Assembly: GCF_026151205.1 (NCBI RefSeq)
Contig: NC_087083.1
Coordinates: forward strand, 1,116,001 to 1,180,000
DNA: 64,000 nt
Reading direction: 5' to 3'
From: Bolinopsis microptera
Lineage: Eukaryota > Ctenophora > Tentaculata > Lobata > Bolinopsidae
Shown here: in pieces, positions 1 to 64,000 of the stretch
Numbering within the stretch: position 1 is the stretch's first letter
Layout of the letters: each line of letters begins with the position of its first letter
Program-made: the position numbers and the translations under genes
The notes under the pieces: generated by a model
Databases searched by the model: none
What the model saw: only the letters and a program-made list of their open reading frames with translations
Told to the model about the DNA's origin: nothing

Positions 1-1
1 C

Positions 2-274
2 CCCCGACACAAACTTGACATTTCTAAACACAATTTTGTCGTTAAAGGTACGACTATATGGAACAGTTTGGTTGATAAAATATTCGACAAATGCACTCCT
101 AATGAAAACAATGTCATGGTCCCTGGCTCGAGTAAATTTTCCGACCTTTCCTCCCCCATCTCAATTATCAAGAGCCGTATCAAAAAGCTGTTACTTGAAA
201 CCCAGCAATTGACAACACCTGGGCGTGAAATTGAGTGGCTCCCCCTAAATAGCTGGGGCATTGAACCAGCTTAG
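2..274 (+). mobile_element. 3' end of a non-LTR retrotransposon ORF (fragment)
   Basis: A reading frame is open from the window edge and stops at 272-274. It contains a 'G-T-x-I-W-N-S-L' segment followed by a basic helix-like stretch (KSRIKKLL). This resembles the C-terminal tail of LINE reverse transcriptases, where a 'WNsLP'-type motif lies shortly before the stop. No catalytic motif is present, so the family is uncertain. It could also be the last exon of an unrelated gene entering from the left. Confidence 0.4.
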
Positions 275-1143
275 TTGATCAGCATCCCATCCCTTGCATA
301 CAATTAATTACAAAAGCGCTAATTATACCTGTTTCAAAAGCATCCTGTCTGGAAGTTCCCTGACTGCCGTGTGAATCTTTGGATCTATTTTTGGATCTAT
401 TTTTATATTGATATGATTTTTATATACCTATATATTCATCGCATAATTTCCATGTCCTCCTGAACAAACCTGGCACCATCAAATCTTACCTAGAAACCCC
501 AGAACTCATCAAGCCTAGTCTGAATTCAAAACTAGTTGACCAGCTACGTACAGTTTCCTGGACAACTGGAACCTTTTGGGCCATGCACAAGCCAATAGCA
601 TGTATGGTCCTGCAGTGGGGTCTCCTTGTCCTTGGATCTGTGTTTTGATCCGTCTTTTCTTAAAATTTTCCATTTGTGTCACTTAGACTCACCTATTAAA
701 TGCTAATCGGCACCACTGGTCCTAGTTAGATTTAGCCATGGCACGACTACTCAAATGTAACAGTTAAATAGGTGTGACATACTATTATATTCTTATAATT
801 ATATCATATGAATTGATTGCACTGCTAATAAATAGAATACTTTGTTTTACTAAATACTTTGTTTTACTATAATTATAATAATGAAATTATTTTCACACTG
901 TACCATCCCTAATTCTCCTCGCGATAACGACGCTTAGAATTAGAATTAGCAGAATTAGCAGTTAGCAAACAGTGCAACCTTCTTAAGCTTTAATTTTAGT
1001 ATCTCAAGGTATCAAATCTCAGCAGGGTGGTTTAAAAATAAGCGAATAGGTCGCCTTGTTTTCTCTCAGTGTACAATTTATCAATTTTCACATGGGTGAG
1101 ACAAGGTTAAAAGGTAAATTATAGCTAATCAATTTACTTTCAG
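275..1143. other. No gene seen (upstream sequence or intron of the ephrin-like/sushi gene)
   Basis: AT-rich sequence with no exon that matches the phase-1 modules further right. It is probably an intron or the 5' flank of the gene whose first visible exon begins at 1144. Confidence 0.4.
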
Positions 1144-4100
1144 AATCATGTGCAGAAGGGACGTATCGGGACAGCTCTATGACGATGTGTGATGTATGCA
1201 ACTTAGGGGAGACACCCAACACTGAAAAAGTTGTCTGTGGTAAGAAATCTGTGCAGCTAATACTATTCTTATGTTGATAGTGGCCACGATTTCTAAATGA
1301 TAACTAATTCTGTAATGTCTCAGGAGTCAGGACCTGAGACATTACAGAATTAACACGTGTTAACAGTTAACAAGAGCATAAACCTGAGTCAGACTCAGGT
1401 TTATGCTCTTGTTAAGGTGTCTGTCCTCATCCATCTGTCTGATTGTTGTGGTATTTTAGCTAAGACTGGAGTGTAGAGATACTGAACCTATAATAAAGTT
1501 GTCCATTACCACTATTTGTATTACAGTAGAGCCGAGTAAAATAACTAATGGTTTAAATTATAATTTTCACGGCGAGGGTAATATTTACTGACATAAAACT
1601 AACGTTATTCCCTGCGACTTTTTCTTCTTCTGATGCCTCTTATCCAGTGAAAGTGTAACAGATTAACTCTATAGAAGGCAAAAGTGCACTATATAATACA
1701 TCTTTTTAACCCCACGAAATGTCTCTAATGTACACAAAAGCATCATTTTCACATGGGTGGGACTACGTTAAGGCGTATCAGAGTTTATCACTTTATTTTC
1801 AGAATCATGTGCAGAAGGGATGTATCGGGACAGCTCTATGACGATGTGTGATGTATGCAACTTAGGGGAGACACCCAACACGGAAAAAGTTGCCTGTGGT
1901 AAGAAATCTTTGTAGCCAATACTACTATTGTCTTTATAATGGCCACGATTTCTAAATTTTAGCTAATTGTTTTAAACACAAGAGCTCGTAGAACGTCAAG
2001 TGGAAATAGTGGGTGTGTTTTATTAACTGTAAGACAAAAGTTGATAGAACAATATAGAGCGATATTCAGCCCTTTAGAAACAGTAGGCCAGTGTCATGAA
2101 GAGTAACAATAGCTGTCTAGTACACAGATCCCACCCTGAACCCCTCTAATATTTAGAACCATGCAAAGAAGGGACATATCGAGACAGCTCAATGACGTTA
2201 TGTGCTACATGTAATGAAGGAAAAGAAGCCAACTCTGACCAGATTGCTTGTGGTAAGATAAGTTACCCTATATTTGTAGCTGATACTGTACTGCTATTTT
2301 GAAAATAACTTTAAAGCTTAAATTACTAACTAGTAGTTCGCTGTGAAATGACATACTTCAGAGCCCTGCGAAGAAGGGAAGTATCGTGACAGTTCTATGA
2401 CATGGTGTGAAGAATGTGAACTGGGATACCAAACCAACACCAGTCAGACCGGTTGTGGTAAGATATATAATCTCATATAATATATCTTAAAGAGATATAA
2501 TAATATTATCTCTTTACTGCAATACACTGCAGAACACCGTCCAATCACTAGTCCGATGATTAGATCATCATACTTATAAAAAGAGTTTAAACTACATCCC
2601 TTTTTTTTTCAGAGCAATGTGAAGAGTGGACATATCGGGACAGATCTATGAGGAGTTGTGGTGGATGTGACGTAGGAAAAACGCCCAATACTGGAAGATT
2701 TGCCTGTGGTAAGAAATTTGTTAAACCGTTTTAACAAATGAATTTCGAATCTAGGATGATCAGAGAAAAACATCCTTGGTAAATGGTAGGTAAGTCGGAA
2801 GCTTAAATAAAATTTAAAATCAAAGCTTATCCTGATTTCTAGATCTTTGTTTTCAGAGCCATGTGAAGAAGGGACGTATCGGGACGGTTCTATGATAAGT
2901 TGTGTTGAATGCGAAGTAGCAGAAGAACCCAATACTGATAAAACTGCTTGTGGTAAGTTCCAATACTGGTAAAGCTGCTCGTGAGAAGATCCAGAGTATA
3001 CAAAATTTTTAAAATATTACAGTTATTTTTGATATGTATTTTAAAATGTTGTAACAATTTATCTACAATTTAAATCAAAAATCAAACTGTTTTTCTCATA
3101 ATTGTAGGATTTTGAGAGCCATTCAAAATTTAGACACGAATAACACCCTGTACCTGCAAACGTAAAACAGTTCCCCCTTTTAATTCTGATGAGTAGTATA
3201 CTAACAAAACACCAATTTCAGTTTCATGCAAGGCAGGGACTTTTAAGGACGGTTCGCTGACTGTTTGTCAGCAGTGTCCCACAAACAGTTACAGTGCTGA
3301 GAGAGCAGGGCTATGCAACACGTGTCCTAAAGGGTCTCATGCTTCTCAAGATCACACTACATGTGGTAACTAGCCTCAATATGATTATTTATACATTACA
3401 GGCCTCCTCATACGAAAAATATTGGAAAAAGAAACTATGAAAATTGGATTGATAATATTGATTTAAGACTGCTTTATAATTATACTTTCACAAGTTGTAA
3501 AAAACCATTCAGTTTCATGCGAGAGTCTACCATCAAGCTGGAAGGAGTTAATAACAGAGACACAGTTCCCCCTCCCACCTGGCGATGAAGTGTCCCTGAA
3601 GTGTAGTCCCGGACACACTCTGACTGGAGACAGCACTGTCACGTGTGTAGAGGGAACAGACTACTCCTTCACGAACACTCCCTCTTGTGAACTAGGTTAG
3701 TAGTTAGTGACTTAAGGTCATGCCCATGTAATTTGTATTATATGACCCGATTTACATATGCAGCAACTTGTTAAAACCGGGCCTTTAACAGGCACATACA
3801 GAATTAAAACCAAGCTCTTTAACGAAAACAAATACCAATGAACCTTACTTATTTCCCTTAACATAGGATAAATAACTTGGGGGGGGGGCCCCTAACTTCC
3901 TATCATTCCAGACATGTGCCAGTCCCTCCCCGACACTGCAAACCTCGAGACGATAACAGATTTCCCGGTGCAGTACGGTGTTGTGATGACAGTAAACTGT
4001 GAGACTGGATACTTTCTATCAGGAGCTGATACCATCACCTGTATTAAAGATAGGATATACAAGTCGCACCAGGATCCTGTTTGTATTGCAAGTCAGTAGT

Positions 4101-7100
4101 TTAGACTTTAGAGAAAGTATGATTCATCTTAATTTAAAGCAGAGTTTAATATCACTCTCAAAACAGTTCAAACACTGACTATTTTCCAAGTATTTTAATT
4201 TACCTCAAAGTATATCCCAGTATTGTAAAAAAAGTTAACCAACAATCAGAGACCTGCACAAAGCTGCCCCTGGAGATAGTACCCCTACAAACAGAAGCAC
4301 AGTTCCCAGTAAGCTACAGCACCGTAATACCAGTGCAGTGTTCAGAGGAGGGGAAACTGAGGGGGGACCTGGTGATCACATGTGAGCAGGATACTAAGTT
4401 CCTCTACCAGGACAAACCTCGTTGTAATGATCTGGGTAGGTGTACTTGTTATAAATTTATCAATAAATTGTCTCTGATCATTTTGTATTACTTGTATCAC
4501 TTTTTCTTTTTTTAACAGATGCATCTTGCCTAAATACCTAAATACCTTTTATGTTCAGGAACTTGTTCGGAGTTACCATTAGATAGTAACCTCTACACAG
4601 GATCCCAGTTCCTTGTAATCACAGGGACAACAGTGGATGTGAATTGTGTGGCTGGGTATTCTTTGACAGGAGACAGAACTATCACTTGTATCCAGGATGC
4701 AGACTATAAGTCAGCTGGCAATTTTCCTATCTGTTCCATTGGTTTGTGGACATTTTTGTACTTACAAATTTTAATATACAAAACTCAATCTATCAGTATG
4801 TTATGTTGTTTATAATAATTAAACATCCACAATTTTAATGATAATTTATAAAGAGACGCTGGAAAAGGGCCCTTTAATAGTCCTTTAAGTTGTGTGAAGA
4901 TTCATAATAAATATCCTACTACTCTTAAGCTTTTTCCCTAATAGAACATGTACATAACGTTTAAACATGTCATATTAAAATCATTTTTATTTGCAGACAA
5001 ATGCACTGGATTGCCAGATGATATCTTCAACATAAAGACAAACACCCCACTACCAGTTGACTACGGAAAAGTAGTGGAGCTGGACTGTATCCAAGGATAT
5101 AGTCTGTCAGGGAGCATTCTTATTACCTGTATTAAGGATAAGAGCTGGAAGTATGAAGATGCTCCTCATTGTACTTTAGGTGAAAAAAGCGAGCTTTATA
5201 TTTAATGATTAATAATGATCAATAAATAACAGTTAATAGCTCGTACAATAAATTATAACATAATCTGCATTACAGAAATGAATTTTGTAGATATCAAACT
5301 GACTAACAGTGCATCGTCTCCCCAGACACGTGTACGGAACTCCCAGCAGCCCTTTCAGACATGACTACAACCAGCAATTTCCCCGTGATAGTAGGAACAG
5401 TGGTGGAAGTGGCCTGTAAACCAGGTCACACTCTAGCCGGGAACAATACCATTACATGTGAAAAGGGAGTGCTCTTTACTGTAGAGCAACGTCCTACTTG
5501 CACAATAGGTTTGTTTATTAGTGATTGGAGATCATATTGTTGGGCATGATCAAGGTTAAAAATAAAAGCAATAGGTATATCATTCAACATTTTAAAGGAT
5601 TCGATGTCTTTAAGGCTTTTATAATTAAATAGGCCATTCAAACAATATATAGTAGTAGTAGTAAATCTTTCAAAGTACGAAATATCTCTTTAAAAGAGCA
5701 TCCTAGGCACCTTATAGATATCAAAACCCATAAAAAAGAAAACAAAAACATCAACCATCTTCTAACTTCTTCCACTGCACTCCTCCCTATCTAAAGCTAA
5801 AAATCTAAGGTCTTCGAAATCAGTCAAATTCTTAAGTCTAATATCAAGATTTCTAATAACATCTAATAAGTTTAAACATGGTCTACCCCGTCTCCCTTCC
5901 ATGAAAATATCAGAATTTATAGCAAATAACATAGAGGTGTATGCTGGTGAGTCTTCCTGTCCTCTTAAGATATGTCCTAACATTCTCCATCGAAACTTAG
6001 AGACTCTCACAGACAAGGGAGTGACATAACAACGAGCATAGAGTGCCTCATTAGAAATAACCCCAGTAGGCCATCTGATGTTGAGGATTCTTCGGAGGTG
6101 TTTGCGATGAGCAATATCAAGTTCATTCAACGAAGCTAGTGGTGCAGCCCAGGAGTTGCAGTTGTAGAGTAGAATAGAGACTACTTGTGCCTCGTAGATT
6201 TTGATCTTCCTTTGGACTGAAATCTTGCTCTTCATCCAAACTTTCTGAAATTTACTAAAGGCAACATTACCAAGGAATATTCGATTCTTGATATCCTTAA
6301 CAGTGCACATCAACGATCCTAAAGTTTTGTTAGAGCGCCACTCTTCATCACCTCTATACACTTTTCCAACTATCACCTTGCGTTTAACAGTGGGTTTAGG
6401 ATCTGATAAATAAAAATGGACAAATTCAGTCTTGGAAGAGTTGATATGAAGGTCCCACTGCTGGAATATATCTTTAGCGATAGGAAGCATTTCTTTGAGT
6501 GGAGCAAGTTCAGTGTTATTAAAGTCAATATCATCAGAGTATCCTGTTTCGAGTGGCATGAATTCTTCTGAGATAGGAGGATTAGGGATTGGATGATTCA
6601 CTGGGTAAGGTGTTGATGATACTTGGGAGAGTACAGATCTGAGGTGAATAAGTGCAGCGGCTTCAACAACAGTAAATAGATTACCTGATAGTGCATCTCC
6701 TTGAAATGCTCCAGTTGTGCTTTGGAACTCAATTGATACAGTATTATTGACTTTTACTTTTAACACTGTGTTTGATAGTAGGTGCCGTACCATCCTAATT
6801 TCATCACTAGTACAGCCAGCATCTTCAAGAACATTGAGTACTGTTTCTCTGCTGATGGTGTCAAAGGCACTTGACATGTCTATACTCATTCTGTGGTAGC
6901 TCCAATGCTTTCTAAGTACCACTGAGGTTAGCATACGTTGAGACCAAATTATATCGCCACAACTTCTACCTCTCTTGTAAGCACTTTGTGTAGGACCGGT
7001 GTACTGATCTAGCTTGCCTTGGATACGTTTTAGGGTAATCATTGACAGTAATTTTCTGGAGCAGTTTGAGAGGGTGAGAGGTCTGATGTTTGCTGCTGGA

Positions 7101-9086
7101 CCAAGTGGTTTCTTAGGCTTTTGGAGTGGAGTAATGTTGCCTTTTCCAATAGATGTTATGGTGGTGTTTGTTTCAAATGCGGTATTTATACAGTCTGCAT
7201 ATTTCTGAAATACACTTCTGTTTGCATACTTAATCAATTCACTTGGGATATTATCAGGCCCAGTGGCTCTACCATTCTTCAAAGCTTTAGCAGCTATCTC
7301 AACTTCAATAGCAGTAATAGGGTCAGCGAGAGGACTAGGTTGATCAAAGAAAGTGTCAATAGGCTCAACTGTATGTTTTGCAGTGAACTTCTCTTCAAAG
7401 TGGTTCTTTAGTGTAGCAGCTTTTCCAGTGTATGTACCTATGAAGTTAGAGTTTTCATCATGCACACTTATGGTTGGAGCACGTTTGATACCTGCTAGTT
7501 GGCGAGTGGCTGCAAAGTATGCTCTAGAACTATCAGTTTCGTTTATCTCTTCAGCAAGAGTGTCTGCATGCTCTTCTTGAAGGAGCTTGATTCTCTTACG
7601 AGTGTCATTTTGAATACGATTGATTTTGGTACGTATAACTGATCTATCTTCAGAGGTGTTGTTCTGATTGAGTAGAGCTTGTAGAACTTTCTTTTCATCA
7701 GACATCTCTCGAATTTCAAGGTCATTACAAAAGTTTTTAGGGCGTTTCCTAGGAAGGTATCCAATACTAACCTCAGCAGCTTTATGTACATTGTGAAACA
7801 AACTATTCATTTCTTCCTCAGGGTTAGGATTAACAGGGCTGTCTGTTAGAATATCATTCAATGTGTTGTTGTAATGCATTTTAGCAGCAGGATTACTGAC
7901 AAGGGTTGTGATATCAAAATGCATTTTAGGTTTCTGTTTGGGGAAGACAAGGTGAGCGTCACTGAAGTTGAAACGTGTAATAACAATTTTGTGATCAGAT
8001 TTAACAAGAGTACCCCCATAACTTCGAGAATTCACTAAAAGTTTCTTCAATCGACTGCTACATAGGACATAGTCAATTTGAGAGTAGTAGGGCAAAGTGC
8101 GATGTGAGTTTTTAGGAGCTGAGTAGTCTTTCATAAAACCAATTCTTGTTGTTATATGACGGACAGGGTGCTGGAAGCTAGTGTTGCAAACAATATATAC
8201 AATCAATATATTGATCATGCCAGTACTGTCATAAACTGTAACCAACTATTTAAAAATTAGATATCTTTTGCTAAATTTTAAATTTTAAGTCATAGAGCAA
8301 TCTTCTCAATTTTAAAATTTTTAAGAATTATATTTTACCCTAACTATGATGTGGTGGCATTTCATACTTAACTAAATTTCAACTTTGAAAGTAAATAGAT
8401 TATTAGTGACAACACAATTATAGTTTAAGACATCCATTCTGCATTGTGTTTCCAATATTAGAATTTATGATATGTATTGATTGAATAATTGGTAATAAAT
8501 TTAACTTTTGTTTTATTAACTTTTGTTTTATTAATCAATTAAATCAAGTGATGCAATTGGCAGAGCACAATAAAATCAAGTGTTGCAATTTGCAGAGCAC
8601 AATACATAGGTATCGGAAATGGTCTATTGATACCAATATTTCTTAACTTTAAACAATCAATTATACACATGATAATTTTCGAAACACATTGTCTTAAGAA
8701 AACAACCATTTTATTTGGTATCAATTAAAGCAGACAAAAATATATTTTATATGTATAGCTAGCATCTACTCCATCATCGGGGCCGGGATGAGGTTGTGCG
8801 AGACTTCTGCTAGAGGGGTATCATGTTTGTTTTCCATCTTCTTTCCTCTGTACCCACGTACAAAAATAAGTTAAGCATAATTTCACCTTCACCACCTCAG
8901 ATTTGTGTACAAGACTGTTGACAGAGAACTATCTCTTCACTGACTCCAGTTTCCCTGTTGTATACGGGACCACGATCTCAGTGTCCTGTGAACCAGGCTA
9001 CTCCGTAATGGGAAGTAAGGAGATCACTTGTAAGAAGGCCATCGTGTTCTCTCACCAGTCCTCTCGTCCCAAATGTGTTGACCCAG
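1144..9086 (+). CDS. Modular extracellular protein: ephrin-receptor-like Cys-rich repeats followed by sushi (CCP) domains; partial at both ends
   Basis: Fourteen exons are visible: 1144-1239, 1803-1898, 2157-2252, 2362-2457, 2613-2708, 2857-2952, 3222-3365, 3513-3695, 3912-4091, 4250-4435, 4559-4741, 4997-5179, 5326-5508 and 8901-9086. Each lies between an AG acceptor and a GT donor, and each starts and ends in phase 1. The first six are exactly 96 bp and encode one repeat of the form E-x-C-x-E-G-x-Y-R-D-x-S-M ending in C-G, like GCC2/GCC3 (ephrin A/B receptor-like) modules. Exon 7 encodes a longer 48-residue version. Exons 8-14 each encode one sushi domain of about 61 residues with four Cys and the usual Gly-Tyr/His and I-T-C positions. 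No signal peptide, membrane segment or stop was found, so both ends are missing. Such proteins are typically secreted or cell-surface adhesion or recognition molecules; the specific role is unknown. Confidence 0.8.
1306..1351. repeat. Perfect hairpin, 19-bp arms, 8-nt loop
   Basis: Arms 1306-1324 and 1333-1351 are exact reverse complements. It lies in the intron between the first two ephrin-like exons, just before a second perfect hairpin. Confidence 0.85.
1367..1415. repeat. Perfect palindrome, 24-bp arms with one central base
   Basis: Positions 1367-1390 and 1392-1415 are exact reverse complements around A1391. It is adjacent to the hairpin at 1306-1351 and has the same GAGTC centre theme. 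Confidence 0.85.
5645..8245 (-). mobile_element. RTE-like LINE, 5'-truncated, long open frame with partial endonuclease and complete reverse transcriptase
   Basis: An 827-codon frame (5762-8245) is uninterrupted. Its N-terminus is the end of an APE-type endonuclease, with an I-D-Y-V-L motif and S-D-H near residue 85. A full reverse transcriptase follows, with D-M-S-S-A-F-D, Q-G-D-A-L-S-G and the catalytic box Y-S-D-D (usually YADD). The C-terminus carries R-W-R-M-L-G-H and G-R-R-G-R-P, typical of RTE-type LINEs. The 3' side ends in a short (AGT)n tract near 5650. The first two thirds of the endonuclease are absent, as expected from 5' truncation. The element is antisense in the intron between sushi exons 5326-5508 and 8901-9086. 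The intact frame suggests a fairly recent insertion. Confidence 0.85.
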
Positions 9087-9543
9087 GTGAGACTCGATTT
9101 ATCATTTGAATAATCGCTTAATTGATCAATTTGTTGATCATGCGAAGTTTTATTCCTAAATTTGTATTCCTTAATTGATTGAGTAGAAATTTTACATGTG
9201 TGATGTGTGCTCTCAACGGAACTATTCATCATTTGATTAATTGCGATACCAGATACGTTTAACGGTTTCTATGACACAATGTAAACAACGAGCAAGCTTC
9301 TAAAACTTTTAGTGTGATGTACTGTTTTGAATGCAAAGATGTTGTCGTTAAACCCTGTGGACTGTATTTTGTACGTTTGTCTTGATACATTGTCGAAAAC
9401 CATATTTTGTTCGTTATATTGATCAACATAATGACTTATAATACCAATTATTTAACATGACTTAACAACAGATATGCTCAATTTGAGTCAATGAAAAATA
9501 TGTAAAATTATCCAAACAATATACACATAATATAACAATTACC

Positions 9544-9792
9544 CACAGGGGGGTCTGAAACCAGGTTTTCAATCAAATGCTGCCATTTGTAGTAAAGCGT
9601 CGCCAACAGTTGCTCTCGTCCAATGAAATCGCTGCATTTTGCAAGATAGTATGCATAATTGAATTATATATATTCATATGCGGAGCTTGGCTTACATAAT
9701 GCAGCGATCTCATTGGACGAGAGCAACTTTTGGCGACGTTTGACTACACATGGCAGCGTTTGATCGAAAACCTGGTTTCAGCTCCCCCTGTG
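9544..9792. mobile_element. Foldback MITE with about 100-bp inverted arms
   Basis: The left arm (from 9544, CACAGGGGGG...) and right arm (ending 9792, ...CCCCCTGTG) are imperfect reverse complements over about 100 bp, separated by an AT-rich centre. TACC flanks both ends (9540-9543 and 9793-9796) and may be a 4-bp target duplication. No coding capacity. Confidence 0.7.
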
Positions 9793-9796
9793 TACC

Positions 9797-10659
9797 CTAT
9801 ATAAAAATTCAATATAAATTCAATGGAAAACTAAATAAAATTTATAAACACCCTTTAAGTAGTATAGGTAAGCCAGTTTAAAGAACTGGCTCCAAATTTA
9901 TATCTAATTCTGCTATTTTTACTGCACTACTACTTTCCAACATGAAACAAATGTTAGTTTGGTATACTTTTAGGGGTAAAACTTGAAATCCATCTAACAG
10001 CTGACAATCCATTTATTATTTGAAAATGTAATAAAACAAAAATGTCGTGCAATTTATTAAATTGCGCTTAATTGACGATGTCAATTCATCGCACATCGGT
10101 GAATTGAAGTTTTAAAGACGTTATTAATTGACGATGTCAATTCATCGCAGCTCGGCGCGGCACAGTAGCGCATTTCGCCGATCTAGCTGTGAGAAGCCTC
10201 GTTAAATGCGCGGCGCGGCACAGTAACATGAGTAACGCATCGCGCTACAAAAAACGTAACTGCCATACTTGGAGGGCTTCGCCGCTTTGACGCGCCGCGC
10301 AAACTAGCATTCTTGCAATTCGCATCGTCGATCGTTGCTCTGCTTCGCAAAGCAACGATTTCGATGGGTTGACACCGTCATGAATCAACAATCACAAATC
10401 AACTGCAGCTGTCATACAATAGTTAACGGGTGATACTTGTAAAATATCTGTTCCATATATTTTCCAACTCGGCGCGCGTCCTGGTTGTAAACCAACAATA
10501 CAATAAACGCAATTTAAGGAGTGTGCGTTCGGTGGAGATATAACATGTGCCTTATATTTATTGATTTGAAATATTACGTCATATCATCAATCATGAACAA
10601 TCATCGTTAAGCTCTGCGAACGCGATCAATAATTGCTCGGCGCGCGCGTTAACAGTTAA
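9797..10659. other. No gene; AT-rich sequence with a SINE-like unit
   Basis: No exon or conserved frame is seen. It contains one copy of the GC-rich dispersed unit annotated at 10130-10250, with a partial second 'AATTGACGATGTCAATTCATCGCA' start at 10070. Confidence 0.5.
10130..10250 (+). repeat. Dispersed SINE-like unit, copy 1
   Basis: It starts TTGACGATGTCAATTC, then holds two similar GC-rich halves, each with GGCRCAGTA-like and GCATCKCGC-like strings. Related copies are at 15601-15722, 47527-47662 and 47973-48095. The GGCNCAGTGG string resembles a tRNA-type A box, but a convincing B box is not visible. Confidence 0.5.
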
Positions 10660-11148
10660 TAGTAGAGGCTCTTACGGGCAAAAAGACGTGTTTTCTGCTA
10701 CGATTTTAGAGACCTAACCGCTAATTGGACACAATAGTATAATGTCTAAGGATCGATAATATGTTAAGAAGTATAAATTTGGCCTTATTAGTCACGTGCT
10801 ATACCAATGCGCGTTTTAAACTTTGACAGTAGCTATTACTCTAAGGCAAATAGAGTAATTATATTCATATTTTGTCAGCAATAAGATCACATTATTTTCT
10901 ATTTAGTGTGAAAATATGAGCTAGAACGGACATAATCTCGAAGAGTTATAGCTGTTTGAAATTTCAAACATGGTTTTTTGGCCTATTTTTTGCCCAAAAA
11001 TCGGTTTTTTGCAATTTTGCCCCCAAAAAGTCAGTCCAATCATCTTAAAACCACTTTTAGTCGATTCTACGGTCAAAAATACGTCTAGTAAGGTGTATCT
11101 GGGGTCCCTAGCGTATCGAGCAGACAATGCCCGTAAGAGCCTCTACTA
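10660..11148. mobile_element. MITE with 21-bp terminal inverted repeats
   Basis: TAGTAGAGGCTCTTACGGGC at the left end and its reverse complement at the right end (to 11148) bound 489 bp without coding capacity. TA may be the target duplication. Confidence 0.65.
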
Positions 11149-11374
11149 TAAATAAAAGAGTATATATATTGTATATATACAATTGTAAATATTTAATATG
11201 CACCAACTTGTAATTGTGTTGTAAATGTAGGTTTATAACTAAAACTTATCAGGACGAGTACTTAATTGAACTCATTGTCAGATTATGATTGGTGATCGTC
11301 GTTATACCGGGTACACTATGACACATTTTAAAAATTAGGTTAAACTCATCGACGGTCTTAAAACTATGCGAATA

Positions 11375-12267
11375 CCTTATCGGACCTTATTTGGACGGAC
11401 ATTACTTGAACGCTGGAGGCCCTAGCGTTCATCTTAATGTCCGTTCAAATAAAGTCCGTTCAATTAATGTCCGTCCAAGTTAAAGTCCGTTGAAATTTTT
11501 TCAAAACTTTTTCCATTTCGAACTTTTTGTCCAGAATATGACAACTATGATAACTTTATTGTGACGTAAGTTAACGACGGAAAGGTTCTCCTTGGTCTGC
11601 CGGAGGCACAGAAAACTCTACTAGTATATGATGTTTTCAAGGGTCACTTGGCGGAAAAAGTCAACAAAATTATGGCACTCAACAACATAGTTCATGAGCT
11701 AGTCCCCGCCAACATGATAAACTTGTTCCAGCCTCTAGATATTACGGTAAATCGTGTTGCCAAGGACATTGTCCGACGTTGTTATAGTTCATATTACTGA
11801 GGGGAGGTAATGAAACAGTGCTAGGAAAGCTCTACGTGATGTTAAGGTTAAAACCTAAAGTTGTCTAAGATAAAACCACTTCACGCCGAATGGCTTGTAA
11901 AAGTTAACACTGAAATGCAGGACCGGGGCAGTTTGATAAAAAAAGGTTTCCATAAAGCTAGAAATCACTGATGCTTGTTTAAGCATGGACTATTTCATAC
12001 ACGAAAACCCATTTGATGAACATGATATGTGATATTAGATACTGATCATGTACACATATTTAAAATTTTTACTGCTTAATGACTGCTTTTCTTACTTACT
12101 GTAAAAAAAATGGATTTCAAAATCATTTTCTGAAATTATAAAAACCTCAAAAAATTGAAAAAAATTCGGCTTTTTGATGGTTTTGAATGCCTTCGAGCGT
12201 TCATATTAATGTCCGTTCATAATTACGTCCGTTCATGTAATGTCCGTCCAAATAAGGTCCGATAAGG
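11375..12267. mobile_element. pogo/Tigger-like DNA transposon, degenerate, TA target duplication
   Basis: Terminal inverted repeats of about 40 bp (CCTTATCGGACCTTATTTGG...) are flanked by TA at 11373-11374 and 12268-12269. Subterminal TGTCCGTTCA-type strings repeat several times at each end. The interior (about 11590-11790, + strand) still translates to a piece of a DDE transposase, with D-V-F-K-G-H followed by L-F-Q-P-L-D. A later piece (about 11860-11980) reads K-I-K-P-L-H-A-E-W and resembles the conserved C-terminal part of the same family. Stops and frameshifts show it is inactive. A shorter relative is at 17808-18768. Confidence 0.75.
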
Positions 12268-12399
12268 TATAACGTGTTAAATTATTCTATCGCTAACTAT
12301 GTATACATAGTACATGTATCTAATGCTTAGTTTATTTACCTTGATGTCAGAAGCTCCATTTTAACCCCGTTAAGCGTACTTTAATAGTCTCGAATATAT

Positions 12400-12700
12400 A
12401 AGTATGTGACCTAAGAGTCACCAGTCAGGAACGGTCCTGTACTATAATTATCATTGACAGTGCTATAACTGAAGAGTCCTTGTTGCTCCCAGCATATAAT
12501 CGTGGTGTAGTGGTTGGGTGTCACTATATTAGTGTACGATCCCGGACCCTGGTGAGACCTGAAGGAGGATATGGTCGAGGTAAGTGCTAGCCCGGTTCTC
12601 CTGGCTAACCAGGCATGATCATGTTTCGAGAGCAGTAGGCATGCTCTCGTGGAGCCTAAAATAAGTATCCTGACATACGTTTTATTGAGCGCATAATGGT
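12400..12700 (+). repeat. Possible tRNA-derived SINE
   Basis: Positions about 12500-12555 contain GTGGTGTAGTGGTTGG, a good A-box-like string, followed 25 bp later by ACGATCCCGG, a poor B-box-like string. A tail string (GTTCAACTGAGCGTTG, 12722-12737) recurs at about 16271. The call is weak because no second full copy was aligned. Confidence 0.3.
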
Positions 12701-12770
12701 CCATCATTGTAGATTATTAACGTTCAACTGAGCGTTGTGTCTTACAGTAACGTTGGTAACTAGTAGTGTA

Positions 12771-13848
12771 CAGGGGTGTAGGAATGATTTTCTTCATGGG
12801 GGGGCCAAATTCAAAATATTATTGGGCGCTTCGCGCCACACCCTAAATTTTTTGGCGCTTCGCGCCAAATCCTGAATTTCGAGGGTAAGGGCAAAAGGAA
12901 ATTGCAGCATGTGCGGTATCGCGATTTTTCACGTTTGCCGCGACAAATCGCGATTTTCAGATTTTGGCCTCACGACAAATCGCGATTTTTTTCAGTTCTC
13001 CATGTCAAATTGCGCATTTTCCTTAAAATCTATGGACCAAATTCTCGTTTTCTATAATTAGTATATGAAACCAATCAGTATCGCATCCACAACCTTCCGA
13101 ATGTAGGCAAGGACTTCAAAAAAACCGAAAACAGAAAAATATATTTTCGGCTCAGAATGATCAAGGTAGCATGAAACATGAACTAAAGTAATTTCCAGAA
13201 AAACTTTGAAAAATTTTGACTTAGAAAATTTTCGGTCCGAGTTATTCTCGATACGTACCTCTGAAAGCAGAGCTCCCGCTTCCGAGCTCGTATTGCGAAG
13301 GGGAGGCCTGCCTTCCGAGATCGCATTACAAAGGCCAAAGGGGAACCCTCGAGTCCAAAATCATACATCGAACTTCGAAAACCGAAAAAAATATTTTTGG
13401 CTCATAATGATCAGGGTAGCATGAAACATGAACAAAAGTAGTTTCCAGAAAAACTTTGAAAAATTTTGACTTAGAAAATTTTCGGTCCGAGTCATTCTCG
13501 ATACGTACCTCTGAAAGCAAAGCTCCCGCTTCTGAGCTCGAATTGCGAAGGGGATGCCTGCCTTCCGAGATCGCATCACAAAGGGGAACCCTCGAAAACC
13601 AAAAAAAATATTTTTGGCTCATAATGATCAGGGTAGCATGAAACATGAACAAAAGTAGTTTTCAGAAAAACTTTGAAAAATTTTGACTTGGAAAATTTTT
13701 GACTAAATAAATTTTCGGGGAAAAATTTTTTTTCCCAAAAATTTTTAGAAACCTAAATTAAAAAGTTGGCCCTTTTTGGCCCCTTGCCCAGATTTCATGG
13801 GGGGGCGATGGCCCCCCCCCCCCTGCCCCCCCGCTTCCTACACCCCTG
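12771..13848. mobile_element. Non-autonomous hAT-type element, 8-bp TSD
   Basis: Terminal inverted repeats CAGGGGTGTAGGAA/TTCCTACACCCCTG are flanked by an exact 8-bp duplication GTAGTGTA (12763-12770 and 13849-13856), the hAT signature. The 1,078-bp interior has no transposase. It holds a roughly 220-250-bp unit repeated two and a half times (about 13120-13700). Short frames here are repeats, not genes. Confidence 0.8.
13120..13700. repeat. Tandem repeat of about 220-250 bp, 2.5 copies, inside the hAT-type element
   Basis: Units start near 13123, 13375 and 13593. Each has a GGCTC(A)NAATGATCA string and an AAACTTTGAAAAATTTTGAC string. The second copy lacks about 10 bp and the third is truncated. 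Confidence 0.8.
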
Positions 13849-14309
13849 GTAGTGTAACTATGGTAAATTTTTTTTTGTTTTAAAAACCGGAGGGCCACCC
13901 TTAAGGGCTTTGAAACCGGTTTATTGACAATATAATATATAAATAAACTGAAGTCGTAACATTCATGTCAATACTATAACTAACTGAAATAATATAATCT
14001 GTAGTTAAAATAATAATACTTAATCAAATGAATCTCTTTTATTTCCACACTAATTCTCACACCAAGCTTTAATTCACACAAATTTTATCAGATTACTATC
14101 ATGGCGGCCGAGATGGCTCACCAAAATTTTCACTGAAAATTTTGAATTAAAAAATTAATTATACAAAATCAAACTCAAAATCGTTTTCAAAATAAGAATC
14201 GTTTTCAATTTCAATATAAAAATCGTTAAATAAAATTTAAGCTCTAAAATTTAAAACAGTTACCAATTACAATCCGTATAAATAGCGTTGCGCCGATGTA
14301 TCGTTTGTT

Positions 14310-15590
14310 CGGGTAGTGAATGAACGATAACGCTCATGAAATTTACTGGGATCATACTATAGAGTATGGCTGGTGGTAATAGGCCGTGCGCCATCGACCG
14401 TGAGACGCGCGCGCTGACCATTGAATGGTTTTTTAGCTCGTATTTCGGCCAGCACATTATTTCGGAAACAATCAAAAAGTTATAATACTTCCCATATAAC
14501 AATTTTGTTGAAATTTGGTCAGCTTACGTAATAAACGTATAAATACTTATGTTCTATTGAACCTAATTTAGTTTGAGCAATTTTGATTGTCAGAATTTGA
14601 GTTATCAACGAATTTATACCTATTTTGTCATTTTTAGACCTCTTAATCAAGGCCAATCACTCCCAACTAAATTAGGTTCGGTAGTTAAGTATGATTGGAA
14701 GATTCTGACAAATTTTCAGAATGATTCATATACAGGAACCTGAGATATGACAGAATAATACGACAAAAATCAACGAATTTCGTCAAATTACGCGACTTTT
14801 ACACCTAATTTTGCTCCAAAAGCCGCGCACCATAAAATATGGCATCTAGTCGATACTCACTGTAGGAGGTGCACCATAAAAATAAACTTGCTCGGATTTT
14901 AAAATTTTTTGTACCATTGTTTTCTAGAGACTGTGAGAATTTTCACAATACTAAATTTGTCATACCTTTTTTGGAAAGATCAGTGAGTTTCGCCTAGGTA
15001 CCATATTTGATGGTGCGCGGCTTTTGGAGCGTAATTTGACCAAATTTGACCAAATTCGTTGATTTTTGTCGTATTATTTGGATATATCTTCAGTTCCTTG
15101 AATGAGATCATTCCAAAAATGAAAAATTGGCGAAGACCTTCCAAATATAATAGGGCTTTCGCAACTGTCCGAAAAATTTGGTGGATATCGGAGTTGATAT
15201 AGTGATCAAAATGGAGCAAAATACGCTGCTTTTAGCTGTCACATAATGTCTGATGGTTGGTTATGCTTTAAACTTTTCGGACACTTTCCTTGTAAGTCTA
15301 TGAGTAAGCTTACCAATTTTTGTTGCAATCGGAGGTCGGGAAGGATACTAAATATCTATTTGTTTGAAGAAAATTGTGCTGGCCGAAATTAGCGCTAAAA
15401 AACCATCCTACAGTCGGCACGCGCGGCTCACTGTCGATGGCGCACTACCTACTCACTGATCATTTCAAAAAGGTGAAACAAATTTGGTACTGTGAGAATT
15501 CCCACAGTCTCTAGAAAACAATAGTACAAAAATTTTGAAAATCCGAGCATGTTTATTTTTATCGTGCACCCCTTAGTGGTAACTAGTGTT
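14310..15590. mobile_element. Composite foldback region with three nested inverted-repeat pairs
   Basis: Three imperfect inverted pairs can be matched. 14387-14456 pairs with 15377-15447 (both carry TTTCGGCCAGCAC or its complement and the string GCGCCATCGAC). 14760-14860 pairs with 14990-15075 (CCAAAAGCCGCGCACCAT). 14873-14950 pairs with 15488-15575 (TTTCTAGAGACTGTGAGAAT). No coding sequence is seen. Confidence 0.6.
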
Positions 15591-15600
15591 ATAGTTATCT

Positions 15601-15722
15601 CTTGATTCACGATGTCAATCCTTCGCAGCTCGGTGAGGCACAGTGGTGCATCTCGCCGATCTACCGTTGCGAGAAGCATTATTTGATGCGCGCGCGACCC
15701 AGTAGTGCATCGCGCTACCAAG
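15601..15722 (+). repeat. Dispersed SINE-like unit, copy 2
   Basis: Same order of strings as 10130-10250 (GATGTCAATCCTTCGCAGCTC, then GAGGCACAGTGGTGCATC, then CCAGTAGTGCATCGCGCTAC). Confidence 0.5.
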
Positions 15723-17805
15723 TTATCTCCCGATTTACCGTGCTTGTCGGGGAAAGGGAGATGCATGCATATTGCATGGTCTAATGTGAGTTTTAAAGTG
15801 TATTTAATTGTTAAATTTTAACAAAATAAGTAAAACGTGACATGCGGTGAAAGAACACTGCGTATGATAAATCGGGAGGCACGATAAATTGGGAGCGGAG
15901 ATGACTCGTGACTGCAACACATAAGGAATTTGACATTTATAAATGTAATTTGCACTATAGGTTGGACTGCACGGGATCGGACCCCTCAGTTTCAGTTCAT
16001 TGTTTCACTGAGTTCATCGGGTTAAGCACTATCCAAATCTATAGTGCGAAATTTATTTATAGCCATATTGCCATGTGTAATCTGGCAATTTCTGATGCAT
16101 AAATTGTAAAAACGACTAATATGGAATGCGCATTGAATTGATTGCTGGGCTCTGGGTGTGTGTGCGCGTGGTTGTTATTATGATGCGTTGAGATCAGCTA
16201 CGTTGATGATATGTGAATGTGCGTGTTATGCGTGTTGTGCTGATAAGGCTTTAATTGAGCGATGGCTAACGTTCAACTGAGCGTTGCGTCTTACAGGGTA
16301 AGAGCACTAATAACTTTTAAAGATTTCGATTCAACCTTAAATCCAAAACTTGATATTTAAGTTTACTACTGCGAATACAGCTCGATATTTTTCTACAAAT
16401 GCTGCAATATTACACAGGTGATTACATTTTGATATCCTTACAATCCTTTGAATTGTAAAACAAAAGGTGCCGAACTGTACGTATTTTTTACGACTTTTGT
16501 ACGAACTGAGCAGCTATGCTCTGTGTAAAACATTGCAGTTCGATATTTCCTGAGGGTAAGAGCACTATATACTACTAGGTGTGTTCCTTTGTCCAGTCAG
16601 GTCTATTCTTTGTAATCGAGGGATCATAATACATCGGGTGGGGCGCTGATTTAGACTTGAGAATCCGTGGAAGAGGCGATCGGATCAAAATTCTCGACGC
16701 CACGTTCTGATCTTCTAAATGGGCGGACTGCAGTGAATAGAATGATGCGATGCCCTGCCTAAGAATAATGATCTGTCACGCGGAGTCAAGTTGTGATCGA
16801 GTATAACAACAACACTGAAATCGTTAAGGATTCTGATCTAAACCAATCCTCAGGATTTGTTTTGTTTAGTTAGTTCGACAGCTGGTTGGCTTCGCTAGGT
16901 CACGTGGCTTGAGGGTAACCCGTGAGTGCCCAGTTTATTTAATGCGTGATACTCGCGCGTCTAGGTAGGTTATAAGCCTACAACCTGATGATGAGCTCAG
17001 TTTCTCAGCGGTCACATAAAATTTGATGCTTTACTCTCTCCCTTCCTCCTTCTCTGTCAGCAAAACCAATTTTAAAAGTTTAACCCATCCCTGGCCCAGT
17101 GGCCATTTCACATCATGTGGTCTCTTATCTATCTGATGTAGAAACTAATACACCACAACGCTTTCTTTTGCCGAAGTTTCCAATTCGTTATATAGGTGAG
17201 GTACATCAAGAAATTTTGTAATCCTTGCCATCCTTTGTTAAAGCAATACCACTCTGTGTAACTCATCTCAGTTCGCTATATTTCCTAACAGCACTGTGTG
17301 TTCCTTTATTCAGGCGGGTTTAATCGGTCTTCATAACTGCACTCAGACAATTTCAGCCTCTTCCTCAATAAATCGGGAGGGGGGCGCTACTGACTGGAGG
17401 ATCCCTGGATGAGGCGTTCAAGATTCTCGACGCCGGTCCCGGGTCCTGATCACTTAATGGGCCGAATGTTGTGAATAGAATGACGCGGTTATATAGGAAA
17501 CGATTAAAACTCACGTAAAATCTCTTGTGTGCTCCCTCGGTAGGTTATGAGCTTAGTTTCTCAACGGTCACATAAAATTTGCTGCTCTCTCTCTCCCCCT
17601 TCCTCCTTCTCTATCAGCAATGCCATGTCATGTTGTGGTCCAATGTCTATTTACTGTAGAAACTAAAATACCAATGGCCGAATTTCATCAAACCGTTTTT
17701 CGAAAAACCAATTAACTGAGGCACAATAAGCGTGCCTGCAACCTCAAAACGATTTTGGAACATCGTTTGCCAGGTGTTTCATAGTTATAAGTAAAATCCT
17801 CCAAC
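15723..17805. other. No gene; diverged direct repeats
   Basis: A unit with GTGTTCCTTT...GATTCTCGACGCC...GTGAATAGAATGA occurs at about 16575-16750 and again at about 17288-17485. A second string (GTTTCTCARCGGTCACATAAAATTTG plus a CT-rich tract) occurs at about 16998 and 17551. These are old transposon remains; no coding sequence is supported. Confidence 0.5.
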
Positions 17806-17807
17806 TA

Positions 17808-18768
17808 CCTTATCGGACCTTATTTGGACGGACATTACTTGAACGCTGGAGGCCCTAGCGTTCACCTTAATGTCCGTTCAAATAAAGTCCGTTCAATTAA
17901 TATCCGTCCGAGTTAAAGTCCGTTGAATTTTTTCAAAAATTTTTCCATTTCGAACTTTTTGTCCAGAATATGACAACTTTTAAATTTCAGTCAATTTCAA
18001 TAGCTATCATTAGACTAAACAATATCGTTGAATCAATAAAAACAAGGTATTATAAAATTTTAACAATCTGAATTGTAAATATTTGATACATGTTACGCCT
18101 TCGGCGGCGTTACGCCTTCGGCGGCGCGCGCTTCGCGCGCGAAAAGTGGCATGCAACGTATGTCAAGTAAATATTACATTATTGCATGATAACTATCTTG
18201 AAGTTGATCTTCGGCTTCTTCTACCTGACTCCACATTTTATCTTACAACTGGTTGTCTGTCCAACTCGTAGTCGTACCGGGCAATGAATTGCCCAGCACT
18301 AAACAGATTTGTGCTGGGAAAGCTCCACGTGATGTTAAGGTTAACCTAAAGTTGTCTAAGATAAAACCAAGCTTCACGCCGAAAAGCTTGTAAAAGTTTA
18401 CACTGAAATGCAGGACCGAGGTAGTTTGATAAAAAAATGGTTTCCAAAAAGCAGGTATTCGTATTACTGATGCTATTAAGCATGGAATATTTAATGCACG
18501 AAAACCCATTTGATGAAGACGGTATGCGATATTAGATAATGATCATGTACACATAATTTAACATTTTTACTGATTAAAGGCTGCTTTTCTTGCTTACTGT
18601 ATGAAAAATGGATTTAAAAATTATTTGCTAAAACTAAAAAAACGTCAAAAAAAGATGAACAAAAATTCGGATTTTTGATGGTTTTGATTGCCTTCTAGCG
18701 TTCATATTAATGTCCGTTCATAATTATGTCCGTTCAAGTAATGTCCGTCCAAATAAGGTCCGATAAGG
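17808..18768. mobile_element. Second copy of the pogo-like element, shorter coding remnant
   Basis: It has the same terminal inverted repeats as 11375-12267, flanked by TA (17806-17807 and 18769-18770). It keeps only the C-terminal transposase remnant (about 18340-18490). The upstream part, about 18070-18300, is unrelated, so the two copies are separate deletion or insertion derivatives. Confidence 0.75.
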
Positions 18769-18770
18769 TA

Positions 18771-19771
18771 TTATACAAATATCACTCGTTAACTACATGG
18801 GTTGGTTTAACTTCATTTGTCACTAATTTTAACGGTTTAATTGTACTTTGCAGCAGCTCGCGCCATTTTACGGCCTGGCTGGGCGGCTGGCTGCAATCCC
18901 TGTCTGCGGTTCTCTCTTCAAGCTTCATGAGCGAGCAATAGACTGCTGACTAGCAAGCTAGGTAAGCACCATTCGGCAGCAAAAGAAGGCTCTATCCATT
19001 ATATTAGCTCGGCAGTCCTATTTAGTCAATGCCATAGTAGTTAGTACATTCACATAGCCATGTGTCTACGCGTACTGCGTGACGCGCTTAATTACTGCAA
19101 GTGAGAGGGCTGGTTAGAGCAAGTTAGTACATAACCAATAACAATTTCCCGCTCATTTCTGAAGTCATATTTGTAGCTTTTTGTTCTACTAAGACGCGCG
19201 TCGAGTTAGACTTGGACTCGTCGACGCAATGCAAAACTGGGCCGCACAATAAAAATGTTGGCGCAAAATTGGTCACAACGAACGGTCACCTTTTAAGTGA
19301 CGTTCTCACTTTAAGCCTTGGCCGGAGAGATTTCGTACAATACAGTATAGATTAATAATACTTAGTAGTAAAACAAGTCATCTAGCAAATATCAAAACAA
19401 ATTAAGGTTATATTAACTTAAGCATTGTTTATAAAACAAGAAACTGAGCTGTAAACCTTGTAGTTTTGACTAGAGATCAAACGCCCCCTATATGCAATAG
19501 GGCCCTAAAGTAAAACGAGAAACTGCATAAACCCTTTGGCTGAAAATTTTGTCCCGATATCCGACATACCTAAACATATTGGAAAGAAGTTTTATCGGTT
19601 CTAAAGAACACATACATATAAATGTGTTGTGTGCAAATTGCTTTGAAAGCCAGGATTACCTAAAAACATACACCACTAAAATGTAAAACAGTTTGTCCAT
19701 CTGAGTCAGCTGAAGGTTGTGATAACGTCATAAAAATGTGATGACGTAACCGAAATGTGACGTCATAAGGT
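18771..19771. other. No gene; probable 3' flank/UTR of the STIP1 gene
   Basis: No coding sequence is seen. A string around 19050-19085 (CACATAGCCATGTGTCTACGCG) recurs in inverted orientation at 47787-47825, so it is a dispersed repeat. TGACGT-containing motifs lie just after the stop codon (19740-19765). Confidence 0.4.
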
Positions 19772-22700
19772 CTATCGAACTTGAACGACGCCGCTTTCCA
19801 CGAGTTTCATGAACTTGTCCCGGACATCTGCGTTTTTCAAATGCCTGAAGAGAAATGTGCATATCAGTAATTAGCACGACACTGATAAACAGAGCCCAAC
19901 ATCCAGGACTTATTGGTATTGTTAAATGCCTGTCAATAACATATCATTATATAATCTTCTCTATAAAAATTCTCTATAAAATTATAATTCTGATAGATTT
20001 AGAACTTTTGAGGGGTCCCGGACCCCAACCGCCAAACGGTGCCCGCAGGGCAGCCACGCCCATATTTGGTTCAAATTATTATATTCAAAAACATTTGGCG
20101 GCCAAATTTGCCGGGCATTTTGGACCAAATATGGGCGTGGCTGCCTCGCGGGCACCGTTTGGCGGTTGGGGTCCGGGACCCCCTCAAAAGTTCGGTCACC
20201 GGTCATAGTTTGTTGGTCAACTGCTATCTCGAAACCAAGTTTCACAAAAAAATCAGGGTGAACCCCCCCCCCCCCCCCCCCCCTATTAACAAAAATTCAA
20301 AATATTTGATAAAATCAATCGGGCCTCATTTAGATTACAGCATTAATTTAAAATTAAACTAAAATAAATTATATTAAAAGTAACTTACTCCTGGGCTGCA
20401 GCTGGGTCTTTCTGCATTTGTTCTAAGATGACTTGCATGGACGGGTCTTGTAAGATTTGCTGGATCTCAGGATCGTTCATGGCGAGTTTAGCCCTGAAAA
20501 CAATAATAAGTTACTATAAGTAAACCATGAAGAGAAATATCACGATGGTTAGGTCAACTTATAACAGACTTCATAATATACGTGTAGATCTACATTCTAC
20601 GGCGTGTGCAGTGAACAGTGTTATCCGCTTCTACTCTTAATTTTGTTGAACGTTTCTTGTCAACTTACTTCTTTTAAACGGAGAATACTTTTCTACTGAT
20701 CCAAACGTCACTTCGCAGGTTACCGCAGTTTTAATAAATTTAAAATTAACAAGTAAGTTTAAAATTTAACGATTATATTTATTATAGGCTGCAGCTATAT
20801 TCTGTTGCCGCACATTAAGCCATGCTGAGTTTAACCTATACTTGCTCACATTAACCTATACTTGCTCACATTAACCTATACTTGCTCACATTAACCTATA
20901 CTTGCTCATTTTAACCTATACTTGCCCACATTAACCTATACTTGCTCATTTTAACCTATACTTGCCCACATTAACCTATACTTGCTCATTTTAACCTATA
21001 CTTGCTCACATTAACCTATACTTGCTCATTTTAACCTATACTTGCTCACATTAACCTATACTTGCTCACTTTAACCTATACTTGCTCACATTAACCTATA
21101 CTTGCTCATTTTAACCTATACTTGCTCACATTAACCTATACTTGCTCATTTTAACCTATACTTGCCCACATTAACCTATACTTGCTCATTTTAACCTATA
21201 CTTGCTCACATTAACCTATACTTGCCCACTTTAAGCTATACTTGCTCACTTTAACCTATACTTGCTCATTTTAACCTATACTTGCTCACATTAACCTTGC
21301 CTTCTTTAATCTAGCACACAATAGATTTCAGTTGTGTGTAACACTGCCTTGTGTAGCAATATACCAAGGAAACAGACAGATTACAACAGTAGAAAATAAG
21401 AGCTAACGTTTAACACCAACCCGAGGAATTCTCTAGAAAAGCTCTCTTCTCTCTCCCTTCCTTGGAGCCGAGTAAATGGCTCCTGTCGCTTCCCTGTTCT
21501 TAGGGGACAGAGGGATAATGGTCATTAGTCCTAGCGAAGGTTGTATGAGGTCTGCTGTGCGCCGCGTTCACGATAATCGGTGTAAAACAATAGAGAGGGA
21601 GGAGCAGTTGAATAACGCATTTCTCTCCAGCAAGCTAGCGGGTAATCCTCAATGCTGCTCAGTTCTCGTTTGTATTTTTCAGTAAAGCTGCTCCAGCAGC
21701 AATCTGCATTGTTACAAGAATATTTTGGGGACATGGCGCAATTCTGTTTTAAGATTGTTAGATTCGGATATTTTATTGGTCAAAGCTTTGGTCTGATTGG
21801 TTAATAGCTGTCACGTTACAACGATTCGTGCATGAATTCATTTTTGTGTATTTTTGTGGCAAAAATTTTAAAACTTGCACATAATTTCATATAGAATGTT
21901 GAGAGAACAATGAGAATGAATATCTTTCTGATGTCACTTCTTATCGTCGGAGCTTCTGCTGATAACGAAGGTAAGGCTGATAATCGTGTAGGTTTAATGC
22001 TTAACATAGTTTTAATAACTTACAAGAGAATGGTGTTTTATTTGCCCCTATATTGGGTGTCTCAGTTACTATTTTGTGTTATTTCGTGCACTTAATGTGA
22101 TTATTCGTGTTTAAATGAATAGTCATTATTTAATAGTTAACACCACAATTTTGTTTTGAAAATCGCCATTTGAAACTATTATGATCACAATTTGTTGACT
22201 AAAGGCAAACCACAAGTTTCATTGTGAAAGTCATGGTTACAAATTACTAAGTTATCTTTCATTAAATAAAGTAAAATCACACAGGTTGGATACCGCCAAT
22301 CCTTGGTGTTTGGCTAGATTACGATCTGCCTAACAACCCAATAGAGATCAGCACTGATAGCACTCCAGGGAGTGGTGATATAATGTGGCTGGACACACGG
22401 AATGCACAGGATAAACTTGCTGGAGGAATCATAGTGAAGTTCCTCGATCCCGTTGTATGGATATTAAACGACTGCCGAGTTAATAGGTATCATCCCTTCC
22501 CAACCAATCTGCCCGATGCTACCAACAATGTTTGGAGGATAACAATCATCAAAGATTCAGGCACTAGATTGGTCATTCACTGTAACGATATTGAGGTGCT
22601 TGACTTCACAGCGTCAGATTCAGAGTGCGAAGCTACAACTTGGAGAGATACCTTCGACAAAGACATGGTGAAGATAAAGTTCGGACAAGCCGACAGGGCA

Positions 22701-25700
22701 ACTGATAAATACAGACCCTACAAAGCTAAAGGTGACTAGAAAGTGGTCTCACGAAGACTGAAGAGTTCAATTTTATTATTTCATCATCAGCCACAATAAA
22801 AGAAGAAAACCTTTGTCTCTTAGACCACTATTTCCTTCCGTCTTTTAATGCTATTTTTATTTTTATTCCTTAAAAATTTTCCGCTTCAGAATTTTTATGA
22901 TTTATCCCAAGATTTGGCATTAAATTGACCATAATATATCAAATTTGACAAAATCGAACAGTGATCAATTTCAGCCAAGTGCGCGAGTTTTGACTCAACA
23001 TGGACGAACGTACGAACAGATCCAACACTACCAGTCACACACGGAGTAGAGATAACACTCACGTGTCCTAAAGACTACACCAACAAGGGAAGTGACAAAG
23101 CAACTTGTCAGGACGGAACTTTTGTCCCAACTGGTCAATCTCCTGATTGTGGTGGTGAGTTTAGTGTTGTCTATAAACCATATGATTGACGGACTTGCCT
23201 TTCAGAGAAAATTTTCCGCTTCAGAATTTTTATGATTTATCCCAAGATTTGGCATTAAATTGACCATAATATATCAAATTTGACAAAATCGAACAGTGAT
23301 CAATTTCAGCCAAGTGCGCGAGTTTTGACTCAACATGGACGAACGTACGAACAGATCCAACACTACCAGTTGCACACGGAGTAGAAATAACACTCATGTG
23401 TCCTGCAAACTACACCAACAAGGGATTTGACAAAGCAACTTGTCAGGACGGAACTTTTGTCCCAACTGGTCAATCTCCTGATTGTCGTGGTGAGTAAATA
23501 TTATGCGATAGATGATAATTTGCTGTTATGATTTCGATACTACTGAGAGTGAGACTGTTCAAAAATGTCGAGTACTGTTTAATTTCCAAAGTACACCATC
23601 AGTACACCATCGACTATGTATTTTAAGTGATCAAAAGTGCTGCTATAAAATGTAATATTTGATTTTAATGATTGCTATTTAAGAGAGTTGCAATAGACTA
23701 AAAGAAGAGTGGACAGCAATCAAGACAACGACACAGTTCCCAGTAGACGCAGGAACAGTGGTGGAAGTAACGTGTGCTGTCCCTGGAGCTCTCCAAGACG
23801 GAAGCAGTGAAGTGACCTGCACCCTGGGGACAGAATTCACTTTCTTAGAAGAACCATCCTGTTTTAGTCCAGGTATAACCTTACCCTTACCCTTACCCTC
23901 ACTCAGTACCCTTACACTCACCCAGTACCCTCACCCAGTACCCTCACCCAGTACCCTCACCCAGTACCCTCACCCAGTACCCTTACCCTTGCCCTTGCCC
24001 GAACACTAATCCTCCTCTCGTCTACAAATAACCAAGATATCATATTAACACACAGTCTAAAATTAGAAAAGGTTTTTAGCTGTGAACATCACCAAGATAA
24101 CAGAAACACAGATATTTGCTGACATGGTATATCGTGGTTAACAGGTGAATAAAACAACATCTTAAACTTCATTTTCAAATAAATTCATCGACATTTGCAG
24201 TCATTTTTTTAAATTTTAGGTTTTTTTCCTCCTAACACTTACTTCAACACATGCAGCTGTTTTTAACATGAATTAAAATACCCAAAAGAGTATTCCAATA
24301 ATTTACCAAACTTAGTTCTCATATAATTTTGCACTACTTTAACAGTTTAATAATTAATAGTGTGTATTTCAGATTATATCCAACTTTACGTCAGATGTGA
24401 GTATACAGTAAAAGTTTTTTTAAACAAGAAAAGTAATTTATAATGTGATATACACTCAGCTTCTTTAAATTACGATATTTCAATAGTTTCTTGATAAAAT
24501 CTTTCATGTTGACAGTCATTGCATCTGATTATGTTTGTATTTCACTTTGAATATTTCAGGGCAGTGTCACGGTGAAGAATTCCCTTCCCATCAGCCTATA
24601 TTCATGATATTGGTAACCTTATAATCACCCTTCAGCAGTTGTAACTTTGTAATAATACTCAACTAATGCAGTTTAAGTAAAAATTAACTATCAGAAAGGC
24701 GAACTGATTGATTTAAATCTTTCAAACTGTTAATACTGTTCGGTAATTTCAATTTTTATGTATTTCGGCGTAAATCTCTTTCACCTTTTCAGAAACAAAC
24801 GAAGCTCCAAACGCTACGAATGAGACTTCGATAATTATACTCAGCTCAAGCTCAACATCATTAAGAAGCATACTACTACTACTACTACTATGTCGGAGCT
24901 AAGTCCGATCTACGCCAGAAAACCCCTCATATATCCCTGTCCCGCATCAGGGTTCGCAGTTCCTCTTTAGAGTTTGTCCAACTTCCTTCAGTAACATAGA
25001 CAAGTAGCTTTGTCTTGGTCGGCCTTGCTGTGCTCTACCGTGCGTAGGTTCCCATAAGACTAAATCACAAAGAAGCATTATTCAATCAAAGAAGCATTAT
25101 TCGTTCAAACCCCCCCCCCCCCCACCCCCAGTCAAGGTCAGTGGTTCGAAATTAACATATTATTTCTTCGATGTTGTGATGATGATGAATAATTCGGAAA
25201 AGAATGCAATCTAGCAATTTTCTTATCATGATCCTTCATTAACTGGTATATTTATCTAAAATGTTTGAAGTTGCTCCACTGTATGAAATGCAGATTTTTA
25301 TAAGGAATTTATTTTTCAGTGTGTCAAGAATCAAGATATATACGATTAAGGCACAATTTCGGAGCTTAGAGACAGGATCTTACCAAGTAAGTTCCACATT
25401 AAATTTAACTCAATCTTATTTCACTTTCTGTAGCTTATATTACTAAAAAACCGTAAATTCTTAATCTGTGATTATATGCTCTTAGTGAATACTGAGTACT
25501 CTCGAGGAGTTCGCTATCTCAAATCCAGCACAACTTACTTTCAGCTTCTTTTACAATCTTTTATTATCCCTCCCTTCTCCGGGACCATTGTAGAGCGCTC
25601 TCTTATCATAGGCTTTACAAAATATCGCTCTCTAAGTCTAGGTTTAATCCAACGTTACATTAAAACTGCCTAGTTCCTGAATTTAAAAGCAGATTATTAG

Positions 25701-28700
25701 CCGCTTTCCAAGAAAATCTCCGAGAAAGAAACAAAGGCTCATGACATAAACAGGAGCAAAGGTCCCCTAAAATTTGGTGCAGCATCTTTTATTCAAAACC
25801 CGGTTTCTAATGCGCATTGACCAGGTCTCATACAGGGAGGTTTTATGACTACTCCAAGGCGGGCGGCGGCAAGTAAGGGATCAGTCAGGAGGGTAGGGTA
25901 GGGTATTGTGATTTCTTAACGGTTTACACTTCACACTTACTACCAGTGAGTAGTGTACTGAGAGTTAGTAGATTATTGTGGTGAGGGGGGAGGGGAACAA
26001 ATATTTGGCGAAAGTAATATGTGAATGATTATTGATTATGCTCAATTGGTTCTGATTTTTCTGTAAAAAGCAATAAAGTAGCTTTATGAAGCCAGACTTT
26101 TAAAAACGTGTGCAGATTAAGAAAGTCTTGGAAAAGGATGACTTAGTTAACGAGTATAGAGCACGTGTCATGCATGTATCTGGTATCATGAAATAAGGTC
26201 AAAGCAAATAAATTTATAAGCTAGATATTAACCTACGGAGCATCAACTCCGAAAAAGTTTGCAAGAGCGCAAAAAATGGCCCATTATTATTAAGGATCCA
26301 CAATTTATAAGGCAAATATGCTCGGAATGTGTATTTAACAACAGATTCCCTCTACTTTTTACACTAACACACTGCAGCTCATGACTTGTTTTTGGATTTA
26401 ATGTATCGTTATCTCAGGACGGCTATAAAAAGCGTACGGAGGGAAGGAGTGTCCTTGAGAATTATCTTGGGATGTTAGGAAATTCCTGAACTTGGGGCTG
26501 TTAAGAGATTATTCCGTAAGTTCCCATTCTGGACGCCTTCCTATTTATTTTCAGCGATACGTTTTTATCTCTTCAAACATGTTCATTTTGTTCAGTATAT
26601 ATACTCAAAGTAATCATATGTATCACATTATCTAATTTGTGTATCGTTCAGGATGACGAAGAGTTGATACTACCTAAATTTCTTTACCCAGTGAGGACAA
26701 TGAAAATGTAAGTAAACATCTTAAATCCGATTATAGGTCCTTTTTGCTGACAGGAATGTTGGTAGTTTTGGAATGTTGGTAGTTTTGGTAGTGTAGACAA
26801 AAATTTAATATTTAAAAAATTGAAGATGGCCTGAATTTCTAATTTCAACAAAAAACTATTTAATTGTATCGATAAATTTTTAATCGTAGTTAATTATTCA
26901 AATCCACCGCAAGTATATATTGCTTGAACCACTCCTTTTATTATCTGCACCAAGACCTTAAACTAGAAAATACTAGAACATTCCTTTATCCTAGACTCTA
27001 CTATAGTTCAACGTTTCTTAAACTAGTGTAGGTTCAATGCTGTGTTATAGCAGTAATAAAAGTGAATCTAATCGCAGACTAATGTTCGCTTATCTGGTAA
27101 ATGTTGCTTGTAAAGAACAAAGAGTGATATTGGGGGAGAGAAAGAGGGAGGGAGAGGGGGGGACCAGAATATAGGGTGCCTAAATTTACAGCTTTACAGT
27201 GCCATAAAGGGGCCTATCCCAGGCCCCTTTATGGCACTGTAAACTGAATGCTATGTTTAGAACACAGTTTTTTGTCTGACAACCACAAGGATTTCAAATC
27301 ATGTACAAAAGTCGCTATATCATTGTAAATGTGAATTGTCTTATTTGAGAAAATACTACCATATGGTCTTTCAGAGCGCTTCAAAAAAGAAGATCAGATC
27401 TGCAAACGAATCACGATTTTGAGAGAGAAGATTCAACATGTGATTTCAGTAAAAACTCTAGAACACTATTTATACAATATGACAGGATAGAACACTATTC
27501 ATGAAATCGAGGGGTGTGACTTACGATTTTAATTCTAAGATCGATATTGGATATTCACTGTTTTTCGAAATAAACATCTATGTGATGGTAGCTGTACTGA
27601 GATAAGAAATGTATTGATAAATCAATAAATAAAACATTTTAACATATACTTGTATGACTATGACAAGAAATTTGCCAAACAATTTACGAGGCGATAATGT
27701 TATGATAGTGATACACTTTCAAGATCATTTTAATTATATCCAGTTTACGATTGGTGACGTTTTGACGTTATCTTAAGACCTGAACATTTTGGGATTTGAT
27801 AAGTGTTTGGGGCTGTTATTCAGTTATTTCGCTTTTTTAATCTAGATTTGTCTCGTTTATGAAGAAGGAGTGCAACCCATTCATTTGACAGATTCATAAA
27901 TCCTGTTACCAAAAAACAAAAACAAATTTGAAAGTTTTCTTTTACAACAATTTCTTTTGTTTGAGTTTGTTATTCTCCATACTTCATGTAATCTAGGCTT
28001 TGAAGATAATAACTAATATAAATTAGATACTGTTACTGATTCAATGTTGAAATGAACATAATCTGCATTGGAATGTTGGTCGCAGGCAATGTATCTATCA
28101 TTGAGAAGTAAATTCCACTGCCGTAAAGTTACTCAAAAATTGAATTCAATGTATATTTCCAAATTAGGTCTTATATTATTATTAGTCGAGATCACGGTCG
28201 AGCAACTCTTAAACTAAATTGCGAGTGCATGCTAAGTATCGAGTTGAAATTGAGGAAGAGATCTTTTCTGATGGTTTGTTCACTGCTTCTTCTTACGGGT
28301 CACAGACAATGTGAATCTCACATAATGTATAGTATAAACTTCGAGAAGGTTCGAAGTAGGACCGTAGTAAGAATGTGACCTTTAACTATTTGATTTTGTT
28401 AATTTTACCCCGGGTTAGTATAGTTTATGTATAATCCTAACGCTGCTGAAAATAAGCAGGTCTTTAAAGGTCTGTTTAGTTGCACGGCTCCAATCAGTTA
28501 ACGAGTGGAATCTGGAGCCGCATAACCGTACCCTATACATATAACTTAATCAAATTTGTACCAAAGTTAAACAGTGTAAGCAGCTTGGTAGTTCACTATC
28601 TCATATACGGGTATAAACGTGAGCACTACGAATCTTAACAGGGTAACCTAATAAGTATCTCAGAAAAAAGGAAATAATCTCAGAAAATCCGTCTACTCGT

Positions 28701-31700
28701 TCCAGGAAACGTTACGCCACTGTTTGGAAGCTCGTGCTCTGTTTAATCAGACTTTTCACTAAATTCTGTCAATCACAGCAGGTATAAAATACACATCAAG
28801 CTACACGTTATCAGCTACAGTGGACAGAGTTAAGGGTGAACTGCCTCCGTTTCAAAGAGGGGCAAGTCTTTAATTTCTCCTCTCCGACACTAGTCAGATT
28901 TTGACCTCAGAAAACTAAATTAAGTCGACCTCGGATAAATTAATTTAGTGTAACTTATTCTTGGGGGGTAGGAAGCTCAATCTTCTCAATCTCAATTTTG
29001 GAAAAATCGTGTTTCAGAATTGAGAAAATTGAGAAAATTGAGAAAATTGAAAAATGGACATCTTTATCTCTCCAAGTAACTAAATCATACACGAGCTAAA
29101 TGTATGATGAAAACATGTTTCAAACTTATTACTGTGAAATGATTAATTATCTTATATTTGAGTTTGATCCTTTTGAACAGCTGCTGAGCAATAAAACGCA
29201 TGCATAATATTAAATAGTAGAAATGATTAGGTAAAATATGATCAAAGTAATCATCACGTGAACGACCCATGGTTTTGCTAAAGGGGACAGATATGATTGT
29301 TAGTAGGTAATGTATAAGGGGGAGATAACATTTTTTTTGTTTTTTGTTTTTTTCAAAAATTTACTTTAACCATAACAGAAAAAACAAAAAATTCATTTTG
29401 AGCTATTTCGAAGGAAATAGTAACTAGTAAAGGTTGAGACTAGCTAGAGGTCTGTGGTCACCGATGGAGATGGCATTTTTCGATATTAGGGTTTTACAGC
29501 CCGGAGCCAAATCCAACACTAATCAAGACACCCCAGAAAAGTTGTACAGTAAGCATGAGAGAGAGAAAGAAAGGAAATATGGAGACCGCTGTGTAAAGAT
29601 TGAAAAAGGAACCTGCAATGGTCTTGTATTCTCTACCAACGGAGGTATGAGCCCACAGGCTACCATGTTCCTTAAAAGAGTAGCAACACTTCTGGCAGCC
29701 AAGACCAGCCGGGACAAAAGCCTCATCATGGCGAATCTAAGACGTCGTTTGAGGTTTGAGCTACTTAAAACAGTTTTGATAGCAGTGAGAGGACACAGAG
29801 GACGGTATTATGAGAAAGCAATACCTGTTGACGAACTCGACCTCAATCTTGCACACACCACCAATGATGAAGACTGGGGTGATGATGTTGATGAGGAAGA
29901 TGAGGAAGATGATGAAGTTGAGAATGAGGTTGAGAATGTAGAGGGAGAGCTTTTAGAAGAGTGAGCTGAATAGAAGACAAGATTCTATTCCATTTTATTG
30001 ATTATTATATTTATTGAAATAAAGATGTAATATCCATTACTCCAGGAGTGATGACAAGATATATAAAAAAGTAAAGGTTGAGACAGCCCTGTTACACAAA
30101 TATATCATTAATATAATTTTCAGAGAGATTTCAGGGCTCATGTTTGTTTTTGTCCGTTCGATTTTGTCCGTTTTTAGAAAATGAGGAGGAGTACTGAGAA
30201 GGAAGACGGCACTGAGGAGGACTGAGGAGGAGGAAGACTGAGGAGGAGGAGGAGGTGGAAGTGGAGGAGGACTGAGTAGGAAGAAGAGGAGGAGGACAAT
30301 GAGGACTGTGGAGAAGGAGGACTGAGGAGAAGGAAGAGGAGGAGGAGGACTGAGGAGAAGGGGGAGGACTGAGGAGGATGAGGACTGGGGAGGAGGAGGA
30401 CTGAGGAGGACCGAGTATAAGTAGTAGGATGAGGATTGAGGAGGAGGAAGAGGAGGAAGAGGACAGAGGAAGAGTAGAACTGACAATGTGTCTTACATAC
30501 AAGGACTGAGGAGGAGGAGGACTAAAGAAGAGGAGGACCGAGGAGGAGGATGAGTAGGAGGACTGAAGAGGGGGAGGAGGAGGACTGAGAAAGACTGAGG
30601 ATGAGGATTGAGGAGGAGGAAGAGGAAGAGAAGGGAGAGAACTGAAGAAGAGTAGAGCTGAGAATGTGTCGCACATACAAGGACAGAGGAGGAGGAGGAC
30701 AGAAGAAGAGGAGAACCATGGAATAGATTGAGGAGGAGGAGGCCTGGGGAGGAGGAGGATGAATAGGAAGAGGAGGAGGATGAGTAGGAGGACCGAAGAG
30801 GGGGGGGGGGAGGAGGAGGAGGACTGAGAAAGACTGAGGAGGAGGATGAGGATTGAGGCCTGAGGAGGAGAAGGAGGAAGAGAAGGGGAAGAACTGAAGA
30901 AGAGTAGAACCGAGAATGTGCCGTACATACAATTACTGAGGAGGAAGAGGATGACTGAGGAAGAGGAGGACTGAGTAAGAGGTAAAGGAGGAGGAGAACT
31001 GGTGAGGAGGAGGATGAAGAGGAAGAGGAGGAGGACTGAGAAAGACTGAGAAAGACTGAGGAGGAGAATGAGGATTGAGGACTGAGGAGGAGAAGGGGGA
31101 AGAGAAGGGAGAAAACTGAATGTGTCGTACATACAAGGACTGAGGAGGAAGAGGATGACTGAAGAGGAGGAGGACTGAGGAAGAGGAGGACTGAGGAATA
31201 AGTGGAGGAGGAGGAGAACTGGGGAGGAGGAGGATAAAGAGGAAAAGAAGGACGGAATGGAACTGAGGAGGACGAACACTGAGGAGGATCACTAGGACTG
31301 AAAAGGAAGAGGACTGAGGAGGAAAAGGAGGAGAAGGAGAATGACTGAGGAGAAGGAGGACTGAGGAGGAAGAGGATGAGGATGGGGAGGAAGGGGACTG
31401 AGAACGATGACTGAGGAGGAAGAGGACTGAGGAGGGGGACTGAGGAGGAGGACTTAGGAGGAGGAGGACTGAGAAAGAGGAAGGGGAGGAGGGGAAAGGA
31501 GGAAGCATCTACATGTTATTTCCGTAACAGTTTTTGTCCGTTTATGATCATTTACGTCTGTTTCTGTCCGTTTTTGAGGAGGAGGAGGATGAAGGTGGGG
31601 ATAAGGAGGACTGAGAATGTACTGTACAGTCTTGTGCAAGGACTGAGAAGGACTGAGGAGGAGGAGGATGCGTAGGAGGACTGGAGAGGAGGAGGTTGAG

Positions 31701-34700
31701 AAGGTCTGAGGAAAAAGATGACTGAGGAGTAGGGGGAAGAGGTAGAGGAGGACTGAGGAGAAGGAGGACTGATAAAGAGGAGGATGAGGAGGAGGATGAG
31801 TAGGAGGACTGAGAAGGACGATAAGGAGGAGGAGAAATGAGGAGGAGGAGAAATGAGAAGGAGGAGGAGGAGGAGGAGGTGGAGGAGGAGGACTGAGGAG
31901 GAGGGGGAAGAGGTTGAGGAGGACTGATAAAGAGGAGGATGAGGAGGAGGATGAGTAGGAGGACTGAGAAGGACGATAAGGAGGAGGAGAAATGAAGAGG
32001 AGGAGGAGGAGGAGGAGGAGGAGGATGAGGAGGAGAAGGAGGAGGAGGAGGAGGAGGAGGAGGAGGAGGAGGAGGAGGAGGAGGGATGGAGGATCTAAAT
32101 GTTATTATCGTAACAGTTTTTGTCCGTTTTAGTCCGTTTTGATGAGGATGGGGAGAAGGAGGACTGAGAAGGTATTGTACATGTGATGACTGAGGAGGAC
32201 TGAGGGGAGGAGGATGCGTAGGATGAAGAGGAGGAGGTTGAAGAGGACTGTGAAGATGAGGAAGATGATGAAGTTGAGAATGAGGTTGAGAATGTAGAGG
32301 GAGAGCTTTTAGAAGAGTGAGCTGAATAGAAGACAAGATTCTATTCCATTTTATTGATTATTATATTTATTGAAATAAAGATGTAATATCCATTACTCCA
32401 GGAGTGATGACAAGATATATAAAAAAGTAAAGGTTGAGACAGCCCTGTTACACAAATATATCATTAATATAATTTTCAGAGAGATTTCAGGGCTCATGTT
32501 TGTTTTTGTCCGTTCGATTTTGTCCGTTTTTAGAAAATGAGGAGGAGTACTGAGAAGGAAGACGGCACTGAGGAGGACTGAGGAGGAGGAAGACTGAGGA
32601 GGAGGAGGAGGTGGAAGTGGAGGAGGACTGAGTAGGAAGAAGAGGAGGAGGACAATGAGGACTGTGGAGAAGGAGGACTGAGGAGAAGGAAGAGGAGGAG
32701 GAGGACTGAGGAGAAGGGGGAGGACTGAGGAGGATGAGGACTGGGGAGGAGGAGGACTGAGGAGGACCGAGTATAAGTAGTAGGATGAGGATTGAGGAGG
32801 AGGAAGAGGAGGAAGAGGACAGAGGAAGAGTAGAACTGACAATGTGTCTTACATACAAGGACTGAGGAGGAGGAGGACTAAAGAAGAGGAGGACCGAGGA
32901 GGAGGATGAGTAGGAGGACTGAAGAGGGGGAGGAGGAGGACTGAGAAAGACTGAGGATGAGGATTGAGGAGGAGGAAGAGGAAGAGAAGGGAGAGAACTG
33001 AAGAAGAGTAGAGCTGAGAATGTGTCGCACATACAAGGACAGAGGAGGAGGAGGACAGAAGAAGAGGAGAACCATGGAATAGATTGAGGAGGAGGAGGCC
33101 TGGGGAGGAGGAGGATGAATAGGAAGAGGAGGAGGATGAGTAGGAGGACCGAAGAGGGGGGGGGGGGGGGAGGAGGAGGAGGACTGAGAAAGACTGAGGA
33201 GGAGGATGAGGATTGAGGCCTGAGGAGGAGAAGGAGGAAGAGAAGGGGAAGAACTGAAGAAGAGTAGAACCGAGAATGTGCCGTACATACAATTACTGAG
33301 GAGGAAGAGGATGACTGAGGAAGAGGAGGACTGAGTAAGAGGTAAAGGAGGAGGAGAACTGGTGAGGAGGAGGATGAAGAGGAAGAGGAGGAGGATGAGT
33401 AGGAGGACCGAAGAGGAGAAGGAGGAGGACTGAGAAAGACTGAGAAAGACTGAGGAGGAGAATGAGGATTGAGGACTGAGGAGGAGAAGGGGGAAGAGAA
33501 GGGAGAAAACTGAATGTGTCGTACATACAAGGACTGAGGAGGAAGAGGATGACTGAAGAGGAGGAGGACTGAGGAAGAGGAGGACTGAGGAATAAGTGGA
33601 GGAGGAGGAGAACTGGGGAGGAGGAGGATAAAGAGGAAAAGAAGGACGGAATGGAACTGAGGAGGACGAACACTGAGGAGGATCACTAGGACTGAAAAGG
33701 AAGAGGACTGAGGAGGAAAAGGAGGAGAAGGAGAATGACTGAGGAGAAGGAGGACTGAGGAGGAAGAGGATGAGGATGGGGAGGAAGGGGACTGAGAACG
33801 ATGACTGAGGAGGAAGAGGACTGAGGAGGGGGACTGAGGAGGAGGACTTAGGAGGAGGAGGACTGAGAAAGAGGAAGGGGAGGAGGGGAAAGGAGGAAGC
33901 ATCTACATGTTATTTCCGTAACAGTTTTTGTCCGTTTATGATCATTTACGTCTGTTTCTGTCCGTTTTTGAGGAGGAGGAGGATGAAGGTGGGGATAAGG
34001 AGGACTGAGAATGTACTGTACAGTCTTGTGCAAGGACTGAGAAGGACTGAGGAGGAGGAGGATGCGTAGGAGGACTGGAGAGGAGGAGGTTGAGAAGGTC
34101 TGAGGAAAAAGATGACTGAGGAGTAGGGGGAAGAGGTAGAGGAGGACTGAGGAGAAGGAGGACTGATAAAGAGGAGGATGAGGAGGAGGATGAGTAGGAG
34201 GACTGAGAAGGACGATAAGGAGGAGGAGAAATGAGGAGGAGGAGAAATGAGAAGGAGGAGGAGGAGGAGGAGGTGGAGGAGGAGGACTGAGGAGGAGGGG
34301 GAAGAGGTTGAGGAGGACTGATAAAGAGGAGGATGAGGAGGAGGATGAGTAGGAGGACTGAGAAGGACGATAAGGAGGAGGAGAAATGAAGAGGAGGAGG
34401 AGGAGGAGGAGGAGGAGGATGAGGAGGAGAAGGATGAGGAGGAGGAGGAGGAGGAGGAGGAGGAGGAGGAGGAGGAGGGATGGAGGATCTAAATGTTATT
34501 ATCGTAACAGTTTTTGTCCGTTTTAGTCCGTTTTGATGAGGATGGGGAGAAGGAGGACTGAGAAGGTATTGTACATGTGATGACTGAGGAGGACTGAGGG
34601 GAGGAGGATGCGTAGGATGAAGAGGAGGAGGTTGAAGAGGACTGTGAAGAGAAGGACTGAGGAGGATGGGGAGAAGGAGGAGGAGGAGTAGGATGAGGAG

Positions 34701-35433
34701 GAAAATGAGAAGGAGGAAGTCGATTTACGTCCGTTTCTGTCCGTTTTTTGAGGAGGAAGAGGAGGATGAGGGTGGGGAGAAGGAAGACTGAGAATGTACT
34801 GTACATGCGAGGACTGAGGAGGAAGAGGAAAAGTAGGAGGACTGGAGAGGAGGAGGTTGAGAAGGTCTGAGGAAAAGAAGGACTGAGGAGGAAGGGGAAG
34901 AGGTTGAGGAGGACTGATAAAGAGGAGGATGGGGAGGAGGATGAGTAGGAGGACTGAGAAGGACGATAAGGAGGAGGAGAAATGAAGAGGAGGAGGAGGA
35001 GGAGGAGGAGGAGGATGAGGAGGAGAAGGAGGAGGAGGAGGAGGAGGAGGAGGAGGAGGAGGAGGAGGAGGGATGGCCGATGGAGGATCTAAATGTTATT
35101 ATCGTAACAGTTTTTGTCCGTTTTAGTCCGTTTTGATGAGGATGGGGAGAAGGAGGACTGAGAAGGTATTGTACATGTGATGACTGAGGAGGACTGAGGG
35201 GAGGAGGATGCGTAGGACTGAAGAGGAGGAGGTTGAAGAGGACTGTGAAGAGAAGGACTGAGGAGGATGGGGAGAAGGAGGAGGAGGATGAGGAGGAAAA
35301 TGAGAAGGAGGAAGAGGAAGGGGAGGAGGAGGAGGATGAGGAGGAAGATGAGAAGGAGGAGGAGGAGGAGGAGGAGGATGAGAAGGAGGAGGAAGAGGAG
35401 GTGGAAGAGGAGGAGGAGGAGGAGGAAGAGGAG

Positions 35434-35468
<35 letters not shown>

Positions 35469-38400
35469 GGAGGGAGGAGGAGCAGGCGGAATGAGAAAGA
35501 GGAGGATGATGAGTAGGAAGACTGAGTAGGGTGAGAAGGACTCAAGAGGAATCAAGAGAAGGAGGAGGAGGAGGAAGAGAAGGAGGAAGAGGAGGATGAG
35601 AAGGACTTGGAGGGCAAGAGGACCAAGGAAGCAAGGAGAAGGAGGAGGAGGCGGACTGGGAAAGTGGAGTATGAGTAGGAAGACTGAGGAGGATAAGGAG
35701 GGGAGGAGAAGGAGGACTAAGGAGGAGGAGGAGGGGGACTGAGAAAGAGGAGGATGAGGGGGAGGATGAGTAGGAGGACTAAGGAGGGTAAGAAGGAGGA
35801 GGAGAAAGCATTTAAATGTTATTTCCGTGACAGTTTTTGTCCGTTTATCTCCGTTTTTGTCCGTTCTAATTTGTGTCTGTTTTGAAAATATAGGGTACCA
35901 TATTTTCAAAACACTTTTACCATAACTTATATATAAATTGTCTCCTTCATCCCCATTTTGAGAGAAGTGAGAAACTGAAAGGTGCAAATTGTAAGCACGC
36001 CTAACAATAACGTATATAATCGGATCAGGAATTTAAATCAAAACAAAAAGTTTAAATTTTCTTTTTGGATTGCATCTACCAGATCCATCTGGTCTTACAG
36101 TGTCTAAGTACTGAATTTTATTAAGTTTTTTGATCATGGTTGCTACCAGAGTCAATTTTATCATCTATAATGTCCTAGTAACAGCGATACATACAGATTA
36201 TTGTACTCCTGTATACGTAATTTTAACAGTAATCGGAACATTATGGACTGATCAGTGAACTGAGTTAAACGGAAAAATGATTTTAAAAGATTTTAGATTT
36301 TTTCAATTTTCTCAATTTTCTCAATTTTCTCAATTTTCTCAATTTTCTCAATCTCAATTTCGGAAAAATCATGTTTCAGAATTGAGATTGAGCTTCCTAC
36401 CCCCCATTCTTACCTGTCCTCTGGTTTCAGATTTCTGAGGGATTGTGAACAGTGGTGGATTCCCTGTTTTGCCTCAGCGTTATTTGGGTCGATTTCAAGC
36501 GCTTTTTCGTACACAGCTTTGGCCTCCTGTAACAAAATGTGTTAAATTCATTTGGCTGTAAAATGAATTTCCATGCTCTGTAATATCACTGAATGCTCTG
36601 CATATACGCTAGAGCAAATGTTGCACAAAAAGCTGTGTCATTACATCATGTTATGTCATTAATGTGATGTCATAAATTTTACTTTACTTTACTTTACTTC
36701 TACTTTATCGATGAAATTATATAAAGTAAGGAACTTGCCTGTGGCTTATCAATTTTAAGCACTGCCGCTTTCCTCAGGTATCCCTTAACGAACATGGGGT
36801 TGAGTTCGATACATTTGTCACAGTCCTGCATCGCAAGTCCAAATTCCATAAGTTTGGTATAACAAGCAGCCCGGTTACTGAAGAACAAATGGTTGTAAAT
36901 TGGATCGTTTAGAAGGCGGAGATACGTTACCGATATGTCATAATGTCACATGTCATGGGTGATGTTGAGCCTAATATTCGAGAAATAGCGTGGGGAGAGA
37001 TCAGAGAATTTTCTAGATTTCAAATAAAGCACCGTGCGCGCTGAAATTTCTATAAAATTGTAGTCGCGCGTTCCAACGAATTTTCCTGAAGACCCTTCTG
37101 CGAGGATAATTGTGTGCTTGTGCAAGTTGACGGGATATAATTGACTCTACAACGGGCGGGGCAGGTATGCGATACAAATAACAACACAATGCAGAAGTAG
37201 CCATCCAAAAATAGGACTTCTAACAAACTTTCATTATTTCCAAAAACTTTTATGCTTACAATCCTACAAATTAGTTAAAACATGAATGTCGTCTGCTGTC
37301 TGATCCTACGAAAAAGTGTGACTTCACAATCAACGGAAAAATGATTGACAATATTTTAAATTTATCTCTCACCTATACGGCACGTGGTCAGTTGGATTTC
37401 TTTTAATTGCTTCGTTGTAAAATTGAAGTGCTTCAGCGTACTTTCCTGGAAACCCGTTATTTAGTTAACTGCCAACTTGGAAAACTAAACTGAGTTTTTA
37501 TTTCATGAATCTAGAATGTTTATCACTTTAAAATAACACTAAACTCTGATTAACACGAAGATCCAATTTAAAAGTTTACAATTTAGATTGAAAGTTCAGA
37601 ATATTTAACAAGATTATTTGGTGAAGTTTTGGTATTACCTTGTTTGAATACATCGTTTCCTTTCGCTTTCTCTGCTTGAGATTTCTCAGGGCTAATGTAA
37701 GCCAGCTTTTCCTTTTCTTTCACCAATTTTAAAACCTGGTTATTTTAGAGTAAACAGAATGGGAACCTATGCATGGTAGAGCACAGCAAGGCCGACCAAG
37801 ACAAAGCTACTTGTCTATGTTACTGAAGGAAGTTGGGACAAACTCCTAGATTTTAAGATTTTAAATCGACTGATAATATCAAGTTAAGAACCCCGTAAAG
37901 TTAAAAAATAGCAGACGAACACAATTAATGGGGATTGATTTGTAGTTTTATAATGTGCACCTTAACCAAACAGTGTAGCATTGTTGATTGGAAGATAAAC
38001 AAATATTCAGTATTCAACAATTCCATGCTCGATTAAAAATTAAAAGATAAGTCTTAAATGTCTTATTTAATATATATTGTATAACACTTTATTTTATTTA
38101 TCTATTTATTTACGAATAATGAATTAATTAATTATCTTACGTCTGATCTCTCTTTAAGTATGTTAGGGTCTCTGTGCTCGGTGATAGCCTTGTCGTAATA
38201 GTACATTGCTTTGTCCAGATCCTCCTTCTTCATGTATGCTTTACCAACTCTTGACAGGGCCCTGATAAGGAAGATTTCAAGAAATGTTGAAAAAATGTTC
38301 AATAAAAGTTTACATTATGTTGAAAAAATGTTGAAAAAATGTTGAATGCTGATATTCCATGACTTGTTGTAACTTGTAAGATAGAGTTTGCTTTTGGACT

Positions 38401-39778
38401 GTTAAATTCTTAATTACAGCTTTTTTTTTCGGTCAGATGTTTTTTTAAAACCCACTTTTACTATGACTTATTAAAAAACATAAAATACAAACTTGATACA
38501 AATACGAAATACAAAAATGAAATACAAACTTTGCAATGTGTTTGTAGTCTGACTCATTCTCCCTTCCAACATCCACTGCTTTTAGGCACACTTCGATGAC
38601 AGCGTCATGGTCCCCCTTCTCGAAGTTAACAGCTGTGCGGGTGAAGGTTTAGGTTAAGTTAACCTTGCAGCTAGTCAGTCACTCAGTCAGTCAATGAGTC
38701 AGTCAATGAGTCAGTCAATGAGTCAGTCAATGAGTCAGTCAATGAGTCAGTCAATGAGTCAGTCAATGAGTCAGTCAATGAGTCAGTCAATGAGTCAGTC
38801 AATGAGTCAGTCAATGAGTCAGTCAATGAGTCAGTCAATGAGTCAGTCAATGAGTCAGTCAATGAATCAGTCAATGAGTCAGTCAACGAGTCAGTCAACG
38901 AGTCAGTCAACGAGTCAGTCAATGAGTCAGTCAATGAGTCAGTCAATGAGTCAGTCAATGAGTCAGTCAATGAGTCAGTCAATGAGTCAGTCAATGAGTC
39001 AGTCAATGAGTCAGTCAATGAGTCAGTCAATGAGTCAGTCAATGAGTCAGTCAATGAGTCAGTCAATGAGTCAGTCAATGAGTCAGTCAATGAGTCAGTC
39101 AATGAGTCAGTCAATGAGTCAGTCAATGAGTCAGTCAATGAGTCAGTCAATGAGTCAGTCAATGAGTCAGTCAATGAGTCAGTCAATGAGTCAGTCAATG
39201 AGTCAGTCAATGAGTCAGTCAGTCAATGAGTCAGTCAATGAGTCAGTCAGTCAATAAGTCAGTAAATGAGTCAGTCAGTCAACGAGTCAGTCAATGAGTC
39301 AGTCACTCAGTCAGTCACTCAGTCAGTCAATGAGTTAGTAAGTCGTTCAGTCATTCAACAGCCAGTCGGCTAGCTAGTCGGTTGGTCATTCAGTCAGTCA
39401 GTCAATCAGTTATTCATTCCGTCAGTCAGTCAACCAGTTATTCATTCCGTCAGTCAGTCAACCAGTTATTCACTCCGTCAGTCAGTCAACCAGTTATTCA
39501 TTCCGTCAGTCAGATAATATTTTCCTGACTGCAATATTACATATATCATTGAATGAGATTAATTATCATTACGTAATACGAGTTTTGTTACATAACAATT
39601 AACAACTTAAAAAGTAAGAGTTAGCACTTAGCAACCCACCTCCTTTGTTATTGTAGAAAGTAATATCAGTGGGGTCAAGGGCTATAGCCTCGTTATAGTG
39701 CTGGATAGCAACATCAAACTGTTTGGCTTTATAGGCTTTGTTACCAAGATCTTTGGCTTTTAGAGCAGGGGTTGCCAT
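19772..39778 (-). CDS. STIP1: Stress-induced phosphoprotein 1 / Hop co-chaperone, short form lacking TPR1-DP1
   Basis: Nine coding exons join in phase: 39778-39640, 38632-38530, 38261-38141, 37735-37639, 37445-37373, 36877-36739, 36526-36414, 20493-20389 and 19844-19772, giving about 320 codons. The protein starts [13 protein letters not shown]. It has three TPRs equal to TPR2A of vertebrate Hop, then a linker, three TPRs equal to TPR2B ([14 protein letters not shown]), and a C-terminal DP2 domain ([17 protein letters not shown]). Hop links Hsp70 and Hsp90 in the cytosol through the EEVD tails. The usual N-terminal TPR1 and DP1 (about 220 residues) are absent, and no exon for them was seen before the neighbouring gene at 40731. 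An acceptor lies 11 bp before the ATG, so a 5' UTR exon probably exists upstream. Intron 7 is about 16 kb and holds other genes and transposons. Confidence 0.88.
20002..20193. repeat. Foldback element, about 75-bp arms, in the last STIP1 intron
   Basis: GAACTTTTGAGGGG at 20002 pairs with CCCCTCAAAAGTTC ending at 20193. The arms continue as near-perfect reverse complements through the GGGTCCGGGACCCC-like and GCCACGCCCATATTTGGT strings. It is probably a MITE. Confidence 0.75.
20264..20283. repeat. Poly-C tract
   Basis: About 20 consecutive C residues in STIP1 intron 8. Length in the assembly may be unreliable. Confidence 0.7.
20831..21297. repeat. 20-bp tandem repeat, about 23 copies
   Basis: The unit TTAACCTATACTTGCTCACA repeats head to tail with no spacers. 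Variants alternate at the last positions (CACA, CATT, CACT, CCCA). It lies in STIP1 intron 7, upstream of the nested FA-domain gene. Confidence 0.95.
21910..22739 (+). CDS. Secreted protein with a farnesoic-acid O-methyltransferase-like (FA) domain
   Basis: Exon 1 (21910-21970) encodes a signal peptide ([17 protein letters not shown]). Exon 2 (22285-22739) joins in phase 1 and ends in TAG, giving 171 aa. The mature part resembles the small beta-rich 'Methyltransf_FA' domain: W-L-D near the start, V-W-I-L-N-D-C in the middle, then V-W-R-I-T-I and L-V-I-H-C-N-D. Despite the name this domain is usually a binding module, and the ligand here is unknown. AATAAA at 22795-22800 supports termination. 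The codon before the stop region ends ...AAA-G|GTGACT, a weak phase-1 donor, so exon 2 could instead splice to the sushi exon at 22975. The gene lies antisense in STIP1 intron 7. Confidence 0.65.
22795..22800 (+). terminator. Candidate polyadenylation signal AATAAA
   Basis: 56 bp after the TAG of the FA-domain gene, the expected distance for a short 3' UTR. Confidence 0.45.
22975..24902 (+). CDS. Sushi-domain exons, two freshly duplicated, with a doubtful C-terminal exon
   Basis: Exons 22975-23154 and 23310-23489 (180 bp each) encode almost identical sushi domains that open [10 protein letters not shown]. Exon 23684-23872 encodes another ([10 protein letters not shown]) like those of the gene at 1144-9086. 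All are phase 1 at both ends. The first two share an identical flanking intron piece, so a 335-bp block was duplicated recently. A candidate last exon (24793-24902) is in phase. It has N-glycosylation-type N-A-T-N-E-T, a Ser-rich stretch, a Leu run and a stop, but the Leu run and stop come from a LINE tail. The start is unknown: the exons may be the 3' half of the FA-domain gene at 21910, part of the gene at 1144-9086, or a separate fragment. Confidence 0.6.
23884..23995. repeat. 13-bp minisatellite (CCCTCACCCAGTA)n
   Basis: Several copies, starting immediately after the sushi exon donor at 23873. Confidence 0.8.
24872..25069 (-). mobile_element. 5'-truncated RTE-like LINE 3' end
   Basis: Read on the minus strand it translates to W-E-P-T-H-G, G-R-P-R-Q-S-Y and, after a frameshift, D-L-A-P-T-stop, the typical C-terminus of RTE-type LINEs. 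A (TAG)n tail follows. AAGAAGCAT flanks both sides (24863-24871 and 25070-25078) as a target duplication. A related fragment is at 37762-37850. Confidence 0.7.
25079..28956. other. No gene seen; part of STIP1 intron 7
   Basis: A poly-C tract lies at about 25111-25130 and a strong hairpin at 27193-27243. Otherwise it is AT-rich sequence with only short unsupported frames. Confidence 0.45.
27193..27243. repeat. Perfect hairpin, 23-bp arms, 5-nt loop
   Basis: TTTACAGTGCCATAAAGGGG... pairs exactly with its reverse complement ending at 27243; the loop is ATCCC. Confidence 0.9.
29434..29964 (+). CDS. Retroelement-derived protein fragment with acidic tail
   Basis: The 176-codon intronless frame contains A-F-F-D-I-R-V, then [11 protein letters not shown], then L-V-F-S-T-N-G-G-M, then [11 protein letters not shown]. 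This order recurs, in my recollection, at the C-terminal end of reverse-transcriptase-bearing proteins that are common in cnidarians and other animals; the catalytic upstream part is missing here. The D-I-R-V box could be part of a nuclease-like fold, which is speculation. The last 30 residues are almost all Asp/Glu/Val/Asn, and their codons grade into the GGA-rich repeat that follows. The frame is open upstream of 29434, so the start is uncertain. AATAAA follows at about 30019. Confidence 0.55.
   Translation: MRLARGLWSPMEMAFFDIRVLQPGAKSNTNQDTPEKLYSKHEREKERKYGDRCVKIEKGTCNGLVFSTNGGMSPQATMFLKRVATLLAAKTSRDKSLIMANLRRRLRFELLKTVLIAVRGHRGRYYEKAIPVDELDLNLAHTTNDEDWGDDVDEEDEEDDEVENEVENVEGELLEE
30180..35862. 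repeat. Purine-only (GGA/GAA) satellite with 2,356-bp higher-order duplication
   Basis: About 5.7 kb of the + strand is almost entirely A and G, built from GAGGAGGACTGAGGAGGA-like units. It is broken by short modules with TTTTTGTCCGTTT (near 30150, 31530, 32110, 33930, 34510, 35115 and 35845). The block 29895-32250 is repeated at 32251-34600 with an offset of 2,356 bp, including the last codons of the upstream ORF, its 3' flank and the array itself. A third partial copy follows. Long Pro/Ser/Leu frames on the minus strand and Glu/Arg frames on the plus strand are by-products of the composition. Confidence 0.9.
37762..37850 (+). mobile_element. RTE-like LINE fragment in a STIP1 intron
   Basis: It reads [17 protein letters not shown] and is about 90% identical over 85 bp to the LINE end at 24872-25069 in the opposite orientation. 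It ends at a stop without the usual 3' tail. Confidence 0.6.
38673..39513. repeat. 12-bp minisatellite (AGTCAGTCAATG)n in STIP1 intron 1
   Basis: About 45 nearly perfect copies between 38685 and 39257, then degenerate AGTCAGTC and CAGTTATTCATTCCGTC variants up to 39513. Because the unit is 12 bp, both strands are open (Met-Ser-Gln-Ser and Thr-Asp-Ser-Leu repeats), but this is intron. Confidence 0.95.
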
Positions 39779-40730
39779 CACAATATAACCTACAGAAGAG
39801 GAACAATGAACATATTGTGTTAGTTATTAAATTTATGTTAAATCTATGTATAGTGTAGTTTATTAACTTACGATTAACAAATATCAACAAGAAATAAAGT
39901 GTATGGATATTGGTATACATTAGGTAATTTTTAAACTCAATCACCATGTACATTTTTAAAATGCATAACTTCTATTAAGCACTTCTCAGATTGAAAAAGA
40001 AGTGTAACAATACAAATGTTAAGGGAAGAAATCTTGTGAGTTATTTCAAGAGATATGTATAGAGTGACAATTGTTAAAGCTTATGATATTTTCAATCGTA
40101 TTTCTAGAATTCTTTGCCAATCATAAAATTAATAATACAAGATCCGAAAAAAAGATAATAGATTTTAATTATAAATGATATAATATAAACAGCATCAAAT
40201 TCAAACACAAATTATCCAGGTTTACAATTCCAAGTAAAAAACAAAAGTTACAAATTTCAAATCACTTCACGATTGTAAGGCAGAATAATGGGAATTATTC
40301 GATTCTTTAGGACAAAATGAGAGTCTCGGACACTCATTTTGTCCCAAAGAACCGAATATGATCAACCCACTCACAAGAGCGAAAAAGATACCTAATAATG
40401 GGAATTGTTGAAAACATGCAATCAATAATCAAGCCCGCTGAAACCTGGCAATATAATGTTATGCAGGTAGCCTGAAGTTATTTACTCATTATAGTTCTGT
40501 GTTTAATGTTTATACAGATTCCAAATTAACGTTTGTGTTGAAGACTTCACATAACAGCATAGGTAATAATGTACATCCAGCGATGAGCCTTAACTGAACC
40601 CATCAACAATCCATGCCATTATTCATCTTTGAAAGGCCCATTACATCATTGTATAATGTATATTGTATAATAACCCATTTCACAATTGTTAATTTAATTC
40701 AAATAAGTCTGGAATTTACTCATTAACCGT
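39779..40730. other. No coding sequence seen; STIP1 5' region and TMX 3' flank
   Basis: It must contain the STIP1 promoter and a possible 5' UTR exon, since a splice acceptor (CTTCTGTAG on the minus strand) lies 11 bp before the ATG. No TPR-encoding frame is visible. A hairpin lies at about 40295-40357 (AGGACAAAATGAG paired with CTCATTTTGTCC). Confidence 0.4.
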
Positions 40731-41408
40731 TCACTGAACCTTCTTGTCTTCCTCTTCCTCCTCCTGACTGACAGGACGTGGCTGCGAGCGCTGCAGTCCT
40801 ATCGTGTGCGCTTGCTTTGGTTTACCAAACACTGAGTGAATACCCCAAACTGTCACTAAAAACAGAGCTATCATCGCCACAATTGGAATAGCTATAAGGA
40901 TAATGATTGAGGCAACCACTGGTACATTCGCTTGTTTGGTGAGGTAATCGTGCATGTCATTGACCTTGATAGCAAAGGATACAAGATATCCAAACATCTG
41001 CATTGTAACAGATCCAGGTCGTCTGTACCAACTCATAGGCTCCAAACTATGACACTCACCCTCTTCCAAGAACTTCTTCCACACATTAATCTTCCTGGCA
41101 CCTTGATAGGTTCTGAAAACTCCATCCTTAACATGGAACAACGTGGGTATTCTAGTGACAAGAAGTTGGTTACTAAGACTATAACCCACAGTGATGTCTA
41201 TCTCGGCTATGTTGTATTCCTTGTCTTCAGCCCAAGCTCCTAGTTGGATCCAGGATTGCGCGATGGACTTGCATGCGCCACACCATGGTGCGTACGCCTT
41301 GATAAACCAGTCTCCATCTTGGATGATGTGACTGTTGTCGTCTGTTAGTACAACTACTTCACTGCTGACTAAGATAAGAGTGCAGGAGAGAACCAAGAGT
41401 TTATTCAT
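40731..41408 (-). CDS. TMX1: TMX1-like thioredoxin-related transmembrane protein
   Basis: The intronless 225-aa frame starts with a signal peptide (M-N-K-L-L-V-L-S-C-T-L-I-L-V-S-S). A thioredoxin domain follows, with active site W-C-G-A-C near residue 43 and the cis-Pro motif R-I-P-T-L-F-H. One membrane helix lies at about 163-190, and the cytosolic tail is rich in Glu/Lys. This order matches TMX1, a disulfide-handling enzyme of the ER membrane that acts on membrane-bound clients. Vertebrate TMX1 has C-P-A-C, so the Pro-to-Gly change may alter redox potential. It is a little shorter than the vertebrate protein (about 280 aa). The lack of introns is unusual beside intron-rich neighbours and could reflect retroposition, but no poly-A tract or target duplication was seen. 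Confidence 0.85.
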   Translation of the reverse strand: MNKLLVLSCTLILVSSEVVVLTDDNSHIIQDGDWFIKAYAPWCGACKSIAQSWIQLGAWAEDKEYNIAEIDITVGYSLSNQLLVTRIPTLFHVKDGVFRTYQGARKINVWKKFLEEGECHSLEPMSWYRRPGSVTMQMFGYLVSFAIKVNDMHDYLTKQANVPVVASIIILIAIPIVAMIALFLVTVWGIHSVFGKPKQAHTIGLQRSQPRPVSQEEEEEDKKVQ

Positions 41409-42265
41409 TGTCTAAGGGAGAGGTTTTTATTTAATTATTTGTAACTAAATTACTCAAATTCGCGCTTGTGCACGTCTCACTTCTGTAACAATCGGACATC
41501 AGGCAATGGTTCAACAACACTTTTCACAGGACCCATCGACACAGCCTGAAGGTGACTGCATAATAACGGGCCAAAGTGGAATCACACAATAATAGCTTAT
41601 TATCGTGCATAATATCGTGCATAATATCGTGCATAACCGAATGAATAATATCCAACTAAATTTTGTCGCTAAATCATAGATGGTAACATCAAACATACTA
41701 TTACATATTATAAATATACAGGTGGGCCAAAAGTCAGTACCCAAACGTTGGCCTTTATAGCTAAGTCACTGAGTGCCCAATTGAAATAATTCTTTCTGGT
41801 ACGACTTACCACTGGTTCGAGGAATTTGTCAACTTGAAAAATATTCGTGTCCATTTTTTTTCAATTATGAAGGTTCAGTTTTGCGTTTAATTGATAGTTG
41901 GATCGAGCTAAATTTTATTGAAGAGTTTTAGTTTCTCAGATGACTTAGATACGAAGCATAACGAGTTTATTCATTACGTGTGATCAGGTGATTGGCTTAC
42001 CTAATCACGTGACAAGGTGACCCCGTTAACCACCCCGCTCAACATTATGGGAATCCTTAAGGCTGCCCAATTAAAGTGTCTTGTCAGTCACATAATCACC
42101 CAATCAATTTTGCTAACGAGATACACAAAATGCTTGATAATTTCATCATTCCTAATTCGTTTCACATCATTTTTCAGATCAGATGCAACATTTAATAATC
42201 TACTGTCTCTGAAAAAAATTAGTCGTCCAGCATGTTCAGAGAAAACAATATAGGTGTTTTAAAAT

Positions 42266-42990
42266 AGAATGGGCGGGGTGTCTTGGAGTAATCATGGATG
42301 ATAAATTGAGCTGGAAACCACATATATCATCCCTCAACAAGAAACTAAGAAGTGCTTGTGGACGTATCTACCGTATTAAGAAATGCTTACCAGAATCACT
42401 ATATAAGCAAATATATCATTCTCTCTTTGAATCACACCTAGGTTATGCTATTTCTGTCTGGGGAGGTATTCCCAATAATCAGTTGAAACCGCTATTTATT
42501 ACTCAAAAGAAGTGTATCAGGATTCTATTTGGAGACTATGAAGCTTATGTAGACAAGTTCAAGACATGTGCTAGAGCAAGACCAATTAATTCTCAACGTC
42601 TAGGATCTGAATTCTATGTTAAAGAGTCCACTAAGCCTCTATTCACAAAACATGAATTACTTGTTACAGAGAACCTGTACAGATACCGTTGTTTAATGGA
42701 ACTTTTTAAGATCATTAAGTCACGAGTACCAATTTCGTTATACTACTTATTCAACATATCAAATAGGAAAGATAATCTGTTCATTACGCCCTCTCCAACT
42801 AATCAATTTGTTTATAAATCTGCATGGCTGTGGAATGAATTCCGTAAAGTTGGCCCGTTAAATTTCACCTCCACATGCAGATCTATCAAGAATTTACTTA
42901 AACAGTCACTTCTAAGAGCTCAAAACCGGTATGGAACTGAATGGTGTGACAAAAATTTCACTGAATTCTGATTAAGAAGTGATATTTATT
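42266..42990 (+). mobile_element. 5'-truncated LINE, C-terminal reverse transcriptase part
   Basis: A 225-codon frame (42294-42971) opens with L-G-V-I-M-D-D-K-L-S-W-K-P-H-I, the region just after the RT palm in LINEs. It then has the thumb-like G-Y-A-I-S-V-W-G-G motif and ends with a W-L-W-N-E-F motif before the stop. The frame continues a few codons upstream of the ATG to the junction at about 42266, so it is a truncated insertion, not a gene. Confidence 0.75.
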
Positions 42991-43231
42991 TGCCTGTTAT
43001 TCCCACTTAAGCACTTACTGACTGACAAGCTTATCTATGATTACCATGCTTGAATTTAGGTAAACAACATACAACTCATTTCCAAGTTACGCTGAGCGCA
43101 ACCGCCGAATGACTCAGCAATATGGAAACGCGCGCGCATAGTATTGCGCGCCGATGCTGTGCGCGCGCGTTGTCGGCCGAAACTTGGGAAGTTCCCGCTC
43201 TAATATTCAGACGACAGTGATGACTCATTAA

Positions 43232-44735
43232 GGCCAGAGGGGGGGGTAAACGCTCAAAATTTTTTACAAAAATATTAATCTTTAAATAAATTCATTTTTT
43301 GATGACAAAAGTTTTGCTGCCATTCACATATTTGTAACTGCTTAACTTTTTTTGATAAATGAGGTTAACTGATTCTTACAAAATTAGGGTTACAACGTTG
43401 AGGTTACTAAAATTGAGGTTAAGATGTTATTTTACCCCAAGATTATTTGTTATTTCGGTCAGCAAATGTTAACTCTCAATTCTAGGTTCATAATTGTCAC
43501 TAAAAACGCTATCTAAACGTTTATAAACGAGGTTAACCTCTTAATTTAGGTATAGCGAAAATAGATTGGACGATAGAGTTGTTATTTTTATCGTAAGATT
43601 ACGACATACAAATTTCTAAATAGATGTAGTGCTGATTCACTTAATTTTATCTCGAGAAAGTGTTGAAAATGAGGTTAACCATCACACCTGGTACTTTAAG
43701 AATTATTTACATACGATTCTTACTTTTGTTATGTACCACAATATCACAGTGAGGTATCTATTTGTATTACAATGCCTCAAATATTATCACGTGACAAAGG
43801 TGATTTAGAATGACCATGTTTTAGTAGAAGAGTTCACCCGTAAATGGCTCAAAAATGAGGTTAACCTCTCATTTGTTGAATATCGGGCCAGTCAATTGCA
43901 TGTTAACCTCAACAACTTTATCGTTACACTGGGCAAATGTTGTATTACATGTATAGCTATGTATTGATAAACCAATCCCAGTGTAATATGGTCTATAGCG
44001 AGGTTAACAATCATATTTTTACTACTATTACAAGATATCATGATAGTTAACCTCATTTTTAGACAAATTTTGGTTTATGATGTTGATTTTCCCAATATAA
44101 AGTATCTCAATGAAGATCTTTACACCTTAAAGCAAAAATTGTAAGAGACGTTTCTAAATACGGAAAATAATGCACAATTTGAGATTTTGGCAGTGAAATG
44201 AAAACACCAAAACTCGTTTTACTCGAAACGGTTTTTTTCATACCAAAATCCTTAACTTGAGAAGACTGGCCACACCCAGAAGCTGAAACTTGGCACAGGT
44301 GGTCTTTGGGATGTTAGGCAAAAACGTTATGTTTTAGAATTTTGATTTTTGCCTTTGTTCTTGAAATATGAGGTTAACTTCACCCCAAATTCGTAATAAA
44401 ATCGAATTTGGGTTAAAGTTAACCTCATATTTCAAGAACAAAGGCAAAAATCAAAATTCTAAAACATAACGTTTTTGCCTAACACCCCAAAGAACACTTG
44501 TGCCAAGTTTCAGCTTCTGGGTGTGGCCAGTCTTCTCAAGTTAAGGTTTTTAAACTTTTTACAGTTTAAGTTAAAGGTTTACATATAATTACAGGTAAAC
44601 CTCAATATTTGGCGCGCAATATCTCAAAAACGCAAGGTCAGATTTCGGTCCGGTTTTTTTCTTCTTGTTCGTCTCCAGCAGCTCTGATAAAATATGTGAA
44701 AACTGGAAAAACGAATTTTACCCCCCCCTCTGGCC
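43232..44735. mobile_element. 1.5-kb TTAA-flanked (piggyBac-type) non-autonomous element with internal palindrome
   Basis: Inverted ends GGCCAGAGGGGGGGTAAA and the complement, ending at 44735, are flanked by TTAA (43228-43231 and 44736-44739). Inside, 44262-44537 is a near-perfect palindrome with arms of about 120 bp. GAGGTTAAC or its complement occurs about ten times. No transposase is present. Confidence 0.75.
44262..44537. repeat. Near-perfect palindrome, about 120-bp arms
   Basis: GAAGACTGGCCACACCCAGA at 44262 pairs with TCTGGGTGTGGCCAGTCTTC ending at 44537. Few mismatches; the spacer of about 30 bp is itself partly symmetrical. Confidence 0.9.
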
Positions 44736-44739
44736 TTAA

Positions 44740-46560
44740 GAGCACTAATTTCGACCACTTTCCCGGTCGAACCATACCAAATCAAACTAATTGACCCACG
44801 TGTATAGCCAATGTCCTGGCGGTGCTGAGCCGATGTAAAACTCTTCTGTAAACTCTTTTGTCTCTTGTAACTTGCTTATGAGTATTGCTGAAAGCACAGT
44901 GTAAGGCCTACACGGACCGCCTCTAACTAGCCAATCCCTGTTTACATGCCGTGTAGCAGGGGACTAGAAAGAGCTAAACTAGTAAGCGGGGCATAGCCAA
45001 TACACTATACTTCCATCATTGAGTATATTACCAACCAACAGGAAAATTTCCTTGTGTTTGGAATCTACCAAGACGAAAGTTGTACAATCCAGCGAAATTC
45101 CGCTATTTTATATTTTAGTTATACTGTGTACTGTGTACAATAGTTATAGCGTATAGTGTGTAGTGTGTAGTGGTTATTTTGTTGTAACGTGTCACTTTAT
45201 TATTTGCTACCAACGTCAGCCTTGACTTACCATTTATTGTAATTGGTACAGCATATATCAAAATTAAAACACTGTTTTCGATCTGACGGGTGATGGGCTC
45301 TCTCTGATGGGACATATAGTTCTAGGGGGTACCCGGGGTACGAGTTAACGAATAGTGTTCGTGTCCTTCCACAATCCCCTCTCATTGTGTTTTTGACGGA
45401 GGAGGAGCCTAGTTCATCCGTCTGCATCGCTTAATCGAGTTAAAAATTTAGCCAATAACAAACTAAATTACATGTTATACTGATATCAGATGTAGAGTTT
45501 ATAACATACAAATTCTAAATTTTTGACGGCTGACGATGGTAAGTCGCTACGTTTAACTCGGGACTTTTATAGTCTTAAGTCTTGGAGCTCAAAATGTCTC
45601 GTGCTGTGGGCCGTATAAACGGCGCACACCACCGCCCCGCCTTACTGCTTACATTACTTCATGGTTGCAGGGCGGAGCCGGTGCCGTTTGTCTCGGCCTC
45701 GAGTGGCGAGTGCTTGCTCATCGAATACACGATTGAAACACTAATTATTTACTGGCATTCTACAGTTTCCAAAACGAAGTACGAAGGTATATTAACTTTG
45801 AGCTTTGTTTTGGCGACTGCTTCATCGATGGGCAAGTAGGTATTTGTTGTTTAGCAGTGTTGAATATTGGAGCAATTATATAATGTATATCTCCATCATA
45901 ATATAGGCTAGTGTAAACATATATAATCAATAATACAAACAAATAGTATTATATTATTGGTAACTCGCTAGATTATAAATGTTATTTAAACACATATGTT
46001 TACGTCAATTATTACTAAAATTAATATTCTTTTTGCTTTAATATAATTACATGTCACATAATTGATTAGTTGAATGAAACGTGTGCTACAAATGTCTACG
46101 CCTCACGCAGAACTGCGTACCGCTTAGTACTTCATGCTTGAGCGGTACTGCTGTTCACAGAGGCGCGCATATAATAGCACTCAATTTAATCACAAATAAC
46201 GAGCGCGCGGTTTTTGGAATTTCTCCATTATTATTTTTCGATCTATTAATTAGATCGCAGTGCTCACGGCCTGTACTGCGTGAACGACAGAAATATGTTT
46301 TAAATTATTTTGCTTCTGAAATTTTGGCTCTAGTAATTAAGAAATGCGACATGTAATTGTAAGATAACAATTAAATAGATCCTGTGCGCGGCGCCTACAG
46401 CTGACCTACGAATTTCTGAACAATTGAAAATTGTGGCTGTGTGCGCGGCGTACTGTATATGTGTTTGAAATTGAAATTTGAATTTATTTATGAATATAAC
46501 ATTATGTATTGATTGTTTTGTGGTAAATAAAAAATTTTTCTTTCCTAAAAAAAATTTTTC
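44740..46560. other. No gene supported
   Basis: Short frames only. A string CGTGTGCTACAAATGTCTACGCCTC (from 46080) shares words with repeats at 19050 and 47787. It is probably part of the expanded element at 41719-46713 or of further insertions in it. Confidence 0.4.
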
Positions 46561-46727
46561 TTTCCTGTAAAATATTCGAATTTTCAAATTTTGGCGCCGG
46601 AATCCTCAAACAAGCAGATACAGTATACCATCTGCAAAGCAACAACTCTCAAATATAAAACACGGCGGAGGTGTAAGACCTAACGTACGGGTACTGACTT
46701 TTGGCCCACCCTGTACTTGAGTAAAAG

Positions 46728-46805
46728 CGTATGCTAGCAGCTAGCGTATGCTAGTATACGTATATGCTAGCAGCTAGCGTATGCTAGTATACGTATATGC
46801 TAGCA
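46728..46805. repeat. 33-bp tandem repeat, about 2.4 copies
   Basis: The unit TATGCTAGCAGCTAGCGTATGCTAGTATACGTA is rich in nested palindromes (GCTAGC, TATACGTATA). It starts 13 bp after the end of the TA-flanked element. Confidence 0.85.
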
Positions 46806-47526
46806 GCTAGCGCGCTGGTACAATGAAACTAATAAATCAATGTTTTAGCTCATTTTACAAAGTCAAATATTTAAAACAATTAAAATTGTATAGTGCTCAA
46901 TTTGTAAATGACTAGTTGATCTTTGCTATTGGAAGTTTGTCAAGGACTGGCAGCTAGCGGGGCAATGAATGCACGGGTACAAAATACCAGCTGTTAAATT
47001 CGACCTGACCACACCGTCGAAGGTTGCCAGTTAATATTGGGTTAAATGTAAGCCAGTGGTGCCAAGCGCCGCCACATTCGTGTGGCACTATATTTTTCGT
47101 AAATAAATTCACACTTGAAGTGTGGAAAAAAGCGCCCGCAGTGGCGTGAAAGCACATGGATAGATGAAACCATAAACATGTGTGCAAGTTAATTGCTTTT
47201 TACATAAATTGCTTTGTATTTCATAACCAATAAATCAATTTTTATCATAAACGAGGAATAAGTAAGTGTCGTTTTTTTTAAAGTTAGCACACCACACACG
47301 AGACTATTTTAAAATTTGCTCTGATCAGAGCAACTAATTATACAACGCAAACATTTAAATTCTCGAGCTGGATCGATCATACTAGCAACATGACAACAAT
47401 TAATAAACTTTTATTAAATGTTTCAGTGCGGCTTGCCGGCTTAAATATACACTTATAACAAAACAACCCATAAAACTTAAATAGCAATACAGTCAATAAT
47501 CGCATCAGATAAAAAACAATAAATGT
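46806..47526. other. No gene seen
   Basis: AT-rich sequence with short unsupported frames. Confidence 0.4.
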
Positions 47527-47662
47527 TAATTGACGATGTCAAGTCTTCGCAGATCGGTGAAGCCCAGTAGCACATTTTAATATTGCCGATTTAACAAAGT
47601 TGTGGTTGCGAGAAGCATTATTGGATGCGCGGCGTGGCCCAGTAAAGCATCGCGCTACAACC
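47527..47662 (+). repeat. Dispersed SINE-like unit, copy 3
   Basis: It begins TTGACGATGTCAAGTCTTCGCAG and ends CCCAGTAAAGCATCGCGCTAC, the same order as copies 1 and 2. Confidence 0.5.
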
Positions 47663-47972
47663 ATAAATGGAAACGTTAAATTTTTAAATTATTTTGATAC
47701 GTTTTGCTTTCAACGGCGCGCGCTTTGCGCGCGAAAAGTGGCATGCGCATGCAACGTATTGCTCTAATCAGAGCCCTCTAACAAACGCGTCACGCAGTAC
47801 GCGTATACACATGGCTATGTGAATGCAACGTATGTCCAAAATTAAAGCAATATGATTAATAAATTAAAAAATGTATTAATATTGCATTTATACAATATGT
47901 TATTTATTGTTTAATGTTTAACATTTTTTCGTATTTTAGGTTCATTATTTTTGTTACAGCAATTTGTTGCAT

Positions 47973-48095
47973 TGATTAACGGTGTCAATCCTTCGCAGCT
48001 CGATGTGGTCCAATGGTGCATCTCGCCGAATAATCTAAAGATTGCAAGAAGTAATGTTTTATGCGCGGCGCGGCCCGATAGTTTATCGAGATACA
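47973..48095 (+). repeat. Dispersed SINE-like unit, copy 4
   Basis: It begins TTAACGGTGTCAATCCTTCGCAGCTC with the GTCCAATGGTGCATCTCGCCG string; the second half is diverged (GCGCGGCGCGGCCCGATAGT). Confidence 0.5.
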
Positions 48096-49019
48096 AAGCT
48101 ACTTGCCGAGCTAACCAAGTTTTAATTCGGGCTCGGGGATTTTTAAAATTTATTTAAACGATATACACAATACAAATAATTTCAGCGATGAATATTGTAA
48201 TGATTATTGTCAACAAAATTTAAAGTCGATATACAAAATAAACTAAGTTATTTAGTTTGTCAATTTTGCAAACCGCACCAAACGCTTAATTGTGCCACGC
48301 GGAAGAGCTGTTTTAGACCAGGGTGACATATAGTAAACTCATATACTGTCTCGTCTCATTCTGCTTTTCCAAACCCATCATGTCACTTTTAACACCATCC
48401 TCCACCCTTCACTTTGATTACTCCGACAACCTTCCCCAGGGTTGCCACACCCCAGAGGTAGGCAGAGCATCTCAATGCTATCTTCTCGTGGGCTACTTGG
48501 ACAGCCTCTCTTTAAAAATATATATTCCAAGTGTTTTGGGTGACTTGCTATCCCTAGTACGGTTCTCAAGATGTCATCTTTCAGAGGCTTCATAGACGAA
48601 TGCAGAATAAGCTAACTGGGGTTCGTTTGCAGCTGCATCTACACTTAACAAATAAAAACCTAGAATGTCTGCTTTTCAACTGTCAGTCTTCTCTAATGTG
48701 AACTTTTGAATCTTCTAATCCAAGGGCGCTGCTATCACCTTATGTTGTTCCTGAGATGTGCATGAAATATGTATGAGTATGAGATCATCACTGTTGGCTA
48801 TGAATAGGTCTGATTCTTTCTGTAGCTGATGTATGTGAACTACAATATACAAGGTGTATTAGAGTTTCTCAACCTCTGTGTTGTGATGTAAGGCATTGAA
48901 GTCCTTTTTTAGTATTTGTATTTTGTATTTGTATTTTGTTTCTCATTTCACTATTTTCAACTTTTTCTGCACAATTCATAGAATTAGTTTATTGAATCCA
49001 CATTTTCTATATTTTGAAT
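48096..49019. other. No gene supported
   Basis: Short frames only. It may contain decayed 5' sequence of the LINE fragment that follows. Confidence 0.35.
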
Positions 49020-49450
49020 ATATAATGTGAAGGCTGATGGAGGGTCCGCAGTAGTCCCATTACCTTAGTATTGCTGTACAACTACTACAGAAGGGTCTTG
49101 CGCTACTGGAACAGTCTACCACCACTTGTGAAAGCTAGTGAGTCGGTTACTGGATTCAAAAGGGGATTAGATGCCTTTGGGCTTCATGGATATCAGGCAA
49201 ATAAGCATGGCCACTACTGGGAACTGTCATATGACATCTTTGATAGGATAGATGTGTCTGTGTCTAATAGGAATAGTTATGTAAGTTATATGAAAGAGAA
49301 TCCAATGGTAGCTATATCAAAGGTATTTAGTTGAATTTTTTAAAAGTTTGTAATTATATGGTTTCAAACGTAAATGTTCATTTTCTGTGAATTTCTTTTT
49401 GGGATGCCCAGAGAGGCATTATTTATAATGTTATGTTATGTTAGAAGTAA
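49020..49450 (+). mobile_element. LINE 3'-end fragment
   Basis: The frame at 49071-49334 has R-Y-W-N-S-L-P-P-L-V-K-A followed by F-K-R-G-L-D, the usual C-terminal motif of CR1/L2-like reverse transcriptases. A short ATGTT-type tandem tail follows the stop (about 49428-49442). Confidence 0.6.
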
Positions 49451-49887
49451 TCTGAAAAACTGAAAGAAATATGTTTACCACCTTTGGCATTAATTACAAT
49501 CGGTTTACGTAAGCCCCTGTAAAAATTGTTCTTTCACATGGCTAGCTCATGGTCATTGCTTAGAGCACCAGAATTAAACTTTCTTTTCAATCAACCCTTA
49601 ATTTAAAAAACGAAACTAAACACAGTATTTACTAATTACTACCCGCTACTATGCGACAAATATGTTGTATGAAATATATATAAATAGTTTACACAATATG
49701 GTACCCATGTCTAAGGGCTCTCCTCAAAAACTTTCTCCCCTCGTCAAGAGTAACAAGTTAAAAATGGACAGATGTCTCACGAAATCAAAAAATACTAAAT
49801 AAGGTGATTATAAATGCCTGTATATTTTAGATCAAAATACTAAAACTGCGACTGACCATTTGTAACCTTTGTATCTCTAGAGAAATC

Positions 49888-52800
49888 ATGGCCTCTGCTG
49901 CTGTTGATGAATTGGCTATTAACATCGATAGTTTGGACTTGGAGGACAAATTGAAGTGGCTCAAAGAGATTCTGGAAAATGGTCGAGAGAGATTTGGACA
50001 ACTGGATGGAATTGACAATCTTGCTAATTTTATTGATAAACTTTCAGTAAGTATTTATTATCTATAGAACAATATATGAACAACATTGATTTTCTGAGAA
50101 AAGTATTGCAATTACTACACTGCATTTTTATTTTGAGGGTAATTTATTTTTCAATATAATCCACTCTAGAACAATCACCCAAGAAACACTCTCACAGGAA
50201 GAAAAAATAATATCTGGCTTCAACAAGAAAAACTTGGACAAGTTGAAGGAACAATCAGAGATCGTAGAAGAGCTACACAGGATACTACCCACTAAAGGAT
50301 GGGATAACTTCAAGAAGGCTCGCGACATTCTGTACGAGATATATCCACAGTTCAAGGAGTAAGTTTTTGAAGTTCTGAGTTTGGGAATCGGATCAAAAAA
50401 GTAGTGCCATACGCCAGTGCATCGGAAGCTTTGAAGGATTGTATCAAGTGTTCAATTGCAAGGCTTTTAAAACTTCTGCTACCCCTGGCCTGAGGGTGAT
50501 TTTAATGTAACTGTTGCTGTTAAACTTTAGTAATGTACCTTGTTATATTCTTATTTCGAGATGGGTTTATCATATCTATTACCATAACAGAATGTTACCT
50601 TAGCATAGCATTTCATCACATTATAACATTAAAAATGAACATTACAGTGAGGGTATAACATTAACAATGAACATTACAGTGAGGGTATATGGGATGAAAA
50701 CAAAGTGGACGATCTACCAGTGCTCTCGATAAAGTACAGTTCAGTCATCGAGGAAACACAGGCAGTTGAACACGACGGAGCTGCCGCCACTACTGCTGAT
50801 GGTATGTTGATTTTCGTGGGGAGGCTGGTTGGTGAGATGGAATGTGGAATGTTAAGATAGGATGTGATGGTGTTTTATTATCCAACCTGAGTTGTTGTGA
50901 TTGGGCTTTATCGTACTAGGGCATTGCATTTTTAAGCTCCGAACTTTGGTTTCGTGCAGATTTTCGAGCAGTTTTTCTATCGACTAATCCATTTGTTAAT
51001 CAATTAATTAGTTAATTATCTAATTACATAACGACCCCAGATGAGGCTGACGTTGACGGTATGTTCTCCAGCACTTCTCGTGTCCCTGCACAATCCAAAT
51101 CAGCACCAATTCAAAGGTAAATTGTCCATACTGTAATGTTAACCCATTAATTGTGCTCAATTAATATACAGGGGGGGGGGGGGGGGGGTGGGGGCCCAAA
51201 GTCAGTACCCATACGTTGGGTCTTATACCACCGCCGTGTTTTATATTTGAGTGTTGTTGCTTTGCAGATGGCATACTGTACCTACTTGTTCAAGGATTCC
51301 GTAACCAACATTTTAAAATTTGATTTTTGGAGGCCACACCCGATCAACATTGAATTGCTTATACTGGTGTTTGTGAAAATGTTAGAGACTCCATTGTAAC
51401 ATATTGCAATAGGTCATTTAATCCGGAATATAATCTGAAAAGATGGTGCGAAACGGATTTAAAATAAAGTTATCAAGCAATTTATTTATCTCGTTAGCAA
51501 AATTGATTGGGTACTCAATGATTGCCCAATTACGACACCGTAATTGGACTCTCTGCGCGATTCCTGTAATGCGGATCTAGCATCAACCCAATCACCTGAT
51601 CACACGTAATGAACAAACTCGTTCGGTCATCTGAGAAGCTAGAACTCTCATTTTTTCAGGACAAACGTAATTCAAATGGCCAAACACCATTCAATAAAAT
51701 GTGGCTTGATCCGACTATCCAAACTATCTAATAAATGCGAAAATGAACACGAATATTTTTCGATTTGACAAATTCCTCGAACCAGTGGTGATAGTAAGTC
51801 ATACCAGAAAGAATTATTTCAATTGGGCACTCAGTGATTGAGCTATTAAGGCCAACTTATGGGTAATGACTTTTGCCCCCCCCCCCCTGCATCTAGTAAT
51901 TGACTGATTAGATATATAAATAATCAAGCATACTCAATTCATTGAATAACCAATTTATCAACTAACTGACTAGCTGATTTTAATACTCAATAATCAGCTA
52001 ATTAATTAACTAATTAACTAACCCCACAGGTCTGATTTCTCAGCGCTACCATCCTACAGTATGACTAACAGAAGACACAAAGGAATTTGTCTGATAATTA
52101 ATAACGAGGTCTATGATAAAGCCAGAGCATATCATAAAGGTACAAGAAATATGCTAAATTATAAATATGCTAATTAATGTTACATAACCTAACTAATCTC
52201 ATAAAGGTACCATATGTACCAGATATTACACAATCTAAATAAACATATGTATATTGGGTCGAATACATTGATGGCGACTTGTGTCACTCTCATCGACCTT
52301 TTTCTATTCTGATGAAATTTGGGTTACGGAAAGCTGAAATTCGAATGTCCTACCGGTAGGACATTTTCAAAATTTTCACTCCGTCAACGTTTTTCACCGG
52401 ATATACATATTATATAATCGATCACGGATCATGATAAAATTTTCTCGAATTTCTCACACGATGACTGCTGATGGTTTGATCGTTTTTATCAGAATTTCAC
52501 GATATTTGACATTACCCACTCTCGCAATCTAGCTATAACTTACGTTTTATTTACGTTTTATTTACGTTTTATTTACGTTTTATTTACGTTTTATTTACGT
52601 ATTACAACCACAACTCAGATTTCAAAGACAGACGAGGTTCCAGTAAAGATGCTGATTCTGTCAAGGAACTGTTTGGTAAGCTCGGCTTTTACGTGGAGTC
52701 CCAGAAAAATCTCACAAAGGCTAAGATGGACAAGTAAGTGAATACCTATTAAACATTAACCTTATCAGTATATTTTTTATTGTGAATAAAAAATAAGACA

Positions 52801-55800
52801 AAAAACAAACAAAGCAACCTTATCATACTATTTGTTGTTTTGCTTTTGTATTTTAAGTTGCAATTTGGGTTTTTAGAGATCTAAAACGGTGATTGTTCGT
52901 AGCAGATTCTTTAATTATTTACGATTTTATGAAACTTTAGTTCTGCTATTTTCATATTTAAGCTTCTTTATTGACCCTTGCTTTGTTATATCACGCTAAG
53001 TTAGTTAGCATTGCACTGTTAGTTGCATTGTTAGTTGCATTGTTAGTTAGCATTGACTTGTTAGTTAGTTGAATTGTTGAAGCTTTTAGTTAGTTACATT
53101 GTAATGTTAGTTAGCATTACATTGTAATGTGCAGTTTAGTGCGTATTCTGATAGCCCCTACTCAACAAGATATTTAGCAAGCTTGCGATCAGTATTGTTT
53201 ATTTCTAGATAATGAATCAATCATGCTAAGCGTCCTACTCAAATGTTGGTTTTCTAGTCCATGTTTATTCTATTAAAAGTACCACTTATTTCGATACCCA
53301 GTTGAATTCCCCCTTGTCGTGTTTCTCACGTGACGTCACACTTAATCTCACGTGACGTCACAAACTCCCTCACGTGACGTCACAAACTCCCTCACTCCCT
53401 GACACACAAACCTCCGCAGGCTGATCGACATGATGGTGAATTTCCAAGGACTCAACACTTACAGTTGTTTTGTAGCAGTGTTTCTGTCTCATGGGGAGAA
53501 TGAGTGTTTGAACTGTGTAGATGGTCAGGATGTAAGTACTAGACATAAATATACATATTATGTTATAATATGTTATAATATGTTATAAAGTTATAATATG
53601 TCATTATGACATATTATAAATATACATATTATATCATAATATGTTGTAATATGTATATCTATATTTTTTTGACCAAAACCCATAATCATGGGTAGAGTGT
53701 ACCGCTGCCAGTGTCTCTCTTTTCCAAACAAAAGGAAATGATATTAATTTGAGGAACAGTCCGCTAATGCAAATTGATACCGAGAATGAAATCGGTCGCT
53801 CGCTTTTTCAAATCAATAAGCTTTATTACAATTCGTAAGCCGTGATCGAATGGAAAAAGCGAGCGACCGATTTCATTCTCGGTATCAATTTGCATTTATA
53901 GCGGACTGTTCCTCAAATTAATATCATTTCCTTTTGTTTGGAAAAGAGAGACACTGGCAGCGGTACACTCTACCCATGATTATGGGTTTTGGTCAAATAT
54001 CATCTCTTTTTGATTATAATGTCAGGATAATTTACACAGCTAGCCGAAACTTCATTAACAAGGAGGTAATTTCGACGATTTCGAAATTCTGCCTTTGAAA
54101 ACGTTTCCTTGTGTTTAGTTAGGTATTTCTGTCGATAACCGACTGAATATGGCACTTTTTACTCATTCAAGTTGCCATTAAATTCATATATCATGCCATT
54201 TAAATATCGTGGAAAGCAGAATATATTCGAAATCACGAATGAGCAAATTTCTCACCTTTCGCACGTGCAAACTTTGAGCGGACGTCGCGTGCGCATACAA
54301 TATTGAATCACGGTACATTTTTGCATAGTGGTATTTAATATATAGTTTGATAAGCATGCAAAGTTTCAGAAGATTTCAAAAAGAACTTGGATCACAACGG
54401 GACTCCAAAGTTGATAAAAATCGTGAAAATCAAAATTTTTAGCGATTTTAGCTATTTTAAATGAATTTGGGCGTGTCCCCACGTGTGCAACTTTTCGATT
54501 TTTAACTTTAAAACTAGCCTATAACACAATTTACACCTTTAAGAAGCAAAATTGAGCTCCACAACCCAAGGGATGGCCCAACACCAGAGAATACTAATTC
54601 ACAACTTTTGTGTTTTTATAAAATTATTCTTCAAAAAAGCACTAACTTCAATAGCAAATATCTTTATGAAGGAGCAAGGTAGGAAACTATTCCGGTAGAT
54701 TTTCGGAATGCTTGAACAATTATCTAAGATGAAAATGTCCTCAGATTTTGAATAAAATTACTCCTTAATAGTGTAAAATCGATTTAAAAAGTTGTTACTT
54801 TGTCAAAAGTCAAGTTTTAAAAACACTTAACTTGATGACGTCATCAAGTGATGATGATGACGTTAAATTATTTTTCAATACAATGTAAACTAAAGCTTAA
54901 ACAATTATCTTTAAAACCTGTGGTTCGAGATGACTGTATCGTTTATACTTTTGAATCTACGGACACTTAAATGTAGGCTACAATTGACTGCAAAAAGCGT
55001 CTATATATATATATAGTATATATATATCTTCACGACAATCTGTTGTAAAACAGGGGTTCCAGAAAACCCACTTCCCGATACTCCTGAAACATGACATTTT
55101 TTTTACAGTCGATTTGGACAAGGTCTAGACGCCCTGCAAAGTTTCAGATCTCTAACTCAATTTTAACATGGTTTTTAAGGCACCTGAATATGGCGATTTT
55201 GGGTTTTTTACCTAATTTCGTATAACATGCTGGCGCGTATTTTGCGCAAATTTCTTAAAAACCTCCATATAACTATTTCTTATTCCTGTCATCTTCAACA
55301 TTGAATTAGAATGTTTTGAACTTAAATGTACCTGCTGAACTACTTTCGATGAGTCTTAATGCCTGGAAAACAATAAAGGGGATATAATCGTATAGGGGGT
55401 AAATAGTGTTGTGAATATAAGGGCGACGGTAATGCTTGCCAGCATTGTGATTTTAGATATAAATCATTCTATGAGAAGTAGTGACCGATTAAATTCTTTA
55501 ATTTATGTCACGTGTCAAAACACTGACAATGTCATTATCATATTTGTGGTGATATAATTTCAAAGAAACACTGAATTATCAAACGCTTGTTAATGTTTTC
55601 TGTAAAGTTTAGTGTGTATTTATTAGTATCACAGTTAGGCTTCATTTGCGTCCCAGATGTATTAACCTCATATCATAGATTATCGTCAAGATGCTAATTA
55701 CTATGATATGAGATTATAATTATTGAGAAAATGTATACAACTAAATTTACTACGAGATTTCGTAATATATTTCTGATCCGTTGTATGCTCATTGCAGAAA

Positions 55801-58800
55801 AAGATAGATGATATCATAAACGCGTTCAAAGGAGACAACTGCCCAGCATTAAATGGCATACCAAAATGGTTTATTATACAAGCCTGTCGTGGTAAAGATT
55901 TCAACTATGAGGTATGTTAGGAATTTGACTCGTTCTAAATGAGGAATTATTTATTATTTCTTGGTTGTTTTTTTTCGTATTTGAAACGATATTCTCAGTA
56001 TAAGTAAGAATATTTAAATAATTCAATTCACACATCACTGTAAACATAAGACAGTCAAACCTTACATCGATACCTGAGGAATCCATAACGAAAACCAACT
56101 CGTAACTACAAGTTATAAACAGAATTAAAATGTCATGACTTATAAATAAAGCCTAGTCTTGTGACTTATAAACTCCTCAGGTGTCAATACAACACGATGC
56201 CCCCGGTGATGAAGGACACGACGTAGAGCGACAATCAGACAAACCAATCAGCATCCCGGCCTGCGCTGACTTTTACATTTCATACGCAACCGCCCCAGGT
56301 ATACATTCCACACATTTCATACTGTGATATTCTTATCAGCTCAGCATTCGTTGTACTGTACTTCACACATGATATTCTGTTCCGTGTGTGATGTTTTGAG
56401 TTTTCGATCAGCATTCTTTGCATTCCATCGAATCATGAAGATGGTCTGCTTGTTTTGATTTATTCTCCTGCCAATGAACGTGTGCACTAGCAAATTCGAT
56501 TTAAGAGGGATACCTTTAAAATGGGATATAACTTAAAGAGTCTACTTTTAGAAAGTGCTGGAATGCGCGTTGCCAAAATTGTGAAGTATAGTGCGCATAA
56601 TAAGACATTAGCGCGCACAAACACGCGCGCTATTTCGTTATAGACCACCGGACTCGTGTTTTGATTACTCGCTGGAAGTTCGTTAAAATGTTGATGATCT
56701 CATGAAGGCAGCCATCTATAAGCTTACACAAGGGTGCAAAACAGTCATGACATCATTCATCATTAGACGCCATCGAGTACATGTAATTACATCAGCTTGC
56801 TAGCTGTAGTGATCACCATTAAGATTAACGACTAACCACCATCAAGCCCTGAGGTGGCCTCGTGCTCAACTGATTCAGTAAATGTTCAATGGTTTGTCAG
56901 GCATGATCCACCAGATAATCAATGTCAAGACAGTAGGGTTAGTGGTCAGTTATCTGACAAATGATTAGAAAAAAGAAGGCGGTGACGTCGTAATAAACGG
57001 AGCTGATAACTCAAAGATAACAAGGGTTAACTACCCGTCATCTTGATGTTTGGGAAATTAGTTATTTGATATTGAATTATTGAAGACACCTTATAAGTAG
57101 CAGAATAGAATTACATGTTGTCTCGAGAAAAAAACATGAAGTGAAACAAGTTTAGTGAAAATGGAGATTCATACCATGCTATTATTCATAATTGTGGCAG
57201 AAAACACGGTGAAAACTCGGTTTCTGTACTGTGACCGGCTACAATAAACATAACACTGATTCGTTGATTTTACTCTGTCGATGATACAGAAACCGAAATT
57301 GCCACACTCTTTTCTCATATTGTACCGCCATTTAAAATACTCATTTCACTTCTTCATCTTTTTAAACTATGTTTGTCGTATAATCATAAACAAGTTAATC
57401 CTGTTTTCATGAATGCGCGGCTTTGGCGGCCAGTTATTGACTTATACATTAAATTGAATTTTAAATAGAAATGTGAATATATTAAAATTTAAAACTTTCA
57501 AAACGGAGGCTTATAAATATTATCATATTATGATTGTAAAATAAAGGAAAAAATTTTAAATTTGTTTCACTAAATTTTGTTTCACTAAACATTCACTGAA
57601 TCACGTGACTTCACACGCGTTACTTCACACATACACTCCTTCCAGGGTACTTCAGTTATCGTAACACTCGCACGGGTAGCTGGTTTATTCAGTGTCTCGT
57701 GGAAGTACTTGCCAAGTACAACTGGTGTGAGGATGTTAACACTATGATGACGAGAGTTAATAGAAAAGTCGCTCTAGGTGCTATTTTTACTACTTTTCTT
57801 GCCATTCATCTTTCCGAAAATGTGATGAAAATGTTTACTAAAAAATTCTGGAGATTATGCAGTTCTCTGCTTTCAATTCAACATTTGTAAAGAAACAAAT
57901 CGAACATGAATTGGTTGATTAATGAAACAAACAATCAATTAAAAGTAAGTAACTAATTAAAAGTAATTAAGTCGCTAAACCGGTTTTAGGGTTTCACCAC
58001 AAAATAGAGGGGGAGTATGTGCGGCAAATGCCGTACCACGTCAACATGTTAACAGGGTCCCTGTTCCTCCATCCCACGTACACAGCATAGCCGCCAAGTG
58101 AGTTCATATCACGTGTGTGTGTCACGTATGATGTCATGTGTGATGTCGTGTGCGCATGTGGTTCGTGTGTGATTATCGGGATGATTCCCCCAGCTAATTT
58201 TTCATGTTTATGATTTCGCGCCGATACTTGTGATTAACGGTTTTTGATTCACGGAAAAGCACAATCGTCTCTAGAGTTGCTTTTTAAAAAGCCAGATTTT
58301 GTCTTTCTCAAATGCTGAGCTGCTTTGTTAAATCATTACAAAAGCAAATCAAAATGCTAGCCTCAATGATATAATCCGATTGTATTGAAGAATGATTGGG
58401 GAAAACTCACTGCATAACACTATTGAACTCTAGTGCAGGTTCGGTGCGGTTCTAAGCTCAGTTCGGGGTGGTTACAGGTTCCACCTGTTTAATGATTATA
58501 TCCGGGCAACCAAACCTATCTTAGAACCGAACCAAACCGAACATTCTAGAGTTCAGCAGAGTTACCTTTATAATTAATTAACCTAACAGATTAATTAATT
58601 AATTAACCTAACTGACTCCTTCCGTAGGTTACTATTCATTCCGTAACATCAACGAGGGCTCCTGGTTTATCAACGACCTCTGTAAAGTGCTGAAGATGTA
58701 CGCACAGAAAGAGGACGTGAACACCATGATGACGCGCGTCAACAGGAACGTGGCGCTGGGACGGGTTGTGGGCTCCGAGTATGGGCACCGTCGTCAGATG

Positions 58801-58866
58801 CCGTGCCATGTGAACATGTTAACCAGTGCGCTGTACCTGTGCGGGGTTCGGCAGTCTCAGATCTAG
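49888..58866 (+). CDS. CARD-type caspase with two alternative p10-encoding 3' exon sets
   Basis: Coding exons: 49888-50046, 50198-50358, 50680-50801, 51041-51116, 52030-52139, 52619-52733, 53420-53531, 55798-55911 and 56181-56298. The last of these can join either cassette A (57646-57777 plus 57990-58090) or cassette B (58628-58866). Phases match throughout, giving about 439 or 441 aa. Residues 15-107 are a death-fold domain, most like CARD (L-P-T-K-G-W-D-N-F near its end). The p20 domain has G-I-C-L-I-I-N-N, R-R-G-S-S-K-D-A-D, the catalytic His in L-S-H-G-E and the catalytic Cys in Q-A-C-R-G. The inter-domain linker contains several Asp residues suited to processing. Both p10 cassettes keep the substrate-pocket motif S-[FY]-R-N and G-S-W-F-I. 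CARD caspases act as initiators of cell death or of inflammatory signalling; its orthology to a given human caspase cannot be settled here. Introns carry several MITEs. Confidence 0.88.
51169..51889. mobile_element. Compact 721-bp TA-type MITE in the caspase gene
   Basis: It begins CAGGGGGG... with GTGGGGGCCCAAAGTCAGTACCC and ends with the inverted form, GGGTAATGACTTTTGCCCCC...TG. It is homologous over both ends to 41719-46713 in inverted orientation. TA precedes it; the right flank is CA. It lies in the intron between exons 51041-51116 and 52030-52139. Confidence 0.7.
52540..52600. repeat. 11-bp repeat (TTACGTTTTAT)n
   Basis: Five copies ending 18 bp before the acceptor of the caspase exon at 52619, so it overlaps the expected branch-point and pyrimidine region. 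Confidence 0.9.
53326..53392. promoter_or_regulatory. Three tandem CACGTG-TGACGTCA composite motifs
   Basis: TCACGTGACGTCACA occurs three times in about 60 bp, overlapping an E-box (CACGTG) and a CRE (TGACGTCA). It lies just upstream of caspase exon 53420. The same composite occurs near 58879-58945 and 62101-62160. A regulatory role is possible but unproven; it could be part of a repeat. Confidence 0.35.
53669..53996. repeat. Foldback element, about 145-bp arms, in a caspase intron
   Basis: TTGACCAAAACCCATAATCA at 53669 pairs with TGATTATGGGTTTTGGTCAA ending 53996. The arms are almost identical over their full length, with a spacer of about 35 bp. It is probably a MITE. Confidence 0.85.
54000..55797. 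other. Caspase intron sequence without further genes
   Basis: AT-rich. It contains a perfect 20-bp palindrome around TGACGTCA (54830-54849) and a TATATA tract near 55005-55027. No coding sequence is supported. Confidence 0.45.
56299..57645. other. Caspase intron before p10 cassette A
   Basis: No exon or clear repeat is seen in this 1.35-kb intron; both p10 cassettes are downstream of it. Confidence 0.45.
57646..58090 (+). CDS. Caspase p10 cassette A (two exons)
   Basis: Exon 57646-57777 (phase 1 in, phase 1 out) reads Y-F-S-Y-R-N-T and G-S-W-F-I-Q, then V-N-T-M-M-T-R-V-N-R-K-V-A-L. After a 212-bp intron, 57990-58090 reads F-H-H-K-I-E-G-E-Y, R-Q-M-P-Y-H-V-N-M-L-T and ends in TAG. All expected p10 strands are present. 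Its donor (CTAG|GTGCTA) is weak. If it is not used, the frame runs on to about 57890 and lacks the end of p10. Confidence 0.65.
58628..58866 (+). CDS. Caspase p10 cassette B (single terminal exon)
   Basis: It joins from exon 56181-56298 in phase 1. It reads Y-Y-S-F-R-N-I, G-S-W-F-I-N-D, V-N-T-M-M-T-R-V-N-R-N-V-A-L, then R-Q-M-P-C-H-V-N-M-L-T and ends in TAG. It is clearly a duplicate of cassette A without the internal intron. GC content is higher than in A, and its acceptor context CTCCTTCCGTAG resembles A's CTCCTTCCAG. Confidence 0.75.
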
Positions 58867-60183
58867 AGATCAGTTTCACGTGATGGCATTGGATTGTCAC
58901 GTGACATCATTGGATTGTCACGTGACGTCATTAGAATGTGACGTCATGTAAGGACTCATTACCGTGAGTTTGAGGTTGAAACTCTGTGATAGAAAAGATC
59001 AATTGGTATCAGTTTGGCATGTTTGCATGGAACTTAAATAATATTGGCGATGCGAACTCTTTTGGATAACTTATATACATTTTTAATGGACTTCCTCTGA
59101 GACAATAATTCTTGGTGCAATCAAGATAAAATCATATTACATTTTTACCTCTTCAACATGTTTCTTAATATAATAAGGTTAGGATACTAGATTACACTAG
59201 TTATCTACGGATTTCTTGCTTTATTTCATTGTGCACTTGTGCATGTGGTTTTTAAATGATGATTGTTTACATTAATAATGAAATGTTCGAGAAAAACAGT
59301 TGTTTAAGTTTGTGTTAGTTGTAATATTTTTAGTTTTATTTGATAACGAATCTGTTTGACCAGTGGCTATCAATTCCGTATAATTTAGACTTTTATAGTG
59401 CTTTTGCAATTCATCCGCTAGTTAAAGCAGTAATACATCGGCACGTTTGATAAATACAGTTAAACTGAATATGTGAGCGTAAGGATATTTAAATCCTTAG
59501 CATGATAGTGCCAATATATTTGTATTGGCACTGATTTGTTAAAATAAGAGAAATGGTAGTACTTTGATAATATGCGATATAAGCTGGAGAAAGACGTAAA
59601 CTTTTCATCGGCACAATTTTATTAATATAAGCGGAATGGTCTTACATAGATAATGGGTTATCGAATTTATTAAAATGTTGTGTTATTGACAACCGTTTCA
59701 TTAATTGAACTAATGTAAAGTTTATCTCATAATTAATTGTTTCCTTAACTGTGGTGTTTTCGATTGAAAAATAATAAAAGGTTTTCAAATGGTGAAATTT
59801 CTAGAATAAATTCTAAATCATCATCAGAAAATTACGTCTAAATTATAAACCAATAATTTAGATATTGGACGATGATGGCATTGTGTACCCTGTCAAAAGA
59901 TTGTAATTATGATAATTATATGATTCGGAAGTCGGCCGGCGGCATTCATTATCTCACGGTTAGTGAATTCTAATTACAATATACTCAATTATATAATATA
60001 ATAAAAGTAAGTTGCACTTGAACATACTTCAAATACCTGTATATAAAACCTTTCTTTTACAAATCTGTCCATCATTGAAGATTATTCAGATTTTTCAAAG
60101 ATAATTCTTGAATTGATCAACTTGTTAATCACTTGATAGATTGGAAAATTAAATAATCAATTAATTAAATCTGAGAGAAGTTA
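58867..60183. other. Caspase 3' UTR and convergent intergenic region
   Basis: TCACGTGA/TGACGTCA motifs follow the stop (58878-58947). AATAAA-like signals occur near 59774. The next gene ends from the other strand at 60184. No coding sequence is seen. Confidence 0.45.
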
Positions 60184-63100
60184 TCAAGACTTCCTCCTCG
60201 TTTTAACGTTGATACAGTCCACTATAAGCCATCCTACTCCAACCACTATTATCACACACCCCATCCATCTGAAAATATCTTCACTGTGACGTTTATATAA
60301 TTAACATTTTTTACAAATCGTTGACATAAACAATAAAAGACCTCAAGATAATAAGTTAAATCTTAGTCCGGTACCATACATAACAAGATAACAGTCAGAT
60401 ACCACTATATAACAGATGCTTCTATTATATATAATATATATAATATATATATTATATAGCAGTCACACCAGCTCATGTCAGGTGTCATCCTGCCTCCTGG
60501 TTATAGATGAAATGAAATGAAATGAGGTATTTATATCCCGCTCATATGATTAACCAACAACACAAGGAAGGTGGTTAACCATGTCAGAGCGGCTGATTGT
60601 GAGTGATGTGAGCAAAAGTGTAAAAGTGAACTAAAGTATAACTCAGCATAAGGCAAAGACAAAATTAAAACATCTTTTATTGTAAACCACACTAAACTAA
60701 ATAGAAGCAGAAACCATACAGTACATGTAGGTATAATAAAGGTAAGTACAGTGACATAATCAATCAAGAAAGAATCAGATCCAAGTAAGTAAGGGATCAA
60801 GGCATAAAATGGAGTGCGGTAAAAAATAAAAGCCAATGTGTCTTGCAAAGTGAAGACAAAGGAAAGAAAAACATCAGAACTGATTATATAAATGATTCTT
60901 TAACATTCGCTTGAAACAGTTGGTATCAGTAATACATCTCAACATCAGGGGAAGAGAGTTCCATGCAATCGGTGCATGGCTTGAGAAACGTCTGTCATCA
61001 ACTTTGGACCTTTTATTCTTTGGTACCTTGAGCATGAGATGGTCATCAGGTCTCTTCGACCTGGTCATGGTCATGGTGTTTGAGAGTTCTTTATCCACTA
61101 CATCCACATCCAGTAGTGCTTTGAGGTAATCAGGTGCAGTACCGTGAACTGATTTTTGGGTTAAAAGACAAACTTTAAAGAAGATTCGTTGGTCTATAGG
61201 GAGTATGTGGGCCTTCTTATAGAAGGGAACCAAGTCCGTGGTCCTCTCTTCTATGTTATAGATGAAACGAACTGCCCCATTAAGGGTTGATCTAAGTTTG
61301 TTCAATCTGGTCTTGGGTAGATTCATGTAAAGAGAATTACAGTAGTCTAATTTAGATATGACCAGTTGTTTCACCAGCATCAATTTAATGCCTTCATCCA
61401 GGTAACGACCAATGGTTCTTAGATTCATCATTGTCCAGCTGCATTTCCTTTTGACATTATTGATCTGTCTTTCCATATTTAGAGTTTCATCAAATTTGAC
61501 ACCCAGACTCTTCCAGCTGTCTCCTTTACACTCCGTAGGCAGAATTTCAGTGCTTCCAAATTGCAGTCTGACACAGAGTTCACACTTTTTTAGAACATGG
61601 CTCTTTCCTAACACCAGTAGTTCTGTCTTTGTTTCGTTCAGTTTCATGTAGTTGTTCACCATCCATGCTTTTATCTCTGCAAGACATTTGTTTGTTCTGT
61701 CTTGGACATCAATAAACTGTACCACACGGTTTGGTTTAAATGAGATGTACAGTTGAGAATCATCTGCATAGAGCTGTATAAAAACTATACTTCGTAAGCT
61801 GCAAGATTAAATCATTCTAATATGTAAATATGAAGTGACTGATATCATTGGCCCCCCCCCCCTGATATCTACTAACCTCGATATCGGGGACTGGTGAGAA
61901 ACAGCTATAGCCCACGTAGCTACACCTATCATTATCAGAACAAGACCAACAAACATTGCCATCCTGTCACGGTAATATTGCTTCTGAAATAGTGAGGGAG
62001 CTAGTGTTACGTGCACATTAATGAAGATTTTGATTGAGAATTTTAAGTCCCATGAAACTAACTGTGACAGAGAAGGTTGGTCAATTAAGGTAGAATATGA
62101 CGTCACGTGAGGGGAAGTAATTAGTATGACGTCACGTGAGGGGAGCATAAGGTCACGTGACACAACTTACCGCATAATCAACTCTAGTCTGATGTACAGG
62201 AGTGGGGAGAGGGGGACGGGCAGTGTTCTTCATGGCAAGGGCGGGGTGCTGTTCTGCTGCTATCTCCCAGGCGGGGCGGTGTTGCCGTCTCACTTCATCA
62301 TCCTCCTCGTCTCTGGGGAGGGGGAAATTTTGGTCACACAACACGGAACAAAGAAGGCTGTTTGTGAGATATTTGAGCTGCTCGGTTAGTTTCAGTAAAC
62401 AAGACGGGATATATTTGTGAGATATTTTAGCTACTATGTTACTTTAGATGTGCAGGTATGTTAATCTTGCACGTGCCAATTATATCTGCATACCGGGATC
62501 AGTGATAAATATGGCGCCGCAGTTAGATCTGAAGAATTTAGTTTAGTATTTCTTTCATTTTTAATTGTGGCATACTTCTAGTAATTTATTTAATTATACA
62601 ATGCCTATAATTAAAAATGGCATTGGTATGTTTGGCCTATCACCGCCATCCCACCTGGTACTGGTAGCGACAGTGGCTTTGTTATGACGGAGCTACGGAT
62701 ACCACTGGTGATTGTGCGAAAAATACCACAACATTTATTACGTAACATGTGAAGTGTGAACGACCCCTTCAAGATGTATTCCGGGTAAAATAGAGAAATT
62801 CTCCCAAATAATAGGAGGGTTCTTAATCTAAAGCAGCGCAAAGAAGACGCTTGCAACAAGTCACGCGGGGTGTCCAACCCCAAAAACCGATTTTACCTCA
62901 AATTCCCATTTTGGGGTTGGGTTTTTTGGGGTTTTTTCCATCGTTTTTGTAATTTTTCATCCGATTATTTCAAAACCCAAAAATGCATAAAACAAATGAA
63001 ACATATTATTATAATTGATAATGGGGATGATGGAGGGTAACATATAATGTATAACTTGGTCTCAAATGAATGTAGGTGTAAATAATATCAATCCTAACAT

Positions 63101-63949
63101 TTTTTCTAATAATAGGGTTTTTAAATGCGCCTGAGGTCAAAACAGCGAAACATTCAGTCTCAACCATGCCTTTAAAAAAAAGTTTAAAGTTTATGGCAGC
63201 CTAGACACCCCCAAGTTTTTTTCCCTTTATAGAGCTGCACGCCACATATGTCCAGGTTCATTACCCCCCTAGTTACTTTTAAGATTATTCCTTTTACTGC
63301 TGAATAAACTGATTATCAGGACAGATCGAATTACTATAACGATAAAATAAAATAAAAGTTAAATATTACATACTATATTTTCATACTTGATTAGTTTAAA
63401 TTACGCCCAGCTCCGTCGACACGGTTACAGAAAAACTTGATAAACCGGTTTTGATAGATGAGAATTTGAACCCTTGCCAAATTGTAGGGTATCAACAAAT
63501 TGTAGGGTATCAACAAATTGTAGGGTATCAACAAAGGGGTTGTTGCAATCGGCTGGACCCCAAAATGAAGATTGTTCTTTTAACCTACTTAACTAGTTAA
63601 CTTAACTATAAGATAATTATATTAGCCCTAAGGTGTCGTATCTTTTAGTCTTTATAAATGTACTAGAATAGTACAAGTGCTTCCTTGTCTAAATCAGCTT
63701 CCTTAGCGAAATAAACTGGTTTTTCCGGATCTTAAACGGGTTAGCAAAGCTTTGGAATATAATAACCATATATCACGTTTTAGTGATAGTAGCGTTAATG
63801 TTATGTGTTTTACTGTTACATTCGACTTCGTTCGTGTTGTTAATTATTGTTAAGTATCATAAAATATTTTTTTAATGAGACGTATTTGTACGTTTAATCC
63901 TATGATTTATAAACCATAGGATAAACTTACCAATTTCTATAATAGTCAT
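60184..63949 (-). CDS. Small two-transmembrane protein of unknown function
   Basis: Three exons are well supported by phase: 62310-62171, 61983-61877 and 60268-60184. A tiny first exon, 63949-63931 (M-T-I-I-E-I), joins in phase 1 if the acceptor is AG|AC at 62311, giving 116 aa. The N-terminal half is hydrophilic and acidic (D-E-E-D-D-E-V), then Pro-rich (A-R-P-P-L-P-T-P). Two membrane helices follow (M-F-V-G-L-V-L-I-M-I-G-V and C-V-I-I-V-V-G-V-G-W-L-I-V), and a short basic tail K-T-R-R-K-S. Both ends are predicted on the same side of the membrane. No family was recognised. The intron between the last two exons carries an L2/CR1-like LINE. If the first exon is wrong, the acceptor is probably CAG|A at 62312 and the true start lies beyond the window. 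Confidence 0.6.
60505..61800 (-). mobile_element. 5'-truncated L2/CR1-like LINE
   Basis: The frame runs from about 61795 to the stop at 60874 and begins with the RT catalytic box L-Y-A-D-D-S-Q-L-Y (about 61766). It continues through L-N-E-T-K-T-E, L-G-V-K-F-D, L-D-Y-C-N-S-L-Y and A-W-N-S-L-P near the end, the standard order of CR1/L2 RT C-termini. A 360-bp 3' UTR and an (ATTTC)n tail (60508-60525) follow. It is inserted in the same orientation as the surrounding gene. Confidence 0.85.
62313..63930. other. Intron or 5' region of the small membrane protein gene; no other gene seen
   Basis: It contains an 18-bp tandem repeat at 63479-63535 and otherwise AT-rich sequence. The frame at 62611-62883 has no family features and is treated as chance or repeat. 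Confidence 0.4.
63479..63535. repeat. 18-bp tandem repeat, 3 copies
   Basis: The unit CAAATTGTAGGGTATCAA repeats three times head to tail. Confidence 0.9.
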
Positions 63950-64000
63950 GAAATGCCCTACTAAAATTTGGTCAAACTTAGAAGACTTATAATAAAATGA

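Follow-up and report, generated by a model that had tools for sequence, protein, structure and literature searches.

The window (the whole stretch of 64,000 nucleotides that was analyzed) contains a classical caspase gene in which nine predicted exons common to both forms of the product (49888-56298) lie upstream of two tail cassettes, designated A and B. All of the exon models are predictions from sequence, based on GT-AG borders and fit of phase, and the features are as follows.

49888..50046, + strand: E1 (predicted), ATG start and N-terminal prodomain; donor gtaagt, phase 0
50198..50358, + strand: E2 (predicted), remaining prodomain, CARD-like at best; GT-AG, phase fits
50680..50801, + strand: E3 (predicted), linker
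51041..51116, + strand: E4 (predicted), linker
52030..52139, + strand: E5 (predicted), large subunit begins; PF00656 from residue 190
52619..52733, + strand: E6 (predicted), large subunit with S1 arginine (DRRGSSKDAD), from the caspase-3 alignment
53420..53531, + strand: E7 (predicted), large subunit with catalytic His (LSHGE), from the caspase-3 alignment
55798..55911, + strand: E8 (predicted), large subunit with catalytic Cys (IIQACRG), from the caspase-3 alignment
56181..56298, + strand: E9 (predicted), linker between the subunits, with several Asp, and the first small-subunit strand; last common exon, phase 1 out
57646..57777, + strand: A1 (predicted), exon 1 of cassette A: 132 nt, symmetric in phase 1; encodes pocket loop L3 and the helices as far as L4
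57778..57989, + strand: intron within cassette A, located where loop L4 begins; its donor, GTGCTA, is weak
57990..58090, + strand: A2 (predicted), exon 2 of cassette A: L4, interface strand, tail, stop TAG
58091..58099, + strand: 7 nt past the A stop, then donor CAA/GTGAGT; exon end 58097, with which A2 would be an internal exon of 108 nt
58628..58866, + strand: B (predicted), small-subunit cassette in one exon, stop TAG
59773..59778, + strand: first AATAAA 3' of B (ATTAAA at 59669)

The coordinates and phases that the initial annotation had given for E9, A1, A2, and B are borne out by the gene model; A1, A2, and B have GT-AG borders and phases compatible with phase 1 of E9, and the spliced products are open from the ATG at 49888 to a stop, with lengths of 439 (A) and 441 (B) residues. 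It had also held that either cassette completes the protein, and this agrees with the open products and with the scores of the whole protein against the caspase domain PF00656 (188.0 bits with A and 187.7 bits with B; cut-off 21.4), which place it in the family either way; the cassettes alone score 53.5 (A) and 53.1 bits (B). LSHGE, IIQACRG, and DRRGSSKD align with caspase-3 and S(Y/F)RN is found in both cassettes, so that the catalytic His and Cys and the S1 arginines are all present. The motifs are those described previously, SYRN..GSWFI with the loop NTRTGS in A and SFRN..GSWFI with NINEGS in B, and the intron is indeed confined to A, which comprises two exons as opposed to one in B; only 1 of the 8 in-frame, flank-conserving junction pairs found, 57777/57990, gives a loop of the length of that in B. 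The description of A and B as two complete p10 cassettes holds insofar as they are tandem homologous small-subunit cassettes, but neither encodes a whole p10, since the first p10 strand (IPACADFYISYATAP) is encoded by the common exon E9, outside the cassettes. In the PDB, each cassette matches small subunits of caspases, the best scores being 77.6 bits (A) and 85.3 bits (B). The prodomain appears to be CARD-like at best; PF00619 (CARD) scores 12.3 bits (E 0.18, cut-off 23.9) in isoform A only, the first 120 residues alone give no CARD match in Pfam at E up to 10, and their best Pfam match, DUF1307, is under its own cut-off.

The resemblance between A and B is not due to chance. The two best ungapped stretches, of 50 and 47 nt, have nucleotide identities of 76% and 77%, respectively, blastn of A against B gives an E of 3.5e-10 over 148 columns, and the encoded proteins are 58% identical over 74 residues (E 1.7e-18); the cassettes are neighboring homologous exons of the same phase, as in tandem duplicated alternative exons. 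Divergence peaks in L4 (1 of 10 residues identical) and the C-terminal tail (0 of 6) and is marked in helix 1 as well (7 of 16), with 9 of 14 residues identical in the pocket loop and 12 of 16 in the interface-strand segment, the segments having been delimited after the alignment was in view; the data hint at most weakly at a dimer interface that differs between A and B. Caspases in general vary in L4 and the tail, so that divergence of A and B there need not mean a new specificity. An assembly or haplotype artifact was rejected, as even within those two stretches 23-24% of sites differ between A and B, the cassettes are unlike in intron content, and 537 bp separate them on a single contig of chromosome scale, where E9 to B occupies C12:1172181-1174866 of the assembly. 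A second gene with a missed p20 was also rejected, because tblastn of 46001-64000 at E up to 1 revealed no additional exons for p20 or p10.

The suggestion in the initial annotation that A is a decaying duplicate was examined through the Ka/Ks-type comparison of A with B that it had itself proposed. The differences fall 29/29/49 by codon position over 77 codons, 43 of 77 residues are identical, and silent sites are saturated. In the codon model, the lnL is −565.6 for the free fit and −584.5, −575.2, −568.4, and −566.8 for ω fixed at 1, 0.5, 0.2, and 0.1, respectively; ω = 1 is rejected (2ΔlnL 37.9), and ω = 0.5, about the expectation for one copy (A) free since duplication, is 9.6 lnL units below the free fit. 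This rejection and the poorer fit of 0.5 indicate that A has been constrained for most of its history, the pairwise ω leaving room for only a recent loss of constraint in A. In neutral simulations with assumed indel rates (3000 runs each), the frame of A is kept with P 0.059 at 0.1 changes per site and 0.004 at 0.2, so that its retention limits the unconstrained time to at most roughly 0.1 neutral changes per site. A is free of stops and frameshifts and its A1 donor, although weak, is a GT, and it does not have the character of a pseudo-exon or decayed duplicate; both cassettes have long been under constraint, and decay of A ever since the duplication is rejected for most of its history by the codon model and frame retention. 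A related explanation is that A was once useful but has recently gone out of use, leaving B as the sole working end. The weak A1 donor, the greater distance of A from solved caspases as seen in the PDB scores above, and the lack of a poly(A) hexamer of its own would fit such a history, but the intact frame, the fit at ω = 0.5, the ceiling on the time free of constraint, and the strong donor directly past the A stop do not, and we regard it as unlikely.

The splice sites bear on how A is used. With a vertebrate-type matrix applied to the 593 GT sites in 49888-60000, the A1 donor (TAG/GTGCTA) is the lowest-scoring donor of the gene (rank 137), and A may therefore be used rarely; on the same matrix the donor at 58097, 7 nt past the A stop, ranks 1 of 593, and the chance of so good a donor within 20 nt is about 0.0075 for a feature that was noticed post hoc. 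The initial annotation did not include this donor. Phase is preserved by A1 (132 nt), by A2 when its 108 nt end at 58097, and by the splices into B, and the A1-A2 pair, with its stop, acceptor, and the 58097 donor, could be skipped to leave E9-B in frame, as in a cassette of the CASP2 type. Six poly(A) hexamers were counted, and all lie outside 58090-58866, the interval from the end of A2 to the end of B, so that a poly(A) site for each terminal exon is not apparent. The donor beyond the stop and the missing hexamer make A look like an optional two-exon cassette, and suggest that it is an internal exon pair with its own stop that would be joined to B, the latter serving as 3' UTR. Of the earlier proposal of alternative 3' exons, the two interchangeable cassettes stand, but A seems not to be a second terminal exon. 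That A and B are nevertheless ordinary alternative terminal exons with their own poly(A) sites, competing for the E9 donor in the manner of fly pip and PGRP-LC, would accord with the stop in both cassettes, with their acceptor tracts, the most pyrimidine-rich of 11 scored (13/18), and with the precedents in the available text of PMC9013439. Such an exon would have no need of the best donor of the region after its stop, however, and the hexamers are lacking; no clear docking/selector RNA pair was seen among 27 inverted-repeat pairs in 56290-58870, the 25 longest being imperfect (73-93%), and this explanation seems improbable. It has also to be considered that A transcripts serve mainly to lower the amount of active caspase, with A1 to B or E9 to A2 joins giving misfolded or inhibitory proteins. 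The E9-A1-B join is open and in frame, the E9-A2 join reaches an in-frame stop after a truncated tail, and human CASP2, where including the cassette introduces a premature stop and yields a short, anti-apoptotic protein (PMC8003524, in the text available), offers a precedent; but the p10 end that A1 and A2 jointly encode has a score similar to that of B, something a mere poison cassette would not need to keep, and we give this possibility very little weight.

We consider it probable, if well short of certain, that the locus is a two-cassette caspase gene in which an ancient duplication and the optional use of a stop-bearing A allow A and B to be exchanged, giving two enzymes. An ancestral caspase with one small-subunit end would have undergone, long ago, a tandem duplication of the stretch for the pocket loop, helices, L4 loop, interface strand, and stop; the intron at L4 would afterward have been lost by one copy or gained by the other, both copies retaining their coding function over most of the ensuing period. 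If A1 and A2 are skipped, E9 would be joined to B to yield caspase B, and their inclusion would yield caspase A, ending at the A2 stop, with the donor 7 nt beyond joining A2 to B so that B becomes 3' UTR and one poly(A) site serves both mRNAs. The two products would have in common the prodomain, catalytic His and Cys, and linker; L4 and the C-terminal tail would set them apart most, and the first helix as well. With these differences the enzymes should have different substrate preferences on the S2-S4 side, or else pair and be regulated differently. One gene could, in this way, make two different proteases.

The number of caspases in the genome was approached by an exon-by-exon PF00656 search (E up to 10), which gave seven matches among the seven best candidates scored: four are exons of the present gene, one is on C2 (a C14 gene of the SGHG/DCCYA type), and two are on C8. 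Of four reading frames from C2 and the first C8 place, two match PF00656 (38.2 and 21.2 bits; cut-off 21.4) and two do not; joined pieces of the first C8 gene match the MALT1 paracaspase. The second C8 place is similar to the first by eye only. A match on C7 (L012, E 0.07) was dropped; no other caspase match better than E 0.6 was listed with isoform A in the 10 kb around it. No second classical caspase gene was found among the best candidates, a count of one that is a lower bound for an exon-by-exon search of this kind, and p10 searches at E up to 10 gave no other p10 copies among theirs. Pattern searches of two contig collections that hold no animal sequences (67 stretches in genome_contigs and 1 in viral_contigs) gave 0 relatives, as would be expected; a candidate for the orthologous gene in Mnemiopsis is CASP3 ML154125a (PMC10876535).

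Active caspases are dimers, so that with two forms A/A, B/B, and mixed A/B enzymes would arise. We suggest, tentatively and as something rather less than an even prospect, that this comb jelly, which has yielded no second classical caspase (the count being a lower bound), obtains two caspases from a single gene through exchange of the small subunit, with dimers that differ in L4 and with splicing of A regulated through its weak donor. In mussels, 47 caspase genes have been reported, an expansion aided by tandem gene duplication; if the suggestion is true, one ctenophore gene with an exon swap would do the work here. Should both forms be made, protease specificity would be diversified through a choice of exons within the catalytic domain, and the gene would provide a natural test of the role of the cassette, L4 above all, in setting caspase specificity, because the remaining enzyme is identical between the forms. 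The ctenophore lineage is described, in the accessible part of PMC11797021, as sister to all other animals.

In comparison with small subunits of the caspase-3/6/7 group (6pdq_B, a reconstructed ancestor; 4qu5_A, caspase-3), both cassettes align over L3, the helices, L4, and the interface strand, but L4 is 3 residues shorter here than in caspase-3 and, unlike caspase-3/6/7, the gene encodes a long prodomain. Some forms of human CASP10 reportedly differ at the small-subunit end, and we know of no homologous duplicated p10 cassettes in that gene. CASP10 is similar in giving several forms from one caspase gene, the splice forms 10A, B, D, and G, with the protease domain kept in A, B, and D (PMC4558505, as excerpted). 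Among the titles and beginnings of abstracts listed from the open-licence literature, none describes a caspase with two duplicated p10 cassettes, and the portions available of PMC7586951, PMC11545656, PMC2964310, PMC5413585, and PMC11853578 contain no alternative small subunit; the last describes a stop-bearing insertion in caspase-8L. A likeness in kind, to judge from the text available, is with human CASP2, in which inclusion of cassette exon 9 gives the Caspase-2S form mentioned above and skipping gives pro-apoptotic Caspase-2L; an optional cassette that brings a stop lies late in a caspase gene in both cases, but the CASP2 cassette shortens the protein whereas A encodes a full alternative end of the small subunit. 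In Drosophila, pip has tandemly repeated homologous clusters of terminal exons that are mutually exclusive (listed among UTR duplications) and PGRP-LC has mutually exclusive 3' variable regions (PMC9013439); these share with the present gene the choice of 3' exons within one gene, but concern other proteins and a terminal choice, whereas A seems to be without its own poly(A) signal. The kind of arrangement proposed here has known precedents, within the parts of these sources available, in the duplicated 3' exons of PMC9013439 and the stop-bearing caspase cassettes of PMC8003524.

The caspase gene is predicted to consist of nine shared exons (E1-E9) followed by either of two homologous cassettes, A or B, that encode the small subunit (p10), arranged as follows in window positions.

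49888-56298: nine predicted shared exons
E6: S1 arginine of the large subunit (motif, aligned with caspase-3)
E7: catalytic His motif (aligned with caspase-3)
E8: catalytic Cys motif (aligned with caspase-3)
E9: linker and first strand of the small subunit
57646-57777 and 57990-58090: cassette A, two exons (A1, A2)
58628-58866: cassette B, one exon

The predicted proteins have 439 (caspase A) and 441 (caspase B) residues, and both are open, with GT-AG introns and fitting phases. Eight donor/acceptor pairs within A keep both conserved flanks in frame, and 57777/57990 is the only one of these that makes L4, a small-subunit loop near the active-site pocket, as long as that of B. For the whole proteins, the caspase domain scores 188.0 (A) and 187.7 bits (B), and the isolated cassettes score 53.5 and 53.1 bits. 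The best match of the small-subunit region among solved structures is a reconstructed effector-caspase ancestor, at 77.6 bits for A and 85.3 bits for B, so that B is somewhat nearer to solved caspases. The CARD proposed in the initial annotation was not borne out: it scores 12.3 bits, and with A only, against a cut-off of 23.9, and a search of the first 120 residues gave no CARD match and four weak matches, all under their own cut-offs, the best being DUF1307 (19.1 bits). Intron 7 contains a 99-nt inverted repeat (53668-53997) with perfectly complementary arms separated by 132 nt, within which a second pair (52 nt, 94% complementary) is nested; it is like a hairpin or MITE.

The simplest reading of the arrangement is that A1 and A2 are included or skipped together. 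A donor at 58097 (CAA|GTGAGT), 7 nt past the stop of A, scores highest of the 593 GT sites in 49888-60000, and that of A1 is the poorest in the gene (rank 137), as scored with a vertebrate-type matrix. Donors as good as 58097 number 42 in 112,000 bases, counting both strands and leaving out 28-36 kb, and the chance of one falling within a 20-nt reach is about 0.0075, for a site spotted post hoc. Both A1 (132 nt) and A2 extended to 58097 (108 nt) are phase-neutral, and a join of E9 through A1 to B is also open. None of six poly(A) hexamers occurs between A2 and B; the next, after B, are GATAAA at 59125 and 59449, ATTAAA at 59669 and AATAAA at 59773. Retention of A1 and A2 would thus yield caspase A, with B serving as 3' UTR, and skipping them would yield caspase B. 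Under the usual 50-nt rule, nonsense-mediated decay of the A-including mRNA would not be expected, since the stop of A lies so close to the last junction. An inverted-repeat scan of 56290-58870 found 27 repeats, all imperfect among the 25 listed, and no clear competing-structure device.

The initial annotation also raised the possibility that A is a decaying duplicate, which the divergence of the cassettes argues against for most of their history. A and B are identical at 43 of 77 residues and differ at 29, 29, and 49 first, second, and third codon positions, with dN about 0.5 and silent divergence too great to estimate. In a pairwise codon model of A and B alone, the free fit drove time to its preset bound because silent sites are saturated, with ω near 0.005 and lnL −565.6; fixing ω at 0.1, 0.2, 0.5, and 1 gave −566.8, −568.4, −575.2, and −584.5. 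If one copy had evolved without constraint ever since duplication, the pair should show ω near 0.5, and this value lies 9.6 lnL units below the free fit. Neutral simulation from A, under assumed indel rates, keeps the frame with P 0.059 at 0.1 changes/site and 0.004 at 0.2; when only stops are counted, P is 0.39 and 0.19. Together, the ω fits and frame retention indicate that A has been coding during most of its life and that any relaxation of constraint is recent. Third-position GC falls from 0.76 in B to 0.59 in A and 0.44 across the shared exons.

L4 lines S4 and neighboring sites in caspase structures and is a free loop across the family. Between A and B, 1 of 10 L4 residues and 0 of 6 tail residues are identical. 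Identity is 9/14 in the pocket loop (L3; GY..SWF), 7/16 in the first helix, 14/15 in the VNTMMTRVNR.VALG segment, and 12/16 in the RQMP..strand segment. L4 differs from the other 61 core positions, tail excluded (Fisher P 0.0007, with segments drawn by eye and post hoc on the caspase-3 alignment). From its position at S4, a change in specificity between A and B is plausible; since the interface strand is mostly common to both, the case for a change in the dimer interface is not strong.

A PF00656 profile search of the genome assembly (E up to 10), which may overlook intron-split or diverged genes, gave seven matches among seven candidates: four are exons of the present gene, one is on contig C2, and two are on C8; the window itself spans C12:1116001-1180000. 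It found no second classical caspase, and 14 control genomes gave no match. The C2 gene (C2:13234001-13243900, minus strand 4480-5265 of that stretch) is of the C14 family, has SGHG and DCCYA motifs, and is not a classical caspase; its first piece scores 38.2 bits against PF00656 and its second does not match. On C8, exons near 17.687 Mb are MALT1 paracaspase-like (two joined pieces, PDB match E 7.4e-24), and what by eye resembles a second copy lies near 18.358 Mb.

Elsewhere in the window, 28000-36000 shows strong strand asymmetry (GC skew 0.46-0.74) and long low-complexity frames, of which those at 30037-31515 reappear, altered, at 32393-33909, which points to a repeat some 2.36 kb long. Short-period tandem repeats at 38658-39257 have three open frames (SMSQ, VNES, and LTDS repeats). 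By eye, frames at 5762-8245, 42213-42971, and 60874-61806 resemble pieces of non-LTR reverse transcriptase, and 40731-41411 (minus strand) is a single TMX-like frame of 226 residues that contains a membrane span and the thioredoxin-like motif WCGAC.

Among known caspases, CASP10 has forms with different small-subunit ends. The protease is described as present in its forms A, B, and D (PMC4558505), and CASP2 has a cassette with a stop whose inclusion is reported to give a short anti-apoptotic form, a precedent for a stop-bearing cassette within a caspase (PMC8003524). Mytilus coruscus is reported to have 47 caspase genes, of which 16 lie in tandem arrays (PMC10967218), and in Mnemiopsis at least one annotated CASP3 is reported to be downregulated 3-6 h after cutting (PMC10876535). 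Tandem duplicated exons, including terminal ones, are a described phenomenon; the examples given include the tandem repeated, mutually exclusive terminal exons of fly pip, cited among UTR cases, and the mutually exclusive 3' variable regions of PGRP-LC (PMC9013439). Among the top-ranked literature matches, none described a caspase in which a duplicated p10 cassette is intact in both copies, and the present gene is a moderately surprising variation on exon-duplication and cassette types already described.
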